Origin: Acidobacteriota bacterium
GTDB lineage: Bacteria > Acidobacteriota > Aminicenantia > Aminicenantales > Saccharicenantaceae
NCBI GenBank assembly: GCA_014894455.1
Contig: JADBLN010000063.1
Location: 42,913 to 80,722, forward strand
DNA length: 37,810 nt
Reading direction: 5' to 3'
In this document: positions 1-37,810 of the stretch, piece by piece
How positions within the stretch are numbered: the first letter of the stretch is position 1
Layout: every line of letters begins with the position of its first letter
Position numbers and translations under genes: made by a program
The notes under the pieces: generated by a model
Told to the model about the DNA's origin: nothing
Databases searched by the model: none
The model's input: the letters and a program-made list of their open reading frames with translations, nothing else

Positions 1-133
1 GACCCGTCCTTCCCGCGGACGAAGCCGGATTGAGGATGACGTGAGTCCTTCGTTCTTCCATATCCGTATTTCTCATGACTTTCCTGCCAATGTAAATATA
101 GGAGCGGGGAATAAGAGAGTTGTTAAAAATGTG

Positions 134-166
134 TCAAGAACTCGTCAAGAACTCGTCAAGAAACGG
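134..166. repeat. 11-bp tandem repeat, about three units
   Basis: The unit TCAAGAACTCG occurs at 134-144 and 145-155 and is followed by a degenerate third unit at 156-166. It lies in the gene-poor first 244 bases of the window, downstream of the minus-strand esterase-like gene. I see no supported gene in bases 1-244. The short open frames there lack a convincing ribosome binding site or family match. Confidence 0.6.
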
Positions 167-244
167 TTGGCTCTTCAAGGTCACGAAACGGGAAGAACGC
201 CGTATCATTCCCCTCCCCGGGCTAAGGGATGAGATCCTGTTTTG

Positions 245-2071
245 CTACCTGACTCCAGCGACTCTCCGGCTTGGTTCCTGCGTACGAATGAAGAAGAGCG
301 CATCCACCACCTCGCTCCACCGTGCGCGATATGTCTGAAAGAGGGGACGCGCTGCGAACGTTCCTCCAAGCCATTGGCCGGCCTCGCGGGCTTTTCGGAG
401 GTTAACGAAGCCGAACTTGTAGCCCACCGCATCCATCAGTTCCTCGAACTCAAACGAGGGATCCTGGTCGGCCACGACGGTCTGTACGAGGCCTTCCATG
501 TCGCCCCTGCAAGTGATGCACCCGGACGCGCCGGTGTACGACGTCATTCCGATCACGAAGCTCTCGTCGCCAAGGACTTCCCACACGCCCTGTCCCATGC
601 TGAAGCCGGGGTTCCCGCCAAGGACCGCAACGCGTGGGGTCCGCATCGTGTGGGCTGTGTGCGCCCACGCGATAATCTTTTGCCCCCGATAATAGGTATT
701 GGCGAGCCACACGAGGTTCTCGGCCATCTGGCGATCCCGGGTTGCGCCGTCGCCGGCCGTGCCCGGAGCGTTGCGTCGCTGTCGGAGGTCCAATCCTGCC
801 TGTAACGCGGCACTGCGGAGCACTTGTGCCCAGAATTGGCCCTCGCGAGTCTGGACCGATCTTTCCACGGCCGTCACGGTGCCCCGCAGGTTCTGGACAA
901 ACTCTGCTTCCTCGGCTGGCTCCGGCAGGTGTTCGCGATCAGGCGCGAAGCGCCCCTCGACCACTGCGACCAGAAACCTGGATAGTCGGCTGTCCGCATG
1001 GGCGAGCGGACTGTCGATTCTCGCTCGGGTGAGGAACTCCCGAAGGCTGGGAAGCATGGAATCTTGCGACGCCGGATCGTAGAACTGGCTGTCGAAGCCC
1101 GTCAATTCCAATGGATGATCGGTCTGCGCCGACGCGGCGAGATATCGGATCAGCGGCTGCATCTGCTCAGACCATCCCCACACGCGGAACACGCCCCGGA
1201 GAAAAGCATCGCGAGGTTCAGCCTGCGTCGGCAAGGCGCGCCAAGCCGCAGCGGTCCCAAAGAGTCCGGACTCGAAAGCGAGCACATCAAAGCCCATCTC
1301 GCGGTGCAGAAATTTCACCAATCTCGTCTTCGCTTTAAGATCGGCCCCGTTGCCGTGATCCGACTCGCCGAGCAGCACGACTCGGACACCACGCAGTTGC
1401 TCGCGCAGGAACGCGAGGTCGGAGAAATCCTCATCGTCAGGTTCGATTGAGCGAATCGTAGCCGCATTCTTCCGGAGCCATGCCGTCCGTGGGTCGTTAC
1501 TCAGAGACTGCCGGCGAGCCGCCCGTGTCTTCGCTGGGACCACCTCGTCTATCTGCATCATGAATGGAGAGCCCCCGTCCGCCCAGCCAGTAAGTTCAAT
1601 GATGTACCACCCCGACGCAGGAACCTCGAATGTAAGCGGAAGGCCGGGATACGAAGCGCCCTCGAACGCATAGGTCCAATTCTCCAGGATCGGCTTGTTG
1701 TGGTGTGGCTCCAATACTCGCGTTCGCGCGTATCCGGCACCGATGTCGAGCGAGGCACGAACGAACTCGCCCTTCCGCGCGAACATCGCGAAACACTTCA
1801 CCTTGCCAGTGTCGAGACGGCCGGTCTGGACCGTGAGCGGATCCAACCGCGGGAGCAATTCTAAGTTCGTAGCACACGTGGTACCGCGCTCGGGGTAAGC
1901 CGTGTGGCCTTGATTTTGGTCCTTAGTCTGAGCATCTTTCGAAGGAGAACACGCACAGAGAAAGATGGCACAAATAACACCCACGCCAAACAAGAATTGG
2001 TTTCTGACGGATAAGAAATTCCTTTTTCGCGCCGCGCGCATCCACCAGGAAGAAGGCTGTGTTTGGACCAT
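245..2071 (-). CDS. Erythromycin-esterase-family lipoprotein
   Basis: This 608-residue protein belongs to the erythromycin esterase family by its core motifs: GESDHG at residues 235-240 (Glu236, His239), FESG at 266-269, and a late AWAHTAH segment. In studied members these Glu/His positions form the metal-independent hydrolase site that opens macrolactone rings, but most chromosomal relatives have unknown substrates. The N terminus has a basic start, a hydrophobic stretch and the lipobox FLCAC with Cys41, so export and lipid anchoring are likely. About 190 residues between lipobox and esterase domain form an extra region, perhaps a beta-rich pre-peptidase-like domain. Met11 is an alternative start that keeps the signal peptide. 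The next gene upstream on the same strand is the radical SAM gene 28 bp away, so co-transcription is possible. Antibiotic resistance should not be assumed. Confidence 0.85.
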   Translation of the reverse strand: MVQTQPSSWWMRAARKRNFLSVRNQFLFGVGVICAIFLCACSPSKDAQTKDQNQGHTAYPERGTTCATNLELLPRLDPLTVQTGRLDTGKVKCFAMFARKGEFVRASLDIGAGYARTRVLEPHHNKPILENWTYAFEGASYPGLPLTFEVPASGWYIIELTGWADGGSPFMMQIDEVVPAKTRAARRQSLSNDPRTAWLRKNAATIRSIEPDDEDFSDLAFLREQLRGVRVVLLGESDHGNGADLKAKTRLVKFLHREMGFDVLAFESGLFGTAAAWRALPTQAEPRDAFLRGVFRVWGWSEQMQPLIRYLAASAQTDHPLELTGFDSQFYDPASQDSMLPSLREFLTRARIDSPLAHADSRLSRFLVAVVEGRFAPDREHLPEPAEEAEFVQNLRGTVTAVERSVQTREGQFWAQVLRSAALQAGLDLRQRRNAPGTAGDGATRDRQMAENLVWLANTYYRGQKIIAWAHTAHTMRTPRVAVLGGNPGFSMGQGVWEVLGDESFVIGMTSYTGASGCITCRGDMEGLVQTVVADQDPSFEFEELMDAVGYKFGFVNLRKAREAGQWLGGTFAARPLFQTYRARWSEVVDALFFIRTQEPSRRVAGVR

Positions 2072-2099
2072 TTTTCAGTGATGAGGTCCCCCCAGCAAT

Positions 2100-3794
2100 T
2101 CATCCCAACCGAGGAATCCTATGCTCCACCCTTCGACTGGGAGGCTGGAGAACGATATCCTCGTACCCGTTCGCTCTCCTGAACCACAACCTGGCTTGCT
2201 CCTTGAGACCGGTGAATACCAGGAAGGCCCCCTTCAGGATCACCCCAGGGCCGGCTTTGCCAAGAACCTTCGCGTACAATCTCATCGCCTTCCGGGCCTT
2301 GATCCTGGCGGCCCTGTTGGGTGCGAACAAGAGGGCGGGTAGCAGGACGGGACGCAGGTTCAAGGCGATCTTCTGGAGACGTCTGATCCTCTGGCCCATG
2401 AACACGTCGTCAGCGGCATGGTCGCTCTTCTCGTATCGCAGACTCTCGGGGTTCCAGACAAGCGATTCCGCCTCCCTCCGTGTTCGATCGGCCTCGGCCT
2501 TCGCATAGCCCCGGATGGCGGTGATTGCCATATTTAGGATACCAGGGCCGCTGACCTCGTACTTCCTCCTGAATGCTTCTTTCAGCAGGTTGGCCTGTTC
2601 CTTTGGATCAACGATGTACGGGTGGTTCCAGTTCAGTTCTCCCGCGCCGTGGTGGAAGCGCCAGTGGATGTCCTTGAGCCTTCCCTCCCCGGCCAGCCTG
2701 GCATACAAGCCGGTGCATGGGCTGTGTGTGTAGTTCATGAACTGGGTCATGTCGGAACCGAGACCGACGATCCAGTCGATGTCTTCCCTGATGGCCGCTC
2801 GGTCGTGGTGGTCAAGGAAAAGGATGCCGGACGTTATCACCGAGATGCCGTTTTCCTGGAGTTGGGCGATCAGCTTGCCGATGTCGATGTCCTTAAGCTT
2901 CGCATGGGTGTTGGCCTTTGACTCGACACCGATCCAGATCATGTGGACGCCGAGTCTCACGAGGAAATCGATGCCCACATCGGTGATCACCTCGGCCGAG
3001 GAGAAGATGTCGAAGACGTAGGCCTTCCCCTGGGCCTCCAGCCGGGCCAGAAGCTCCCTGGCTCGTTGGGGCTTCTTGAGGAAATTCTCATCGATAATGG
3101 TAAATCCCCTTGAACCCAGTTCCTTTTCGGACTTCAGACAGGCATCGAACACCTGGGCCCCTGTCGACATAAAGGGCACATACTCATTGCCGTACTTGAA
3201 GGAGGTGGCGCAGAACTCACAGGCATTGTTGCACCCCACCCCGGTGAGCAGGATCGACCCCTTCGTGGGAGTTCTTGCCCCGTAGATGTACTCGTAAGCT
3301 GGGCCAAAGAGGGCAGGATGCACGATAGGTGCCGATGGGTCTTCCCCGAAGTACCGCCTCAGCCACTCCACACCCTCGCCTTCGCAGACACCGTCGTGGG
3401 GTACGATGGTCTCCAGGGCAGGGACCATGGTGCCGAAGCCGCCCAGTATGATCTTCATCTCAGGGTGCTTCGATCGGATGTGCTCGGCCATCCTTCGGGC
3501 CTTCAGGATGTTGGGGACGATGAAGGAGATGCCCACGTGGGTGTAGCCCTTTTTCAGTTCCCTCGTGAATTCTTCCCAGGTGGGAAAATCGAGAACAGTT
3601 GCAGGCACCGAGACATTCTCCGCGAGCAGGTACAGCGGGAAGCTCCAGTAGGACTGCCGGGGCGAGTGGACGCCCTGCTGCCTCGTGATCTGGTTGTTTA
3701 AGAGTTCCATCTGCATTCCATTTCCCTCGGCGTAATCGTCCCTCACCCCGAAGGGCCCGAAGACAGAAACCAGAAGAAGTTTTATCGAGTTCAT
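2100..3794 (-). CDS. Cobalamin-binding-type radical SAM protein
   Basis: The 564-residue protein carries the radical SAM cluster motif CX3CX2C at Cys188, Cys192 and Cys195, which would bind a [4Fe-4S] cluster and S-adenosylmethionine. It is preceded by a Rossmann-like N-terminal region (about residues 60-150, with GISFIVPN, ILGGFGTMVPALE and DGVCEGEG) of the kind found in B12-binding radical SAM proteins (BchE/MiaB-like superfamily). A full SPASM or TRAM domain is not evident. The B12-domain DXHXXG motif is not obvious, so cobalamin use is uncertain. The substrate cannot be told from sequence. The start is an ATG at 3794 with a GAGG-like site upstream. The gene is followed by the esterase-like lipoprotein on the same strand. 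Confidence 0.85.
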   Translation of the reverse strand: MNSIKLLLVSVFGPFGVRDDYAEGNGMQMELLNNQITRQQGVHSPRQSYWSFPLYLLAENVSVPATVLDFPTWEEFTRELKKGYTHVGISFIVPNILKARRMAEHIRSKHPEMKIILGGFGTMVPALETIVPHDGVCEGEGVEWLRRYFGEDPSAPIVHPALFGPAYEYIYGARTPTKGSILLTGVGCNNACEFCATSFKYGNEYVPFMSTGAQVFDACLKSEKELGSRGFTIIDENFLKKPQRARELLARLEAQGKAYVFDIFSSAEVITDVGIDFLVRLGVHMIWIGVESKANTHAKLKDIDIGKLIAQLQENGISVITSGILFLDHHDRAAIREDIDWIVGLGSDMTQFMNYTHSPCTGLYARLAGEGRLKDIHWRFHHGAGELNWNHPYIVDPKEQANLLKEAFRRKYEVSGPGILNMAITAIRGYAKAEADRTRREAESLVWNPESLRYEKSDHAADDVFMGQRIRRLQKIALNLRPVLLPALLFAPNRAARIKARKAMRLYAKVLGKAGPGVILKGAFLVFTGLKEQARLWFRRANGYEDIVLQPPSRRVEHRIPRLG

Positions 3795-4008
3795 GTGAAT
3801 TCATCCTCGTCATCGACGGATCATTTCGAAATAGCAATTGACCTATTAATAGAATGCCAAGGTAGGAATGTCAAATCTCCGATCTCGATGGCTGCCAAGT
3901 CGGCGAGGAAGAGAGCCCAGGCTTCTAGCACCTTCAGGTGGCGAGGCTGTGAGTAGCGGCGAGGTCTAAGTCTCTGATTTTGGAGCCCTATATGGGGGGA
4001 ACCGATGG

Positions 4009-4064
4009 AGCCAGCCAGAGGGATCGAACCTCCGACCTGCTGATTACGAACGAACTGCGCTAGA
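4009..4064 (-). pseudogene. Decayed tRNA-Thr 3' copy
   Basis: Bases 4009-4050 match the 3' part of the intact tRNA-Thr (9661-9702) with one mismatch (G to C at the eighth base) and in the same orientation. The match covers acceptor, T arm, variable loop and the anticodon-side half of the anticodon arm. Beyond 4050 similarity drops quickly, with a weak continuing resemblance (TAG-GCAG) into the D arm. The 5' acceptor strand is absent, so it cannot fold as a working tRNA. It is either an attachment-site remnant of an element that used the 3' end of tRNA-Thr, or a decayed tRNA copy. The rest of 3795-4132 shows no gene. Confidence 0.8.
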
Positions 4065-4132
4065 AGGGCGACCCCATAAATATTCCATCTTCCAATCCTC
4101 TGTTCGACAAAATTCAATGCAGGAAGAATAAA

Positions 4133-4921
4133 ATGAAGATGTGTTTGACGAGAGCCAGCCTTGTCCTCTTCGGAGTCGCTGTTGCCTGGTTCTCCGGATG
4201 TCAAGCGGGCGTCCGAGTCATTCCTCCCTCCGCTCCTCCCGCAGCCCCCGCTCCCGCCGCGCCAAGCGCCGCCGTGGCGCGGACGGGCTACACCGTGCAG
4301 GTGGGCGCCTTCTCCATCCTGGACAATGCTCGACGGCTGGCCCAGGCCCTGAACGACATCGGCCTGGATGCTTATTATTTTTCACAGGGGTCGGGGCTCT
4401 TTAGAGTTCGTTTCGGGGACTTCCCTTCCAGGGACGCCGCCGTCCGTGAGGCCAAGCGACTTCTCGAGCTAGTGCTCGTCGAGGACTACTTCATCGTCGG
4501 CCCTGAGGATCACCCCGTTTATAGGCGGAGCTTGTCGGGAGAGGACCTCCGGGAAAAGCTGGCGGCCACGGCGGAGAGTTTCGTCGGGGTGGAGTACACT
4601 TGGGGCGGAACATCGAGGCCCGAAGGCGTCGATTGCAGCGGACTAGTCCGGGCGGTCTACCAGCTGAACGGCCTCAGCCTGCCTCGATCGATGACGGATC
4701 AATACCAAGCGGGAACGACGGTCGCCCGGGACCAGCTGCAAAAGGGCGACCTCGTCTTCTTCTCCGTCTCTCCGGGCCGGCCGACATCCCATGTGGGGAT
4801 CTACGTCGGAGAGAACGTCTTTATTCATGCTCCGGGGAAAGGCAAAAAGGTCCGCGAGGAGTCTCTCGACGGCCTTTATTTCAAGGAGCGTTTCTCCGGA
4901 GCCAGAGCCTACCTGAACTAG
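4133..4921 (+). CDS. SPOR and NlpC/P60 lipoprotein, cell-wall hydrolase
   Basis: This is a probable envelope lipoprotein that cuts peptidoglycan stem peptides. The signal peptide ends in the lipobox WFSGC with Cys23. A Pro/Ala-rich linker (about 30-48) leads to a SPOR domain at about 52-122 (YTVQVGAFS... FRVRFGDF), which binds denuded glycan strands at division sites. The NlpC/P60 domain (about 140-262) has catalytic Cys168 in DCSG, His220 in SHVGIYVG and the polar third residue His232 in IHAPG. The ATG at 4133 follows an AGGAAG ribosome site. Start codon, domain order and length fit a complete gene. It lies just inside the possible tRNA-Thr-bounded block, although its base composition resembles the chromosome. 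Confidence 0.9.
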   Translation: MKMCLTRASLVLFGVAVAWFSGCQAGVRVIPPSAPPAAPAPAAPSAAVARTGYTVQVGAFSILDNARRLAQALNDIGLDAYYFSQGSGLFRVRFGDFPSRDAAVREAKRLLELVLVEDYFIVGPEDHPVYRRSLSGEDLREKLAATAESFVGVEYTWGGTSRPEGVDCSGLVRAVYQLNGLSLPRSMTDQYQAGTTVARDQLQKGDLVFFSVSPGRPTSHVGIYVGENVFIHAPGKGKKVREESLDGLYFKERFSGARAYLN

Positions 4922-5092
4922 CCCCCTCCCCCTTACTTGGCTTGAAGATATCACCGATAAGGGAAGTCAATCAATGGGAGGCAGATATGCCGGAATCACG
5001 CGTCAGGGGGATCATCTGTCCGTCAGCCCAGCCCGCCGCGTCACCCAACCTCAACGTCCATCTTGGAATGGGTCTCTGCCGGAAACGCTCGG

Positions 5093-5788
5093 CTATTTAG
5101 TTTTCTCCCTAACGATATTCTTATAGGACAAAACCGGGAATGCGTACGGCTTTGTGGACTTGTCGAACTCGTCGCGAAAATCCTTCCCTCTTAAGTCACA
5201 GGCAGCGATCACCAGGTCAAGGAACTCTTTTATCAAAATGGTGGTTCCCTTGTCTGCGGAAGAGGCCACCGGGGACCTGGGAAGGCCCTCATAGACATAG
5301 ACCTTCCCTCCCCGGAAACGGAATTCCTCGATCTTGTCGGTCACGTCCACTCTCCGATAGCCGCGCTCCCTTTTGTCGAGGCTGAGCAGCTCATCGTTGG
5401 TGATCAGATACAAAATGCCGTTGATCCAGCCCTTTTTCTTGGGATAGATATTTAGTTCCGCAGCTCCGATGATAGGAACGCGCTCCGTGTCGCGCAGGAA
5501 ATACGCATCGATCTTCTTGGCACCCGCCGCGATCGCTTGGGGGTCGTTCCAAGGGCGAACGCATGTCCACACCCTCTCATAACCCGCTAGATGAACTTCA
5601 TGGATTGGACCCTCGTATTTACGCCCCAGCGTCTGTTCCATGCTCGGCAGGGAGATCAGGGAACCGTAGGCGATGATTCCCACGGAACCTTCAGGTATTC
5701 TTAGTATGCTTTTTCTTTTCGTTGCGAGACCGAACATGGAGAACAAGAACAAAATGCAGAGGAATATGCCAAGATATCTTCTCGTCAT
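5093..5788 (-). CDS. Gamma-glutamylcyclotransferase-like protein
   Basis: The protein (231 aa from the ATG at 5788) has an N-terminal membrane segment or signal peptide at about residues 5-22. A gamma-glutamylcyclotransferase-like fold follows, marked by GIIAYGSL at 37-44, the substrate-loop signature of the family, and by LDKRERGYRRVDV downstream, which resembles the LDxxEGxxxGxYxR/V region. Relatives convert gamma-glutamyl amino acids to 5-oxoproline or cleave gamma-glutamylamines, but this divergent, secreted or membrane-anchored form may do something else. I could not place the catalytic glutamate with certainty. Start choice rests on a strong AAGGGGTGA ribosome site before 5788; a TTG further upstream at 5899 would add 37 unlikely residues. 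The spacer 4922-5092 shows nothing else. Confidence 0.65.
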   Translation of the reverse strand: MTRRYLGIFLCILFLFSMFGLATKRKSILRIPEGSVGIIAYGSLISLPSMEQTLGRKYEGPIHEVHLAGYERVWTCVRPWNDPQAIAAGAKKIDAYFLRDTERVPIIGAAELNIYPKKKGWINGILYLITNDELLSLDKRERGYRRVDVTDKIEEFRFRGGKVYVYEGLPRSPVASSADKGTTILIKEFLDLVIAACDLRGKDFRDEFDKSTKPYAFPVLSYKNIVREKTK

Positions 5789-6060
5789 TGAATCACCCCT
5801 TCTCCTCTCATAAAGAAAGATATCGCCGCCCATGACAGATGTCAAGATATCTAGATTCAAGAGGATCATTTTAGGGGATGAGGTCCCGCGCGCCGGCAAC
5901 GCGGACTACGAGCCCTCCGAAACGCCGCTCATAGGCTTTCCGGATCCCCGGGCAGACGAGGTAATTCCGGCCGCTGTTTCATTCGAACAGATCTCTTGTT
6001 TTTATACGCAAAAACGCTATAACAGCATATACAATAATACAAATAAGATAGAATACAGGC

Positions 6061-6090
6061 TTGACACTTTAACAACTAACAGGCTACAAT
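6061..6090 (+). promoter_or_regulatory. Sigma-70-type promoter for the AAA_14 gene
   Basis: TTGACA at 6061-6066 and TACAAT at 6085-6090 are separated by 18 bp and lie 28 bp before the ATG at 6119. A strong AAGGAGG ribosome site follows at about 6108-6114. The stretch 5990-6110 is conspicuously AT-rich against its surroundings. The remaining part of the 5789-6118 spacer shows no gene. Confidence 0.6.
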
Positions 6091-6118
6091 CTAGCTGCTT
6101 AAGCAAGAAAGGAGGAAT

Positions 6119-7465
6119 ATGTTCAAGAGGGAGATCCTGCGGCGACTTGGCGACTGGAAGAACAAGCCGGACCGCAAGCCCCTCATTCTCCGCGGCGCGC
6201 GACAGGTCGGGAAAACCACGGCCGTGGAGCTTTTCTCGACAGCCTACGACCAGTTCATTCCCCTCAACCTCGAGAAACCCGAGGAGGCGAAGCTCTTTGC
6301 CCGGTCATTGCCGGCCGCTGACCTCCTGCAGGCCATACGGTTTTCCAAAGGGCTCCCGAGCATCCAGGGCCAGACGCTTCTGTTCCTCGACGAGGTCCAG
6401 AACTCTCCCGAAGCTGTCTCTTCATTGCGGTATTTCTATGAAGACCTCCCCGAGCTCCACGTGATCGCGGCCGGATCGCTCCTCGAGATCGCCCTGACCC
6501 AGAAGCAGATCGGCATTCCAGTAGGACGAGTTGAATACGCCCTGATGTCCCCACTTTCCTTTCGGGAGTTCCTCGAAGCCACGGGCGAAACGCAGGCCCT
6601 CGAGGCCCTGGACGTCATTCCCGCCCCTGTCTTTGCCCTTCCCCGGCTGATGGATCTGTTTCACCGATATGCCCTTGTCGGCGGCATGCCCGAGATCGTG
6701 GCGCATTATGCCGGGAATCGCGACGCCGTAGCCCTCGCGCCGCTCTACCGCTCTTTATGGACATCCTTCCTGGACGATATCCCCAAGTACGCGCGTAACG
6801 AGACGATGAAACGCGTTATCCGGCATTGTCTCGAGGCGGCCCCGCTGGAGGCCGGCGAACGGATCAAGTTCGCCGGCTTCGGCAAATCGAACTACCGTTC
6901 GCGGGAGGCCGGCGAATCCCTGAGGACTCTCGAACAGGCCATGCTCCTTCACCTCCTCGCCCCCACGACCTCCACGGAGATCCCCCTCATCCCCGACCGC
7001 CGGAAGTCCCCCAAGCTCCTGTTCCTGGATATCGGTTTGATCAACTTCACGGCCGGAATCCAGGGCCACTACTTCGAATATCCCGATCTTTATTCATTCT
7101 ATCGCGGCCGGATCGCGGAAATGATCGTCGGGCAGGAGCTGATTGCCGCGGATCCCGAGCAGCACAAGCCTGTCTTCTGGGTCAGAGAAAAACGCCAGGC
7201 CCCCGCGGAAGTTGATTTTGTGCTCCAGCATGGAAGCCTCGCCGTCCCCATCGAGGTCAAGGCCGGCGCGAAGGGCACGCTGAAATCACTCCACCAATTC
7301 ATCAACAGGTGCCCCCACGGATTCGCCGTCCGGCTTTACGCGGGCCCCCTCGAGATCGTCCGGACAAAAACGCCGGAAGGCAAGGCTTTTTCCCTCCTCA
7401 ATCTTCCCTATTGCCTCGCGGGAAAGCTCCGGGCCTACATCCGCTGGATGATCGAAAGCGCCTGA
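6119..7465 (+). CDS. AAA_14/DUF4143 family ATPase
   Basis: The 448-residue protein is a typical member of the AAA_14 plus DUF4143 family. The Walker A motif GARQVGKTT lies at 26-34 and the Walker B motif TLLFLDE ends at Asp90-Glu91. The C-terminal half contains the DUF4143 region, with EVDFV followed by PIEVKAG near the end, which has the look of a PD-(D/E)XK nuclease core. Members are abundant in mobile and accessory DNA, often as many paralogues, and their role is not established; a defence or mobile-element role is only inferred. It has its own promoter and a strong AAGGAGG ribosome site, and it lies alone between genes on the opposite strand. It is complete. Confidence 0.9.
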   Translation: MFKREILRRLGDWKNKPDRKPLILRGARQVGKTTAVELFSTAYDQFIPLNLEKPEEAKLFARSLPAADLLQAIRFSKGLPSIQGQTLLFLDEVQNSPEAVSSLRYFYEDLPELHVIAAGSLLEIALTQKQIGIPVGRVEYALMSPLSFREFLEATGETQALEALDVIPAPVFALPRLMDLFHRYALVGGMPEIVAHYAGNRDAVALAPLYRSLWTSFLDDIPKYARNETMKRVIRHCLEAAPLEAGERIKFAGFGKSNYRSREAGESLRTLEQAMLLHLLAPTTSTEIPLIPDRRKSPKLLFLDIGLINFTAGIQGHYFEYPDLYSFYRGRIAEMIVGQELIAADPEQHKPVFWVREKRQAPAEVDFVLQHGSLAVPIEVKAGAKGTLKSLHQFINRCPHGFAVRLYAGPLEIVRTKTPEGKAFSLLNLPYCLAGKLRAYIRWMIESA

Positions 7466-7536
7466 AGCGCCAACCAGGTCTCGAATTGGGGAATACAACA
7501 GCCGAGATAGCTCTCCCGGGCCTTTCGTGCCCCGGA

Positions 7537-9300
7537 CTACTTCTTGTCCGCGCCCCGCTCAATCATGAACTCCCATTTGTAGATCAGATCCTTGGCCTCC
7601 CGGGCGTTCGGGGCGGCCGGGGAGAGCTCAAGATAGGCGTTCATGTGCATGATGGCTTGGCTGAACTTGCCGAGTTCCGCAGCAAGCAGCGCGGCGTCAT
7701 AACGGAGAGTGGGACAGAACGGGGCAGCGCGGAGGGCGGAGGTGTATTCGCCGAGGGCCCCTTCGAGGTTCTTTTCCTTGACCAGAACTTCGCCCCGCAG
7801 AGAGTATTTCCGGGCCTCCTCTGGAAGCGCGGCGAGCTCGGGATGGGCCGTGAGCAGGGCCGCCGCCCGGGACATGATCGCTTTCGATCCAGCTTGGTCG
7901 GCGATTTGCAGGGCCAGAGTGTATTCCCCGAGGGCACCACGGGGATCGCCCCCAGCTTCCAGGGAATTGGCCTTCTCCAAGTGTCCCTGAACGGCGGGCT
8001 TTAGAAGATCAGCGAGGATCCCGGCGTTCTTGACGAAGAGGAAATTTGTGGAGGACAGCGTGGGTCCCCCGATCAGAGCGAAGATTCTTTCGGCCTCCGT
8101 CACATCCCCTCTTTTGGCGTAAGCGATGGCCGCGAGGACGCGAGCCAAAGTGAAGTCGTTGTCCCTGATCGAGGAAAGTTGCTTGACGGCCTCGTCATAA
8201 CTCCCCCGGTCGAGCGCGACGACACCCGAGGAGAACAGTGACCAGTCATGTCCAGGTTCGATCGACCCGGCCTTCTCGGCGCTGCTCGCCGCCTCGTCGG
8301 CCCGGCCATTTTCCCGGCAAAGGAAGCTTCGAAGCCCGAGCACCTCGACACTGTCTTTGGGTTCCATCTTTCCGAGGAGCCTATCGGCCGCAGCGATTGC
8401 TTTATCCAGTTCCCCCATTCGAGCCCAGGTGTTCATCAGGGACCGGATCGGGACGGATTCGTCGGGGGCAAGCTCGGCGGCCGCTTGGTAATTTGCGACG
8501 GCCTCGGGGTAATTGCCGAGGCTGTAGAAGACATTGCCGAGCCGGTTGTAGGTCCAAGGATTCTTGGGGTTCAGCCCGATGCACTTCTTCAGCGGCTCAA
8601 CCGCCTTGGCGAAATCTCCCTTGCCCGTGAGCGAGTCTGCGAGTCCCACATAGGCGTTGGGATTGTCCGGGGCGAGCATGATGGCACTCTCGGCCGCGGC
8701 CTTGGCTTCGTCATATTTCTTCAACGCGACGTTGGAGAAGGCCAGCCAGATGAAGTTCTCAGGGTCCTGAGGGTTCACCCGAGCCTTCGACCGAAAGATC
8801 GAGGCGGCCTTTTCGTACTGGCCGGATGAATAAAAGGCCATGCCCGCCCGACTCTGGATCAAACCCATGCCTTGGACGATCTTCGCCGCGGCCTTGGCAG
8901 AGGCGCTACCGGCCCTTTCCGCCATGATCTTCATGCCCGCAATGGCCTGGTCGATATCGGCGCCCCGGCTGATTAGGAGGTCGATCATGTCGCCGTAGCC
9001 TTCCCCGGCGGCGCAACCGAGCGCCGTCCAGCCGTTCTTGCCCAGAGAGTTCAAGTCGGCGCCCCTGTCAATCAGGAGCTTGGCGATCTCCAGCCTGTTC
9101 TCGCTAGCCGCCCATATGAGCGCGGTGCCGAAATTCCATTCGTTGACGTCGGCCCCCTTATCCAGGAGCTCCTGGACCTTTTTGATGTCCCCCTTGTTGA
9201 CCGCCTTCTGCAGAGCCGTTATGCCGGAAGCGGTGCCGACGGTGATAAAGCCGATGGCGAGAAAAGCCGCTAACGCTCCGATATGCCTAAAGAGTTTCAT
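7537..9300 (-). CDS. Ankyrin-repeat and TPR exported protein
   Basis: From the ATG at 9300 (ribosome site GGAGG just upstream) the 587-residue product starts with a signal peptide (MKLFRHIGALAAFLAIGF...). Three ankyrin repeats follow at about residues 25-130 (ALQKAVNKGD, TALIWAASENRLEIAKLLIDRGAD and TALGCAAG types), then a long array of tetratricopeptide repeats to the C terminus (AGMAFYSSGQYEKAASIF, NAYVGLADSLTGKGDFAKAVEPL, YNRLGNVFYSLGNYPEAVANY and so on). Both repeat types mediate protein contacts, so a scaffold role in the periplasm is likely. No enzyme domain is visible. It runs convergently with the AAA_14 gene, with a 71-bp gap. A longer frame to 9387 lacks a better start. Confidence 0.85.
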   Translation of the reverse strand: MKLFRHIGALAAFLAIGFITVGTASGITALQKAVNKGDIKKVQELLDKGADVNEWNFGTALIWAASENRLEIAKLLIDRGADLNSLGKNGWTALGCAAGEGYGDMIDLLISRGADIDQAIAGMKIMAERAGSASAKAAAKIVQGMGLIQSRAGMAFYSSGQYEKAASIFRSKARVNPQDPENFIWLAFSNVALKKYDEAKAAAESAIMLAPDNPNAYVGLADSLTGKGDFAKAVEPLKKCIGLNPKNPWTYNRLGNVFYSLGNYPEAVANYQAAAELAPDESVPIRSLMNTWARMGELDKAIAAADRLLGKMEPKDSVEVLGLRSFLCRENGRADEAASSAEKAGSIEPGHDWSLFSSGVVALDRGSYDEAVKQLSSIRDNDFTLARVLAAIAYAKRGDVTEAERIFALIGGPTLSSTNFLFVKNAGILADLLKPAVQGHLEKANSLEAGGDPRGALGEYTLALQIADQAGSKAIMSRAAALLTAHPELAALPEEARKYSLRGEVLVKEKNLEGALGEYTSALRAAPFCPTLRYDAALLAAELGKFSQAIMHMNAYLELSPAAPNAREAKDLIYKWEFMIERGADKK

Positions 9301-9660
9301 GCCATCCTCCCGGTAAAATCTGTTCTGGCCAGGGCGAAGACGTCCGCCTATCCACACGCGTCGGACCGCTTTAGATCGAGCGGACACTAACGAGATTATC
9401 GTTTCCGTCGATTCCCCAGTCTAATGGACTTACAAAGCGAGTCCATCATCCGCTCAGGTGGAATGAGGGGTGATTTTTGCCAGGCAGCCATCATCGTCCC
9501 CGATGAGCGGCCCCCTCGGCTCCGGAACGAAAGCTGTCACTCTATCTCAGAAGAGTCGGGAATCGACCTGGCTTTGACTTCCCGAAGAGTTGGCAGACGA
9601 GGCCTAAGTGTCTCAGTTGTGTGAACTGATGCTAACAATAAGAAACAGGATAAAGGGCGG
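9301..9660. other. Gene-free spacer before tRNA-Thr
   Basis: I see no supported gene here. A 66-codon open frame at 9424-9624 has no ribosome site or family signature. At 9598-9620, downstream of the tRNA on its own strand, there is a sequence reading CTGAGACACTTAGGCCTCG. It resembles a CAGAGACTTAGACCTCG stretch beyond the decayed tRNA-Thr copy at about 3959-3976. Confidence 0.5.
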
Positions 9661-9733
9661 AGCCAGCGAGAGGGATCGAACCTCCGACCTGCTGATTACG
9701 AATCAGCTGCTCTACCGACTGAGCTACGCTGGC
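9661..9733 (-). tRNA. tRNA-Thr (anticodon CGT)
   Basis: The reverse strand folds as a full cloverleaf. The 7-bp acceptor GCCAGCG/CGCTGGC, D arm GCTC/GAGC, anticodon stem GCTGA/TCAGC with loop TTCGTAA, and T arm GGAGG-TTCGATC-CCTCT are all fully paired. The anticodon at positions 34-36 is CGT, which reads ACG threonine codons. The discriminator is T73 and CCA is not encoded. Its 3' end points toward the decayed copy at 4009-4050. Confidence 0.95.
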
Positions 9734-9749
9734 TTAGAGGGACTCGGTT

Positions 9750-9778
9750 AAATTAAACGAAACGGCCTGATCTGTCAA
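9750..9778 (-). promoter_or_regulatory. Promoter of tRNA-Thr
   Basis: On the minus strand a perfect -35 TTGACA (9773-9778) is followed after 17 bp by TAATTT (9750-9755). The predicted start lies about 10 bp before the mature 5' end of the tRNA. Confidence 0.55.
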
Positions 9779-9801
9779 ATTAAGCTTGAGGACGCCCCCC
9801 G

Positions 9802-9840
9802 AAAGAAGGGGGACACGTACCGAAAGTACATGTCCCCATC
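9802..9840. repeat. Palindromic intergenic repeat, copy 1
   Basis: GGGGACACGTAC, a 5-base loop and GTACATGTCCCC form a 12-bp stem with one G-T wobble at 9809-9837, flanked by GAAGG and CCTTC-like extensions. It lies between tRNA-Thr and the 3' end of the TonB gene. Related copies occur at 10721, 16146, 22138-22249 and 22334, all in gene-free spacers. Confidence 0.85.
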
Positions 9841-9853
9841 CTTCAGCCCCTCT

Positions 9854-10576
9854 TCACTTTAGGACAAAGCGGACGGTCACGGTGAAGGTCACAGGGCGGG
9901 GCCGGCCGTTGACGACGAGCGGCTCGTAAACCCACTGCCGGACGGCGTCGACCGCGGCCTCGTCGAGGAGCGGGAGCGACCGGAGCACCCGGACACCGGT
10001 GACACGGCCGTAGACATCGGTCGTCGCCTCGAGGATGACGACGCCCTCGACCCTCGCCTGCCGAGCGATCTCCGGGTAGGACGGCTCGACCCTGCGGACG
10101 AGCCTGGGAGGCTTGACATCGCCCGCAGCGCGAACGACGGGCTCGACCGGTTCGCCGACGAGCCGATAGAGCATGCCTCCTTCGAGGTTCGCGGGCAGGC
10201 CCCCGCCCGCTCCGTAATCGACGCCGCCCTCGATCCCGCCCTCGGCGCCGTCGGCGCCCAAGCCCTCCTCGACGATGCCGTCGGGGATGGCGACGGGAGC
10301 GACCCTCCAGCTGCCGACGGCGGCTGCCGCGGGCTTCTTCCCGATGCGCGAGCCGGGGTTCCCGGCCCGGGCTTTCGGCGGCGGAAGCGGCGTCGCGGGC
10401 GGCGCAGGGACGAGGATGACGTTAGTAAAATCGACATCCGGCAGGTCGCCCACCCGAAGCAGCGGGACCGTCACCAGTAGAGCCAGCGCCACCGCGTGAA
10501 CGAGGGCAGCGGCCGGAAGAGCCGCGGCTTTCGTCCGGAAATTCCTGTCCGGGACAAACAACGCGTCTTGGAACAT
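9854..10576 (-). CDS. TonB-family energy transducer
   Basis: The product (240 aa from the ATG at 10576, ribosome site AAAGGAGG) has one N-terminal membrane segment at about residues 20-40, a Pro-rich stretch (LVPAPPATPLPPPKARAG) and a Gly-rich linker. It ends in a TonB C-terminal domain of about 80 residues (PPRLVRRVEPSYPEIARQA, VEGVVILEATTD, AVDAVRQWVYEP, VTFTVTVRFVLK). Such proteins pass energy from ExbB/ExbD to outer-membrane receptors, or serve as structural TonB-like proteins. No ExbB/ExbD genes lie next to it. The domain supports a diderm envelope. The gene is divergent from smc with a 273-bp spacer containing palindromic repeats. Confidence 0.9.
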   Translation of the reverse strand: MFQDALFVPDRNFRTKAAALPAAALVHAVALALLVTVPLLRVGDLPDVDFTNVILVPAPPATPLPPPKARAGNPGSRIGKKPAAAAVGSWRVAPVAIPDGIVEEGLGADGAEGGIEGGVDYGAGGGLPANLEGGMLYRLVGEPVEPVVRAAGDVKPPRLVRRVEPSYPEIARQARVEGVVILEATTDVYGRVTGVRVLRSLPLLDEAAVDAVRQWVYEPLVVNGRPRPVTFTVTVRFVLK

Positions 10577-10666
10577 GTTCGCCTCCTTTCGGCGGATTCC
10601 CGGAAGCTTTCGCTTCCAACATTGATACATTTGGCCGGAGGGGATATTCCGCTATCCGAGCGCCGA

Positions 10667-10767
10667 AAAGAGGGACAGTCCCCCGACCGGGCCGAATATT
10701 CCGCAAGAAGCTGCAAAGAAGGGGGACACGCACCGCTTCGAGAGAAGCGGTACATGTCCCCTCTTTC
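10667..10767. repeat. Palindromic intergenic repeats, copy 2 with a small companion
   Basis: At 10672-10682 GGGACAGTCCC is a short perfect dyad. At 10721-10762 a long hairpin begins with GGGGACACGCACCGCTTC and returns through GAAGCGG and TACATGTCCCC, flanked by AAAGAA and TCTTT. The outer arm belongs to the same family as the copies at 9809 and 16146, while the inner stem is unique. It lies about 90 bp before smc, in the divergent TonB-smc spacer. Confidence 0.8.
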
Positions 10768-10849
10768 AAAATCGGGGCGAATCGCATACAATACCCCTCT
10801 TGTTCGACCGCGAGGTTGGACCCATTCGACCGAAAGCGCCACGACAACC

Positions 10850-13800
10850 ATGAACATGATCATCAAGAAGCTCGAGTTGCAGGGATTCAAGTCCTTCGCC
10901 GACAGGACGAAGATCGTTTTCCACCCCGGCATCACGGCCATCGTCGGCCCTAACGGTACGGGCAAGAGCAACCTCGTCGACGCCATGCTCTGGGTCCTCG
11001 GCGGGCACCGCCAGAAAAACGTGCGCGGCGACCGGACCGAGGACGTCATCTTCAGCGGGAACACCAAGAAGCCCGCCCTGAACATGGCCGACGCGGTCCT
11101 GACCCTGGTCAGCGAAGAGGAAGAGCTCGTCGTATCGCACCGAGCCTTCCGCTCCGGAGAGAGCGAATACCGGATGAACGGCAAGTCCGTCCGCCTCAAG
11201 GACATCCAGGACGAGCTCTGGAGACACGCCATCGGCGAGAAGGAATACTTCGTCATCGAGCAAGGCTCGATCGGCAACTTCGTCACCTCCAAGCCGATCG
11301 AGAAGAGAGCGTTCATCGAGGAGGCCGCCGGCACGGCCTACTATAAGGACAAGAGGCGCCAGGCCCAGTCGAAGCTCGACAGCACCGGGCAGAACCTCAT
11401 CCGCCTCGAAGACATCATCATCGAGGTCGAGAAGGCGAAAAACTCTCTCCAACGCCAGGCCCAGGCCGCCAACCGCTACCGGCGCCTGCGCGAGCGCATC
11501 CGGGAGCTGACCTCCCACCACTACCAGAGAAAACTCGTCCTGCTCGAGAATTCCCAAGGCGAGGCCACCGCTCTTTACGAGGACGGTCTCCTCCGCGAAC
11601 GGGACGTCACGGCCCGCCTGCGGAGCGAGGAGAAGGACGCGGCGGCGCGGCGGAAGGAGCTCTGGGACCTGGAGAAGGGCCTCAAAGAGAGCCAGGAAAA
11701 GCTCTTCGGCCTGAAGTCCCACGTCGCCCGGGTCGAGAGCGACATCGAACGCGAATCGAAAAGGGTCGAGTTTTTCGAGGAGAAGAAAAAGCGCGCCGAG
11801 AGCGACCGCGACGAGCTCCTCGAAGACGTCCTCAACCTGACCCGGGAGTTCGAAGATCTCAAGGCAAGGCTCGGCGGTTTCGAGGAAACGCTTGGGACGA
11901 ACCGGTCCGACGTCGTCCGCGCCGAGGCGAACCTCGAGGCCGCGCGCGAAGCCCGGTTCGTCGAGGAAAAGGGCATCGAGCGCCTGCGCGGCGAATACCT
12001 TCAGGCGCTGCAGGGCCTGACGGAGGCCAAGAACGAAAGCGTCAGGACCGACAAGGAGATCGAACTCCTCAGCCGGCAGGAGGAGAAGCTCGCGGCCCAG
12101 ATCGGCGAGCAGACCGGACTCCTCGTCGAGACCACGGACCGGACGGATGTTCTCGAACGGGACATCGCGGAGCACCGCGACCTCCGGCAAACCCTGGTCG
12201 GCGGAGCGGAGGACGTCAAGACGGCGCTCGGCTCCCTGCGTTCTTCCTTGGAAGAAACCCGGCACCGGCTCGAAGCGCTGAAAACGCGGCGGGACGAATC
12301 CGCCTACCATCTCCAGGCCCTCCGCAAGATCGACGAAAAAGAGCGCGGCGAGTCCCCGGCCGACGAAATCCCCGGCGGGCTGGGCATCCTGGCCGACCTC
12401 ATCCGGACGAACCCGGAGAACGCCCTCCTCTTCGACACGTTCTGGCGGGAGGGGGCCAGATCCCGCGTCGTCCCGGTTGAGGAATTCCTGAAGGGCCTTC
12501 CCGAGGGCCTGCGCGGGAACTACCTCCTCATCCCGGCCACGGCCAGGCCGGCCATCCCCGAGGAGGTCCTGGGCCGCCCCGGAGTCATCGGGCTGCTCAA
12601 GAGCCTCATCGAACCCGACGACCGCCTCAAGGACCGACTGTCCGGCCTTGAGGACGCCGTCATCGTCAGGGACGCCGGCGAAGCGGTCCGGGCCTGGGTC
12701 GAGCATCCCGAGCTGAACTTCCTGACGCCCTCGGGCGACCTGCTCTTGTCTTCCGGGCTCCTCCGGCTCGGCGAGAAAGCCGAAGGCGCGATCGCCCTGG
12801 CCTCGGAGATGCGCCGGCTCGAGGCCGAGATCGCCCGTTTCGAGTCCGAATCCGCCCCTATCGCCGCCGACCTCGAAGAAAAGCAGATGGGCATCGGGGC
12901 GCTCGAGGTCGAGCTCGCGGGCGTCCGCGAAAACCTCGAGCGGGCGGAGCGCGTCCTCCAGGACCGGGAGCGCGAACACCGCTACGGGCTCGGCGAGAAC
13001 GAAAGGATCCGGACGACACAGACGCTCCTCGGCCGCGAGCTCGACCTTCTGCGCGACGAGAGAGGGCGGCTCGGCGAGACCCTCCTCAGCGCGGGCGAAG
13101 GCCTGTCCCTCCGCGAGTCCGAAGCCCGGTCGCTCAAGGAAAGGATCGAAGCGAGGGAGACGGCCCTGACCGCCCTCGCGGCCGAAGCCGCCGGGCTCGA
13201 ACGCCTCTTCTTCGAAACGAAGGCCGGTCTCGACCTCGTCCAGGAAAAGATGAACGGCCTCGGCGACCAGATGCGGACGACCGAGAAACGGAAGGAGGCC
13301 GCGACGGCCAAGATCCAGCAGCTCGAGACCGACGCCTGGCGCAGCGAGGAGGACAAGGCCCGGCTCCGCGACGAGATCCTGGCCCTCCGGGAAAGCGCCA
13401 AGACCCTCGGCGAAGAGCGCCTCCGGGCCGAGGTCGGGCTGGAGGCGACGGAAGACGAACTCGAGCAGGTCCGCAAGGCCCTCGAACGGTCCGAGACAGT
13501 CGTCCAGAAAACCCGGGAAGAGGAAGAGGCGGCCAAGGACGAGCGGGTTAGGCACGAGATCCGCAAGGCCGAGGTCGAGCGCGACCTGGTCAACCTCGAC
13601 GAAATGTGCTGGCAGGAGCTCAAGAAAACCCTGGCCGAGCTCCGGGCGGAGGCCAAGTCCGCCGGCGAGACCGCTCCCGCGGCCGTCCCCGCCGGCGACC
13701 AGGAAGCTGTGGAGCTGGCCGAAGAAGACGCCGAGGATGCCGACGCCGAGGCTTCCGGGCCGGCGGACAAGACCGGCCTGCCGGGCGAGGCCGTCAAGTC

Positions 13801-14521
13801 CCGGCGGACTGCGAAGAAATGGCAGCCCATCGCCGGGATGGCCGACGACGAGGTCGAAAAAGAGCTCGACGAATCGCGCGAGACCCTCGGCCGCTTCAAG
13901 GCGGTCAACCTCATGGCCGAGGAGGAATACTTCGAACAGAAGAAACGCTTCGATTTCCTCTTCGAGCAGCGCCGCGACCTCCGGGACTCCATCGCCTCCA
14001 CCGAGGAGGCCATCCGCAAGATCGACGAGGAGAGCAAGACCCAGTTCCTCAAGGCCCTGGAGGAGGTCAACAAGAACTTCCAGGAGATCTTCGCGGCCCT
14101 CTTCAAGGGCGGCAACGCCGAGGTCAAACTCCTCGAGCCGGACAACCCCCTGGAGAGCGGCGTCGAGATCGTCGCCCAGCCGCCGGGCAAGCGCGTCCAG
14201 AACCTCAACCTGCTCTCCGGCGGCGAGAAATCCCTGACCAGCCTGGCGTTCCTGTTCGCCCTCTTCCGCTACCGGCCCTCGCCCTTCTGTTTCCTGGACG
14301 AAGTGGACGCCGCCCTCGACGACGTCAACCTGGCCCGCTTCCTCGAGCTCCTGAAGACGATCAAGCACCAGACCCAGTTCATCCTCATCACCCACAACTA
14401 CAAGACGATGGAAGTGGCCGACTACATCTACGGCACGACCATGTCCGAGCCCAACATGACCAAGCTCCTGTCGGTAAAGCTCGAGAAAAAAATCGGCAAA
14501 GAACCGAACAATTTGTTATGA
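10850..14521 (+). CDS. smc: Chromosome segregation protein SMC
   Basis: This is a full-length bacterial SMC of 1223 residues, the ATPase that with ScpA/ScpB organises and segregates the chromosome. The N-terminal head has Walker A GPNGTGKS at about 33-40. A coiled coil leads to the hinge near residues 505-660 (GGLGILADLIRTNPENALLF...), and a second coil returns to the C-terminal head with the ABC signature LLSGGEKS at about 1121 and Walker B FLDEVDAAL near 1150. An acidic, low-complexity insert (ELAEEDAEDADAEASG) sits in the second coil at about 950-965 and explains part of the slightly long length. The start is the first of two close ATGs (10850, 10856) that precede the conserved LELQGFKSF. 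No strong ribosome site is visible, so the exact start is uncertain. scpA and scpB are not in the window. Confidence 0.95.
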   Translation: MNMIIKKLELQGFKSFADRTKIVFHPGITAIVGPNGTGKSNLVDAMLWVLGGHRQKNVRGDRTEDVIFSGNTKKPALNMADAVLTLVSEEEELVVSHRAFRSGESEYRMNGKSVRLKDIQDELWRHAIGEKEYFVIEQGSIGNFVTSKPIEKRAFIEEAAGTAYYKDKRRQAQSKLDSTGQNLIRLEDIIIEVEKAKNSLQRQAQAANRYRRLRERIRELTSHHYQRKLVLLENSQGEATALYEDGLLRERDVTARLRSEEKDAAARRKELWDLEKGLKESQEKLFGLKSHVARVESDIERESKRVEFFEEKKKRAESDRDELLEDVLNLTREFEDLKARLGGFEETLGTNRSDVVRAEANLEAAREARFVEEKGIERLRGEYLQALQGLTEAKNESVRTDKEIELLSRQEEKLAAQIGEQTGLLVETTDRTDVLERDIAEHRDLRQTLVGGAEDVKTALGSLRSSLEETRHRLEALKTRRDESAYHLQALRKIDEKERGESPADEIPGGLGILADLIRTNPENALLFDTFWREGARSRVVPVEEFLKGLPEGLRGNYLLIPATARPAIPEEVLGRPGVIGLLKSLIEPDDRLKDRLSGLEDAVIVRDAGEAVRAWVEHPELNFLTPSGDLLLSSGLLRLGEKAEGAIALASEMRRLEAEIARFESESAPIAADLEEKQMGIGALEVELAGVRENLERAERVLQDREREHRYGLGENERIRTTQTLLGRELDLLRDERGRLGETLLSAGEGLSLRESEARSLKERIEARETALTALAAEAAGLERLFFETKAGLDLVQEKMNGLGDQMRTTEKRKEAATAKIQQLETDAWRSEEDKARLRDEILALRESAKTLGEERLRAEVGLEATEDELEQVRKALERSETVVQKTREEEEAAKDERVRHEIRKAEVERDLVNLDEMCWQELKKTLAELRAEAKSAGETAPAAVPAGDQEAVELAEEDAEDADAEASGPADKTGLPGEAVKSRRTAKKWQPIAGMADDEVEKELDESRETLGRFKAVNLMAEEEYFEQKKRFDFLFEQRRDLRDSIASTEEAIRKIDEESKTQFLKALEEVNKNFQEIFAALFKGGNAEVKLLEPDNPLESGVEIVAQPPGKRVQNLNLLSGGEKSLTSLAFLFALFRYRPSPFCFLDEVDAALDDVNLARFLELLKTIKHQTQFILITHNYKTMEVADYIYGTTMSEPNMTKLLSVKLEKKIGKEPNNLL

Positions 14522-14556
14522 TAGCGCCGGTCAAACCGGACGTGTAGGAGGGCGGC

Positions 14557-16026
14557 ATGTCGAGCTATCTCATCATCATCCTCATCTATCTTCTCGCCTT
14601 GACGGTCCTGAACTTCGTTCGATCCAGGAAGATCAAAAGCCAGGAACAGTTCATGGTCGCCGGACGGAGCCTCAAGTGGCAGGTCATGGTCTTCACCCTG
14701 ATCTGCACCTGGATCGGCTCCGGGACGTTCATCAGCGGCGCGGAGTTCGCTTCGAAGGCCGGGTTCTCGGCCCTCTGGCTGGCCGCCGGGGCCTGGGTGG
14801 GGATCATCCTCATCTATTTCCTCGCCGCCAAGATCCACACCTTCGGGCAGTACACGGTTGGCGACGTCCTCGAGGTCCGCTACGGGCCGGCGGCCCGACT
14901 TTTCGGGGCCGTCGCCCTGATCCTGTCGTTCGTCTCCATCGTCTCCTACCAGTTCGTCGCCGGCGGCTTTATCCTCAACGTCATCACCGACGGCAAGATC
15001 TCCGAAGCGACGGGCACGTTCATCGCCGCCGCCTTCGTCATTCTCTTCACGGCCCTGGGCGGCATGGTCGCCATCGCCTACACCGACCTGCCGAACGGCA
15101 TCATCATCGTTCTGGCCTGCCTCCTGGCCGTGCCTTTCGTCGTCACCGCCTCGGGCGGCCTGCCGGCGGCCAAGGCGGCCCTGGAGCCGGGCTATTTCGC
15201 CGTCGTCAACACCCAGTTCGGCGTCCACCCCTGGCTCAAGGCTATCGGCTACTTCCTGTCGACGATGTTCCTCCTCCTGGGCGTGCAGAGCATGTACCAG
15301 AAATTCTACAGCGCCAAGTCGGGCAAGGACGCCAAAAAGGCCGTCGCCTGGTGGACCGTCGGGACGATATTCGTCGAGACGATCGTCGTCGTCATCGCCG
15401 TCTTCGCCTTCAGCAAGCTCAAAGGCCAGATCGACCTGAGCGTGCCCAAAGCCGGCGGCAAGGTTGTCCTGATGGCGGCCAAACAGCTCGTCCCCTTCCC
15501 CGTCGGCGTTCTGCTCCTCGCCGCGGCCTGCGCCGTGGTCATCTCCACGGGCATGAACTACCTCCTCTCCCCCTCGACGACGGTCATGCGCGACATCTAT
15601 CAGCGCTTCATAAAGAAAAACGCCGACCCGAAGAAGATGGTCGCCCTCCAGAAGGTCTTCATCGTCGCCATCGGCGTGCTGGCTTTCCTGCTGGCCACCC
15701 AGCTCAAGTCCGTCCTGGAGATGAGCTTCTTCGCCTACACGATCTACGGCGTCGCCATCACCCCGGCCCTCATCGCCGCGCTGGCCTGGAAGCGGGTGAC
15801 CCGGGCGGGCGGCCTGGCCTCGATCATATCGGGCACGGTCGTCTGTCTCGCCTTCTTCGCCCTGTCCAAAATCCCGGGCATACCGGCCCCCGACGGCGAC
15901 CCCTGGGGCATCCCGATCATCTACCCGTCGCTCATCGCCTCGCTCGGCGCGCTCGTCATCGTCAGCCTTCTCACCCCTAAGCCCAAACCGGAAGAATTAG
16001 AGAAATTCTTCCCGAAATCCAAATAA
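14557..16026 (+). CDS. Sodium:solute symporter (SSS family)
   Basis: The 489-residue protein is very hydrophobic, with roughly 13 transmembrane helices, and fits the SSS (LeuT-fold) family that uses a sodium gradient to take up sugars, amino acids, organic acids or vitamins. The early QEQFMVAGRSLKWQVMVFT and GSGTFISGAEFASKAGFSALW segments are typical of the first helices and the sodium site. The substrate cannot be assigned. A strong TAGGAGG ribosome site precedes the ATG. It begins 35 bp after smc on the same strand and could be co-transcribed, although no functional link is apparent. Confidence 0.9.
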   Translation: MSSYLIIILIYLLALTVLNFVRSRKIKSQEQFMVAGRSLKWQVMVFTLICTWIGSGTFISGAEFASKAGFSALWLAAGAWVGIILIYFLAAKIHTFGQYTVGDVLEVRYGPAARLFGAVALILSFVSIVSYQFVAGGFILNVITDGKISEATGTFIAAAFVILFTALGGMVAIAYTDLPNGIIIVLACLLAVPFVVTASGGLPAAKAALEPGYFAVVNTQFGVHPWLKAIGYFLSTMFLLLGVQSMYQKFYSAKSGKDAKKAVAWWTVGTIFVETIVVVIAVFAFSKLKGQIDLSVPKAGGKVVLMAAKQLVPFPVGVLLLAAACAVVISTGMNYLLSPSTTVMRDIYQRFIKKNADPKKMVALQKVFIVAIGVLAFLLATQLKSVLEMSFFAYTIYGVAITPALIAALAWKRVTRAGGLASIISGTVVCLAFFALSKIPGIPAPDGDPWGIPIIYPSLIASLGALVIVSLLTPKPKPEELEKFFPKSK

Positions 16027-16142
16027 GGAGCGGCGGGGAGCGGCAGGGAGCGGAGTCCTCGAAGCGACCGATAAAAGCGCGACGGAGCAACTCAGAGGCG
16101 CGCTTTTAGGAAATATCTGCATAGAGTGTTAGCTTTAGGATC

Positions 16143-16209
16143 AGAAGGGGGACACGTACCGAAGGTACATGTCCCCGATTTATTTAAGGTACATGTCCCC
16201 GATTTATTT
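16143..16209. repeat. Palindromic intergenic repeat, copy 3 with tandem half-unit
   Basis: The hairpin GGGGACACGTACC, 3-base loop, GGTACATGTCCCC lies at about 16147-16176. Its right arm with following sequence (AAGGTACATGTCCCC plus GATTTATTT) is duplicated in tandem as two 24-bp units at 16162-16185 and 16186-16209, ending in a T-run. The copy lies between the symporter and the deacetylase gene. The T-run suggests it may also end transcription of the symporter. Confidence 0.85.
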
Positions 16210-16278
16210 TTTCCCTAAGTGGCCGATGGGAAAAGGGCTGAGGGTATCGTCGGAGGGAGCATAAAGCGGTTATTTAGC

Positions 16279-16306
16279 CGTCATGGGCCGGGGCAGGCCC
16301 ATGACG
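16279..16306. repeat. 11-bp perfect inverted repeat upstream of the deacetylase
   Basis: CGTCATGGGCC (16279-16289) and GGCCCATGACG (16296-16306) flank a 6-base loop. It is not followed by a T-run, so it is not a standard terminator. It lies 65 bp before the deacetylase start and could be an operator. The rest of 16027-16371 holds short GGAGCGGC repeats and no gene. Confidence 0.6.
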
Positions 16307-16371
16307 ACGTAAAAATCACCGCAGCGGACGAAGACGATGCCCGAAGACCCTCAACGGCCGACTGAGGTAAA

Positions 16372-17406
16372 ATGACAACAGGCGTGGTGTCGGACAAACG
16401 CTTCATGGACCATGACATGGGCGCCTCCCACGTCGAATCCCCGCGCCGGGTCGAGGTCCTCAACCGAATGCTCGAGGAGGACCCGCCCGTCCCCTATCTC
16501 GCCATCGAGCCCCGGCCCGCGACCGACGAAGAAGTGGGCTGGGTGCACGAGCGAGGTTACATCGACCTCGTCCGGTCCACGGCGGGCAAGACCGTTCCCC
16601 TGGACATGGATACGATCGCAGGCCCAAAGACCTTCGCAACCGCCCTTCTCGCCACGGGAGGCTTCCTCAAGTCGCTCGACCTGATCATGGACCGGGCCGT
16701 GCGCAACGCCTTCGCCCTCGTCCGGCCGCCCGGCCACCACGCCGAAGCGTCCCAGGCCCTGGGTTTCTGCTTCTTCAACAACGTCGCCGTCGGCGCCGAG
16801 CACCTCGTCCGGAACCACGGCCTGCGGCGGGTCCTCGTCGTCGACTGGGACCTCCACCACGGCAACGGGACCGAGCACGTGTTCTACGCTCGCCGCGACG
16901 TGATGTACTTTTCGACCCATCAGATCCCCCTCTACCCGGGCACGGGGGCCGTCCGGTCCTTCGGTCGCGACGACGGCTACGGCTACAACCTCAACGTCCC
17001 CCTGCTCGCGGGCAAGGGCGACGCCGATTATCTCCACATCTTCGAGAGGATCCTGGCTCCGGTCGCCGCCCAGTTCAAGCCCGAGTTCATCCTCGTGAGC
17101 GCCGGCTTCGACATTGCCGCCGGAGACCCTCTCGGAGGGATGGCAGTGACGCCGGCCGGGTTCGGGCTCCTGACAGCGTCCCTCCTGGCCATGGCCGAGC
17201 GGACCGCGGCGGGCCGGCTGGCCCTGGTCCTCGAGGGCGGCTACGACCTCCGGGCCCTCCGGGACGGCGTCCGGGAAGTCCTGAAGACGCTCGCTGGGAG
17301 GGACAGCCCCGGCCCGGCCCGGCTTACGGCCTCCAAGACTCTCAGGGCCGAACTCGAGTATCCCCTTCTCACCTTCCGCAGGACGTGGGACATCCCGGCC
17401 GCTTGA
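16372..17406 (+). CDS. Histone-deacetylase-family (AcuC-like) enzyme
   Basis: The 344-residue protein belongs to the arginase/deacetylase fold family, zinc enzymes that remove acetyl groups from lysines, polyamines or other amines. The signature residues are in place: RPPGHHA with His122-His123, DWDLHHGNGT with zinc ligands Asp160 and His162, SAGFD with ligand Asp247, and EGGYD carrying the catalytic-pocket tyrosine. Bacterial members include acetoin-utilisation AcuC and acetylpolyamine deacetylases; the substrate here is unknown. A GAGGT ribosome site precedes the ATG. The FecR-like gene starts 122 bp downstream with its own promoter. Confidence 0.9.
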   Translation: MTTGVVSDKRFMDHDMGASHVESPRRVEVLNRMLEEDPPVPYLAIEPRPATDEEVGWVHERGYIDLVRSTAGKTVPLDMDTIAGPKTFATALLATGGFLKSLDLIMDRAVRNAFALVRPPGHHAEASQALGFCFFNNVAVGAEHLVRNHGLRRVLVVDWDLHHGNGTEHVFYARRDVMYFSTHQIPLYPGTGAVRSFGRDDGYGYNLNVPLLAGKGDADYLHIFERILAPVAAQFKPEFILVSAGFDIAAGDPLGGMAVTPAGFGLLTASLLAMAERTAAGRLALVLEGGYDLRALRDGVREVLKTLAGRDSPGPARLTASKTLRAELEYPLLTFRRTWDIPAA

Positions 17407-17482
17407 GTGTCCTCCGTCTGGAAAACCGTCATCTGGATAGGACAATTTCCGCCTGGTCTCCGCGCTTTTTCAGGGGAGCGCC

Positions 17483-17500
17483 TTGGCATAGTTCTTGCAT
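17483..17500 (+). promoter_or_regulatory. Sigma-54 (-24/-12) promoter for the FecR-like gene
   Basis: TTGGCATAGTTCTTGCAT contains the -24 element TGGCAT and the -12 element TTGCA, separated by AGTTC. The GG and GC dinucleotides are spaced as in the consensus TGGCACN5TTGCA, with one mismatch. Transcription would start near 17510, about 19 bases before the ATG. A sigma-54 promoter implies control by an activator ATPase whose gene is not in this window. Confidence 0.65.
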
Positions 17501-17528
17501 AAAGATATTGGCGTATAGGAGAACGACC

Positions 17529-19460
17529 ATGAGAAGAACGATGGTTGTCTTGATCGCGCTGGTTCTGATAGCGGTCGGTGTCTACGCCCAGGACACGAAG
17601 GCCCCGACCCCGCAGGATACAAAAGAGATCAAGGACGCGAAATACACGAACGAATCCGTTGCCCGCCTGAGCTTCGTCGAGGGGAAGGCGTTCGTCCAGA
17701 GGGCGTCCGACCTCGGCTACGAGGAAGGGGCCCTCAACATGCCCGTCAGCGAGGGCGACCGGATCGGCACGGCGGACGGCCGGGCCGAGATCCACTTCGG
17801 CAAGGGCAATTATATCCGGCTCGACAACGACACCAAGCTCGACGTCCTGAACCTGCCCAAAAAGGAAGACGACGTCACGCGGCTCCGGGTCTGGTCGGGG
17901 AACATCTACCTCGTCGTGGGCACGCTGAAGAAGGAAAAGGGGATCGAGCTCCACACGGCCGATTCCTCTTTCTACGTCCTCGACCGCGGCATCTACCGGA
18001 TGGACGTCCGGGAAAACAGGGACACGGAGATCCAGGTCTATCAGGGGCTCATCGAAGCCGCCGGCGAGGAGGGCTCGACCCTGCTCAAGGCGTCCCAGCG
18101 GCTCGAGGTCTCCGAGGGCCGCTTCGCCTCGAAGCCGTCATCGTTCATCGCGGTGGCCGACGACAGTTTCGACAAGTTCAACGAGTCCCGGAATTCCGTG
18201 ACCGGCCGGCAGTACGCCAAGAGTCACATGCCCGAGGAACTCTCGGACTTCGAAGCCGAGCTCGACGACAACGGCGAGTGGATGTACCTCGCTCCCTACG
18301 GCAACGTCTGGGTGCCGGGCGGGGTCGACGAAGACTGGCGCCCCTACAACAACGGCCGTTGGACCTGGCTGCCCATGTCCGGGTGGACCTGGTGGCCGTA
18401 TGAGCCTTGGGGCTGGTCGACGTCCCACTACGGACGCTGGCACTGGGGACTCGACCTCGGCTGGTACTGGATCCCCATGAGCATGTGGGGCCCGGCCTGG
18501 GTCAACTGGTGGGGGGATGATTTTTACTTCGGCTGGGCGCCGCTCAGCTACTGGGGCTACCCCGGCATCATCATGGGCGGCCAATACTACGGTCACTATT
18601 ACGGCGCTTACTATCCTTACGAGTCGCGGGCCCTGACCGTCGTTCGCCGCGACCATCTCAGGGACCCCGGTATTTCCCGAAACGCCCTCAGGGGGGATTC
18701 TCTCAAGGGCCTGACCAGGATGAGCCTGACGAGCCGGAACCTCAGCCTCAGGCCGGCGGGGACGAAGATCTCCGTCCAGCCGCTCGGCGGGAACCGGGTC
18801 CTGCTCCGGAAGGACGACCGTTCGACCGGATTCACTCAGAACAAGCGGATCGGCCGCGACGCCCTCGGCACATCTCCGGCGAGCCCCCGGACGATCCGGA
18901 AGCCGGACGCGACGGGTAAATCCCAAGGCCAAACGGCTAAGACTTCGGCCAAACCGCAGACGGTCAAGAGCCCGGATAAGGGCTCGGCCAAGACGTCCAG
19001 CCCGTCCAAGGGATCGGGCTCGGCGGAGCGCAAGATCCGGAAGAAGGACGGGAGCGCCGAAACGGCCTCGAGCGCCTCGAGCGCCGTGGACGGATACAAG
19101 AGCTCGCCGACCGTTTCGAGGACGGCGGCCGGGGTGGGCAGCCCGAAAACGTTCAACGGTTATCCTTCATCCCCCACGATCACGCGACCCAGGTCTTACG
19201 GGGACGGCGGCGCGGCCAGGGCCAGGACCTTTACGGGTCCCTATTCCCGGCCGTCCTCCGTTCGGGGAACGTCGGGAAGCCCGTCCGTCCGTTCGGGGAG
19301 TTCTTCGTCGGGGCGCGGTTCGGCCCGGGTCGGCTCCTCATCTTCGGGCCGGTCGAGCGGCGGGTCGCGCGGCTCCGCCTCCCGCGGCTCGGGGTCGGCG
19401 TCACGGGGCTCGTCTTCGGGCTCCCGAAGCTCCTCGGGCGGCAGCGCGAAAAAAAAGTAG
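17529..19460 (+). CDS. FecR-domain, Trp-rich exported protein
   Basis: The protein (643 aa) has a signal peptide (about 1-20, ending VYAQ). A FecR-like domain follows at about 45-200, with ARLSFVEGKAFVQRA, VSEGDRIGTADGRAEIHF and the beta-sandwich pattern through QRLEVSEGRF. Next comes an extraordinary Trp/Tyr-rich segment (251-342) with 20 tryptophans in 92 residues, like the DUF6600 regions that follow FecR domains in some bacteria. The last third is low-complexity Ser/Gly/Arg/Lys, ending in repeated GSSSGSRSS-type runs and KKK. FecR domains usually sense or bind cell-envelope ligands, but no sigma/FecI-type regulator is adjacent. The start at 17529 is supported by TAGGAG; an upstream frame from 17385 overlaps the deacetylase gene and is unlikely. 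A sigma-54 promoter precedes it. Confidence 0.8.
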   Translation: MRRTMVVLIALVLIAVGVYAQDTKAPTPQDTKEIKDAKYTNESVARLSFVEGKAFVQRASDLGYEEGALNMPVSEGDRIGTADGRAEIHFGKGNYIRLDNDTKLDVLNLPKKEDDVTRLRVWSGNIYLVVGTLKKEKGIELHTADSSFYVLDRGIYRMDVRENRDTEIQVYQGLIEAAGEEGSTLLKASQRLEVSEGRFASKPSSFIAVADDSFDKFNESRNSVTGRQYAKSHMPEELSDFEAELDDNGEWMYLAPYGNVWVPGGVDEDWRPYNNGRWTWLPMSGWTWWPYEPWGWSTSHYGRWHWGLDLGWYWIPMSMWGPAWVNWWGDDFYFGWAPLSYWGYPGIIMGGQYYGHYYGAYYPYESRALTVVRRDHLRDPGISRNALRGDSLKGLTRMSLTSRNLSLRPAGTKISVQPLGGNRVLLRKDDRSTGFTQNKRIGRDALGTSPASPRTIRKPDATGKSQGQTAKTSAKPQTVKSPDKGSAKTSSPSKGSGSAERKIRKKDGSAETASSASSAVDGYKSSPTVSRTAAGVGSPKTFNGYPSSPTITRPRSYGDGGAARARTFTGPYSRPSSVRGTSGSPSVRSGSSSSGRGSARVGSSSSGRSSGGSRGSASRGSGSASRGSSSGSRSSSGGSAKKK

Positions 19461-19479
19461 AAACCCCTTTCCACTATAG

Positions 19480-19530
19480 GGGGCGTCTCTCTCGTCATGG
19501 CCGGTTTGGGAGGGACGCCCCTTTTTTTTT
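19480..19530 (+). terminator. Rho-independent terminator after the FecR-like gene
   Basis: GGGGCGTC (19480-19487) pairs with GACGCCCC (19514-19521), followed by nine T residues at 19522-19530. The loop is long, about 26 bases. It sits 20 bases after the stop codon and ends just before the 3' end of the convergent PBP gene. Confidence 0.75.
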
Positions 19531-19533
19531 ATC

Positions 19534-22026
19534 TCAGCGTTCCTCGCTCGCCTTTTCGCTCGAGTAATAATCCAGGATCCGGAGGTGGTCGGCGAGCGTG
19601 CAGAACCGTGAGGGTTCCGTGCCCGGGAAAAAAACCTCCCGGAACGGATAACGGCAGATGGGGGTGGCCAGCAGTCCGGTTTTCCGGTCGATCTCGACGA
19701 AGACGAGGTTCGGCGGAACCTCGAAATCCGCGGGCTGGAAATCTACGACGCCGTCGCTCGCCGCCTTCTTTCGGACGTCGTCGATGACCCGGCTGAAGAA
19801 ATCCTGCCAGATGGGCAGGGCCGCGGCGGCCCCAGTTTGTCTGCCCCCGAGGGATACCGGCTTGTCGTGGCCGACCCAGACGCCCGCACAAAGGGTCGGC
19901 GAGAAGCCGATGAACCAGGCGTCCGTGTACTTGTCGGTCGTCCCGGTCTTTCCCGCCAGCGGCCAGCCGAGGACGCTGGCCGCCGCCCCCGTTCCCTGCT
20001 CCATGACGCCGCGCATCAGGTGGGTCATCATGTAGGCGGTTTGGGGGGAGACGACTTCATTCGATTCCACCCGCGTCTCTTCGAGAACGTTGCCGTCCTT
20101 GTCTTCGATCCGAGTGATGAAATAAGGCCGGAACCGGACGCCCTTGTCGGGAAACGCCGAGAACGCGGAGACCATTTCGAGCAGGGTGATTTCGAACGTG
20201 CCCAGGCTGAGCGAGAGGTAGGGGTTGAGAGGCGACGTGATCCCGAAGCGGCGGCAGTATTCGACGCCGACCTGGGGCGAGATGAAATCGAGAAGCTTGG
20301 CCGTGACGACGTTCCGTGATTCTTCGAGGCCGATCCGGACCGTGACGGCGCCCTTGTACTTCCGGTCGTAGTTCTTGGGCGACCAGGGTTCGCCGTCCCA
20401 GCGGTCGACGAAAGTCACGGGCTCGTCGGCGATCAGACTGGCCGGGGTAAAGCCGTGCTCGAGGGCGGCGGTGTAGAGGAGGGGCTTGATGGCCGAGCCG
20501 GTCTGCCGCGGCGCCTGGACGGCCCGGTTGAATTGGCTGTCCCGGAAGGAATATCCCCCGACGAGGGCCTTGACCTGACCCGTCTGGGGGTCGATGGCCA
20601 CGAAGCCGCCGTTCCGGAGGGGCTTCTGGTCGAGGGAAACCCGGGCTTCCTTCCCCGACGCGTCGACGGCGTTGACACTGACCTGGACGACGTCGCCGCG
20701 CTTGACGAGGGCGTCCAGGAACCCGGCCTTGGTCCAGCCGATGTCCTTGTTCGTCATCGTCCCGGTGAAATTCTTGACGCGGACCGTGGCCTCGGTCCGC
20801 GATACGGAGAGGATGATCGCGTCGTAGGCCTCCCCGGCCTCGACGGACTGGTTTTCCCAGCTCAAGAGCCACTGGTCTTCGGGTTCGGTCTGAGCGCCGG
20901 CGACAAGGCCTTTCATGACTTCCGGACCGGCCGTGAGCAGGTTCGGCTTGTCCGCCCGCCAGCCGTTCTTCCGTTTCTCGGTATCGCGGAGCCCCGCGTG
21001 CAGGGCCCGCTCCGCGTACCGCTGAAGCGTCGGGTCAAGCGTCGTATAGACCTTGAGTCCGGCCCGATAGAGGCCCTCGACGCCGTAGTTTTTCTCGAGA
21101 TACCGGCGAATCTCTTCGAAGAAGTAAGCGCCGAATTCCGAGCTCGTCCGCCTCAACGGGAGGACGCTCATGGGCCTCTTTTTTGCTTCCTCCCCTTGCG
21201 CCTTGGTCAGATAGTCCTCGGCGGCCATGCGGTTGAGGACGTGGTTGCGGCGGCCGAGGGTCCCTTTCGGGTTCGTATAGGGGGAATATAGGGACGGGCC
21301 GCGGAAGATCCCGGCGATGAGGGCCGCCTCCTCCAGGCTGAGCTCGCCGACGCTCTTGCCGAAGAAGAGGCGGGAGCTCGATTCCACGCCGTAGACCCCG
21401 TGGCCGAGGTAGAAATGGTTGCAATAGAGCGTCAGGATGTCCTGCTTGGAGTACTGCTTTTCGATCTGGATGGAGAGGAAGGCCTCCTTGAGCTTGCGCC
21501 GCAGGCTGACCTCCCGATGGAGGAAGAGCGAGCGGGCCAGTTGCTGAGTGATCGTGCTGCCGCCCTCGGGACGCCGGCCGCTCAGGACCTTGAACAGGTC
21601 CGCCTTGACCGCCCTCAGGACGCCGCGGACATCTACGCCCCGGTGCCGGAAGAAGTTCGGGTCCTCGGTGGCCACGATGGCGTCGACGAGGACCTGGGGA
21701 ATCTGGTCGAACGGGATCTCGACGCGCCGCTCCTCGGCGAACTCCTTGATCGGCTGGCCGTCGGCCGCGTAGACCGTCGTGATGAGCTTGGGCCGGAACG
21801 TGTCCATGTCGCCGACCGGAGGGAGGTCATCCTTGATGGCGAAGTAGGAGCCGACGAACCCTCCCAGGCCGATGGCCAGTCCGGCGAGGGCGGCGATGAG
21901 GAAGGCGCGGAGGACGGTACGCTTCTTGAATTTAAAGATCTTGATCTTGAGCGCTGGGATCTTCAATTTTAGTAACTTTGAGTTGGCGTTCTTCAGGTCC
22001 AGTTGGCTCGGGTCCGGGTTACTCAT
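19534..22026 (-). CDS. Class A penicillin-binding protein (PBP1A type)
   Basis: This bifunctional peptidoglycan synthase of 830 residues has a short basic N terminus, one membrane helix at about 38-62 and a GT51 glycosyltransferase domain (about 75-250). The latter shows the catalytic-Glu motif ATEDPNFFRHRG (Glu121), GGSTITQQLARSLFL and the RRKLKEAFLSIQIEK motif. The transpeptidase domain has SAIK at Ser511-Lys514, SRN at 570-572 and KTG at 693-695. An interdomain segment (about 350-470) looks like an OB-type insert. All catalytic motifs are intact. It is convergent with the FecR-like gene. The upstream spacer to tmk is packed with palindromic repeats, so these two genes are probably not a simple operon. 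No strong ribosome site is visible before the ATG. Confidence 0.93.
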   Translation of the reverse strand: MSNPDPSQLDLKNANSKLLKLKIPALKIKIFKFKKRTVLRAFLIAALAGLAIGLGGFVGSYFAIKDDLPPVGDMDTFRPKLITTVYAADGQPIKEFAEERRVEIPFDQIPQVLVDAIVATEDPNFFRHRGVDVRGVLRAVKADLFKVLSGRRPEGGSTITQQLARSLFLHREVSLRRKLKEAFLSIQIEKQYSKQDILTLYCNHFYLGHGVYGVESSSRLFFGKSVGELSLEEAALIAGIFRGPSLYSPYTNPKGTLGRRNHVLNRMAAEDYLTKAQGEEAKKRPMSVLPLRRTSSEFGAYFFEEIRRYLEKNYGVEGLYRAGLKVYTTLDPTLQRYAERALHAGLRDTEKRKNGWRADKPNLLTAGPEVMKGLVAGAQTEPEDQWLLSWENQSVEAGEAYDAIILSVSRTEATVRVKNFTGTMTNKDIGWTKAGFLDALVKRGDVVQVSVNAVDASGKEARVSLDQKPLRNGGFVAIDPQTGQVKALVGGYSFRDSQFNRAVQAPRQTGSAIKPLLYTAALEHGFTPASLIADEPVTFVDRWDGEPWSPKNYDRKYKGAVTVRIGLEESRNVVTAKLLDFISPQVGVEYCRRFGITSPLNPYLSLSLGTFEITLLEMVSAFSAFPDKGVRFRPYFITRIEDKDGNVLEETRVESNEVVSPQTAYMMTHLMRGVMEQGTGAAASVLGWPLAGKTGTTDKYTDAWFIGFSPTLCAGVWVGHDKPVSLGGRQTGAAAALPIWQDFFSRVIDDVRKKAASDGVVDFQPADFEVPPNLVFVEIDRKTGLLATPICRYPFREVFFPGTEPSRFCTLADHLRILDYYSSEKASEER

Positions 22027-22074
22027 AGCGCTCAGACCATCATAGCAAATCGATCCTTAAAAGACAAAACCGAA

Positions 22075-22105
22075 GAGGGACTGTCCCCAATGGGGGCTGT
22101 CCCTC
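22075..22105. repeat. Small GGGAC-type hairpin upstream of the PBP gene
   Basis: GAGGGACTGTCCCCA and TGGGGGCTGTCCCTC face each other with a very short loop at about 22075-22105. It resembles the GGGACAGTCCC dyad at 10672. It lies about 50 bp upstream of the PBP1A start, on the tmk side. Confidence 0.7.
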
Positions 22106-22137
22106 TTGGCTACGGAAAACGGGCGGATCCGGAGGCC

Positions 22138-22212
22138 GGATTCGGGGACATGTACCGGATTCGGGGACATGTACCGGATCCGGGGACACGTACCGGATCC
22201 GGGGACATGTCC
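22138..22212. repeat. Four tandem 19-bp half-palindrome units
   Basis: The unit GGATTCGGGGACATGTACC is repeated at 22138-22156, 22157-22175, 22176-22194 (with CCGG and CACG variants) and 22195-22212 (last unit one base shorter). Each contains the GGGGACA(T/C)GTACC arm seen in the hairpins elsewhere, here amplified head to tail in the tmk-PBP1A spacer (22027-22387), which holds no gene. Confidence 0.9.
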
Positions 22213-22249
22213 TAAAGGGCCCGGTAAAGGCCCTTTAGGGCGTGTCCCC
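22200..22249. repeat. Large nested hairpin in the tmk-PBP1A spacer
   Basis: Outer arms GGGGACATGTC and GCGTGTCCCC enclose inner arms CTAAAGGGCC and GGCCCTTTAG with a 7-base loop. On the plus strand TTCTTTTT follows, so it may act as a terminator for plus-strand transcripts. It shares its left arm with the fourth tandem unit. Confidence 0.8.
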
Positions 22250-22301
22250 CTTCTTTTTGCGTCCTCGCGCGACGCGTCAACATAAACGCACAGGAGGTTT
22301 A

Positions 22302-22366
22302 AAGAACGGGTAAAGAACGGGGACACAAAGAACGGGGACACGTACCGGAGGTACATGTCCCCATTC
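22302..22366. repeat. Palindromic intergenic repeat, copy with AAAGAACGG tandem
   Basis: GGGGACACGTACC, 3-base loop, GGTACATGTCCCC form a 13-bp stem with one wobble at 22334-22362. The left flank repeats AAAGAACGGG three times (about 22301, 22313 and 22327), the latter two followed by GGACAC. It lies 22 bp from the 3' end of tmk and may help end its transcript. Confidence 0.85.
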
Positions 22367-22387
22367 TTCAAGGATGGGAATTGGAGG

Positions 22388-23005
22388 CTAGGCGCGGGCG
22401 TCGAGAAGCCGAGAGACGGCGGCCCAGATGGTCCGGCCGATCGACCGCCGGTCGCCCCGGCCGTCGAGGTGGACGAACTCCGGACCCTTGAAGCCGCGGA
22501 AGATGCGGGCAACCTGGACGAGGTAGTCCTCACGCTCGAAGAGTTCGTCGCGGGTCTTCCGGCCGCGGATGCGGGCCAGGCCGCCCTTGGCGTCGACATC
22601 GAGGACGACGACCAGGTCGGGCCTCACGGCGAAGGCCTCGTTCATCCGGCGGATCTTGCCCGTGTCGATGCCCTTGGCGCCCTGGTAGGCGATGGTCGAG
22701 AAGTAATACCTGTCGAGGACGACGACCTTGCCGGCCTTTAGCGCCGGGACGAGGTTTATGGCCACGTTTTCCCGCCGGTCCTGGACGAAGAGGTCGAGTT
22801 CCTCGGCCGGCGTCAGCGAATCGGCGCGGGCGGCCAGGCGCTTGACCTCCCGACCCCACCGCCCCCGGGTCGGTTCGCGGAAAAAAGCGGCCTTGTAACC
22901 GCGGTACCTGAGCCGTCTGAGGAGGGAGCGCGCCTGGGTCGTTTTCCCGGAGCCGTCAATCCCTTCGAGGACGACGAGGACGCCTTTTTTGAGCTTGCGG
23001 GGCAT
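22388..23005 (-). CDS. tmk: Thymidylate kinase
   Basis: The 205-residue protein phosphorylates dTMP to dTDP in dTTP synthesis. It has the P-loop GIDGSGKTT at 15-23, the family motif DRYYFSTIAYQG starting at Asp99, and a LID region rich in arginine (RGRKTRDELFERED). Length fits the family. The sequence around the P-loop and the DR motif is normal, although the start of the DRY motif (DRYYFST rather than DRYxxSS) is somewhat divergent. It is read toward the PBP gene but separated from it by a 361-bp repeat-rich spacer, and it is divergent from the htrA gene. Confidence 0.9.
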   Translation of the reverse strand: MPRKLKKGVLVVLEGIDGSGKTTQARSLLRRLRYRGYKAAFFREPTRGRWGREVKRLAARADSLTPAEELDLFVQDRRENVAINLVPALKAGKVVVLDRYYFSTIAYQGAKGIDTGKIRRMNEAFAVRPDLVVVLDVDAKGGLARIRGRKTRDELFEREDYLVQVARIFRGFKGPEFVHLDGRGDRRSIGRTIWAAVSRLLDARA

Positions 23006-23114
23006 GGGAAGGTCATATTAATCCCGTTCGCGGCCGAAAGCAACCGGCCCCCGGACAGGCGGCCCGGGATGCAACCAATGCCGCCAGCCGGGCGTTGGTA
23101 ACAGGTTGGCCGAA

Positions 23115-23143
23115 TTGAAATTTCAGGCCTGATATGGTATTTT
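23115..23143 (+). promoter_or_regulatory. Putative promoter and dyad before htrA
   Basis: TTGAAA (23115-23120), a 17-bp spacer and TATTTT (23138-23143) form a plausible sigma-70 promoter 27 bp before the ATG. The motif TTGAAATTTCA and the nearby TTGAATTTCAAA give an imperfect symmetric arrangement that could be an operator. The -10 match is weak. Confidence 0.4.
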
Positions 23144-23169
23144 TGAATTTCAAACTACGGAGGTACGGC

Positions 23170-24674
<1,505 letters not shown>

Positions 24675-24675
<1 letters not shown>

Positions 24676-25526
24676 TGCGGTTCACCAAGCTCCACGGGCT
24701 CGGCAACGACTTCCTGGTCGCGAGCCCGGGCGGGGAGCCGGCTGTCCCCGAAGCCGGGGAGTTGGCACGGAGGATCTGCGACCGGCACACGGGCGTCGGG
24801 GCCGACGGCCTCATCTTTCTCACCCCTGAAAAGGGTGAGCCCGCCAGGGCCGGGTTCCGGATATTCAACGCCGACGGCAGCGAAGCGGAGATCTCGGGCA
24901 ACGGGCTGCGCTGCGCCGCCGCCTTTCTGGCCTGGAGCGGAGCCGTCACCTCGCCGAAGGTCCTCTTCAGGACGGCGGCGGGAGAGCGGCCGAGCGAGGT
25001 CCTCTCCTCACGGGGCCCCCTTTTCGAGGTCAGGATCGGCCTCGGCGCGCCGCGCCTGGCCTCAAAGGATATCCCGTTCGACGACGATCGAGTCCACGAA
25101 CGGATCGTCGACTACCCTCTGTCCGTGATCCAAAGGACCATTCCGGTCACCTGCGTTTCCATGGGCAACCCCCATTGCAGCCTTTTTTTCGACCATTTTC
25201 CGTCCCGGGGCGAATGGCGCGGCATAGGCGCCGAGATCGAATCGCACCCGTTCTTCCCCAGCAGGACGAACGTCGAATTCATCCGGGTCGTCGGACGGGA
25301 CGAGATCGAGGTCCTCTTCTGGGAGCGCGGCGTGGGGGAAACGCTGGCCTCGGGCACCGGTTCGGCCGCCGCGGCCGTCGCCTCCATGCTCAAGGGCCTC
25401 GTCGACCGCACGGTCACGGTCCGGACGGCCATGGGCAGCCTGAAGGTGGAGTGGTTGGAGGGCGGCGAGGTTTACCAGGTCGGTCCAGCCGAGGTTGTCT
25501 TCTCGGGCGATTATCCGGCGGCCTGA
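24675..25526 (+). CDS. dapF: Diaminopimelate epimerase, second active-site Cys replaced
   Basis: The 283-residue protein matches DapF, which interconverts LL- and meso-diaminopimelate for lysine and peptidoglycan synthesis. Typical motifs are KLHGLGNDF at 5-13, FNADGSEAEISGNGLRC with the first catalytic cysteine Cys80, SMGNPH at 162-167 and ERGVGETLASGTGS at 217-230. In characterised enzymes the last motif reads ACGTG and carries the second catalytic cysteine, but here that residue is Ser226 (codon TCG at 25350). All other signature residues remain. The ATG shares its A with the htrA TGA stop. Either the enzyme works with Cys/Ser, or it acts on another substrate in the same fold. The gene is otherwise intact. 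Confidence 0.88.
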
Positions 25527-25550
25527 GCCCTCACCCTACCCCGGGTTTCA

Positions 25551-26522
25551 TCAGCGGAAATGTTCGAAGCCCCCGGCGCGGAGGGGCTCTTTCTTTTTAT
25601 CGGAACCAACCAGGAAGATCTTTTTGCCGGCGGTGACGCGGCCGATCATCGTCAGCTTGAATCGTGAGGAAAGCTTCCGCACGGTCGCGAGCTTCGCCGG
25701 CCGGACGGTGAACAGGAGCTCGAAGTCCTCTCCCCCGTTGAGAGCCAGCGCCAGCGGGTCCTTCGAGAACCGCCGCAGGGCCGATGAGATCGGAACCCGA
25801 GACGCTTCGACCTCCGCCCCGACGCCGCTTTCCTCGCAGATGTGGGCGAGATCGACGGACAAACCGTCCGAGATATCGATCATCGCCGAGGCGAGCTTTC
25901 TCCGGGCTATAAGCGCGCCCAACTCCAGCTGCGGGACCGGGTCGAGAAAAGCCCTGATGAGCGGCCGTACTCCCCTGCCCTTTTCCTGAAGGCCGCCTTC
26001 CTCGAGCAGCCGGAATCCCTGGGCGGCGTCACCGAGTGTTCCCGAGACGAAAATCCGATCGCCCGCCCTTGCACCGCTTCTCGTCACCGGGGACTTCGCC
26101 TCCCCCGTGACCGTGACGGAGATCATGATCTGGTCGGCTTGAGAGAGGTCTCCTCCGACCAACGCCACTTTGGCCTCGCGGGCCGCGCTCCGGAACCCGG
26201 CCATGAACTTCCGGAGCCAGATCTCTTCGAGGTCCCCTGGCATGGCCATCCCGACGAGCGCGTGCAGGGGACGTCCACCCATGGCGGCGATGTCGCTGAG
26301 GTTGACGTTGAGGGCTTTCCTCCCAAGGAGCCGGGGCGGATAGACGGCCCGCCGAAAATCCTCGTCCTCGACGAGGATGTCCGTCGTCAGCAATAGGGAT
26401 CTCGGGGCTTTGACGAGGGCCGCATCGTCGCCGATGCCTATGAGGATATCCGTCCGCGGTTCGCTGAAGGCACGACGGATCCGCGATATCACCCGCCGCT
26501 CGCCCAGCTCTTTCAGCCGCAT
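25551..26522 (-). CDS. thiL: Thiamine-monophosphate kinase
   Basis: The 323-residue protein phosphorylates thiamine phosphate to thiamine diphosphate, the active coenzyme. Family motifs are present: GIGDDAALV near residue 29, TTDILVEDEDF, LSDIAAMGG, DISDGL and GGEDFELLF. It belongs to the PurM-like (AIR synthase-related) fold. It begins 28 bp after the lon stop codon on the same strand and is probably the last gene of the nrdR-hsp20-lon operon. It is convergent with dapF, with a 24-bp gap. No other thiamine genes lie nearby. Confidence 0.92.
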   Translation of the reverse strand: MRLKELGERRVISRIRRAFSEPRTDILIGIGDDAALVKAPRSLLLTTDILVEDEDFRRAVYPPRLLGRKALNVNLSDIAAMGGRPLHALVGMAMPGDLEEIWLRKFMAGFRSAAREAKVALVGGDLSQADQIMISVTVTGEAKSPVTRSGARAGDRIFVSGTLGDAAQGFRLLEEGGLQEKGRGVRPLIRAFLDPVPQLELGALIARRKLASAMIDISDGLSVDLAHICEESGVGAEVEASRVPISSALRRFSKDPLALALNGGEDFELLFTVRPAKLATVRKLSSRFKLTMIGRVTAGKKIFLVGSDKKKEPLRAGGFEHFR

Positions 26523-26550
26523 CGCGTCCCTCCGGGCGTCCCGGGCCCGG

Positions 26551-28983
26551 CTATTTCTTTTTTCCGGTCTTCTTTTCAGCCTTCTTCGGCGCCTTGCCGA
26601 AGGGCCTGATCATGGCGTGGCCGAACACTTCCTTGACGTCCTCGACGTAGATGAACTCCATGCCGCGGATGACCTTCTTGGGGATCTCGTACAGGTCTTT
26701 TTTGTTCGCGGCCGGCATGATCATCTTCCTGATGCCGGCCCGCTGGGCGGCCAGGACCTTCTCCTTGACCCCGCCGACGGGCAGGACGTTGCCGCGCAGG
26801 GTGATCTCGCCGGTCATGGCCACGTCCCACTTGACCTTGTTGTTCGTGCAGACGGAGATGAACGCCGTGGCGATGGTCACGCCGGCCGACGGCCCGTCCT
26901 TGGGGATGGCCCCCTCGGGGATGTGGATGTGGAAGTCGTTCCGGTAGAAGATCTTGCTGTCGATGCCGAACTCCGAGGCATGGGCCCGGGCGTAGCTCAG
27001 GGCGGCCTGGGCGGATTCTTTCATGACGTCGCCGAGAGAGCCGGTAAGGGACAGCGCGCCCTTGCCCGGCATCTTCGTCGCTTCGACGAAGAGGATCTCG
27101 CCGCCCGTGGCCGTCCAGGCGACGCCGGTGGCGAGGCCGACCTGGTCCTTCTTGAGGAGCTGGTCCTTGAAGATCTTCGGCGGGCCGAGGTGGCGCTCGA
27201 TCGACTGGGCCGTGACGACAGTCAGGCCCTTCTTGCCCTCGGCGACCTTGCGGACAACCTTGCGGCAGACCGAGGCCATCTCGCGCTCGAGGTTGCGGAC
27301 GCCGGCTTCCCTCGTATACAGGGAGATGATCTTCTTGACAGCGCCGCCGGTGAAGCTGATGAGCTTCGGGGTCAGGGCGTTCTCGGCGACCTGCTTCGGG
27401 ATGAGGTGGCGGACGGCGATTTGGAGCTTTTCCTCCTCCGTGTAACCCGGAAGCTCGAGCACCTCCATGCGGTCGCGGAAGGCCGGCTGGATGGGGTCGA
27501 GGAGGTTGGCCGTAGTGATGAACATGACCTTGGACAGGTCGTAGGGCACACTCAGATAATGATCGCGGAACTGGTTGTTCTGCTCGGGGTCGAGGACCTC
27601 GAGGAGGGCCGATGACGGGTCGCCGCGGAAATCGGAGCCGATCTTGTCGACCTCGTCCATCATGAAGACGGGATTCTCCGAGCCGGCCCGGCGGATGCCC
27701 TGGATGATGCGGCCGGGCATGGCCCCGACGTAGGTCCGGCGGTGGCCGCGGATCTCGGCCTCGTCGTGGATGCCGCCGAGGGAGATGCGGACGAACTTCC
27801 GGCCGAGGGCCCGGGCGATCGACCGGCCGAGCGAGGTCTTCCCCACGCCGGGCGGGCCGACAAAGCAGAGGATGGGCCCCTTGGCCGTCTTGGACAGCTT
27901 GCGGACGCCGAGATACTCGAGGATGCGCTCCTTGACCTTCTGCAGGCCGTAGTGGTCGTCATCGAGGATCTTCTTGGCCTTGACCAGGTCGAGCGTGTCG
28001 ATCGTGGCCTTGTTCCAGGGCAGCATGAACATCCAGTCGAGGTAGTTGCGGACGACCGACGTCTCGGCCGACTCCGGGTGCATCTGGGCCAGGCGGCTGA
28101 TCTGCTTCTCGAGCTCTTCCTTGACCTCGTCGGAAACCCGGATCTTGCGCAATTTGTCCTGGTAGATCTTGAGCTCTTCCTGGATCTCCGTGCCCTCGCC
28201 GAGCTCCTTCTGGATGGCCTTCATCTGCTGGCGCAGGAAGTACTGCTTCTGGAGCTTGTCCATCTCGCCCTTGGCCTCGATCGAGATCTTGGACTGGACG
28301 TCGAGGATCTCGAGTTCCCGGGTCAGGAGCTCGAAGACCTTCTTCAGCCGCCGGGTGGGGTCGGCAATCTCGAGGATGGCCTGGGCCTCTTCGACCTTGA
28401 GGTCGAGGTTCGAGGCCGTCAGGTCGGCCAGGCGCCCGGCCTCGTCCACGTTCGAGGCGATGATGAGGACCTCGGGCGCGAGGTTCTTGCCGAGCGAAGC
28501 CGCCCGCTCGAGCCCGGAGCGGACGTTGCGGATGAGGGCCTCGCTCTCGAGGCTCTTCTCGGGCTTGTCGGACTCTTGGACGACCGAGACCTCGGCGATG
28601 ATGTGGGCCCCCTCCTCCTCGAAGGACGCGACCCGGGCCCGGACGAGGCCCTGGGCCAGGATGCGCACCCGGCCGTCGGGGAGCTTCAGCATGCGCATGA
28701 TCAGGGCGACCGTGCCGACGTCGTAGACGTCCTCGCGCTTGGGGTCCTCGACTTCCATGTCCTTTTGGGTCAGGAGGAGGATCATCCGGTTGGTCGAGAG
28801 CGAGACGTCGATCGCGTTCTTCGATTTTTCCCGGCCGACGAAGAGCGGGGCGATCATGTAGGGGAAGATGACGACGTCCCTCAGAAGCAGCACGGGCAGC
28901 TTGGCCGGGACCTGGAGCTTCTGGTTCTGCTCCTCCATGATGCCCTCGAGCTGTTCGCCGTTCTTATTGTCGATGCTGGCCAT
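26551..28983 (-). CDS. lon: ATP-dependent Lon protease
   Basis: This complete 810-residue LonA protease has the N-terminal substrate-binding domain (LPVLLLRDVVIFPYMIAPLFVGR and on), a helical linker, the AAA+ module with Walker A GPPGVGKTS near residue 370 and Walker B MDEVDKIG, and the C-terminal protease domain. The last contains the Ser-Lys dyad Ser699 (PKDGPSAG) and Lys742 (GGVKEKVLAA). It degrades misfolded and regulatory proteins in the cytoplasm. A GGAG site precedes the ATG; an internal Met16 is an alternative start. The hsp20 gene ends 15 bp upstream, which pairs a holdase with a protease in one transcript. A Lys-rich tail (KAPKKAEKKTGKKK) extends past the usual end. Confidence 0.97.
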   Translation of the reverse strand: MASIDNKNGEQLEGIMEEQNQKLQVPAKLPVLLLRDVVIFPYMIAPLFVGREKSKNAIDVSLSTNRMILLLTQKDMEVEDPKREDVYDVGTVALIMRMLKLPDGRVRILAQGLVRARVASFEEEGAHIIAEVSVVQESDKPEKSLESEALIRNVRSGLERAASLGKNLAPEVLIIASNVDEAGRLADLTASNLDLKVEEAQAILEIADPTRRLKKVFELLTRELEILDVQSKISIEAKGEMDKLQKQYFLRQQMKAIQKELGEGTEIQEELKIYQDKLRKIRVSDEVKEELEKQISRLAQMHPESAETSVVRNYLDWMFMLPWNKATIDTLDLVKAKKILDDDHYGLQKVKERILEYLGVRKLSKTAKGPILCFVGPPGVGKTSLGRSIARALGRKFVRISLGGIHDEAEIRGHRRTYVGAMPGRIIQGIRRAGSENPVFMMDEVDKIGSDFRGDPSSALLEVLDPEQNNQFRDHYLSVPYDLSKVMFITTANLLDPIQPAFRDRMEVLELPGYTEEEKLQIAVRHLIPKQVAENALTPKLISFTGGAVKKIISLYTREAGVRNLEREMASVCRKVVRKVAEGKKGLTVVTAQSIERHLGPPKIFKDQLLKKDQVGLATGVAWTATGGEILFVEATKMPGKGALSLTGSLGDVMKESAQAALSYARAHASEFGIDSKIFYRNDFHIHIPEGAIPKDGPSAGVTIATAFISVCTNNKVKWDVAMTGEITLRGNVLPVGGVKEKVLAAQRAGIRKMIMPAANKKDLYEIPKKVIRGMEFIYVEDVKEVFGHAMIRPFGKAPKKAEKKTGKKK

Positions 28984-28998
28984 GTCAAAGCTCCAATC

Positions 28999-29448
28999 TC
29001 ATCCGCCGCTACGGCGGTTCTTGATCTCCACGTCCCTCCGCTTGCGGGGCGGCTTCTTCAGAACGATCGTCAGGACGCCGTTCTCGAGAGCCGCGCAGGC
29101 CCGGTCGGGGTCGATCGTCCCGGGCACGACGACGTCCCGGCGGAAGGCCCCAAACTCCCGCTCGAGCCTCATGTACCGGGACCCGTGATGGGTCCCGAGC
29201 TCCCGCTTGAAGCCGCTCACTTCGAGCCGGCTGGCGAAGAGAAGGACCTTGACGTCTTTCTCCGAAACGCCGGGGAGTTCCATCTCCAGGATGAATTCGC
29301 CTCCGGTCTCATAAACGTCGACCGCGGGAATGGTGACTTCCCCGGGCAGCGGCAGTCTCGGCTCGGGCGGCCGGACGGTCCGCTCCGAGGTCCTGACCCG
29401 GGCTTCGGCCTTGAGGATCCGGGAAACGGGCTTGATGCGGCGGACCAT
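28999..29448 (-). CDS. Hsp20/alpha-crystallin small heat-shock protein
   Basis: The 149-residue protein has an alpha-crystallin domain at about 45-135. The domain shows ELPGVSEKDVKV, RYMRLEREFGAFRRDVVVP (the usual EI/R-FGxFxRxxxLP signature) and ENGVLTIVLKK, which ends in the GVLTI motif. Small heat-shock proteins hold unfolding clients for refolding or degradation. It lies between nrdR and lon with 15-bp gaps on both sides. Co-transcription with lon makes physiological sense as a protein-quality-control pair. No CIRCE-type element is visible just upstream. Confidence 0.93.
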   Translation of the reverse strand: MVRRIKPVSRILKAEARVRTSERTVRPPEPRLPLPGEVTIPAVDVYETGGEFILEMELPGVSEKDVKVLLFASRLEVSGFKRELGTHHGSRYMRLEREFGAFRRDVVVPGTIDPDRACAALENGVLTIVLKKPPRKRRDVEIKNRRSGG

Positions 29449-29463
29449 GGCGGAAGGCGGAGG

Positions 29464-29919
29464 CTATTTTTCCTTCATGAGGTCCTCGAGCTCCTGCCGG
29501 AATTCGGCGACGTCCTCGAACTCCCGGTAGACGGAGGCGAACCTCACGTAGGCGACCTTGTCCAGCTCCTTGAGTCTGCCCATGACGAGCTGTCCGATCT
29601 CGGCGACGCCGATCTCCTTGTCCGGCCGCTCCTGGAGGAGGGACTCGATCTCTTCGACGATCTCCTCGAGCTGGCTGATCTGGATCGGCCGTTTCTCGCA
29701 GGACTTCATCATCCCCCGCAAGAGCTTCTGGCTGTCGAACGGCTGGCGCGTACCGTCCTTCTTGACGACCATGTAGGGGATCTCCTCGATCTTCTCGTAG
29801 GTCGTGAACCGGCGCTTGCAGGACAGGCATTCCCGCCGCCGACGGATGGAGAGCCCCTTTTTGCTCTCCCGGGAGTCGATGACCTTGCTTTCGAGAAAGC
29901 CGCAGAACGGGCACCTCAT
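29464..29919 (-). CDS. nrdR: Transcriptional repressor NrdR
   Basis: The 151-residue regulator has the zinc-ribbon with Cys3, Cys6, Cys31 and Cys34 (MRCPFCG...CLSCKRRF) and an ATP-cone domain at about 49-139. It represses ribonucleotide reductase genes when bound to (d)ATP by recognising NrdR boxes. The ATG overlaps the TGA stop of the preceding flippase-like gene as ATGA, so the two are translationally coupled. Length matches the family. The long upstream open frame in the same register belongs to the antisense/overlapping region and is not part of the gene. Confidence 0.95.
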
Positions 29920-30944
29920 CGTCTCTCGCTCTCTCCCATTTTTTTGAGCTGGAAAAGGGTCAAACCCTCGCGAGCTAATATAGCATATCCCAGGACGCAT
30001 GTCACGGCGATCTGGACGGCGTGGGCGACCAGGGTCATGCCTGCGGCCCGGCCGGGGTCCAGGCGGAGGATGAGGACCATGCCCAGCTTGCTGAAGTAGT
30101 GGAAGCCGCCGATCATGCCCGGCGTGGGGATGGAGGCGCCGATGGCGGTCAGGAAGACGTAGGGGACGACGAGGAAATACGGCACGCGGACGTGGTAGGC
30201 GAAAAAGAGGATCCAGTAGAAGAGCATGATGCCCAGCCAGACGACCACCGAGAGCCCGGCGTAAAGGCCCAGCTGGCCGGGAGACCGGAAGAAATCGAGC
30301 CCGCCGATGAACTCGCGGAGGAGTCCGAGGACGGCCCCGCGGGCCTTTTCGGGAAGGCGTTTCAGGAGGAAGGCGACGACGCGGAGGGCCCGCTCCCGGA
30401 AGAAATAGAGGAGGAGGGTCAGGGTCAGGAGAGCTACGGCGATGGCGACGCCGATGGTCCCCCAGAAGGCCAGCCGCTTTCCGGCCTCCACGTCGAGAGG
30501 CCAGGCTCCGGAGAAGAGGGGCCGGGAGATGAGGAAAAGGCCCAAGAGCAGGCACATCGTGGCCAGGTCGAAGATGCGCTCGACGACAACCGTGCCCACG
30601 GCGAAGCCCGGCCGCAGGCCTTCCTTGCGGGCCAGGTACAAGGGCTTGACCAGCTCGCCGAAGCGGCCGGGGAAGACGGCGCTGACCGCGAAGCCGACGA
30701 TGTTGGCCGCAACGAGGTTCCGGAAGCGGACATCGATCTTCTCGCGGGCGACGAGGATGTGCCAGCGGGCGGCCCGGGTGATGAAGTGGAGGGCCGCCAA
30801 CGGGATGAGCAATAGGAAAAGGGGAAGGTTGACGTCGGCGATCTGGGCGGGGACATTCTTCCACTCGACGCTGCGGCCGAAAAAATAGAGGAAAACGACC
30901 ATCAGGACGATGACGACGACGATTTTCGGGAGGTTCCTTTTCAT
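29916..30944 (-). CDS. Flippase-like/lysylphosphatidylglycerol synthase TM-domain protein
   Basis: The product has about eight transmembrane helices and matches the integral membrane domain shared by MprF and UPF0104 proteins (lysylphosphatidylglycerol synthase TM region), with segments [48 protein letters not shown] and [11 protein letters not shown]. This is the lipid flippase-like half; the aminoacyl transferase domain is missing, which is common for stand-alone members. The start is placed at MKRNLPK (30944); an in-frame ATG at 30965 would add seven residues, and neither has a good ribosome site. It overlaps nrdR by four bases and probably heads the operon. tRNA-Gln is divergent from it. 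Confidence 0.85.
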
Positions 30945-31019
30945 CGGCGGGGTCCATGGTATCATGAAGCCCGCCGGGGCTCAACCGGGACCTGAAAGCG
31001 CCCGCGGGCATCTTCGGAC

Positions 31020-31048
31020 TTGAAATCGGCGGCGGATTTCTTTAAGAT
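31020..31048 (+). promoter_or_regulatory. Promoter of tRNA-Gln
   Basis: TTGAAA (31020-31025) and TAAGAT (31043-31048) are 17 bp apart. Transcription would begin about 6 bp before the mature tRNA 5' end at 31061. Confidence 0.5.
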
Positions 31049-31060
31049 AGTGGTCCCTGC

Positions 31061-31134
31061 TGGGAAGTCGTCCAACGGCAGGACTCATGACTCTGGATCA
31101 TGCAATCAAGGTTCGAATCCTTGCTTCCCAGCCA
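31061..31134 (+). tRNA. tRNA-Gln (anticodon CTG)
   Basis: The sequence folds into a cloverleaf. The acceptor TGGGAAG/CTTCCCA gives the T1-A72 pair typical of tRNA-Gln. The D arm is GTCC/GGAC, the anticodon arm CATGA/TCATG has loop CTCTGGA (anticodon CTG), and the T arm is CAAGG-TTCGAAT-CCTTG. The discriminator is G73, and CCA is encoded at 31132-31134. Its 3' half is duplicated at 37440. Confidence 0.95.
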
Positions 31135-31192
31135 ACTGATTCCCCATATTTTCCCCTGATAATTCAGAGACTTACGATTTTTACCTTTTAAG
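31091..31192 (+). repeat. Left attachment repeat (attL) with tRNA-Gln 3' half
   Basis: The first 44 bases are the anticodon-to-CCA part of tRNA-Gln and are identical to 37440-37483. The next 58 bases match with six differences. It includes the blocks TCCCCATATTTTCCCCTGAT and ATTCAGAGAC. Confidence 0.9.
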
Positions 31193-31197
31193 CACCA

Positions 31198-31223
31198 TTA
31201 GGCAGAATTAGGCGAGTTTAGGC
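31198..31223 (+). repeat. Three TTAGGC repeats at exact 10-bp spacing
   Basis: TTAGGC starts at 31198, 31208 and 31218, one DNA turn apart, on the same face of the helix. The array is just inside the left attachment repeat. Such helically phased arrays often bind integrase arm domains or accessory proteins; that role is inference. Confidence 0.7.
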
Positions 31224-31228
31224 ACAAT

Positions 31229-31249
31229 CTGTTACGTAGCGGTGACATG
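31229..31249 (+). repeat. Left copy of an internal end repeat (CTGTTAC-N-GTGACA type)
   Basis: CTGTTACGTAGCGGTGACA at the left end of the island matches CTGTTACATGGCTGTGACA at 37338 with three differences. Both copies lie in the same orientation and close to their attachment repeat, 37 and 82 bp away. Confidence 0.65.
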
Positions 31250-31349
31250 GAGGGAGAGGCTTGCCTTGCCTCCACAGCCAGTTCCTGTACTAAAATTGGC
31301 TTTCGAGAGTGGCTCCAGCCAATAAATTCGAGGGCTTGCGGAGGCAACA

Positions 31350-32507
31350 ATGAGCGATCATCTGAAAATCGTTATTAACCGAGAAGAACTCTATGAGCGG
31401 ATATGGCAGACTCCAGCCAAACAACTGGCGAAGGAATACCGGGTCTCAGATACGAGGCTGGCGGTAATCTGTAAAAAGCTAAGGGTACCAAAGCCTTCCC
31501 CTGGCTATTGGATGAAGATTAAACATGGAAAGAAGGCCCGCCGCCCTCCCCTCCCCTCGCTAGGGCCTGGCGAACAAGCCGAATTCGTGCACATCGTAGA
31601 TGAGGATCGCAAACGTCCCGTGGTGATTGACCCAGCTATACAAATACTGTTAGACAAGGTGCCCGCAATAAAGGTCCCCCAACGGCTCAATGATCCGGAC
31701 CCCCTCATCAAGAATGCGAGAGCGTGGCTGCGCAGACGCCCATATATTTATTCGGAGCCCAATCGCCTTCCGCACATCAGCCTCAACGTGTACCCAAATA
31801 GTATGGGTAGAGCTTTGCGGTTGATGGATGCACTAGTTAAGGGATTAAGAAAGCTTGGATACGATGTTCGGGGTGAAGATGCATCTAATAAAGACCAGTA
31901 TTTCGAGATCTTAGGCCAAAGAATTCGATTCCAGTTTAAGGAAAAAGCAAAGCAGATCGAACATGTATTAACAAAAGAGGAGATGGCCAGGAAGGAGCAG
32001 GGAAAGCCCGTCTTCACAAACAAGTACGATTTCCTTTCCACGGGACATTTTGAACTCAACTTAGATCCTGAAATCTGGGGAGCTGTGGGATACAAGAAGA
32101 AATGGTCTGATTCCTCCAGGAGACCCCTAGAGGGCCAGCTCAGTGACATCATTTTGGGAGTCATATCCCTAGCTGGTGAAATAAGGAAAGAAGCAATAAG
32201 CCAAAAGAAGGCTGAACAGGTAGCAGCCGAACAAAGGATCAAGAGAATCGAAGAAGAACGAAGGCAAGCTGAAGAAGAGGCCCGCTTTCGCGAACTTGAT
32301 AATTTGGTCACCAGATGGACAACGGGCATGCAGCTGAGGGCTTATGTTCAGGAATATACGAGACGTTTTATGGAGGGATCGTACTCCGACGAGGCGAGCC
32401 AAGATTTTAATAGGTGGCTATTATGGGCGAACGAATATGCTAACCGACTGGATCCCATAAATGCTTCGCTCGCCAGAATATCCGATATGTCTAAGAAGGA
32501 CAGATGA
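31350..32507 (+). CDS. Uncharacterised 385-aa protein, HTH-like N terminus
   Basis: I do not assign a function. The first about 70 residues look like a small helix-turn-helix or homeodomain-like unit (REELYERIWQTPAKQLAKEY, then VSDTRLAVICKKLRVPKPSPGYW), a pattern I have seen at the start of hypothetical proteins from mobile regions. The middle (about 110-280) is mixed alpha/beta and unrecognised. Residues about 285-320 form a charged coiled coil (QRIKRIEEERRQAEEEARFRELD) followed by a helical tail. A good GGAGG ribosome site precedes the ATG. An inverted repeat TTGGCT (31296) with AGCCAA (31317) lies upstream and could be an operator. It converges on the AbiEii gene with a 12-bp gap, a layout that allows antisense regulation. 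A defence or regulatory role is speculation from context. Confidence 0.75.
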   Translation: MSDHLKIVINREELYERIWQTPAKQLAKEYRVSDTRLAVICKKLRVPKPSPGYWMKIKHGKKARRPPLPSLGPGEQAEFVHIVDEDRKRPVVIDPAIQILLDKVPAIKVPQRLNDPDPLIKNARAWLRRRPYIYSEPNRLPHISLNVYPNSMGRALRLMDALVKGLRKLGYDVRGEDASNKDQYFEILGQRIRFQFKEKAKQIEHVLTKEEMARKEQGKPVFTNKYDFLSTGHFELNLDPEIWGAVGYKKKWSDSSRRPLEGQLSDIILGVISLAGEIRKEAISQKKAEQVAAEQRIKRIEEERRQAEEEARFRELDNLVTRWTTGMQLRAYVQEYTRRFMEGSYSDEASQDFNRWLLWANEYANRLDPINASLARISDMSKKDR

Positions 32508-32519
32508 AAAGGCATAAGC

Positions 32520-33932
32520 TCACTTGAATCTCGTCGTTACATAGATTCCTGCGCGGCTCGGACAGGGATAGCCTCGTTTATTCTTATGGCTGTTCAGAAC
32601 AGATTCATAGGATTTGTGGGTGAACCTTTTGCCACAAACGCTGCACCTAAATATATAGCTAGGCCCAGAAGCCATTTTAGGGCCCGCAGACCAACTAGAC
32701 GCATGTCTTGTTCTGCGTGGGCTCGCCGGAGCCAATCCTAGAGCCCGCCTTGTGGGTGGAGCAGAAATTGGACCTGTGCCAGTCAGCTCGATTGCATATC
32801 TGGGTACAAAGGGAGTCTTGGTGGCCTTCGCCCCCTCAATCCGATCAACCCTATATGATCTATTCTCTCCGGTATCATGTTTTACGGCATAGAGAAGAAG
32901 ATTCCCATCTTGAGTGCGTCGTAAAGAATAGGGCTCTATGAGACGATGATCTCCCTGATACGCTAAATCTACGCATAGCCGGTTTGACGCAGCATAACGG
33001 ATTACTTCCAATGGTTGCGCTAAGCCCCAAGCTTGTGCCACAGAAGATGGATGCCAGGAAGTATCAATTGCCTGGCCCATAGTGGGAATGGCAGCAGGAG
33101 CAGCTTTTTCGGCCGAACGATATAGCCAATCGAAGACTTCTGGGAGTTCCTGCCAGAACTGCTCAAAGGGCGGCAATACGGGCACCTGATGTCCCAACAT
33201 ATTTTCCCACTCAGACACTAACTCCTCACGTTCAGGCTTGTGCTCGAGGATTTCGATAGTAGGCATCGAAATCTCCTTATAGCGGCATTTCGCTTCAAGT
33301 GTACTCAGAATGGTAGCCCTGCCTTGTCTAGTATCATCATGGCGATAGAGATGGATCACATCATAAAGATCTCGAGGCCTTAAACGCTCCGCTAATGCCC
33401 TGATCTTTTCAGCAAATATCTCCTCAAAGCAGTAACATTGGACATGAATGCCTACATCAGGTTTATCTGAGTACGGATGGTTAACCTCTCGGATACACTG
33501 TTCTAAAACCAGGGCTTCGTTCGAAGTTAGATCTAACTTTACACGAGGCGGATCGCCTCCCCTTTGTAAAGGCCCGAGATAGGCTATCTTCCCTTGAACC
33601 GATGTCCTGCCGAGGGGACTCGTATAAACATCAAACCTGATCAGCTCGGGCGGAAATTCAATGCCAGCAGCGGTATATATCCAGCCTGCAATTTCCTTAA
33701 ATTGATTAACCAGAAAGCTCGAGTTTTGATGCTCGGCCAGTTTGAGCGTGAAATCCAAGTCTTCGGAGAAACGGTACGTCTCAAAATAGCACTTCTTAAG
33801 GCAAGTACCTCCCTTGAATACCCAGCTGGCACCGAGTTCGCCACTTTGTGCAATCCCGGCCAAGAGCCAACCGAGGATATAATCTTTCTCAATTATGTCT
33901 GGCGTCAGGCCAAACTTACCAGAGAAGTCCAA
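32520..33932 (-). CDS. AbiEii nucleotidyltransferase toxin with WYL-like domain and zinc finger
   Basis: Residues 1-290 form the AbiEii/AbiGii nucleotidyltransferase toxin domain: GLTPDIIEKDYILGWLLAGI, the KGGT motif at 40-43, and SEDLDF at 56-61 with the acidic metal ligands. Residues about 306-372 (LEVIRYAASNRLCVDLAYQG, LIEPYSL, RSYRVDRIEGA) follow the pattern of a WYL domain, a nucleotide- or DNA-sensing module. The C terminus (about 427-462) has Cys430, Cys433, His449 and Cys457, a zinc-finger-like pattern. The family's usual start reads MITRQEIL; here that register has ATC-ATC codons at 33953 and no ATG, so the TTG at 33932 is shown, though initiation may be upstream. The antitoxin gene ends at 33955, so the two are coupled. 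In known AbiE systems the toxin acts as a GTP-dependent nucleotidyltransferase and blocks phage growth; here that is inferred. Confidence 0.85.
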   Translation of the reverse strand: MDFSGKFGLTPDIIEKDYILGWLLAGIAQSGELGASWVFKGGTCLKKCYFETYRFSEDLDFTLKLAEHQNSSFLVNQFKEIAGWIYTAAGIEFPPELIRFDVYTSPLGRTSVQGKIAYLGPLQRGGDPPRVKLDLTSNEALVLEQCIREVNHPYSDKPDVGIHVQCYCFEEIFAEKIRALAERLRPRDLYDVIHLYRHDDTRQGRATILSTLEAKCRYKEISMPTIEILEHKPEREELVSEWENMLGHQVPVLPPFEQFWQELPEVFDWLYRSAEKAAPAAIPTMGQAIDTSWHPSSVAQAWGLAQPLEVIRYAASNRLCVDLAYQGDHRLIEPYSLRRTQDGNLLLYAVKHDTGENRSYRVDRIEGAKATKTPFVPRYAIELTGTGPISAPPTRRALGLAPASPRRTRHASSWSAGPKMASGPSYIFRCSVCGKRFTHKSYESVLNSHKNKRGYPCPSRAGIYVTTRFK

Positions 33933-33954
33933 GATCTCCTGTCGGGTGATGATC

Positions 33955-34761
33955 TCAGGCCTCTTTCATCCAGCTATCTGGCACCCAAATCCGCCAGCGA
34001 GTTATTAGCTTGCTAGTCTTAAGAACAGGATCGAGTTTAACAGTCCCTTTCGTAAGCCTGGCCGCACACACGCTTATGGCCGCTTTCTGGTCAGGACTAT
34101 AACGTTCTAGCAATAATCCAAGCCGCTTAAAAACAGCGCCATTGCTTAGGCGTTTTGCGTATTCGGTTAACTGATCAACATCCTTGCTCTCTGATTTCAG
34201 ATAATTAATGAGCATGTCCACGGTCGGGCGAATTCCGCCGCCAAGTTTCGGATTCGCCAGCAGGTCGAGGATTGTGCGGGAAGGATCCGAGATCGATATT
34301 TTTGCCTGTCCTCTCCATATTTGTTTCGTTCCAAATAGCGCCTTGTCCGAAATAGTGCAGAGCATAAAACTCGTTCCCTTTATGCTTAGATTGCGCTTCC
34401 TAGGCCTCTGAGTTGTCAGGACAACCACGGTACGGAAGATTTGCTCCGTAAGATCCCAATACCCTGCAGCCGTCCATCCTCCGATATAGCAGGGCGCGAA
34501 AAGACGGGCAGCCACAATCCATGGATCCTCAAGAGAAACGTCAGTAGTCCTTGACTCAAGGGGCACTCTCACGTACAGACCTCGTCTGACTCGTGATATC
34601 CAACCTTTCTTTGCCCAACGCGAAAGCATCTTCGCTGCATCGGTGGGGTTGATCTTCAATATTCCAACAACATCATCTACGGCTATTGTGCCTTTGGTTT
34701 CCCGGAAGATGGCAGAGAGTCTTTCTCTATCTTTCTTTCCCAATCCTGACATGGTTTCCAT
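33955..34761 (-). CDS. AbiEi-family type IV antitoxin
   Basis: The 268-residue protein matches AbiEi antitoxins, which autoregulate their operon and counter AbiEii without a direct stable complex (type IV). The first about 65 residues form a winged helix-turn-helix (FRETKGTIAVDDVVGILKINPTDAAKMLSRWAKKGWISRVRRGLYV). The rest is the antitoxin domain (SLEDPWIVAARLFAPCYIGGWTAAGYWDLTEQ, and VVVLTTQRPRKRNL). The ATG at 34761 follows an AGGTG site; Met4 is an alternative. The stop codon lies two bases short of the ATC codon that would begin the toxin in its usual register. A strong promoter with direct repeats lies upstream. Confidence 0.9.
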   Translation of the reverse strand: METMSGLGKKDRERLSAIFRETKGTIAVDDVVGILKINPTDAAKMLSRWAKKGWISRVRRGLYVRVPLESRTTDVSLEDPWIVAARLFAPCYIGGWTAAGYWDLTEQIFRTVVVLTTQRPRKRNLSIKGTSFMLCTISDKALFGTKQIWRGQAKISISDPSRTILDLLANPKLGGGIRPTVDMLINYLKSESKDVDQLTEYAKRLSNGAVFKRLGLLLERYSPDQKAAISVCAARLTKGTVKLDPVLKTSKLITRWRIWVPDSWMKEA

Positions 34762-34791
34762 GGTACACCTGAAGCGCCTTTATTCGTACGT

Positions 34792-34881
34792 TAGGTGAAT
34801 TATAGCGCATCGAACATACTTTAACAACAGCGCGTGCGCACCAACTCACGCAATAGGTGAACTATTACGCTTTCGATGTAC
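34792..34881 (-). promoter_or_regulatory. abiE promoter and candidate antitoxin operator
   Basis: On the minus strand -35 TTGTTA (34822-34827), a 17-bp spacer and a perfect -10 TATAAT (34799-34804) drive the abiEi-abiEii operon. A 28-bp direct repeat overlaps it, with copies at 34792-34819 and 34854-34881 matching at 19 of 28 positions and sharing TAGGTGAA and the ending TAC. The first copy covers the -10 element and the spacer. AbiEi winged-helix proteins autorepress through repeats in their promoter, so these are the natural candidate binding sites. Confidence 0.7.
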
Positions 34882-34916
34882 TTTTGCGCTTGTCAATTTG
34901 CTGATTCCAGGTGACG

Positions 34917-35140
34917 GGGTCCTCATTCAAAACCAAGCTTGAAGGAAAGTCCTTCGGAAACCGCATTAGGGAGTTTAACCGAACACCAGCAGATCGGCCA
35001 GCTCAAGATGGAAGTCGAGTGCCTAAAAAAAAAGTCACAGACGCTCCTGTCGCGATGAAGCGGGCCGAAGTGGAAAAAGAGACCACGACGATGTCCGTTG
35101 TCCGGCAATGCGGGTTGCTCGAGCAACTTATGACCTCTCA
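34917..35140 (+). pseudogene. IS3-family transposase remnant with frameshift A-tract
   Basis: One frame encodes the OrfA C terminus with the hallmark QIGQLKMEVECLKKK, ending at a TGA near 35060. The next frame starts OrfB (MKRAEVEKETTTMSVVRQCG, like the MSVxRQCxLLG start of the orfB product). Nine adenines at 35025-35033 form the slippery site where IS3 elements shift frame to make the fusion transposase. Everything before about 34917 and after about 35140 is gone, so it cannot be active. It shows an IS3 element once sat in the island. Confidence 0.75.
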
Positions 35141-35155
35141 ACCCCTGTCCGCTTG

Positions 35156-35215
35156 GGTAAGATTTTTAAATGGCAAGACGATACCCGCTATGGTAAGGTT
35201 CTTAAATGGCTTGAC
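35156..35215 (+). repeat. 24-bp direct repeat, two copies
   Basis: GGTAAGATTTTTAAATGGC at 35156, extended to 24 bp, recurs as GGTAAGGTTCTTAAATGGC at 35192 with four differences overall. It lies between the IS3 remnant and the DUF805 gene. No function is suggested. Confidence 0.6.
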
Positions 35216-35277
35216 AGGGCTTATCCTCTCTTGAGTAAGGCCAGGGGGGGGACGGCGGGGCCGCGCCTTCCCGAATC

Positions 35278-35658
35278 TCAAGGGGTGGTTCTCTTAGCCA
35301 CCACCAAAGGATTGGGGCCATACTTGTTCGGACCAGGCTGGCCATCTCTTGTAAGCCATATTATGAGCACAATGGAACCGATTAAGGGGACAAAAAATAG
35401 GAAGTACCACCAGCCACTATGGCCTATGTCATGGAGGCGGCGCACAGTAACGGCGATACCAGGCACATATACAGCTAATACATAGAATCCAATAAGGATT
35501 GTAAGGATTTGGTCATCGTCGCCCGTAATAATGATTCCAAATATGATGACCCCAACAGAAACCAGCATATGGGCGATCCAGAACCCCCAATATTCCCAGA
35601 GGCGAGCTCTACCGCAAAATACTCCATATTTTTTAAGAGCTTCAAAATATGGAATCAT
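35278..35658 (-). CDS. DUF805 membrane protein
   Basis: The 126-residue product has three or four membrane helices and the DUF805 signature: an N-terminal FCGRARLWEYWGFWIAHML, a central VRRLHDIGHSGWWYF and a C-terminal GPNKYGPNP. The function of the family is unknown; members occur in many accessory loci. It is read in the same direction as the downstream abiE operon but lies 400 bp away, with an IS3 scar between. The gene looks intact. Confidence 0.85.
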   Translation of the reverse strand: MIPYFEALKKYGVFCGRARLWEYWGFWIAHMLVSVGVIIFGIIITGDDDQILTILIGFYVLAVYVPGIAVTVRRLHDIGHSGWWYFLFFVPLIGSIVLIIWLTRDGQPGPNKYGPNPLVVAKRTTP

Positions 35659-35716
35659 TAGAACTCCTTCTTCAAAACTTTCGACTCCAGCCAGCGGTCG
35701 ACGTCGTTACGGAAGA

Positions 35717-36049
35717 TCAACTTCCGGTTGAGCTTGATCCGCCGTCCTCTTCCTCTTCAACACTCCGAATCTCTTCCTCGTTATCGAACTTTTTATGCCA
35801 TAGCTTGTCTATTCTTATCCCTATAAATAGCCACACAATAAGGCTGGGAAAATATACATACATAAAGCTATTATCAAAGACAAAGTTTGGCTTATGGGCT
35901 ACAAAAACGAAGATAACGGAAGCAACGAAAGCCGAAAAAGCGGCCATGACTTCTGTCATCTTTTTTTTGAAAATGACTTTGTATATAAGCCATTTGAAGA
36001 ACTTGGTGATCAGATATGTTCCGATTAAAGCGCCAATATAAAAGCTCAT
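35717..36049 (-). CDS. Small membrane protein, unknown
   Basis: The 110-residue product has three hydrophobic helices (about 4-22, 30-50 and 66-82) and an acidic, Ser/Gly-rich tail (DNEEEIRSVEEEEDGGSSSTGS). I recognise no family. The ATG at 36049 has only a weak GGGC-like site. It lies 58 bp before the DUF805 gene on the same strand, so the two may be co-transcribed. Its A+T-rich codons fit the island. The 36050-36291 spacer upstream shows nothing. Confidence 0.6.
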   Translation of the reverse strand: MSFYIGALIGTYLITKFFKWLIYKVIFKKKMTEVMAAFSAFVASVIFVFVAHKPNFVFDNSFMYVYFPSLIVWLFIGIRIDKLWHKKFDNEEEIRSVEEEEDGGSSSTGS

Positions 36050-36291
36050 TATATTTGCCCTTCATATGGTTTAGTCGGGCAACTGTCAGGCTTTCCGCTT
36101 ACTTATTTCCATTGGCCCTCCGCTCTGCGAGTACTTCCAGCTTTCTTTCGCATGATAATTCGAAGCACCTGGGAAGTAAAGAGGCCCTGATGAGGCCGGG
36201 CTGGCCGGCGCTCCCCAGTTCACGATAGACGCTGGTTAGGCGGTGTATTGAACTCGCTGAGATTGACGCTCGGCTTATGGCGTTGCCGCGG

Positions 36292-37074
36292 CTACTTTTG
36301 GACGATCTTCCTGAAGGCGTATTCCTTCCCTGACGACTGGACCCTCAAGATTAAGGGGGATACATAAGTCTTCGGCTTCAGCCAGTAGATGCCTCCCTTG
36401 GCACCTGTCTTGGCCGGGATCTCCGAGTTCTCGACGAGTCCCGTCTGAAATACGGCGGCGGCCATGTTTTGAAGCTTCTTGTTCTGGCTGGCGATGATCC
36501 CCGCGCCAAGGGCGTATCCGAGTTCCTGACCAGCCTTATTCATTTGGTCTTCTTCTATCGTCCCCGTCGTCTGAGTATTGGCGTAGAGGTGGCCGGAATT
36601 GGTGAGGTATCCCGACGTGGTGGAATTGGCCGAATAGATGTACTTGGGCTGATAGACGAAGGGCGGAATTCCCGACACCTTCGAGAGGAACAGGTTGGCC
36701 GCCTCATCCGGCGCGGCTTTGTGGAACGCGGTCCTATTCCCGTCGAGAAGGAGAAAGTCAGACGGGTCGATGACGTAGTTGTCGTCGTTGCTGTTGTAGA
36801 TGTTGAACTGAGCCCAGAAGAGTTCTTTGAGCTCGTACATGGTGACGGCGATGGCCAGGTTCTGATCCTCGATGACGATCATATTCGACATATTCGGGAC
36901 CGGCCGCCAAGCAGGAGCCCGCTCCCCCGGCTTCTGTGCCGCGTAGAGATCTGCGACGGTATAGGCCCCTTCCTGCTTGACCGGGGCCATTATCTTCATC
37001 ACGACGACCTTCGGCGTACACGCCGACAGGAACAAAACGATGAGTATGAAGAGAAGTACAACTTGTTTTTTCAT
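36292..37074 (-). CDS. Lipoprotein of unknown function
   Basis: The 260-residue protein starts with a lipoprotein signal peptide ending in the lipobox FLSAC (Cys19), so it is exported and lipid-anchored. The body shows ELKELFWAQFNIYNSNDDNYVIDPSDFLLLDGN, suggesting a beta-rich extracellular domain, and a Gly/Ala helical stretch (GYALGAGIIASQNKKLQNMAAAV). No catalytic motif is visible. The GC content is somewhat higher than that of its island neighbours. Confidence 0.7.
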   Translation of the reverse strand: MKKQVVLLFILIVLFLSACTPKVVVMKIMAPVKQEGAYTVADLYAAQKPGERAPAWRPVPNMSNMIVIEDQNLAIAVTMYELKELFWAQFNIYNSNDDNYVIDPSDFLLLDGNRTAFHKAAPDEAANLFLSKVSGIPPFVYQPKYIYSANSTTSGYLTNSGHLYANTQTTGTIEEDQMNKAGQELGYALGAGIIASQNKKLQNMAAAVFQTGLVENSEIPAKTGAKGGIYWLKPKTYVSPLILRVQSSGKEYAFRKIVQK

Positions 37075-37439
37075 ATCTTACCGTCCTTATTGTGATTCCC
37101 TGATTTCCCTATGAACCAATTGAACCGACAGCATCATCCTAAAAGGGAGTTTAGGTCTAGGCAATCATCTTCATCGGCTAAACCGGGGGTGATATGTCGC
37201 CATCTGATCTCACCCCTAGGGAGGAGAGAAACCCGGCTAGAAAGGGCTCTGCTACTATACCGTTCAATGAGTGGGAGGCCGGGTTATCGGCACTCCCCGA
37301 AACTGAAACAGAGGCCTTGGGTCGAGCGTCGGAGAGCCTGTTACATGGCTGTGACACGCCTGTAACAGAAAAGTCAGGTATCCAGGTAACTGACTCATCC
37401 ACCGTCAATTAGGAGCTCGTGGCGTGGCTATCAATCCTG
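37075..37439. other. Gene-free right part of the island
   Basis: No supported gene is visible. A 72-codon frame at 37194-37412 has a possible ATG but no clear family; it could be a degraded gene end. The segment contains the right copy of the end repeat at 37338, and a mirrored CTGTTAC/GTAACAG pair at 37338 and 37362. Confidence 0.5.
37338..37368 (+). repeat. Right copy of the internal end repeat
   Basis: CTGTTACATGGCTGTGACA matches the left copy at 31229 with three differences. The block also carries an inverted pair CTGTTAC (37338-37344) and GTAACAG (37362-37368). It lies 82 bp inside the right attachment repeat. Confidence 0.65.
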
Positions 37440-37541
37440 CTCTGGATCATGCAATCAAGGTTCGAATCCTTGCTTCCCAGCCACCTCATTCCCCATATTT
37501 TCCCCTGATGATTCAGAGACATACGTTTTTTGCCTTTTAAG
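37440..37541 (+). repeat. Right attachment repeat (attR) with tRNA-Gln 3' half
   Basis: The first 44 bases equal the tRNA-Gln 3' half (31091-31134). The next 58 match the left copy with six differences. Homology ends exactly where the IS21-type terminus begins, so the true repeat may once have been longer. Confidence 0.9.
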
Positions 37542-37730
37542 TGTATATTCCGGCTGAAAGCGGCCAGTGATTCCGGTTCAATCCGGCCACCTGTTCCGGT
37601 TCAAAGCGGCCACTTTTTGGACGGGACCGGAATGTGAAGCGATGCTGGATAACTATTCCAAAATGGGCCAGGATATCTCCTTTAAAAGGAGGCACAAATG
37701 GCCCGAAAGAGGTTATCCATGCGAAAAATC
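37542..37730 (+). mobile_element. Left end of an IS21-family insertion sequence
   Basis: A TGTATATTCCGG terminus starts at 37542. Three related 23-bp repeats begin at 37548, 37571 and 37594 (TTCCGG(C/T)T(G/C)AAAGCGGCCA type), which is the multiple-terminal-repeat arrangement of IS21 ends. A TAAAAGGAGG ribosome site and an istA-like start follow. The match to IS21 stops after codon 12, where a palindrome begins, so only the end is present in the window. Confidence 0.75.
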
Positions 37731-37775
37731 AAAGATTATGCTGAGCTCAGCATAATCTTTGTTATGTCCAGTTAA
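37698..37775 (+). pseudogene. istA: Truncated istA start
   Basis: The open frame begins MARKRLSMRKIKD, matching the usual start of IstA transposases (MxxKxxSMRKIKE). After residue 12 or 13 it diverges into unrelated sequence and stops at 37775, giving only 25 residues. The ribosome site AAAAGGAGG lies just upstream. Confidence 0.7.
37731..37760. repeat. 30-bp perfect palindrome at the IS21 break
   Basis: AAAGATTATGCTGAG is followed directly by its reverse complement CTCAGCATAATCTTT with no loop. It marks the point where istA similarity ends. Close behind lies a second dyad, AGCAATCC-TG-GGATTGCT, at 37787-37804. Confidence 0.85.
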
Positions 37776-37810
37776 TAGTTATGCGGAGCAATCCTGGGAT
37801 TGCTGGCGAT

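Follow-up and report, generated by a model that had tools for sequence, protein, structure and literature searches.

Islands at tRNA-Thr and tRNA-Gln genes in a member of the Aminicenantia and an arm module that recurs beside many tRNA genes of the class

Introduction

Integrated islands at tRNA genes have been catalogued on a large scale, and in the Islander collection, according to the part of PMC4383910 used here, 2083 of 3919 islands have a crossover centred on the anticodon (site 'A'). The two islands described in this work resemble those of Islander, as far as that text characterises them, in that an intact tRNA gene stands at one end, the opposite end holds a displaced 3' fragment of the same orientation, and the crossover is placed in the anticodon loop (PMC4383910). 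Elements that are flanked by att sites and lack integration genes, as well as their accretion in tandem, are also known already from the portion of PMC5704250 considered; as with these elements, named CIMEs, segments reported here have att-like flanks, mostly without an integrase that could be found, and are stacked at one target gene. Excerpts from three other papers describe further relatives. The ssrA islands of Dehalococcoides are likewise tandem, have repeats of the 3' end of an RNA gene as their borders, and in some cases have no integration module (PMC3146451); the additive flexible islands of Alteromonas use a conserved tRNA gene as the target for the insertion of cassettes (PMC4119200); Methylophilaceae have recurring repeats of tRNA 3' ends, and tycheposons are tRNA-associated tyrosine-recombinase elements that carry cargo (PMC10872708).

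The present analysis concerns a stretch of 37,810 nt from a bacterium of the class Aminicenantia (the window), in which a tRNA-Thr and a tRNA-Gln gene each have a displaced partial copy. An earlier note on this DNA pointed to a block shared by the flanks of both and proposed that both sites had been used by related recombinases. This proposal is supported by the enrichment of a looser form of the motif behind tRNA genes of other genomes, and by an arm module that is found at both tRNA-Gln and tRNA-Thr(CGT). Both repeats are probably the attL and attR sites of islands that came from a single family of tyrosine integrases, whose members cross over in the anticodon loop.

Two islands in the window

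The first island starts at an intact tRNA-Thr gene (anticodon CGT; 9659–9733, minus strand, detected with ARAGORN), which is its target and has the loop TTCGTAA at 9702–9696. The cargo extends from 9387 to 4133, and the far end is a displaced tRNA-Thr 3' half (4050–4006, minus strand; 97.8% identity over 45 nt) that begins with the same loop, TTCGTAA, at 4050–4044. This half is adjoined by the block TTCCCCCCATAT (3990–4001, minus strand), which is related to TTTCCCC/TTTTCCC. Four cargo genes were recognised: a protein with SPOR and NlpC/P60 domains (4133–4921, plus strand), a protein of 268 aa with a weak GGACT-like match below the Pfam cut-off (5093–5899, minus strand), an AAA_14/DUF4143 protein that is the PADLOC candidate PDC-S01 (6119–7465, plus strand), and an ankyrin/TPR protein (7537–9387, minus strand). 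No internal halves were found in this island.

The second island has as its target an intact tRNA-Gln gene (anticodon CTG; 31061–31134, plus strand, detected with ARAGORN and Rfam), with the loop CTCTGGA at 31091–31097. A 102-nt repeat (31091–31192, plus strand) that starts at the anticodon loop and reaches 58 nt beyond the tRNA forms the proximal attL-like site; the distal attR-like site (37440–37541, plus strand) consists of a displaced tRNA-Gln 3' half with its flank and is 94% identical to the proximal one. A module of 61 nt with spaced repeats, which are presumed to be arm-type integrase sites, is located at 31187–31247 (plus strand). The cargo (31350–37074) encodes a protein of 385 aa without a family match in Pfam, PHROGs or PADLOC (31350–32507, plus strand) and, all on the minus strand, the type IV toxin AbiEii (32520–33932) and its antitoxin AbiEi (33955–34761), a membrane protein of 126 aa that matches phrog_12855 (35278–35658), a protein of 110 aa without a match in PHROGs or PADLOC (35717–36049), and a protein of 260 aa without a family match, whose N-terminus looks lipoprotein-like by eye (36292–37074). 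Directly behind this island come other DNA and then the end of the contig. This region (37548–37810) shows three related 19-nt copies of the TTCCGGTTCAAAGCGGCCA type and the start of an apparent IS-type element, which we take to be IS21-type, running to the contig end.

In both islands an intact tRNA gene is followed downstream by a displaced fragment in the same orientation. The repeat pairs have diverged (91–94% identical), and in each of them the exactly matching part opens with the first of the seven bases of the anticodon loop; judged from this border, the crossover would lie in the anticodon loop, a known subsite, in both cases. Over the 17 nt that precede the loop, 8/17 positions match for Thr and 3/17 for Gln, which gives Gln a sharp border and Thr a less distinct one. 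Attachment sites of integrated islands show the same start of identity at the loop. Fragments of tRNA genes can arise by routes other than integration. The partial copies might stem from plain gene duplication or from a decaying tRNA cluster, and the likeness of the Thr copy before the loop would agree with this. Such an origin without site-specific integration is nevertheless very improbable, given that exact identity in the window begins at the loop, that copies with the same orientation lie downstream in 26/26 pairs, that different cargo occurs at the same gene and that copies adjoin integrase genes, as described below. In neither of the window islands was a tyrosine integrase found (no Phage_integrase match on contig C12 or in window frames of at least 60 aa), which counts against the preferred explanation; no transfer-gene family was detected in the part of the cargo that was scanned, some ORFs of which had no match.

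A motif shared by the flanks of the two repeats

The three strings quoted in the earlier note, behind tRNA-Gln, behind the displaced tRNA-Thr copy and behind the intact tRNA-Thr, are all present, and the 10-mer CAGAGACTTA does flank both of the tRNA-linked repeats, 30 nt past tRNA-Gln (31165–31174, plus strand) and 29 nt past the CCA of the displaced tRNA-Thr 3' half (3976–3967, minus strand). The tRNA-Gln flank reads TTCCCCATATTTTCCCC ... TTCAGAGACTTACG on the plus strand, and that of the displaced tRNA-Thr copy reads GGTTCCCCCCATAT ... ATCAGAGACTTAGACC on the minus strand; behind the intact tRNA-Thr there is CTGAGACACTTAGGCC (9616–9601, minus strand), a degenerate form of the motif with two mismatches to the 10-mer. 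A further near-copy that the earlier note does not name, CAGAGACATA, occupies the equivalent position inside the distal tRNA-Gln repeat (37514–37523, plus strand).

The frequency of the 10-mer is no higher than chance, either in the window or in the genome. The whole assembly (2,948,251 bases in 125 contigs) has two exact copies of CAGAGACTTA, both in tRNA 3' flanks, versus an expected count of 5.6 with equal base use and three occurrences of the reversed pattern; the window has three matches with up to one mismatch, a number that was reached in 18 of 100 shuffles. In a pairwise comparison of 47 flanks from this genome, each made up of the 70 nt next after a tRNA gene or half, the pair formed by the Thr copy and Gln scored 23. 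The best pair of each shuffled set of flanks (20 sets) scored 22–30, sets of random stretches also reached 23 or more, and several other flank pairs of the genome outscore the Thr-copy/Gln pair. The shared 10-mer is by itself weak, its within-genome likeness being no better than that of the best chance pairs, and this counts against the preferred explanation. Because neither the counts nor the within-genome pair score exceed chance, the case is not rested on the 10-mer. In the same comparison the flanks of tRNA-Lys(CTT) and tRNA-Arg(ACG) scored 49 and those of tRNA-Thr(CGT) and tRNA-Arg(CCT) scored 34, and there may be more sites of such a kind in this genome.

Still, the 10-mer gains weight because its offset is nearly equal at the two sites (29 and 30 nt), because the flanks of the Thr copy and of Gln have a second common block (TTCCCC..ATAT), and because of the tRNA-Leu flank and of the relatives in other genomes. 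The flank of tRNA-Leu(CAA) carries CAGCGACTTAGGCC, and this tRNA gene is also the one that bears the tRNA-linked integrase of the genome. Among the distinct tRNA genes that are followed by 40 nt or more (43 genes), sequences with up to two mismatches to the 10-mer appear only at Gln, Leu and Thr; these three genes all carry islands, while the remaining 40 have been surveyed for islands only in part.

According to the earlier note, an enrichment of the motif near tRNA 3' ends would favour its reading. In other genomes this held for a looser form and failed for the exact one, since CAGAGACTTA occurs in none of the 204 distinct 3' flanks of tRNA genes or halves, and TCANNNACTTA occurs in 7/204, versus 2/5000 random stretches (Fisher p 4e-9). 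The pattern TCANNNACTTA was picked after viewing flanks that supply three of the seven matches; the other four, from three loci, were unseen, and by themselves they give 4/201 (p 3e-5), or p 5e-4 when counted as three loci. The matches in L324 and L325 sit behind tRNA-Arg halves that come directly after integrase genes. Similarly, TCAGNNACTTA was present in 4/204 flanks versus 0/5000 random stretches, and TTTCCCC/TTTTCCC is enriched behind tRNA halves (47/204 versus 89/5000). Controls with the reversed and the scrambled motif gave 0/204 and 0/5000 each, and are thus of little information. It is not the literal 10-mer that is conserved; more of the signal lies in the arm and the anticodon loop.

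These results bear on the possibility that two unrelated integrases made the islands and that the common CAGAGACTTA is a chance match picked by eye. A pair score of 23 beside best shuffled pairs of 22–30, the 0/204 for the exact 10-mer elsewhere, the lack of an arm at the Thr site of the window and a motif test that was blind only in part would all be in keeping with it. We regard it as unlikely, in view of the same offset together with the second common block, the third occurrence at tRNA-Leu, the enrichment of the looser motif in other genomes, and the arm that tRNA-Thr(CGT) has elsewhere in common with tRNA-Gln.

The 61-nt arm module across the class

The arm module was first met by similarity, the same block being found behind further tRNA genes. 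A search pattern that was built from the module alone, without tRNA letters, yielded 16 matches in a collection of genomes from 84,980 species: 12 in Candidatus Aminicenantes, two in Acidobacteria/Acidobacteriota, one in an unnamed bacterium and one in Treponema. In 10 of these 16 a tRNA detected with ARAGORN ends 28–56 nt before the arm. The Treponema match was discarded as a chance one: it is a TTTAGGCACC run and scores 16.6 bits with the arm profile. A phage origin of the arm is unsupported as well, with 0 matches of the pattern among the viral contigs of the collection searched. The alignment of 23 arm copies covers 61 columns and is nearly gapless. Using a sequence model, the arm was found in 47/142 genomes of the class and, at the threshold used, in none of the other 95; the genome studied here has one arm match, and none at its other tRNA genes.

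For 76 arm copies, from the window and from 60 stretches that are the better-scoring part of the matches listed, the neighbourhood was examined. A tRNA 3' half lies within 150 nt of the arm in 62/76 copies, versus 1/380 control positions, and at 14/76 no half was found within that distance; these 14 copies, like the 95 genomes without an arm match, count against the preferred explanation. The 62 tRNA-linked arms comprise 33 at intact genes and 29 at displaced halves, and represent 16 anticodons, the anticodon assigned to each half being that of its best match. When arm and tRNA are on the same strand, the spacing is 27–32 nt in 25/50 cases and 49–53 nt in 15/50, so that the two preferred spacings differ by about two helical turns. 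Another 12/62 arms are on the anticodon side and point away, and five of these are 67 nt from the loop. At two places (G004:C1 and G002:C7) one half is flanked by two arms, an arrangement like that of a complete attP, with arm, core and arm.

Because the arm is present both at the window tRNA-Gln and at tRNA-Thr(CGT) of other genomes (L251, L252, L276 and L291), one family appears to use both tRNAs. In a search with the arm profile the Thr site of the window has no arm, and this, together with the pre-loop likeness at that site, counts against the preferred explanation. By eye, a second arm-like type, TTTCAGCG...TCAA...TCTGTCAC...TTTGNCACA, replaces the TTTAAGCACC arm behind tRNA halves in L095, L104, L158 and L327, and is also seen behind the displaced tRNA-Leu half beside the integrase of the genome studied here.

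The position of the arm, often just behind tRNA genes and at preferred distances, is also what would be expected if the flank and the arm were a terminator of tRNA transcription, a processing signal or a small RNA. Such a role is scarcely credible for a module that adjoins displaced halves in 29/62 cases, is placed on the anticodon side and directed away from the tRNA in 12/62, and is matched at none of the remaining tRNA genes in the genome studied here; moreover, Rfam recognises only the tRNA in 30900–37810.

Integrases next to tRNA halves

Integrase ORFs are located beside tRNA halves in L095, L271 and L289. The three proteins scanned are of the Phage_integrase type with a SAM-like domain (phrog_1/phrog_216), and two of them have a longer N-terminal part. 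With regard to integron cassette arrays, which have an IntI integrase and attC sites, the bounding sites here are tRNA 3' halves, and the three integrases match the general Phage_integrase/SAM-like models. The scanned proteins keep the residues R, K, HxxRH, H and Y, at what we take to be the positions with known roles in tyrosine integrases. Their solved relatives by sequence include XerA, the HP1 integrase and an 'Int protein' (6en0). The extra N-terminal stretch of the integrases of L271 and L095 resembles, by eye, a fused domain of the HTH/excisionase type.

Relatives of these integrases, with distant members included, are present in 63/142 genomes of the class at E values up to 1e-20. In 20/30 integrase loci the ORF ends 21–46 nt before a tRNA half on the same strand, which is a displaced half in 16 loci and an intact gene in four; the different layout of these 4/20 counts against the preferred explanation. 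In L307, L312, L315 and L317 the integrase gene stops directly in front of an intact tRNA gene instead of a displaced half; these loci may follow another layout or be old elements sampled without their far end. A genus-wide search for Phage_integrase found a half of any kind within 600 nt in 6/41 ORF rows, many of the 41 having the appearance of chromosomal Xer genes, and when the integrase loci of the genus were compared with the window flanks no tail was found, just four weak matches of 22–23 nt to tRNA halves. At G000:C87:831-3177 (L035, L036 and L038) three tyrosine recombinase genes stand side by side and read the same way, presumably similar to a recombinase-in-trio element.

A quick tree built from 32 integrases, some on long branches, has a clade of 16 (95% SH-aLRT) whose members are associated with 11 anticodons, belonging to Arg (CCG, ACG and CCT), His, Gln, Ala, Met, Val, Glu, Asp and Leu, and it therefore seems that the targets of these integrases change often. 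The genome studied here has one member of the family (C62:30755-31672), in an interval of 9.6 kb between tRNA-Leu(CAA) and a displaced half, so that this island does contain an integrase. Just 2/61 arm loci, most of which reach about 4 kb to each side, have an integrase, and 29/30 integrase loci, with about 1.5 kb to each side, have no arm of exactly this type; the pairing of this arm with this integrase thus rests on few loci, a point against the preferred explanation.

Arrays, cargo and exchange between genomes

Between copies of one tRNA, 32 intervals of 0.4–9.6 kb were found (median 2.6 kb, a value biased to the short side since the stretches of about 3–13 kb under-sample long islands), and one of them holds an integrase. 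The intact gene and the half of one amino acid have the same orientation in 26/30 pairs, and the half is downstream in 26/26. Some stretches overlap (L162/L240, L101/L257 and L098/L248), which leaves 24 distinct pairs in the same orientation and two in the opposite one; the four pairs with opposite orientation all come from one place that was sampled twice. The cargo behind such sites includes sulfatase, peptidase C69, kinase-TPR, lactonase, amidohydrolase, GH127, HEAT, DUF488, GH3, catalase and NosD-like proteins. Homologous Ser/Thr kinase-TPR proteins (L100, L106, L144, L145, L161 and L162) are the largest cluster of ORFs in a comparison of 21 loci, and are situated at different tRNA sites, among others Thr, His and Leu.

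The content of the window islands was also found in other arrangements. A block of 932 bp (4004–4935) that comprises the NlpC gene and its tRNA-Thr half recurs in G004 with 97% identity but between other neighbours, and there the likeness stops 2 nt past the CCA. In G008 the AAA_14 gene is a separate cassette of 1.57 kb directly behind tRNA-Thr. The Gln site is conserved in G002 (86% over 173 nt) with different cargo, namely Septu and Druantia-like genes. Two cargo proteins are 97–98% identical in differing neighbourhoods of genomes of the same genus, and this near-identity suggests recent movement. The radical SAM gene that comes next after the Thr half (2058–3698) is 93% identical in G004 (L146, G004:C21 1-1702), and the similarity there breaks off some 20 nt short of a tRNA-Arg(CCG) half; this is possibly the same gene in the form of a cassette of another tRNA.

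The islands of the window might be dead remnants, fixed clusters whose integrases have decayed, a state that would be compatible with the origin preferred here. No integrase was found in them, the 91–94% identity of their repeats indicates divergence, and the Thr island has no internal halves even though AAA_14 is a separate cassette in G008. The 97–98% identity of the two cargo proteins in differing neighbourhoods of the genus, and the existence of integrases with open frames both in this genome and in the class, make it a doubtful reading, and the window islands may be mobile at present.

Proposed mechanism

Integration by the proposed family of tyrosine integrases would proceed as follows. 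The incoming circle would carry a tRNA piece of its own, which starts at the anticodon loop and includes the 3' end; after it would come TTTCCCC..., the region of TCAGNNACTTA and the repeated arm. Recombination in the loop would join the 5' half of the host gene to the 3' half of the element, so that the tRNA stays whole and the old 3' half of the host is displaced to the far end of the island; repeated rounds at one gene would give rise to tandem arrays. The N-terminal part of the integrase is predicted to hold the arm, at about 70 nt from the crossover (or about 95 nt in the second spacing class), and the catalytic part would hold the anticodon stem-loop as the core. The TTTCCCC and TCAGNNACTTA blocks, between the core and the arm, are candidate sites for the integrase, an excisionase or a bending protein. 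With a constant arm and a tRNA piece that changes, the family could move from one tRNA gene to another. Islands without an integrase would depend on one acting in trans, and the one at tRNA-Leu could have this function in the genome studied here.

A broader proposal, which we put forward as tentative and rather doubtful, is that a class-wide, integron-like traffic of cassettes of 1–4 kb takes place in the Aminicenantia via the anticodon stem-loops of tRNAs. One integrase family with a constant arm would accept almost any tRNA 3' half as the core, and the cassettes, mostly without an integrase and with genes for defence, hydrolases and kinases, would be moved in trans between no fewer than 16 anticodon sites.

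Significance and comparison with known systems

Starting from a likeness of ten letters, a map of the points at which genes enter and leave genomes of Aminicenantes could be drawn. A constant arm beside many tRNAs would provide a natural series to learn how a tyrosine integrase changes its target, and the arm could serve to detect islands that finders based on integrases would miss. Defence genes, known or candidate, are among the cargo of some of the islands (AbiE, PDC-S01, Septu and Druantia-like).

Several differences separate these islands from the systems mentioned at the beginning, as the excerpts of the papers describe them. Islander requires an integrase inside each island, and none was found in the window islands or in 31/32 intervals (PMC4383910). 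Unlike what is described for CIMEs, here one arm module is common to many tRNA sites across the class (PMC5704250). The islands of Dehalococcoides have a single target, the T-loop of the tmRNA, and a serine recombinase, in contrast with the many tRNAs, the anticodon loop and the tyrosine recombinase of the present case (PMC3146451). For Alteromonas and the Methylophilaceae, the portions of the papers considered do not mention an arm common to many isoacceptors (PMC4119200, PMC10872708). Tycheposons, compared here by description only, measure 4–200 kb and have a recombinase, whereas the intervals sampled in this work measure 0.4–9.6 kb and are mostly without one (PMC10872708). In a search by titles and abstract openings, which left most subscription literature outside, no paper on such a system in Aminicenantes/Aminicenantia was found. 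In comparison with these known systems, what seems to be novel is the use of one arm module over 16 tRNA anticodon sites throughout a class, by small cassettes that for the most part have no integrase.

Follow-up and report, generated by a model that had tools for sequence, protein, structure and literature searches.

How does a DNA segment without any recombinase gene come to lie between an intact tRNA gene and a second copy of the 3′-part of that gene? This question is raised by a tRNA-Gln gene close to the right end of the window, by which we mean the whole stretch of 37,810 nucleotides of an Acidobacteriota genome analyzed here. An initial annotation had described positions 31061-37541 as a complete island in tRNA-Gln that carries an AbiE pair and is either a decayed element or a satellite moved by a helper. 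Of this interpretation, the integrase-less insertion at tRNA-Gln stands, while the extent of the island and the assignment of the long repeat as its att site are not supported in the form first given. In our preferred reading, the 6.3-kb insert is the worn left portion of a mobile-element stack of about 21 kb. Features of the locus are collected in Table 1.

Table 1. Features of the tRNA-Gln locus, in positions of the window
Feature	Position	Strand	Remark
Conserved left-flank gene, LPG synthase TM family	29916..30965	-	outside the island
Intact tRNA-Gln (CTG)	31061..31134	+	ARAGORN; target gene, left boundary
Repeat copy 1	31091..31192	+	44 bp of tRNA 3′ part (core) and 58 bp of element arm
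10-bp-phased TTARGC array, four units	31188..31223	+	candidate left arm-type sites; shuffle mean 0
Candidate arm-type site CTGTTACGTAGCGGTGACA, left copy	31229..31247	+	analogous sites in left ends of G077 and G079
385-aa protein: HTH, beta domain, long coiled coil	31350..32507	+	
AbiEii nucleotidyltransferase toxin, 470 aa	32520..33932	-	C-terminal WYL domain
AbiEi antitoxin, 268 aa	33955..34761	-	upstream of AbiEii, same operon, 22-nt gap
DUF805 membrane protein	35278..35658	-	
Small predicted membrane protein	35717..36049	-	weak matches only (4TM effector, SieB)
Lipoprotein-like exported protein	36292..37074	-	weak lipobox match
Candidate right arm site CTGTTACATGGCTGTGACACGCCTGTAACAG	37338..37368	+	partly palindromic
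Repeat copy 2	37440..37541	+	tRNA 3′ fragment and arm sequence
Left end of RIT (recombinase-in-trio) element	37542..37810	+	continues on contig C87 to base 3586

The repeat and the real extent of the insertion

The two copies of the direct repeat (102 nt, 94% identity) are spaced by 6349 bp, and GC content is 0.493 between them versus 0.624 upstream; the repeat with its six mismatches, the intact tRNA gene with a 3′ fragment at the opposite end and the lower GC inside had all been described correctly. A genome-wide search places the tRNA-Gln fragment at these two sites only. All six mismatches fall in bases 45-102, outside the tRNA part, in which 44 of 44 bases are identical. Judging from relatives, the att core common to both copies consists of these 44 tRNA bases only, and the remaining 58 bp in each copy have the look of a left "arm" belonging to an integrated element. 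In copy 1 this region is more than a simple trailer of the chromosome: what follows the tRNA is a terminator-like hairpin in genus g4, and a phased TTARGC array in the window and in genomes G008, G042, G050 and G079. Comparison with such relatives ruled out the 102-bp repeat as one long att core, which the initial annotation had taken it to be. Since the post-tRNA part of the copies is element-arm sequence, copy 2 is read as a junction between tandem elements: most likely it is not a plain attR, and the right end of the first element and the left end of a second one probably meet there. One should keep in mind that the length of a repeat at a tRNA site can mirror tandem elements instead of an att core.

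What then lies to the right of copy 2? The window runs up to the end of contig C12, one of 125 contigs in a 2.95-Mb assembly, and this contig stops 269 bp past copy 2, inside a RIT element, which speaks against 31061-37541 as the whole island. A sequence that starts with TGTATATTCCGG at 37542, the first base after copy 2, is found again in inverted orientation at C87 3586-3317. Between the two ends, C87 encodes three tyrosine recombinases in overlapping genes, each with PF00589 (159-1400, 1394-2290 and 2287-3267, with overlaps of 7 and 4 nt), and the whole RIT element, with a palindrome in its inverted ends, is about 3.8 kb long. The end of the window and the start of C87 overlap by 55 bases, of which a 50-base part is unique in the genome. 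If this k-mer-sized overlap is a true join, the distance from the tRNA to the conserved right-flank gene (C87:14969-16060) is about 21.6 kb, 6,676 bp in the window and 14,913 bp on C87. Beyond the RIT element, C87 has about 11 kb of cargo, with genes for exported proteins and IS3-like transposases and one for a TIR-domain protein (L045, C87 11973-12968) that matches PADLOC PDC-S54 and is apparently cut short. The genome search gave no third tRNA-Gln copy bounding the presumed second element on C87.

The ends of the insert carry further ordered motifs. Copy 1 runs on into TTAGGC repeats phased at 10 bp and then into a CTGTTAC..GTGACA site that recurs at the right end, and copy 2 reaches the start of the array (CCTTTTAAG), where the RIT end begins. 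The window, G008, G042, G050, G079 and G077 all have TTARGC units at a spacing of 10 bp, with paired GTnAC-type sites after them; the array sits after tRNA-Gln in G042, G050 and G079 and after tRNA-His in G077, and its tRNA-associated occurrences include other families of the same order. Of 142 genomes of the class, six have it as an exact 18-mer pattern (KTARGCGANTTTARGCAC), in five of them directly downstream of a tRNA 3′ end. The GTnAC-type sites of the two ends (37338-37356 and 31229-31247) match at 16 of 19 positions, a modest likeness that shuffled end regions reach in 5 of 300 trials. The natural reading of the arrays is that they are arm-type sites to which an integrase would bind. A viral source of the arm array was rejected: the 40 exact matches to its pattern among IMG/VR viral contigs, none of which has a third repeat or full array or a tRNA, are due to chance or coding sequence, and a second, GGCAC-type pattern has no match in viral contigs. 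The left-end signature provides a testable mark for the elements involved.

The tRNA-Gln site in relatives and the missing integrase

If the segment is an insertion, is the same site vacant elsewhere? Four congeners (G005, G008, G011 and G012) show synteny with the upstream flank (25.7-31.0 kb), and the distance from the tRNA to the genus-conserved right-flank gene is 1.0 kb in G005, 1.7 kb in G011, 2.3 kb in G007, 3.7 kb in G012 and 16.3 kb in G008. The initial annotation suggested a search for empty tRNA-Gln sites; single-copy, near-empty sites are seen in G005, the emptiest relative, and in G011 and G007. Such sites in relatives have no second copy, so repeat and insert go together, as the initial annotation had predicted. 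The opposite case, which would have spoken against that annotation, is a gene order kept in many relatives that lack the repeat. It did not turn up: with the HTH-like protein as query, the interior order was not found in 33 other genomes of the family, and the sole exception is a broken start of the gene in G008. There, the left end of the window and the broken HTH gene are followed by different cargo, and Septu (PtuA/PtuB) together with DruE-, DrmMI- and DrmD-like genes (Druantia/DISARM-like) occupies the same tRNA-Gln (L046, G008:C11, 2.7-18.5 kb); the site therefore holds defence genes in more than one genome.

Among 94 genomes of the order, tRNA-Gln 3′ fragments occur in at least 10 others and mark inserts in the genome of the window (G000), G012, G003, G047, G057, G060 and others. 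The tRNA-Gln gene is an order-wide hotspot used by integrases of the order. An element of autonomous type is seen in G060, whose tyrosine integrase (468 aa, HTH_17 and PF00589) ends 7 bp before the tRNA-Gln fragment; relatives of this integrase were not found in viral contigs. Intervals bounded by tRNA-Gln or its fragments measure 6.35 kb in G000, about 2.4 kb in G012, about 3.0 kb in G047, about 1.5 kb in G057 and about 2.7 kb in G060 (from fragment 1 to fragment 2), and no integrase was found in any of these five. Small integrase-free inserts thus recur at a hotspot of Acidobacteriota that spans an order and holds defence genes in at least two genomes. The genome of the window also has an intact, phage-like 9.6-kb element in tRNA-Leu(CAA) (L107, C62, about 9.6-19.3 kb) with a 59-bp identical tRNA repeat and an integrase at the attR or fragment side, the same arrangement as in G060. 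This element is a possible source of an integrase acting in trans.

In the window, the attR-side place that holds the integrase in the G060 and tRNA-Leu elements is non-coding. Six main proteins are encoded inside (HTH-like, AbiEii, AbiEi, DUF805, small membrane and lipoprotein-like proteins). That no recombinase gene lies among them, as first annotated, agrees with searches of Pfam, PADLOC, NCBIfam and PHROG, and a genome-wide PF00589 search gave no integrase on this contig. Neither a relaxase nor a transfer protein was found among the interior proteins, and the interior yielded no remnant of an integrase, of a transfer gene or of ICE/IME genes; translated 36041-37445 has no match to the integrases that were compared. 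A 72-aa open reading frame (37194-37412), considered as an integrase remnant, has no significant relative in the order and was dismissed. Two interior stretches, 34.8-35.3 kb and 37.1-37.4 kb, are without a clear gene. A tandem-like pair, CCGCTTGGGTAAGATTTTTAAATGGCAAGAC and CCGCTATGGTAAGGTTCTTAAATGGCTTGAC, is located at 35149 and 35185, within 34911-35234.

The AbiE pair and the protein beside the tRNA

The AbiE assignment has held up, with all four toxin motifs in place. AbiEi, a wHTH antitoxin directly upstream of the toxin, matches PF13338 (1.5e-8) and its PADLOC model (4e-112). Motifs I-IV of AbiEii are represented by G41 G42-x15-D58-L-D60 with R54, K176/R183 (KIRALAER) and R187-D-L-Y-D191 (RDLYD); mutation of the four motifs is known to abolish toxicity (PMC3985639). 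The C-terminal tail of AbiEii is possibly zinc-finger-like (weak match). In the promoter region (34740-34930), inverted repeats that could serve as an AbiEi operator were not found, a variable feature whose lack does not speak against AbiE, and two degenerate direct repeats seen by eye (34791-34822 and 34853-34884, 22/32) lie near a TATAAT box. AbiE is known both for phage defence and for stabilization of elements (PMC3985639). By analogy, the pair most likely acts as an autoregulated type IV toxin-antitoxin that would abort phage infection and stabilize the element.

The best lead of the locus is the undescribed HTH/coiled-coil protein, whose relatives recur beside tRNA 3′ ends and AbiE pairs. 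It falls into no family of Pfam, NCBIfam, PADLOC or PHROG. Its AlphaFold model is confident (pLDDT 89.9) and shows an HTH and a beta domain along with a long coiled coil, with no significant structural match in PDB or BFVD; only the HTH part matches phage HNH endonucleases by sequence. A sample of 396 genomes of the phylum gave relatives in 21; the GTDB collection contributed 80 retained loci from many phyla, and 97 plasmid records have matches that are for the most part partial. Over 81 loci, which were not thinned for relatedness so that the p-values are optimistic, 20 of 23 nearby tRNAs have the 3′ end towards the gene (binomial p 0.0002), and nine tRNAs lie within 1 kb of it versus a permuted mean of 1.6 (0/5000). 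Some of these loci have an integrase between tRNA and gene and others have none. AbiE pairs are present in 12 loci, six of them within 250 bp of the gene (permuted mean 0.8, 0/5000), in convergent, divergent or same-strand orientation. At 11 loci, a related neighbour just downstream is ankyrin-repeat-like by eye.

Two loci resemble the window in their boundaries. L119 (G325:C18), from outside the order, is a 5.46-kb segment bounded by tRNA-Thr with a 43-bp identical repeat and the HTH gene, and no integrase was found in it. In Undibacterium amnicola (L167, 9.6-15.7 kb), tRNA-Phe and a 20-bp tRNA repeat enclose 6.06 kb with a truncated integrase, an AbiE-like pair and the HTH gene convergent to the pair; this locus from another phylum comes close to the arrangement in the window. 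An uncharacterized protein family is tied in this way to tRNA islands and AbiE. It might be, though we hold this as a doubtful proposal, that the protein of the window founds an undescribed family that is a hallmark of tRNA islands and a third partner of AbiE (elsewhere a partner of ankyrin-repeat proteins), being an added sensor or regulator, or an att-end accessory factor for integrase-less elements.

Origin of the insert and comparison with known systems

How could such a locus have been built? Rather likely, the 6.3-kb interior is a CIME-like element whose integrase was deleted and whose ends were kept, in tandem with an older element in the order-wide hotspot. Successive integrative elements would have entered tRNA-Gln; the left one would have lost its integrase and kept its ends, namely the restored tRNA-Gln with the left arms on one side and the right arm with the tRNA fragment on the other. 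The left end of the older tandem element would be the second repeat copy, and the RIT element may have jumped in later, exactly at the arm of this next element. Element 1, alone or along with element 2, could then be excised by any integrase, resident or newly arrived, whose core and arm specificity is the same.

Decay with att sites kept is favoured here over the satellite reading, in which the insert never had an integrase and is still active, with other elements supplying in trans integrases that recognize the tRNA-Gln core and arms. That five intervals at tRNA-Gln sites have no integrase (G000, G012, G047, G057 and G060), and that the core, identical in its tRNA part, and candidate arms are kept at both ends, would suit such a satellite. 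We nevertheless think it rather unlikely: no genes are seen in common among the five inserts, which therefore do not form a single satellite family, helper-dependence genes like those of known satellites are not seen, the arm copies have drifted apart, and the RIT element interrupts the second site. Could the segment instead be a dead remnant, an ordinary decayed island whose repeat is passively kept and whose mobility is gone? The RIT insertion in the arm of copy 2, the two stretches without a clear gene and the IS3-type transposases in the neighbouring 11 kb point this way, but the unbroken identity of the tRNA core and the intact HTH, AbiEii and AbiEi genes with all toxin motifs make it unlikely. 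The tyrosine recombinases nearest at hand, the three of the RIT element directly beside copy 2, which the initial annotation did not see, are very improbable as movers of the insert, since the RIT element has inverted-repeat ends of its own (37542 and C87 3586), to which the tRNA repeat does not belong, and published RIT ends do not fit core and arm att sites (PMC3414803). The trio is accordingly an unlikely integrase of the island, and the integrase-deleted, CIME-like element is the reading kept for the comparisons below.

Published RIT elements have three adjacent genes with overlaps of 4-8 bp, a length of about 3.5 kb, and inverted repeats with a palindrome at the ends (PMC3414803). The present one shares the three overlapping tyrosine recombinase genes and the palindrome-bearing inverted ends, and differs in its Acidobacteriota host and in its insertion point, exactly where a tRNA repeat copy stops. 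Like described AbiE systems (PMC3985639), the pair of the window has AbiEi followed by AbiEii in one operon, four toxin motifs and a mobile-element context; unlike them, its AbiEii is extended by a WYL domain and a C-terminal tail, and a convergent HTH/coiled-coil gene lies 12 bp away. With phage satellites (PICI, P4-like), the insert has in common its small size, defence cargo and possible dependence on others, whereas no integrase, regulator, replication or packaging gene was found inside; an integrase of its own and genes for regulation, replication and packaging, as PICIs have, are lacking.

The closest comparison is with CIMEs, which keep attL and attR without genes for integrase, excision and conjugation, derive from ICEs or IMEs, and are mobilized in cis after accretion (PMC5704250). 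The window differs in its Acidobacteriota host and AbiE cargo, and an ICE/IME origin or a functional partner was not seen. As in CIMEs, genes for integrase, excision and conjugation are absent, and both ends are kept, with an identical 44-bp core and candidate arm sites at either side. As in tandem accretion of ICESt1-related elements and tRNA-Lys composites (PMC5704250), an integrase-less segment with left and right att sites adjoins other elements in a tandem arrangement at the 3′ end of a tRNA gene, and the order of events proposed above matches the published three-step origin of CIMEs (PMC5704250).
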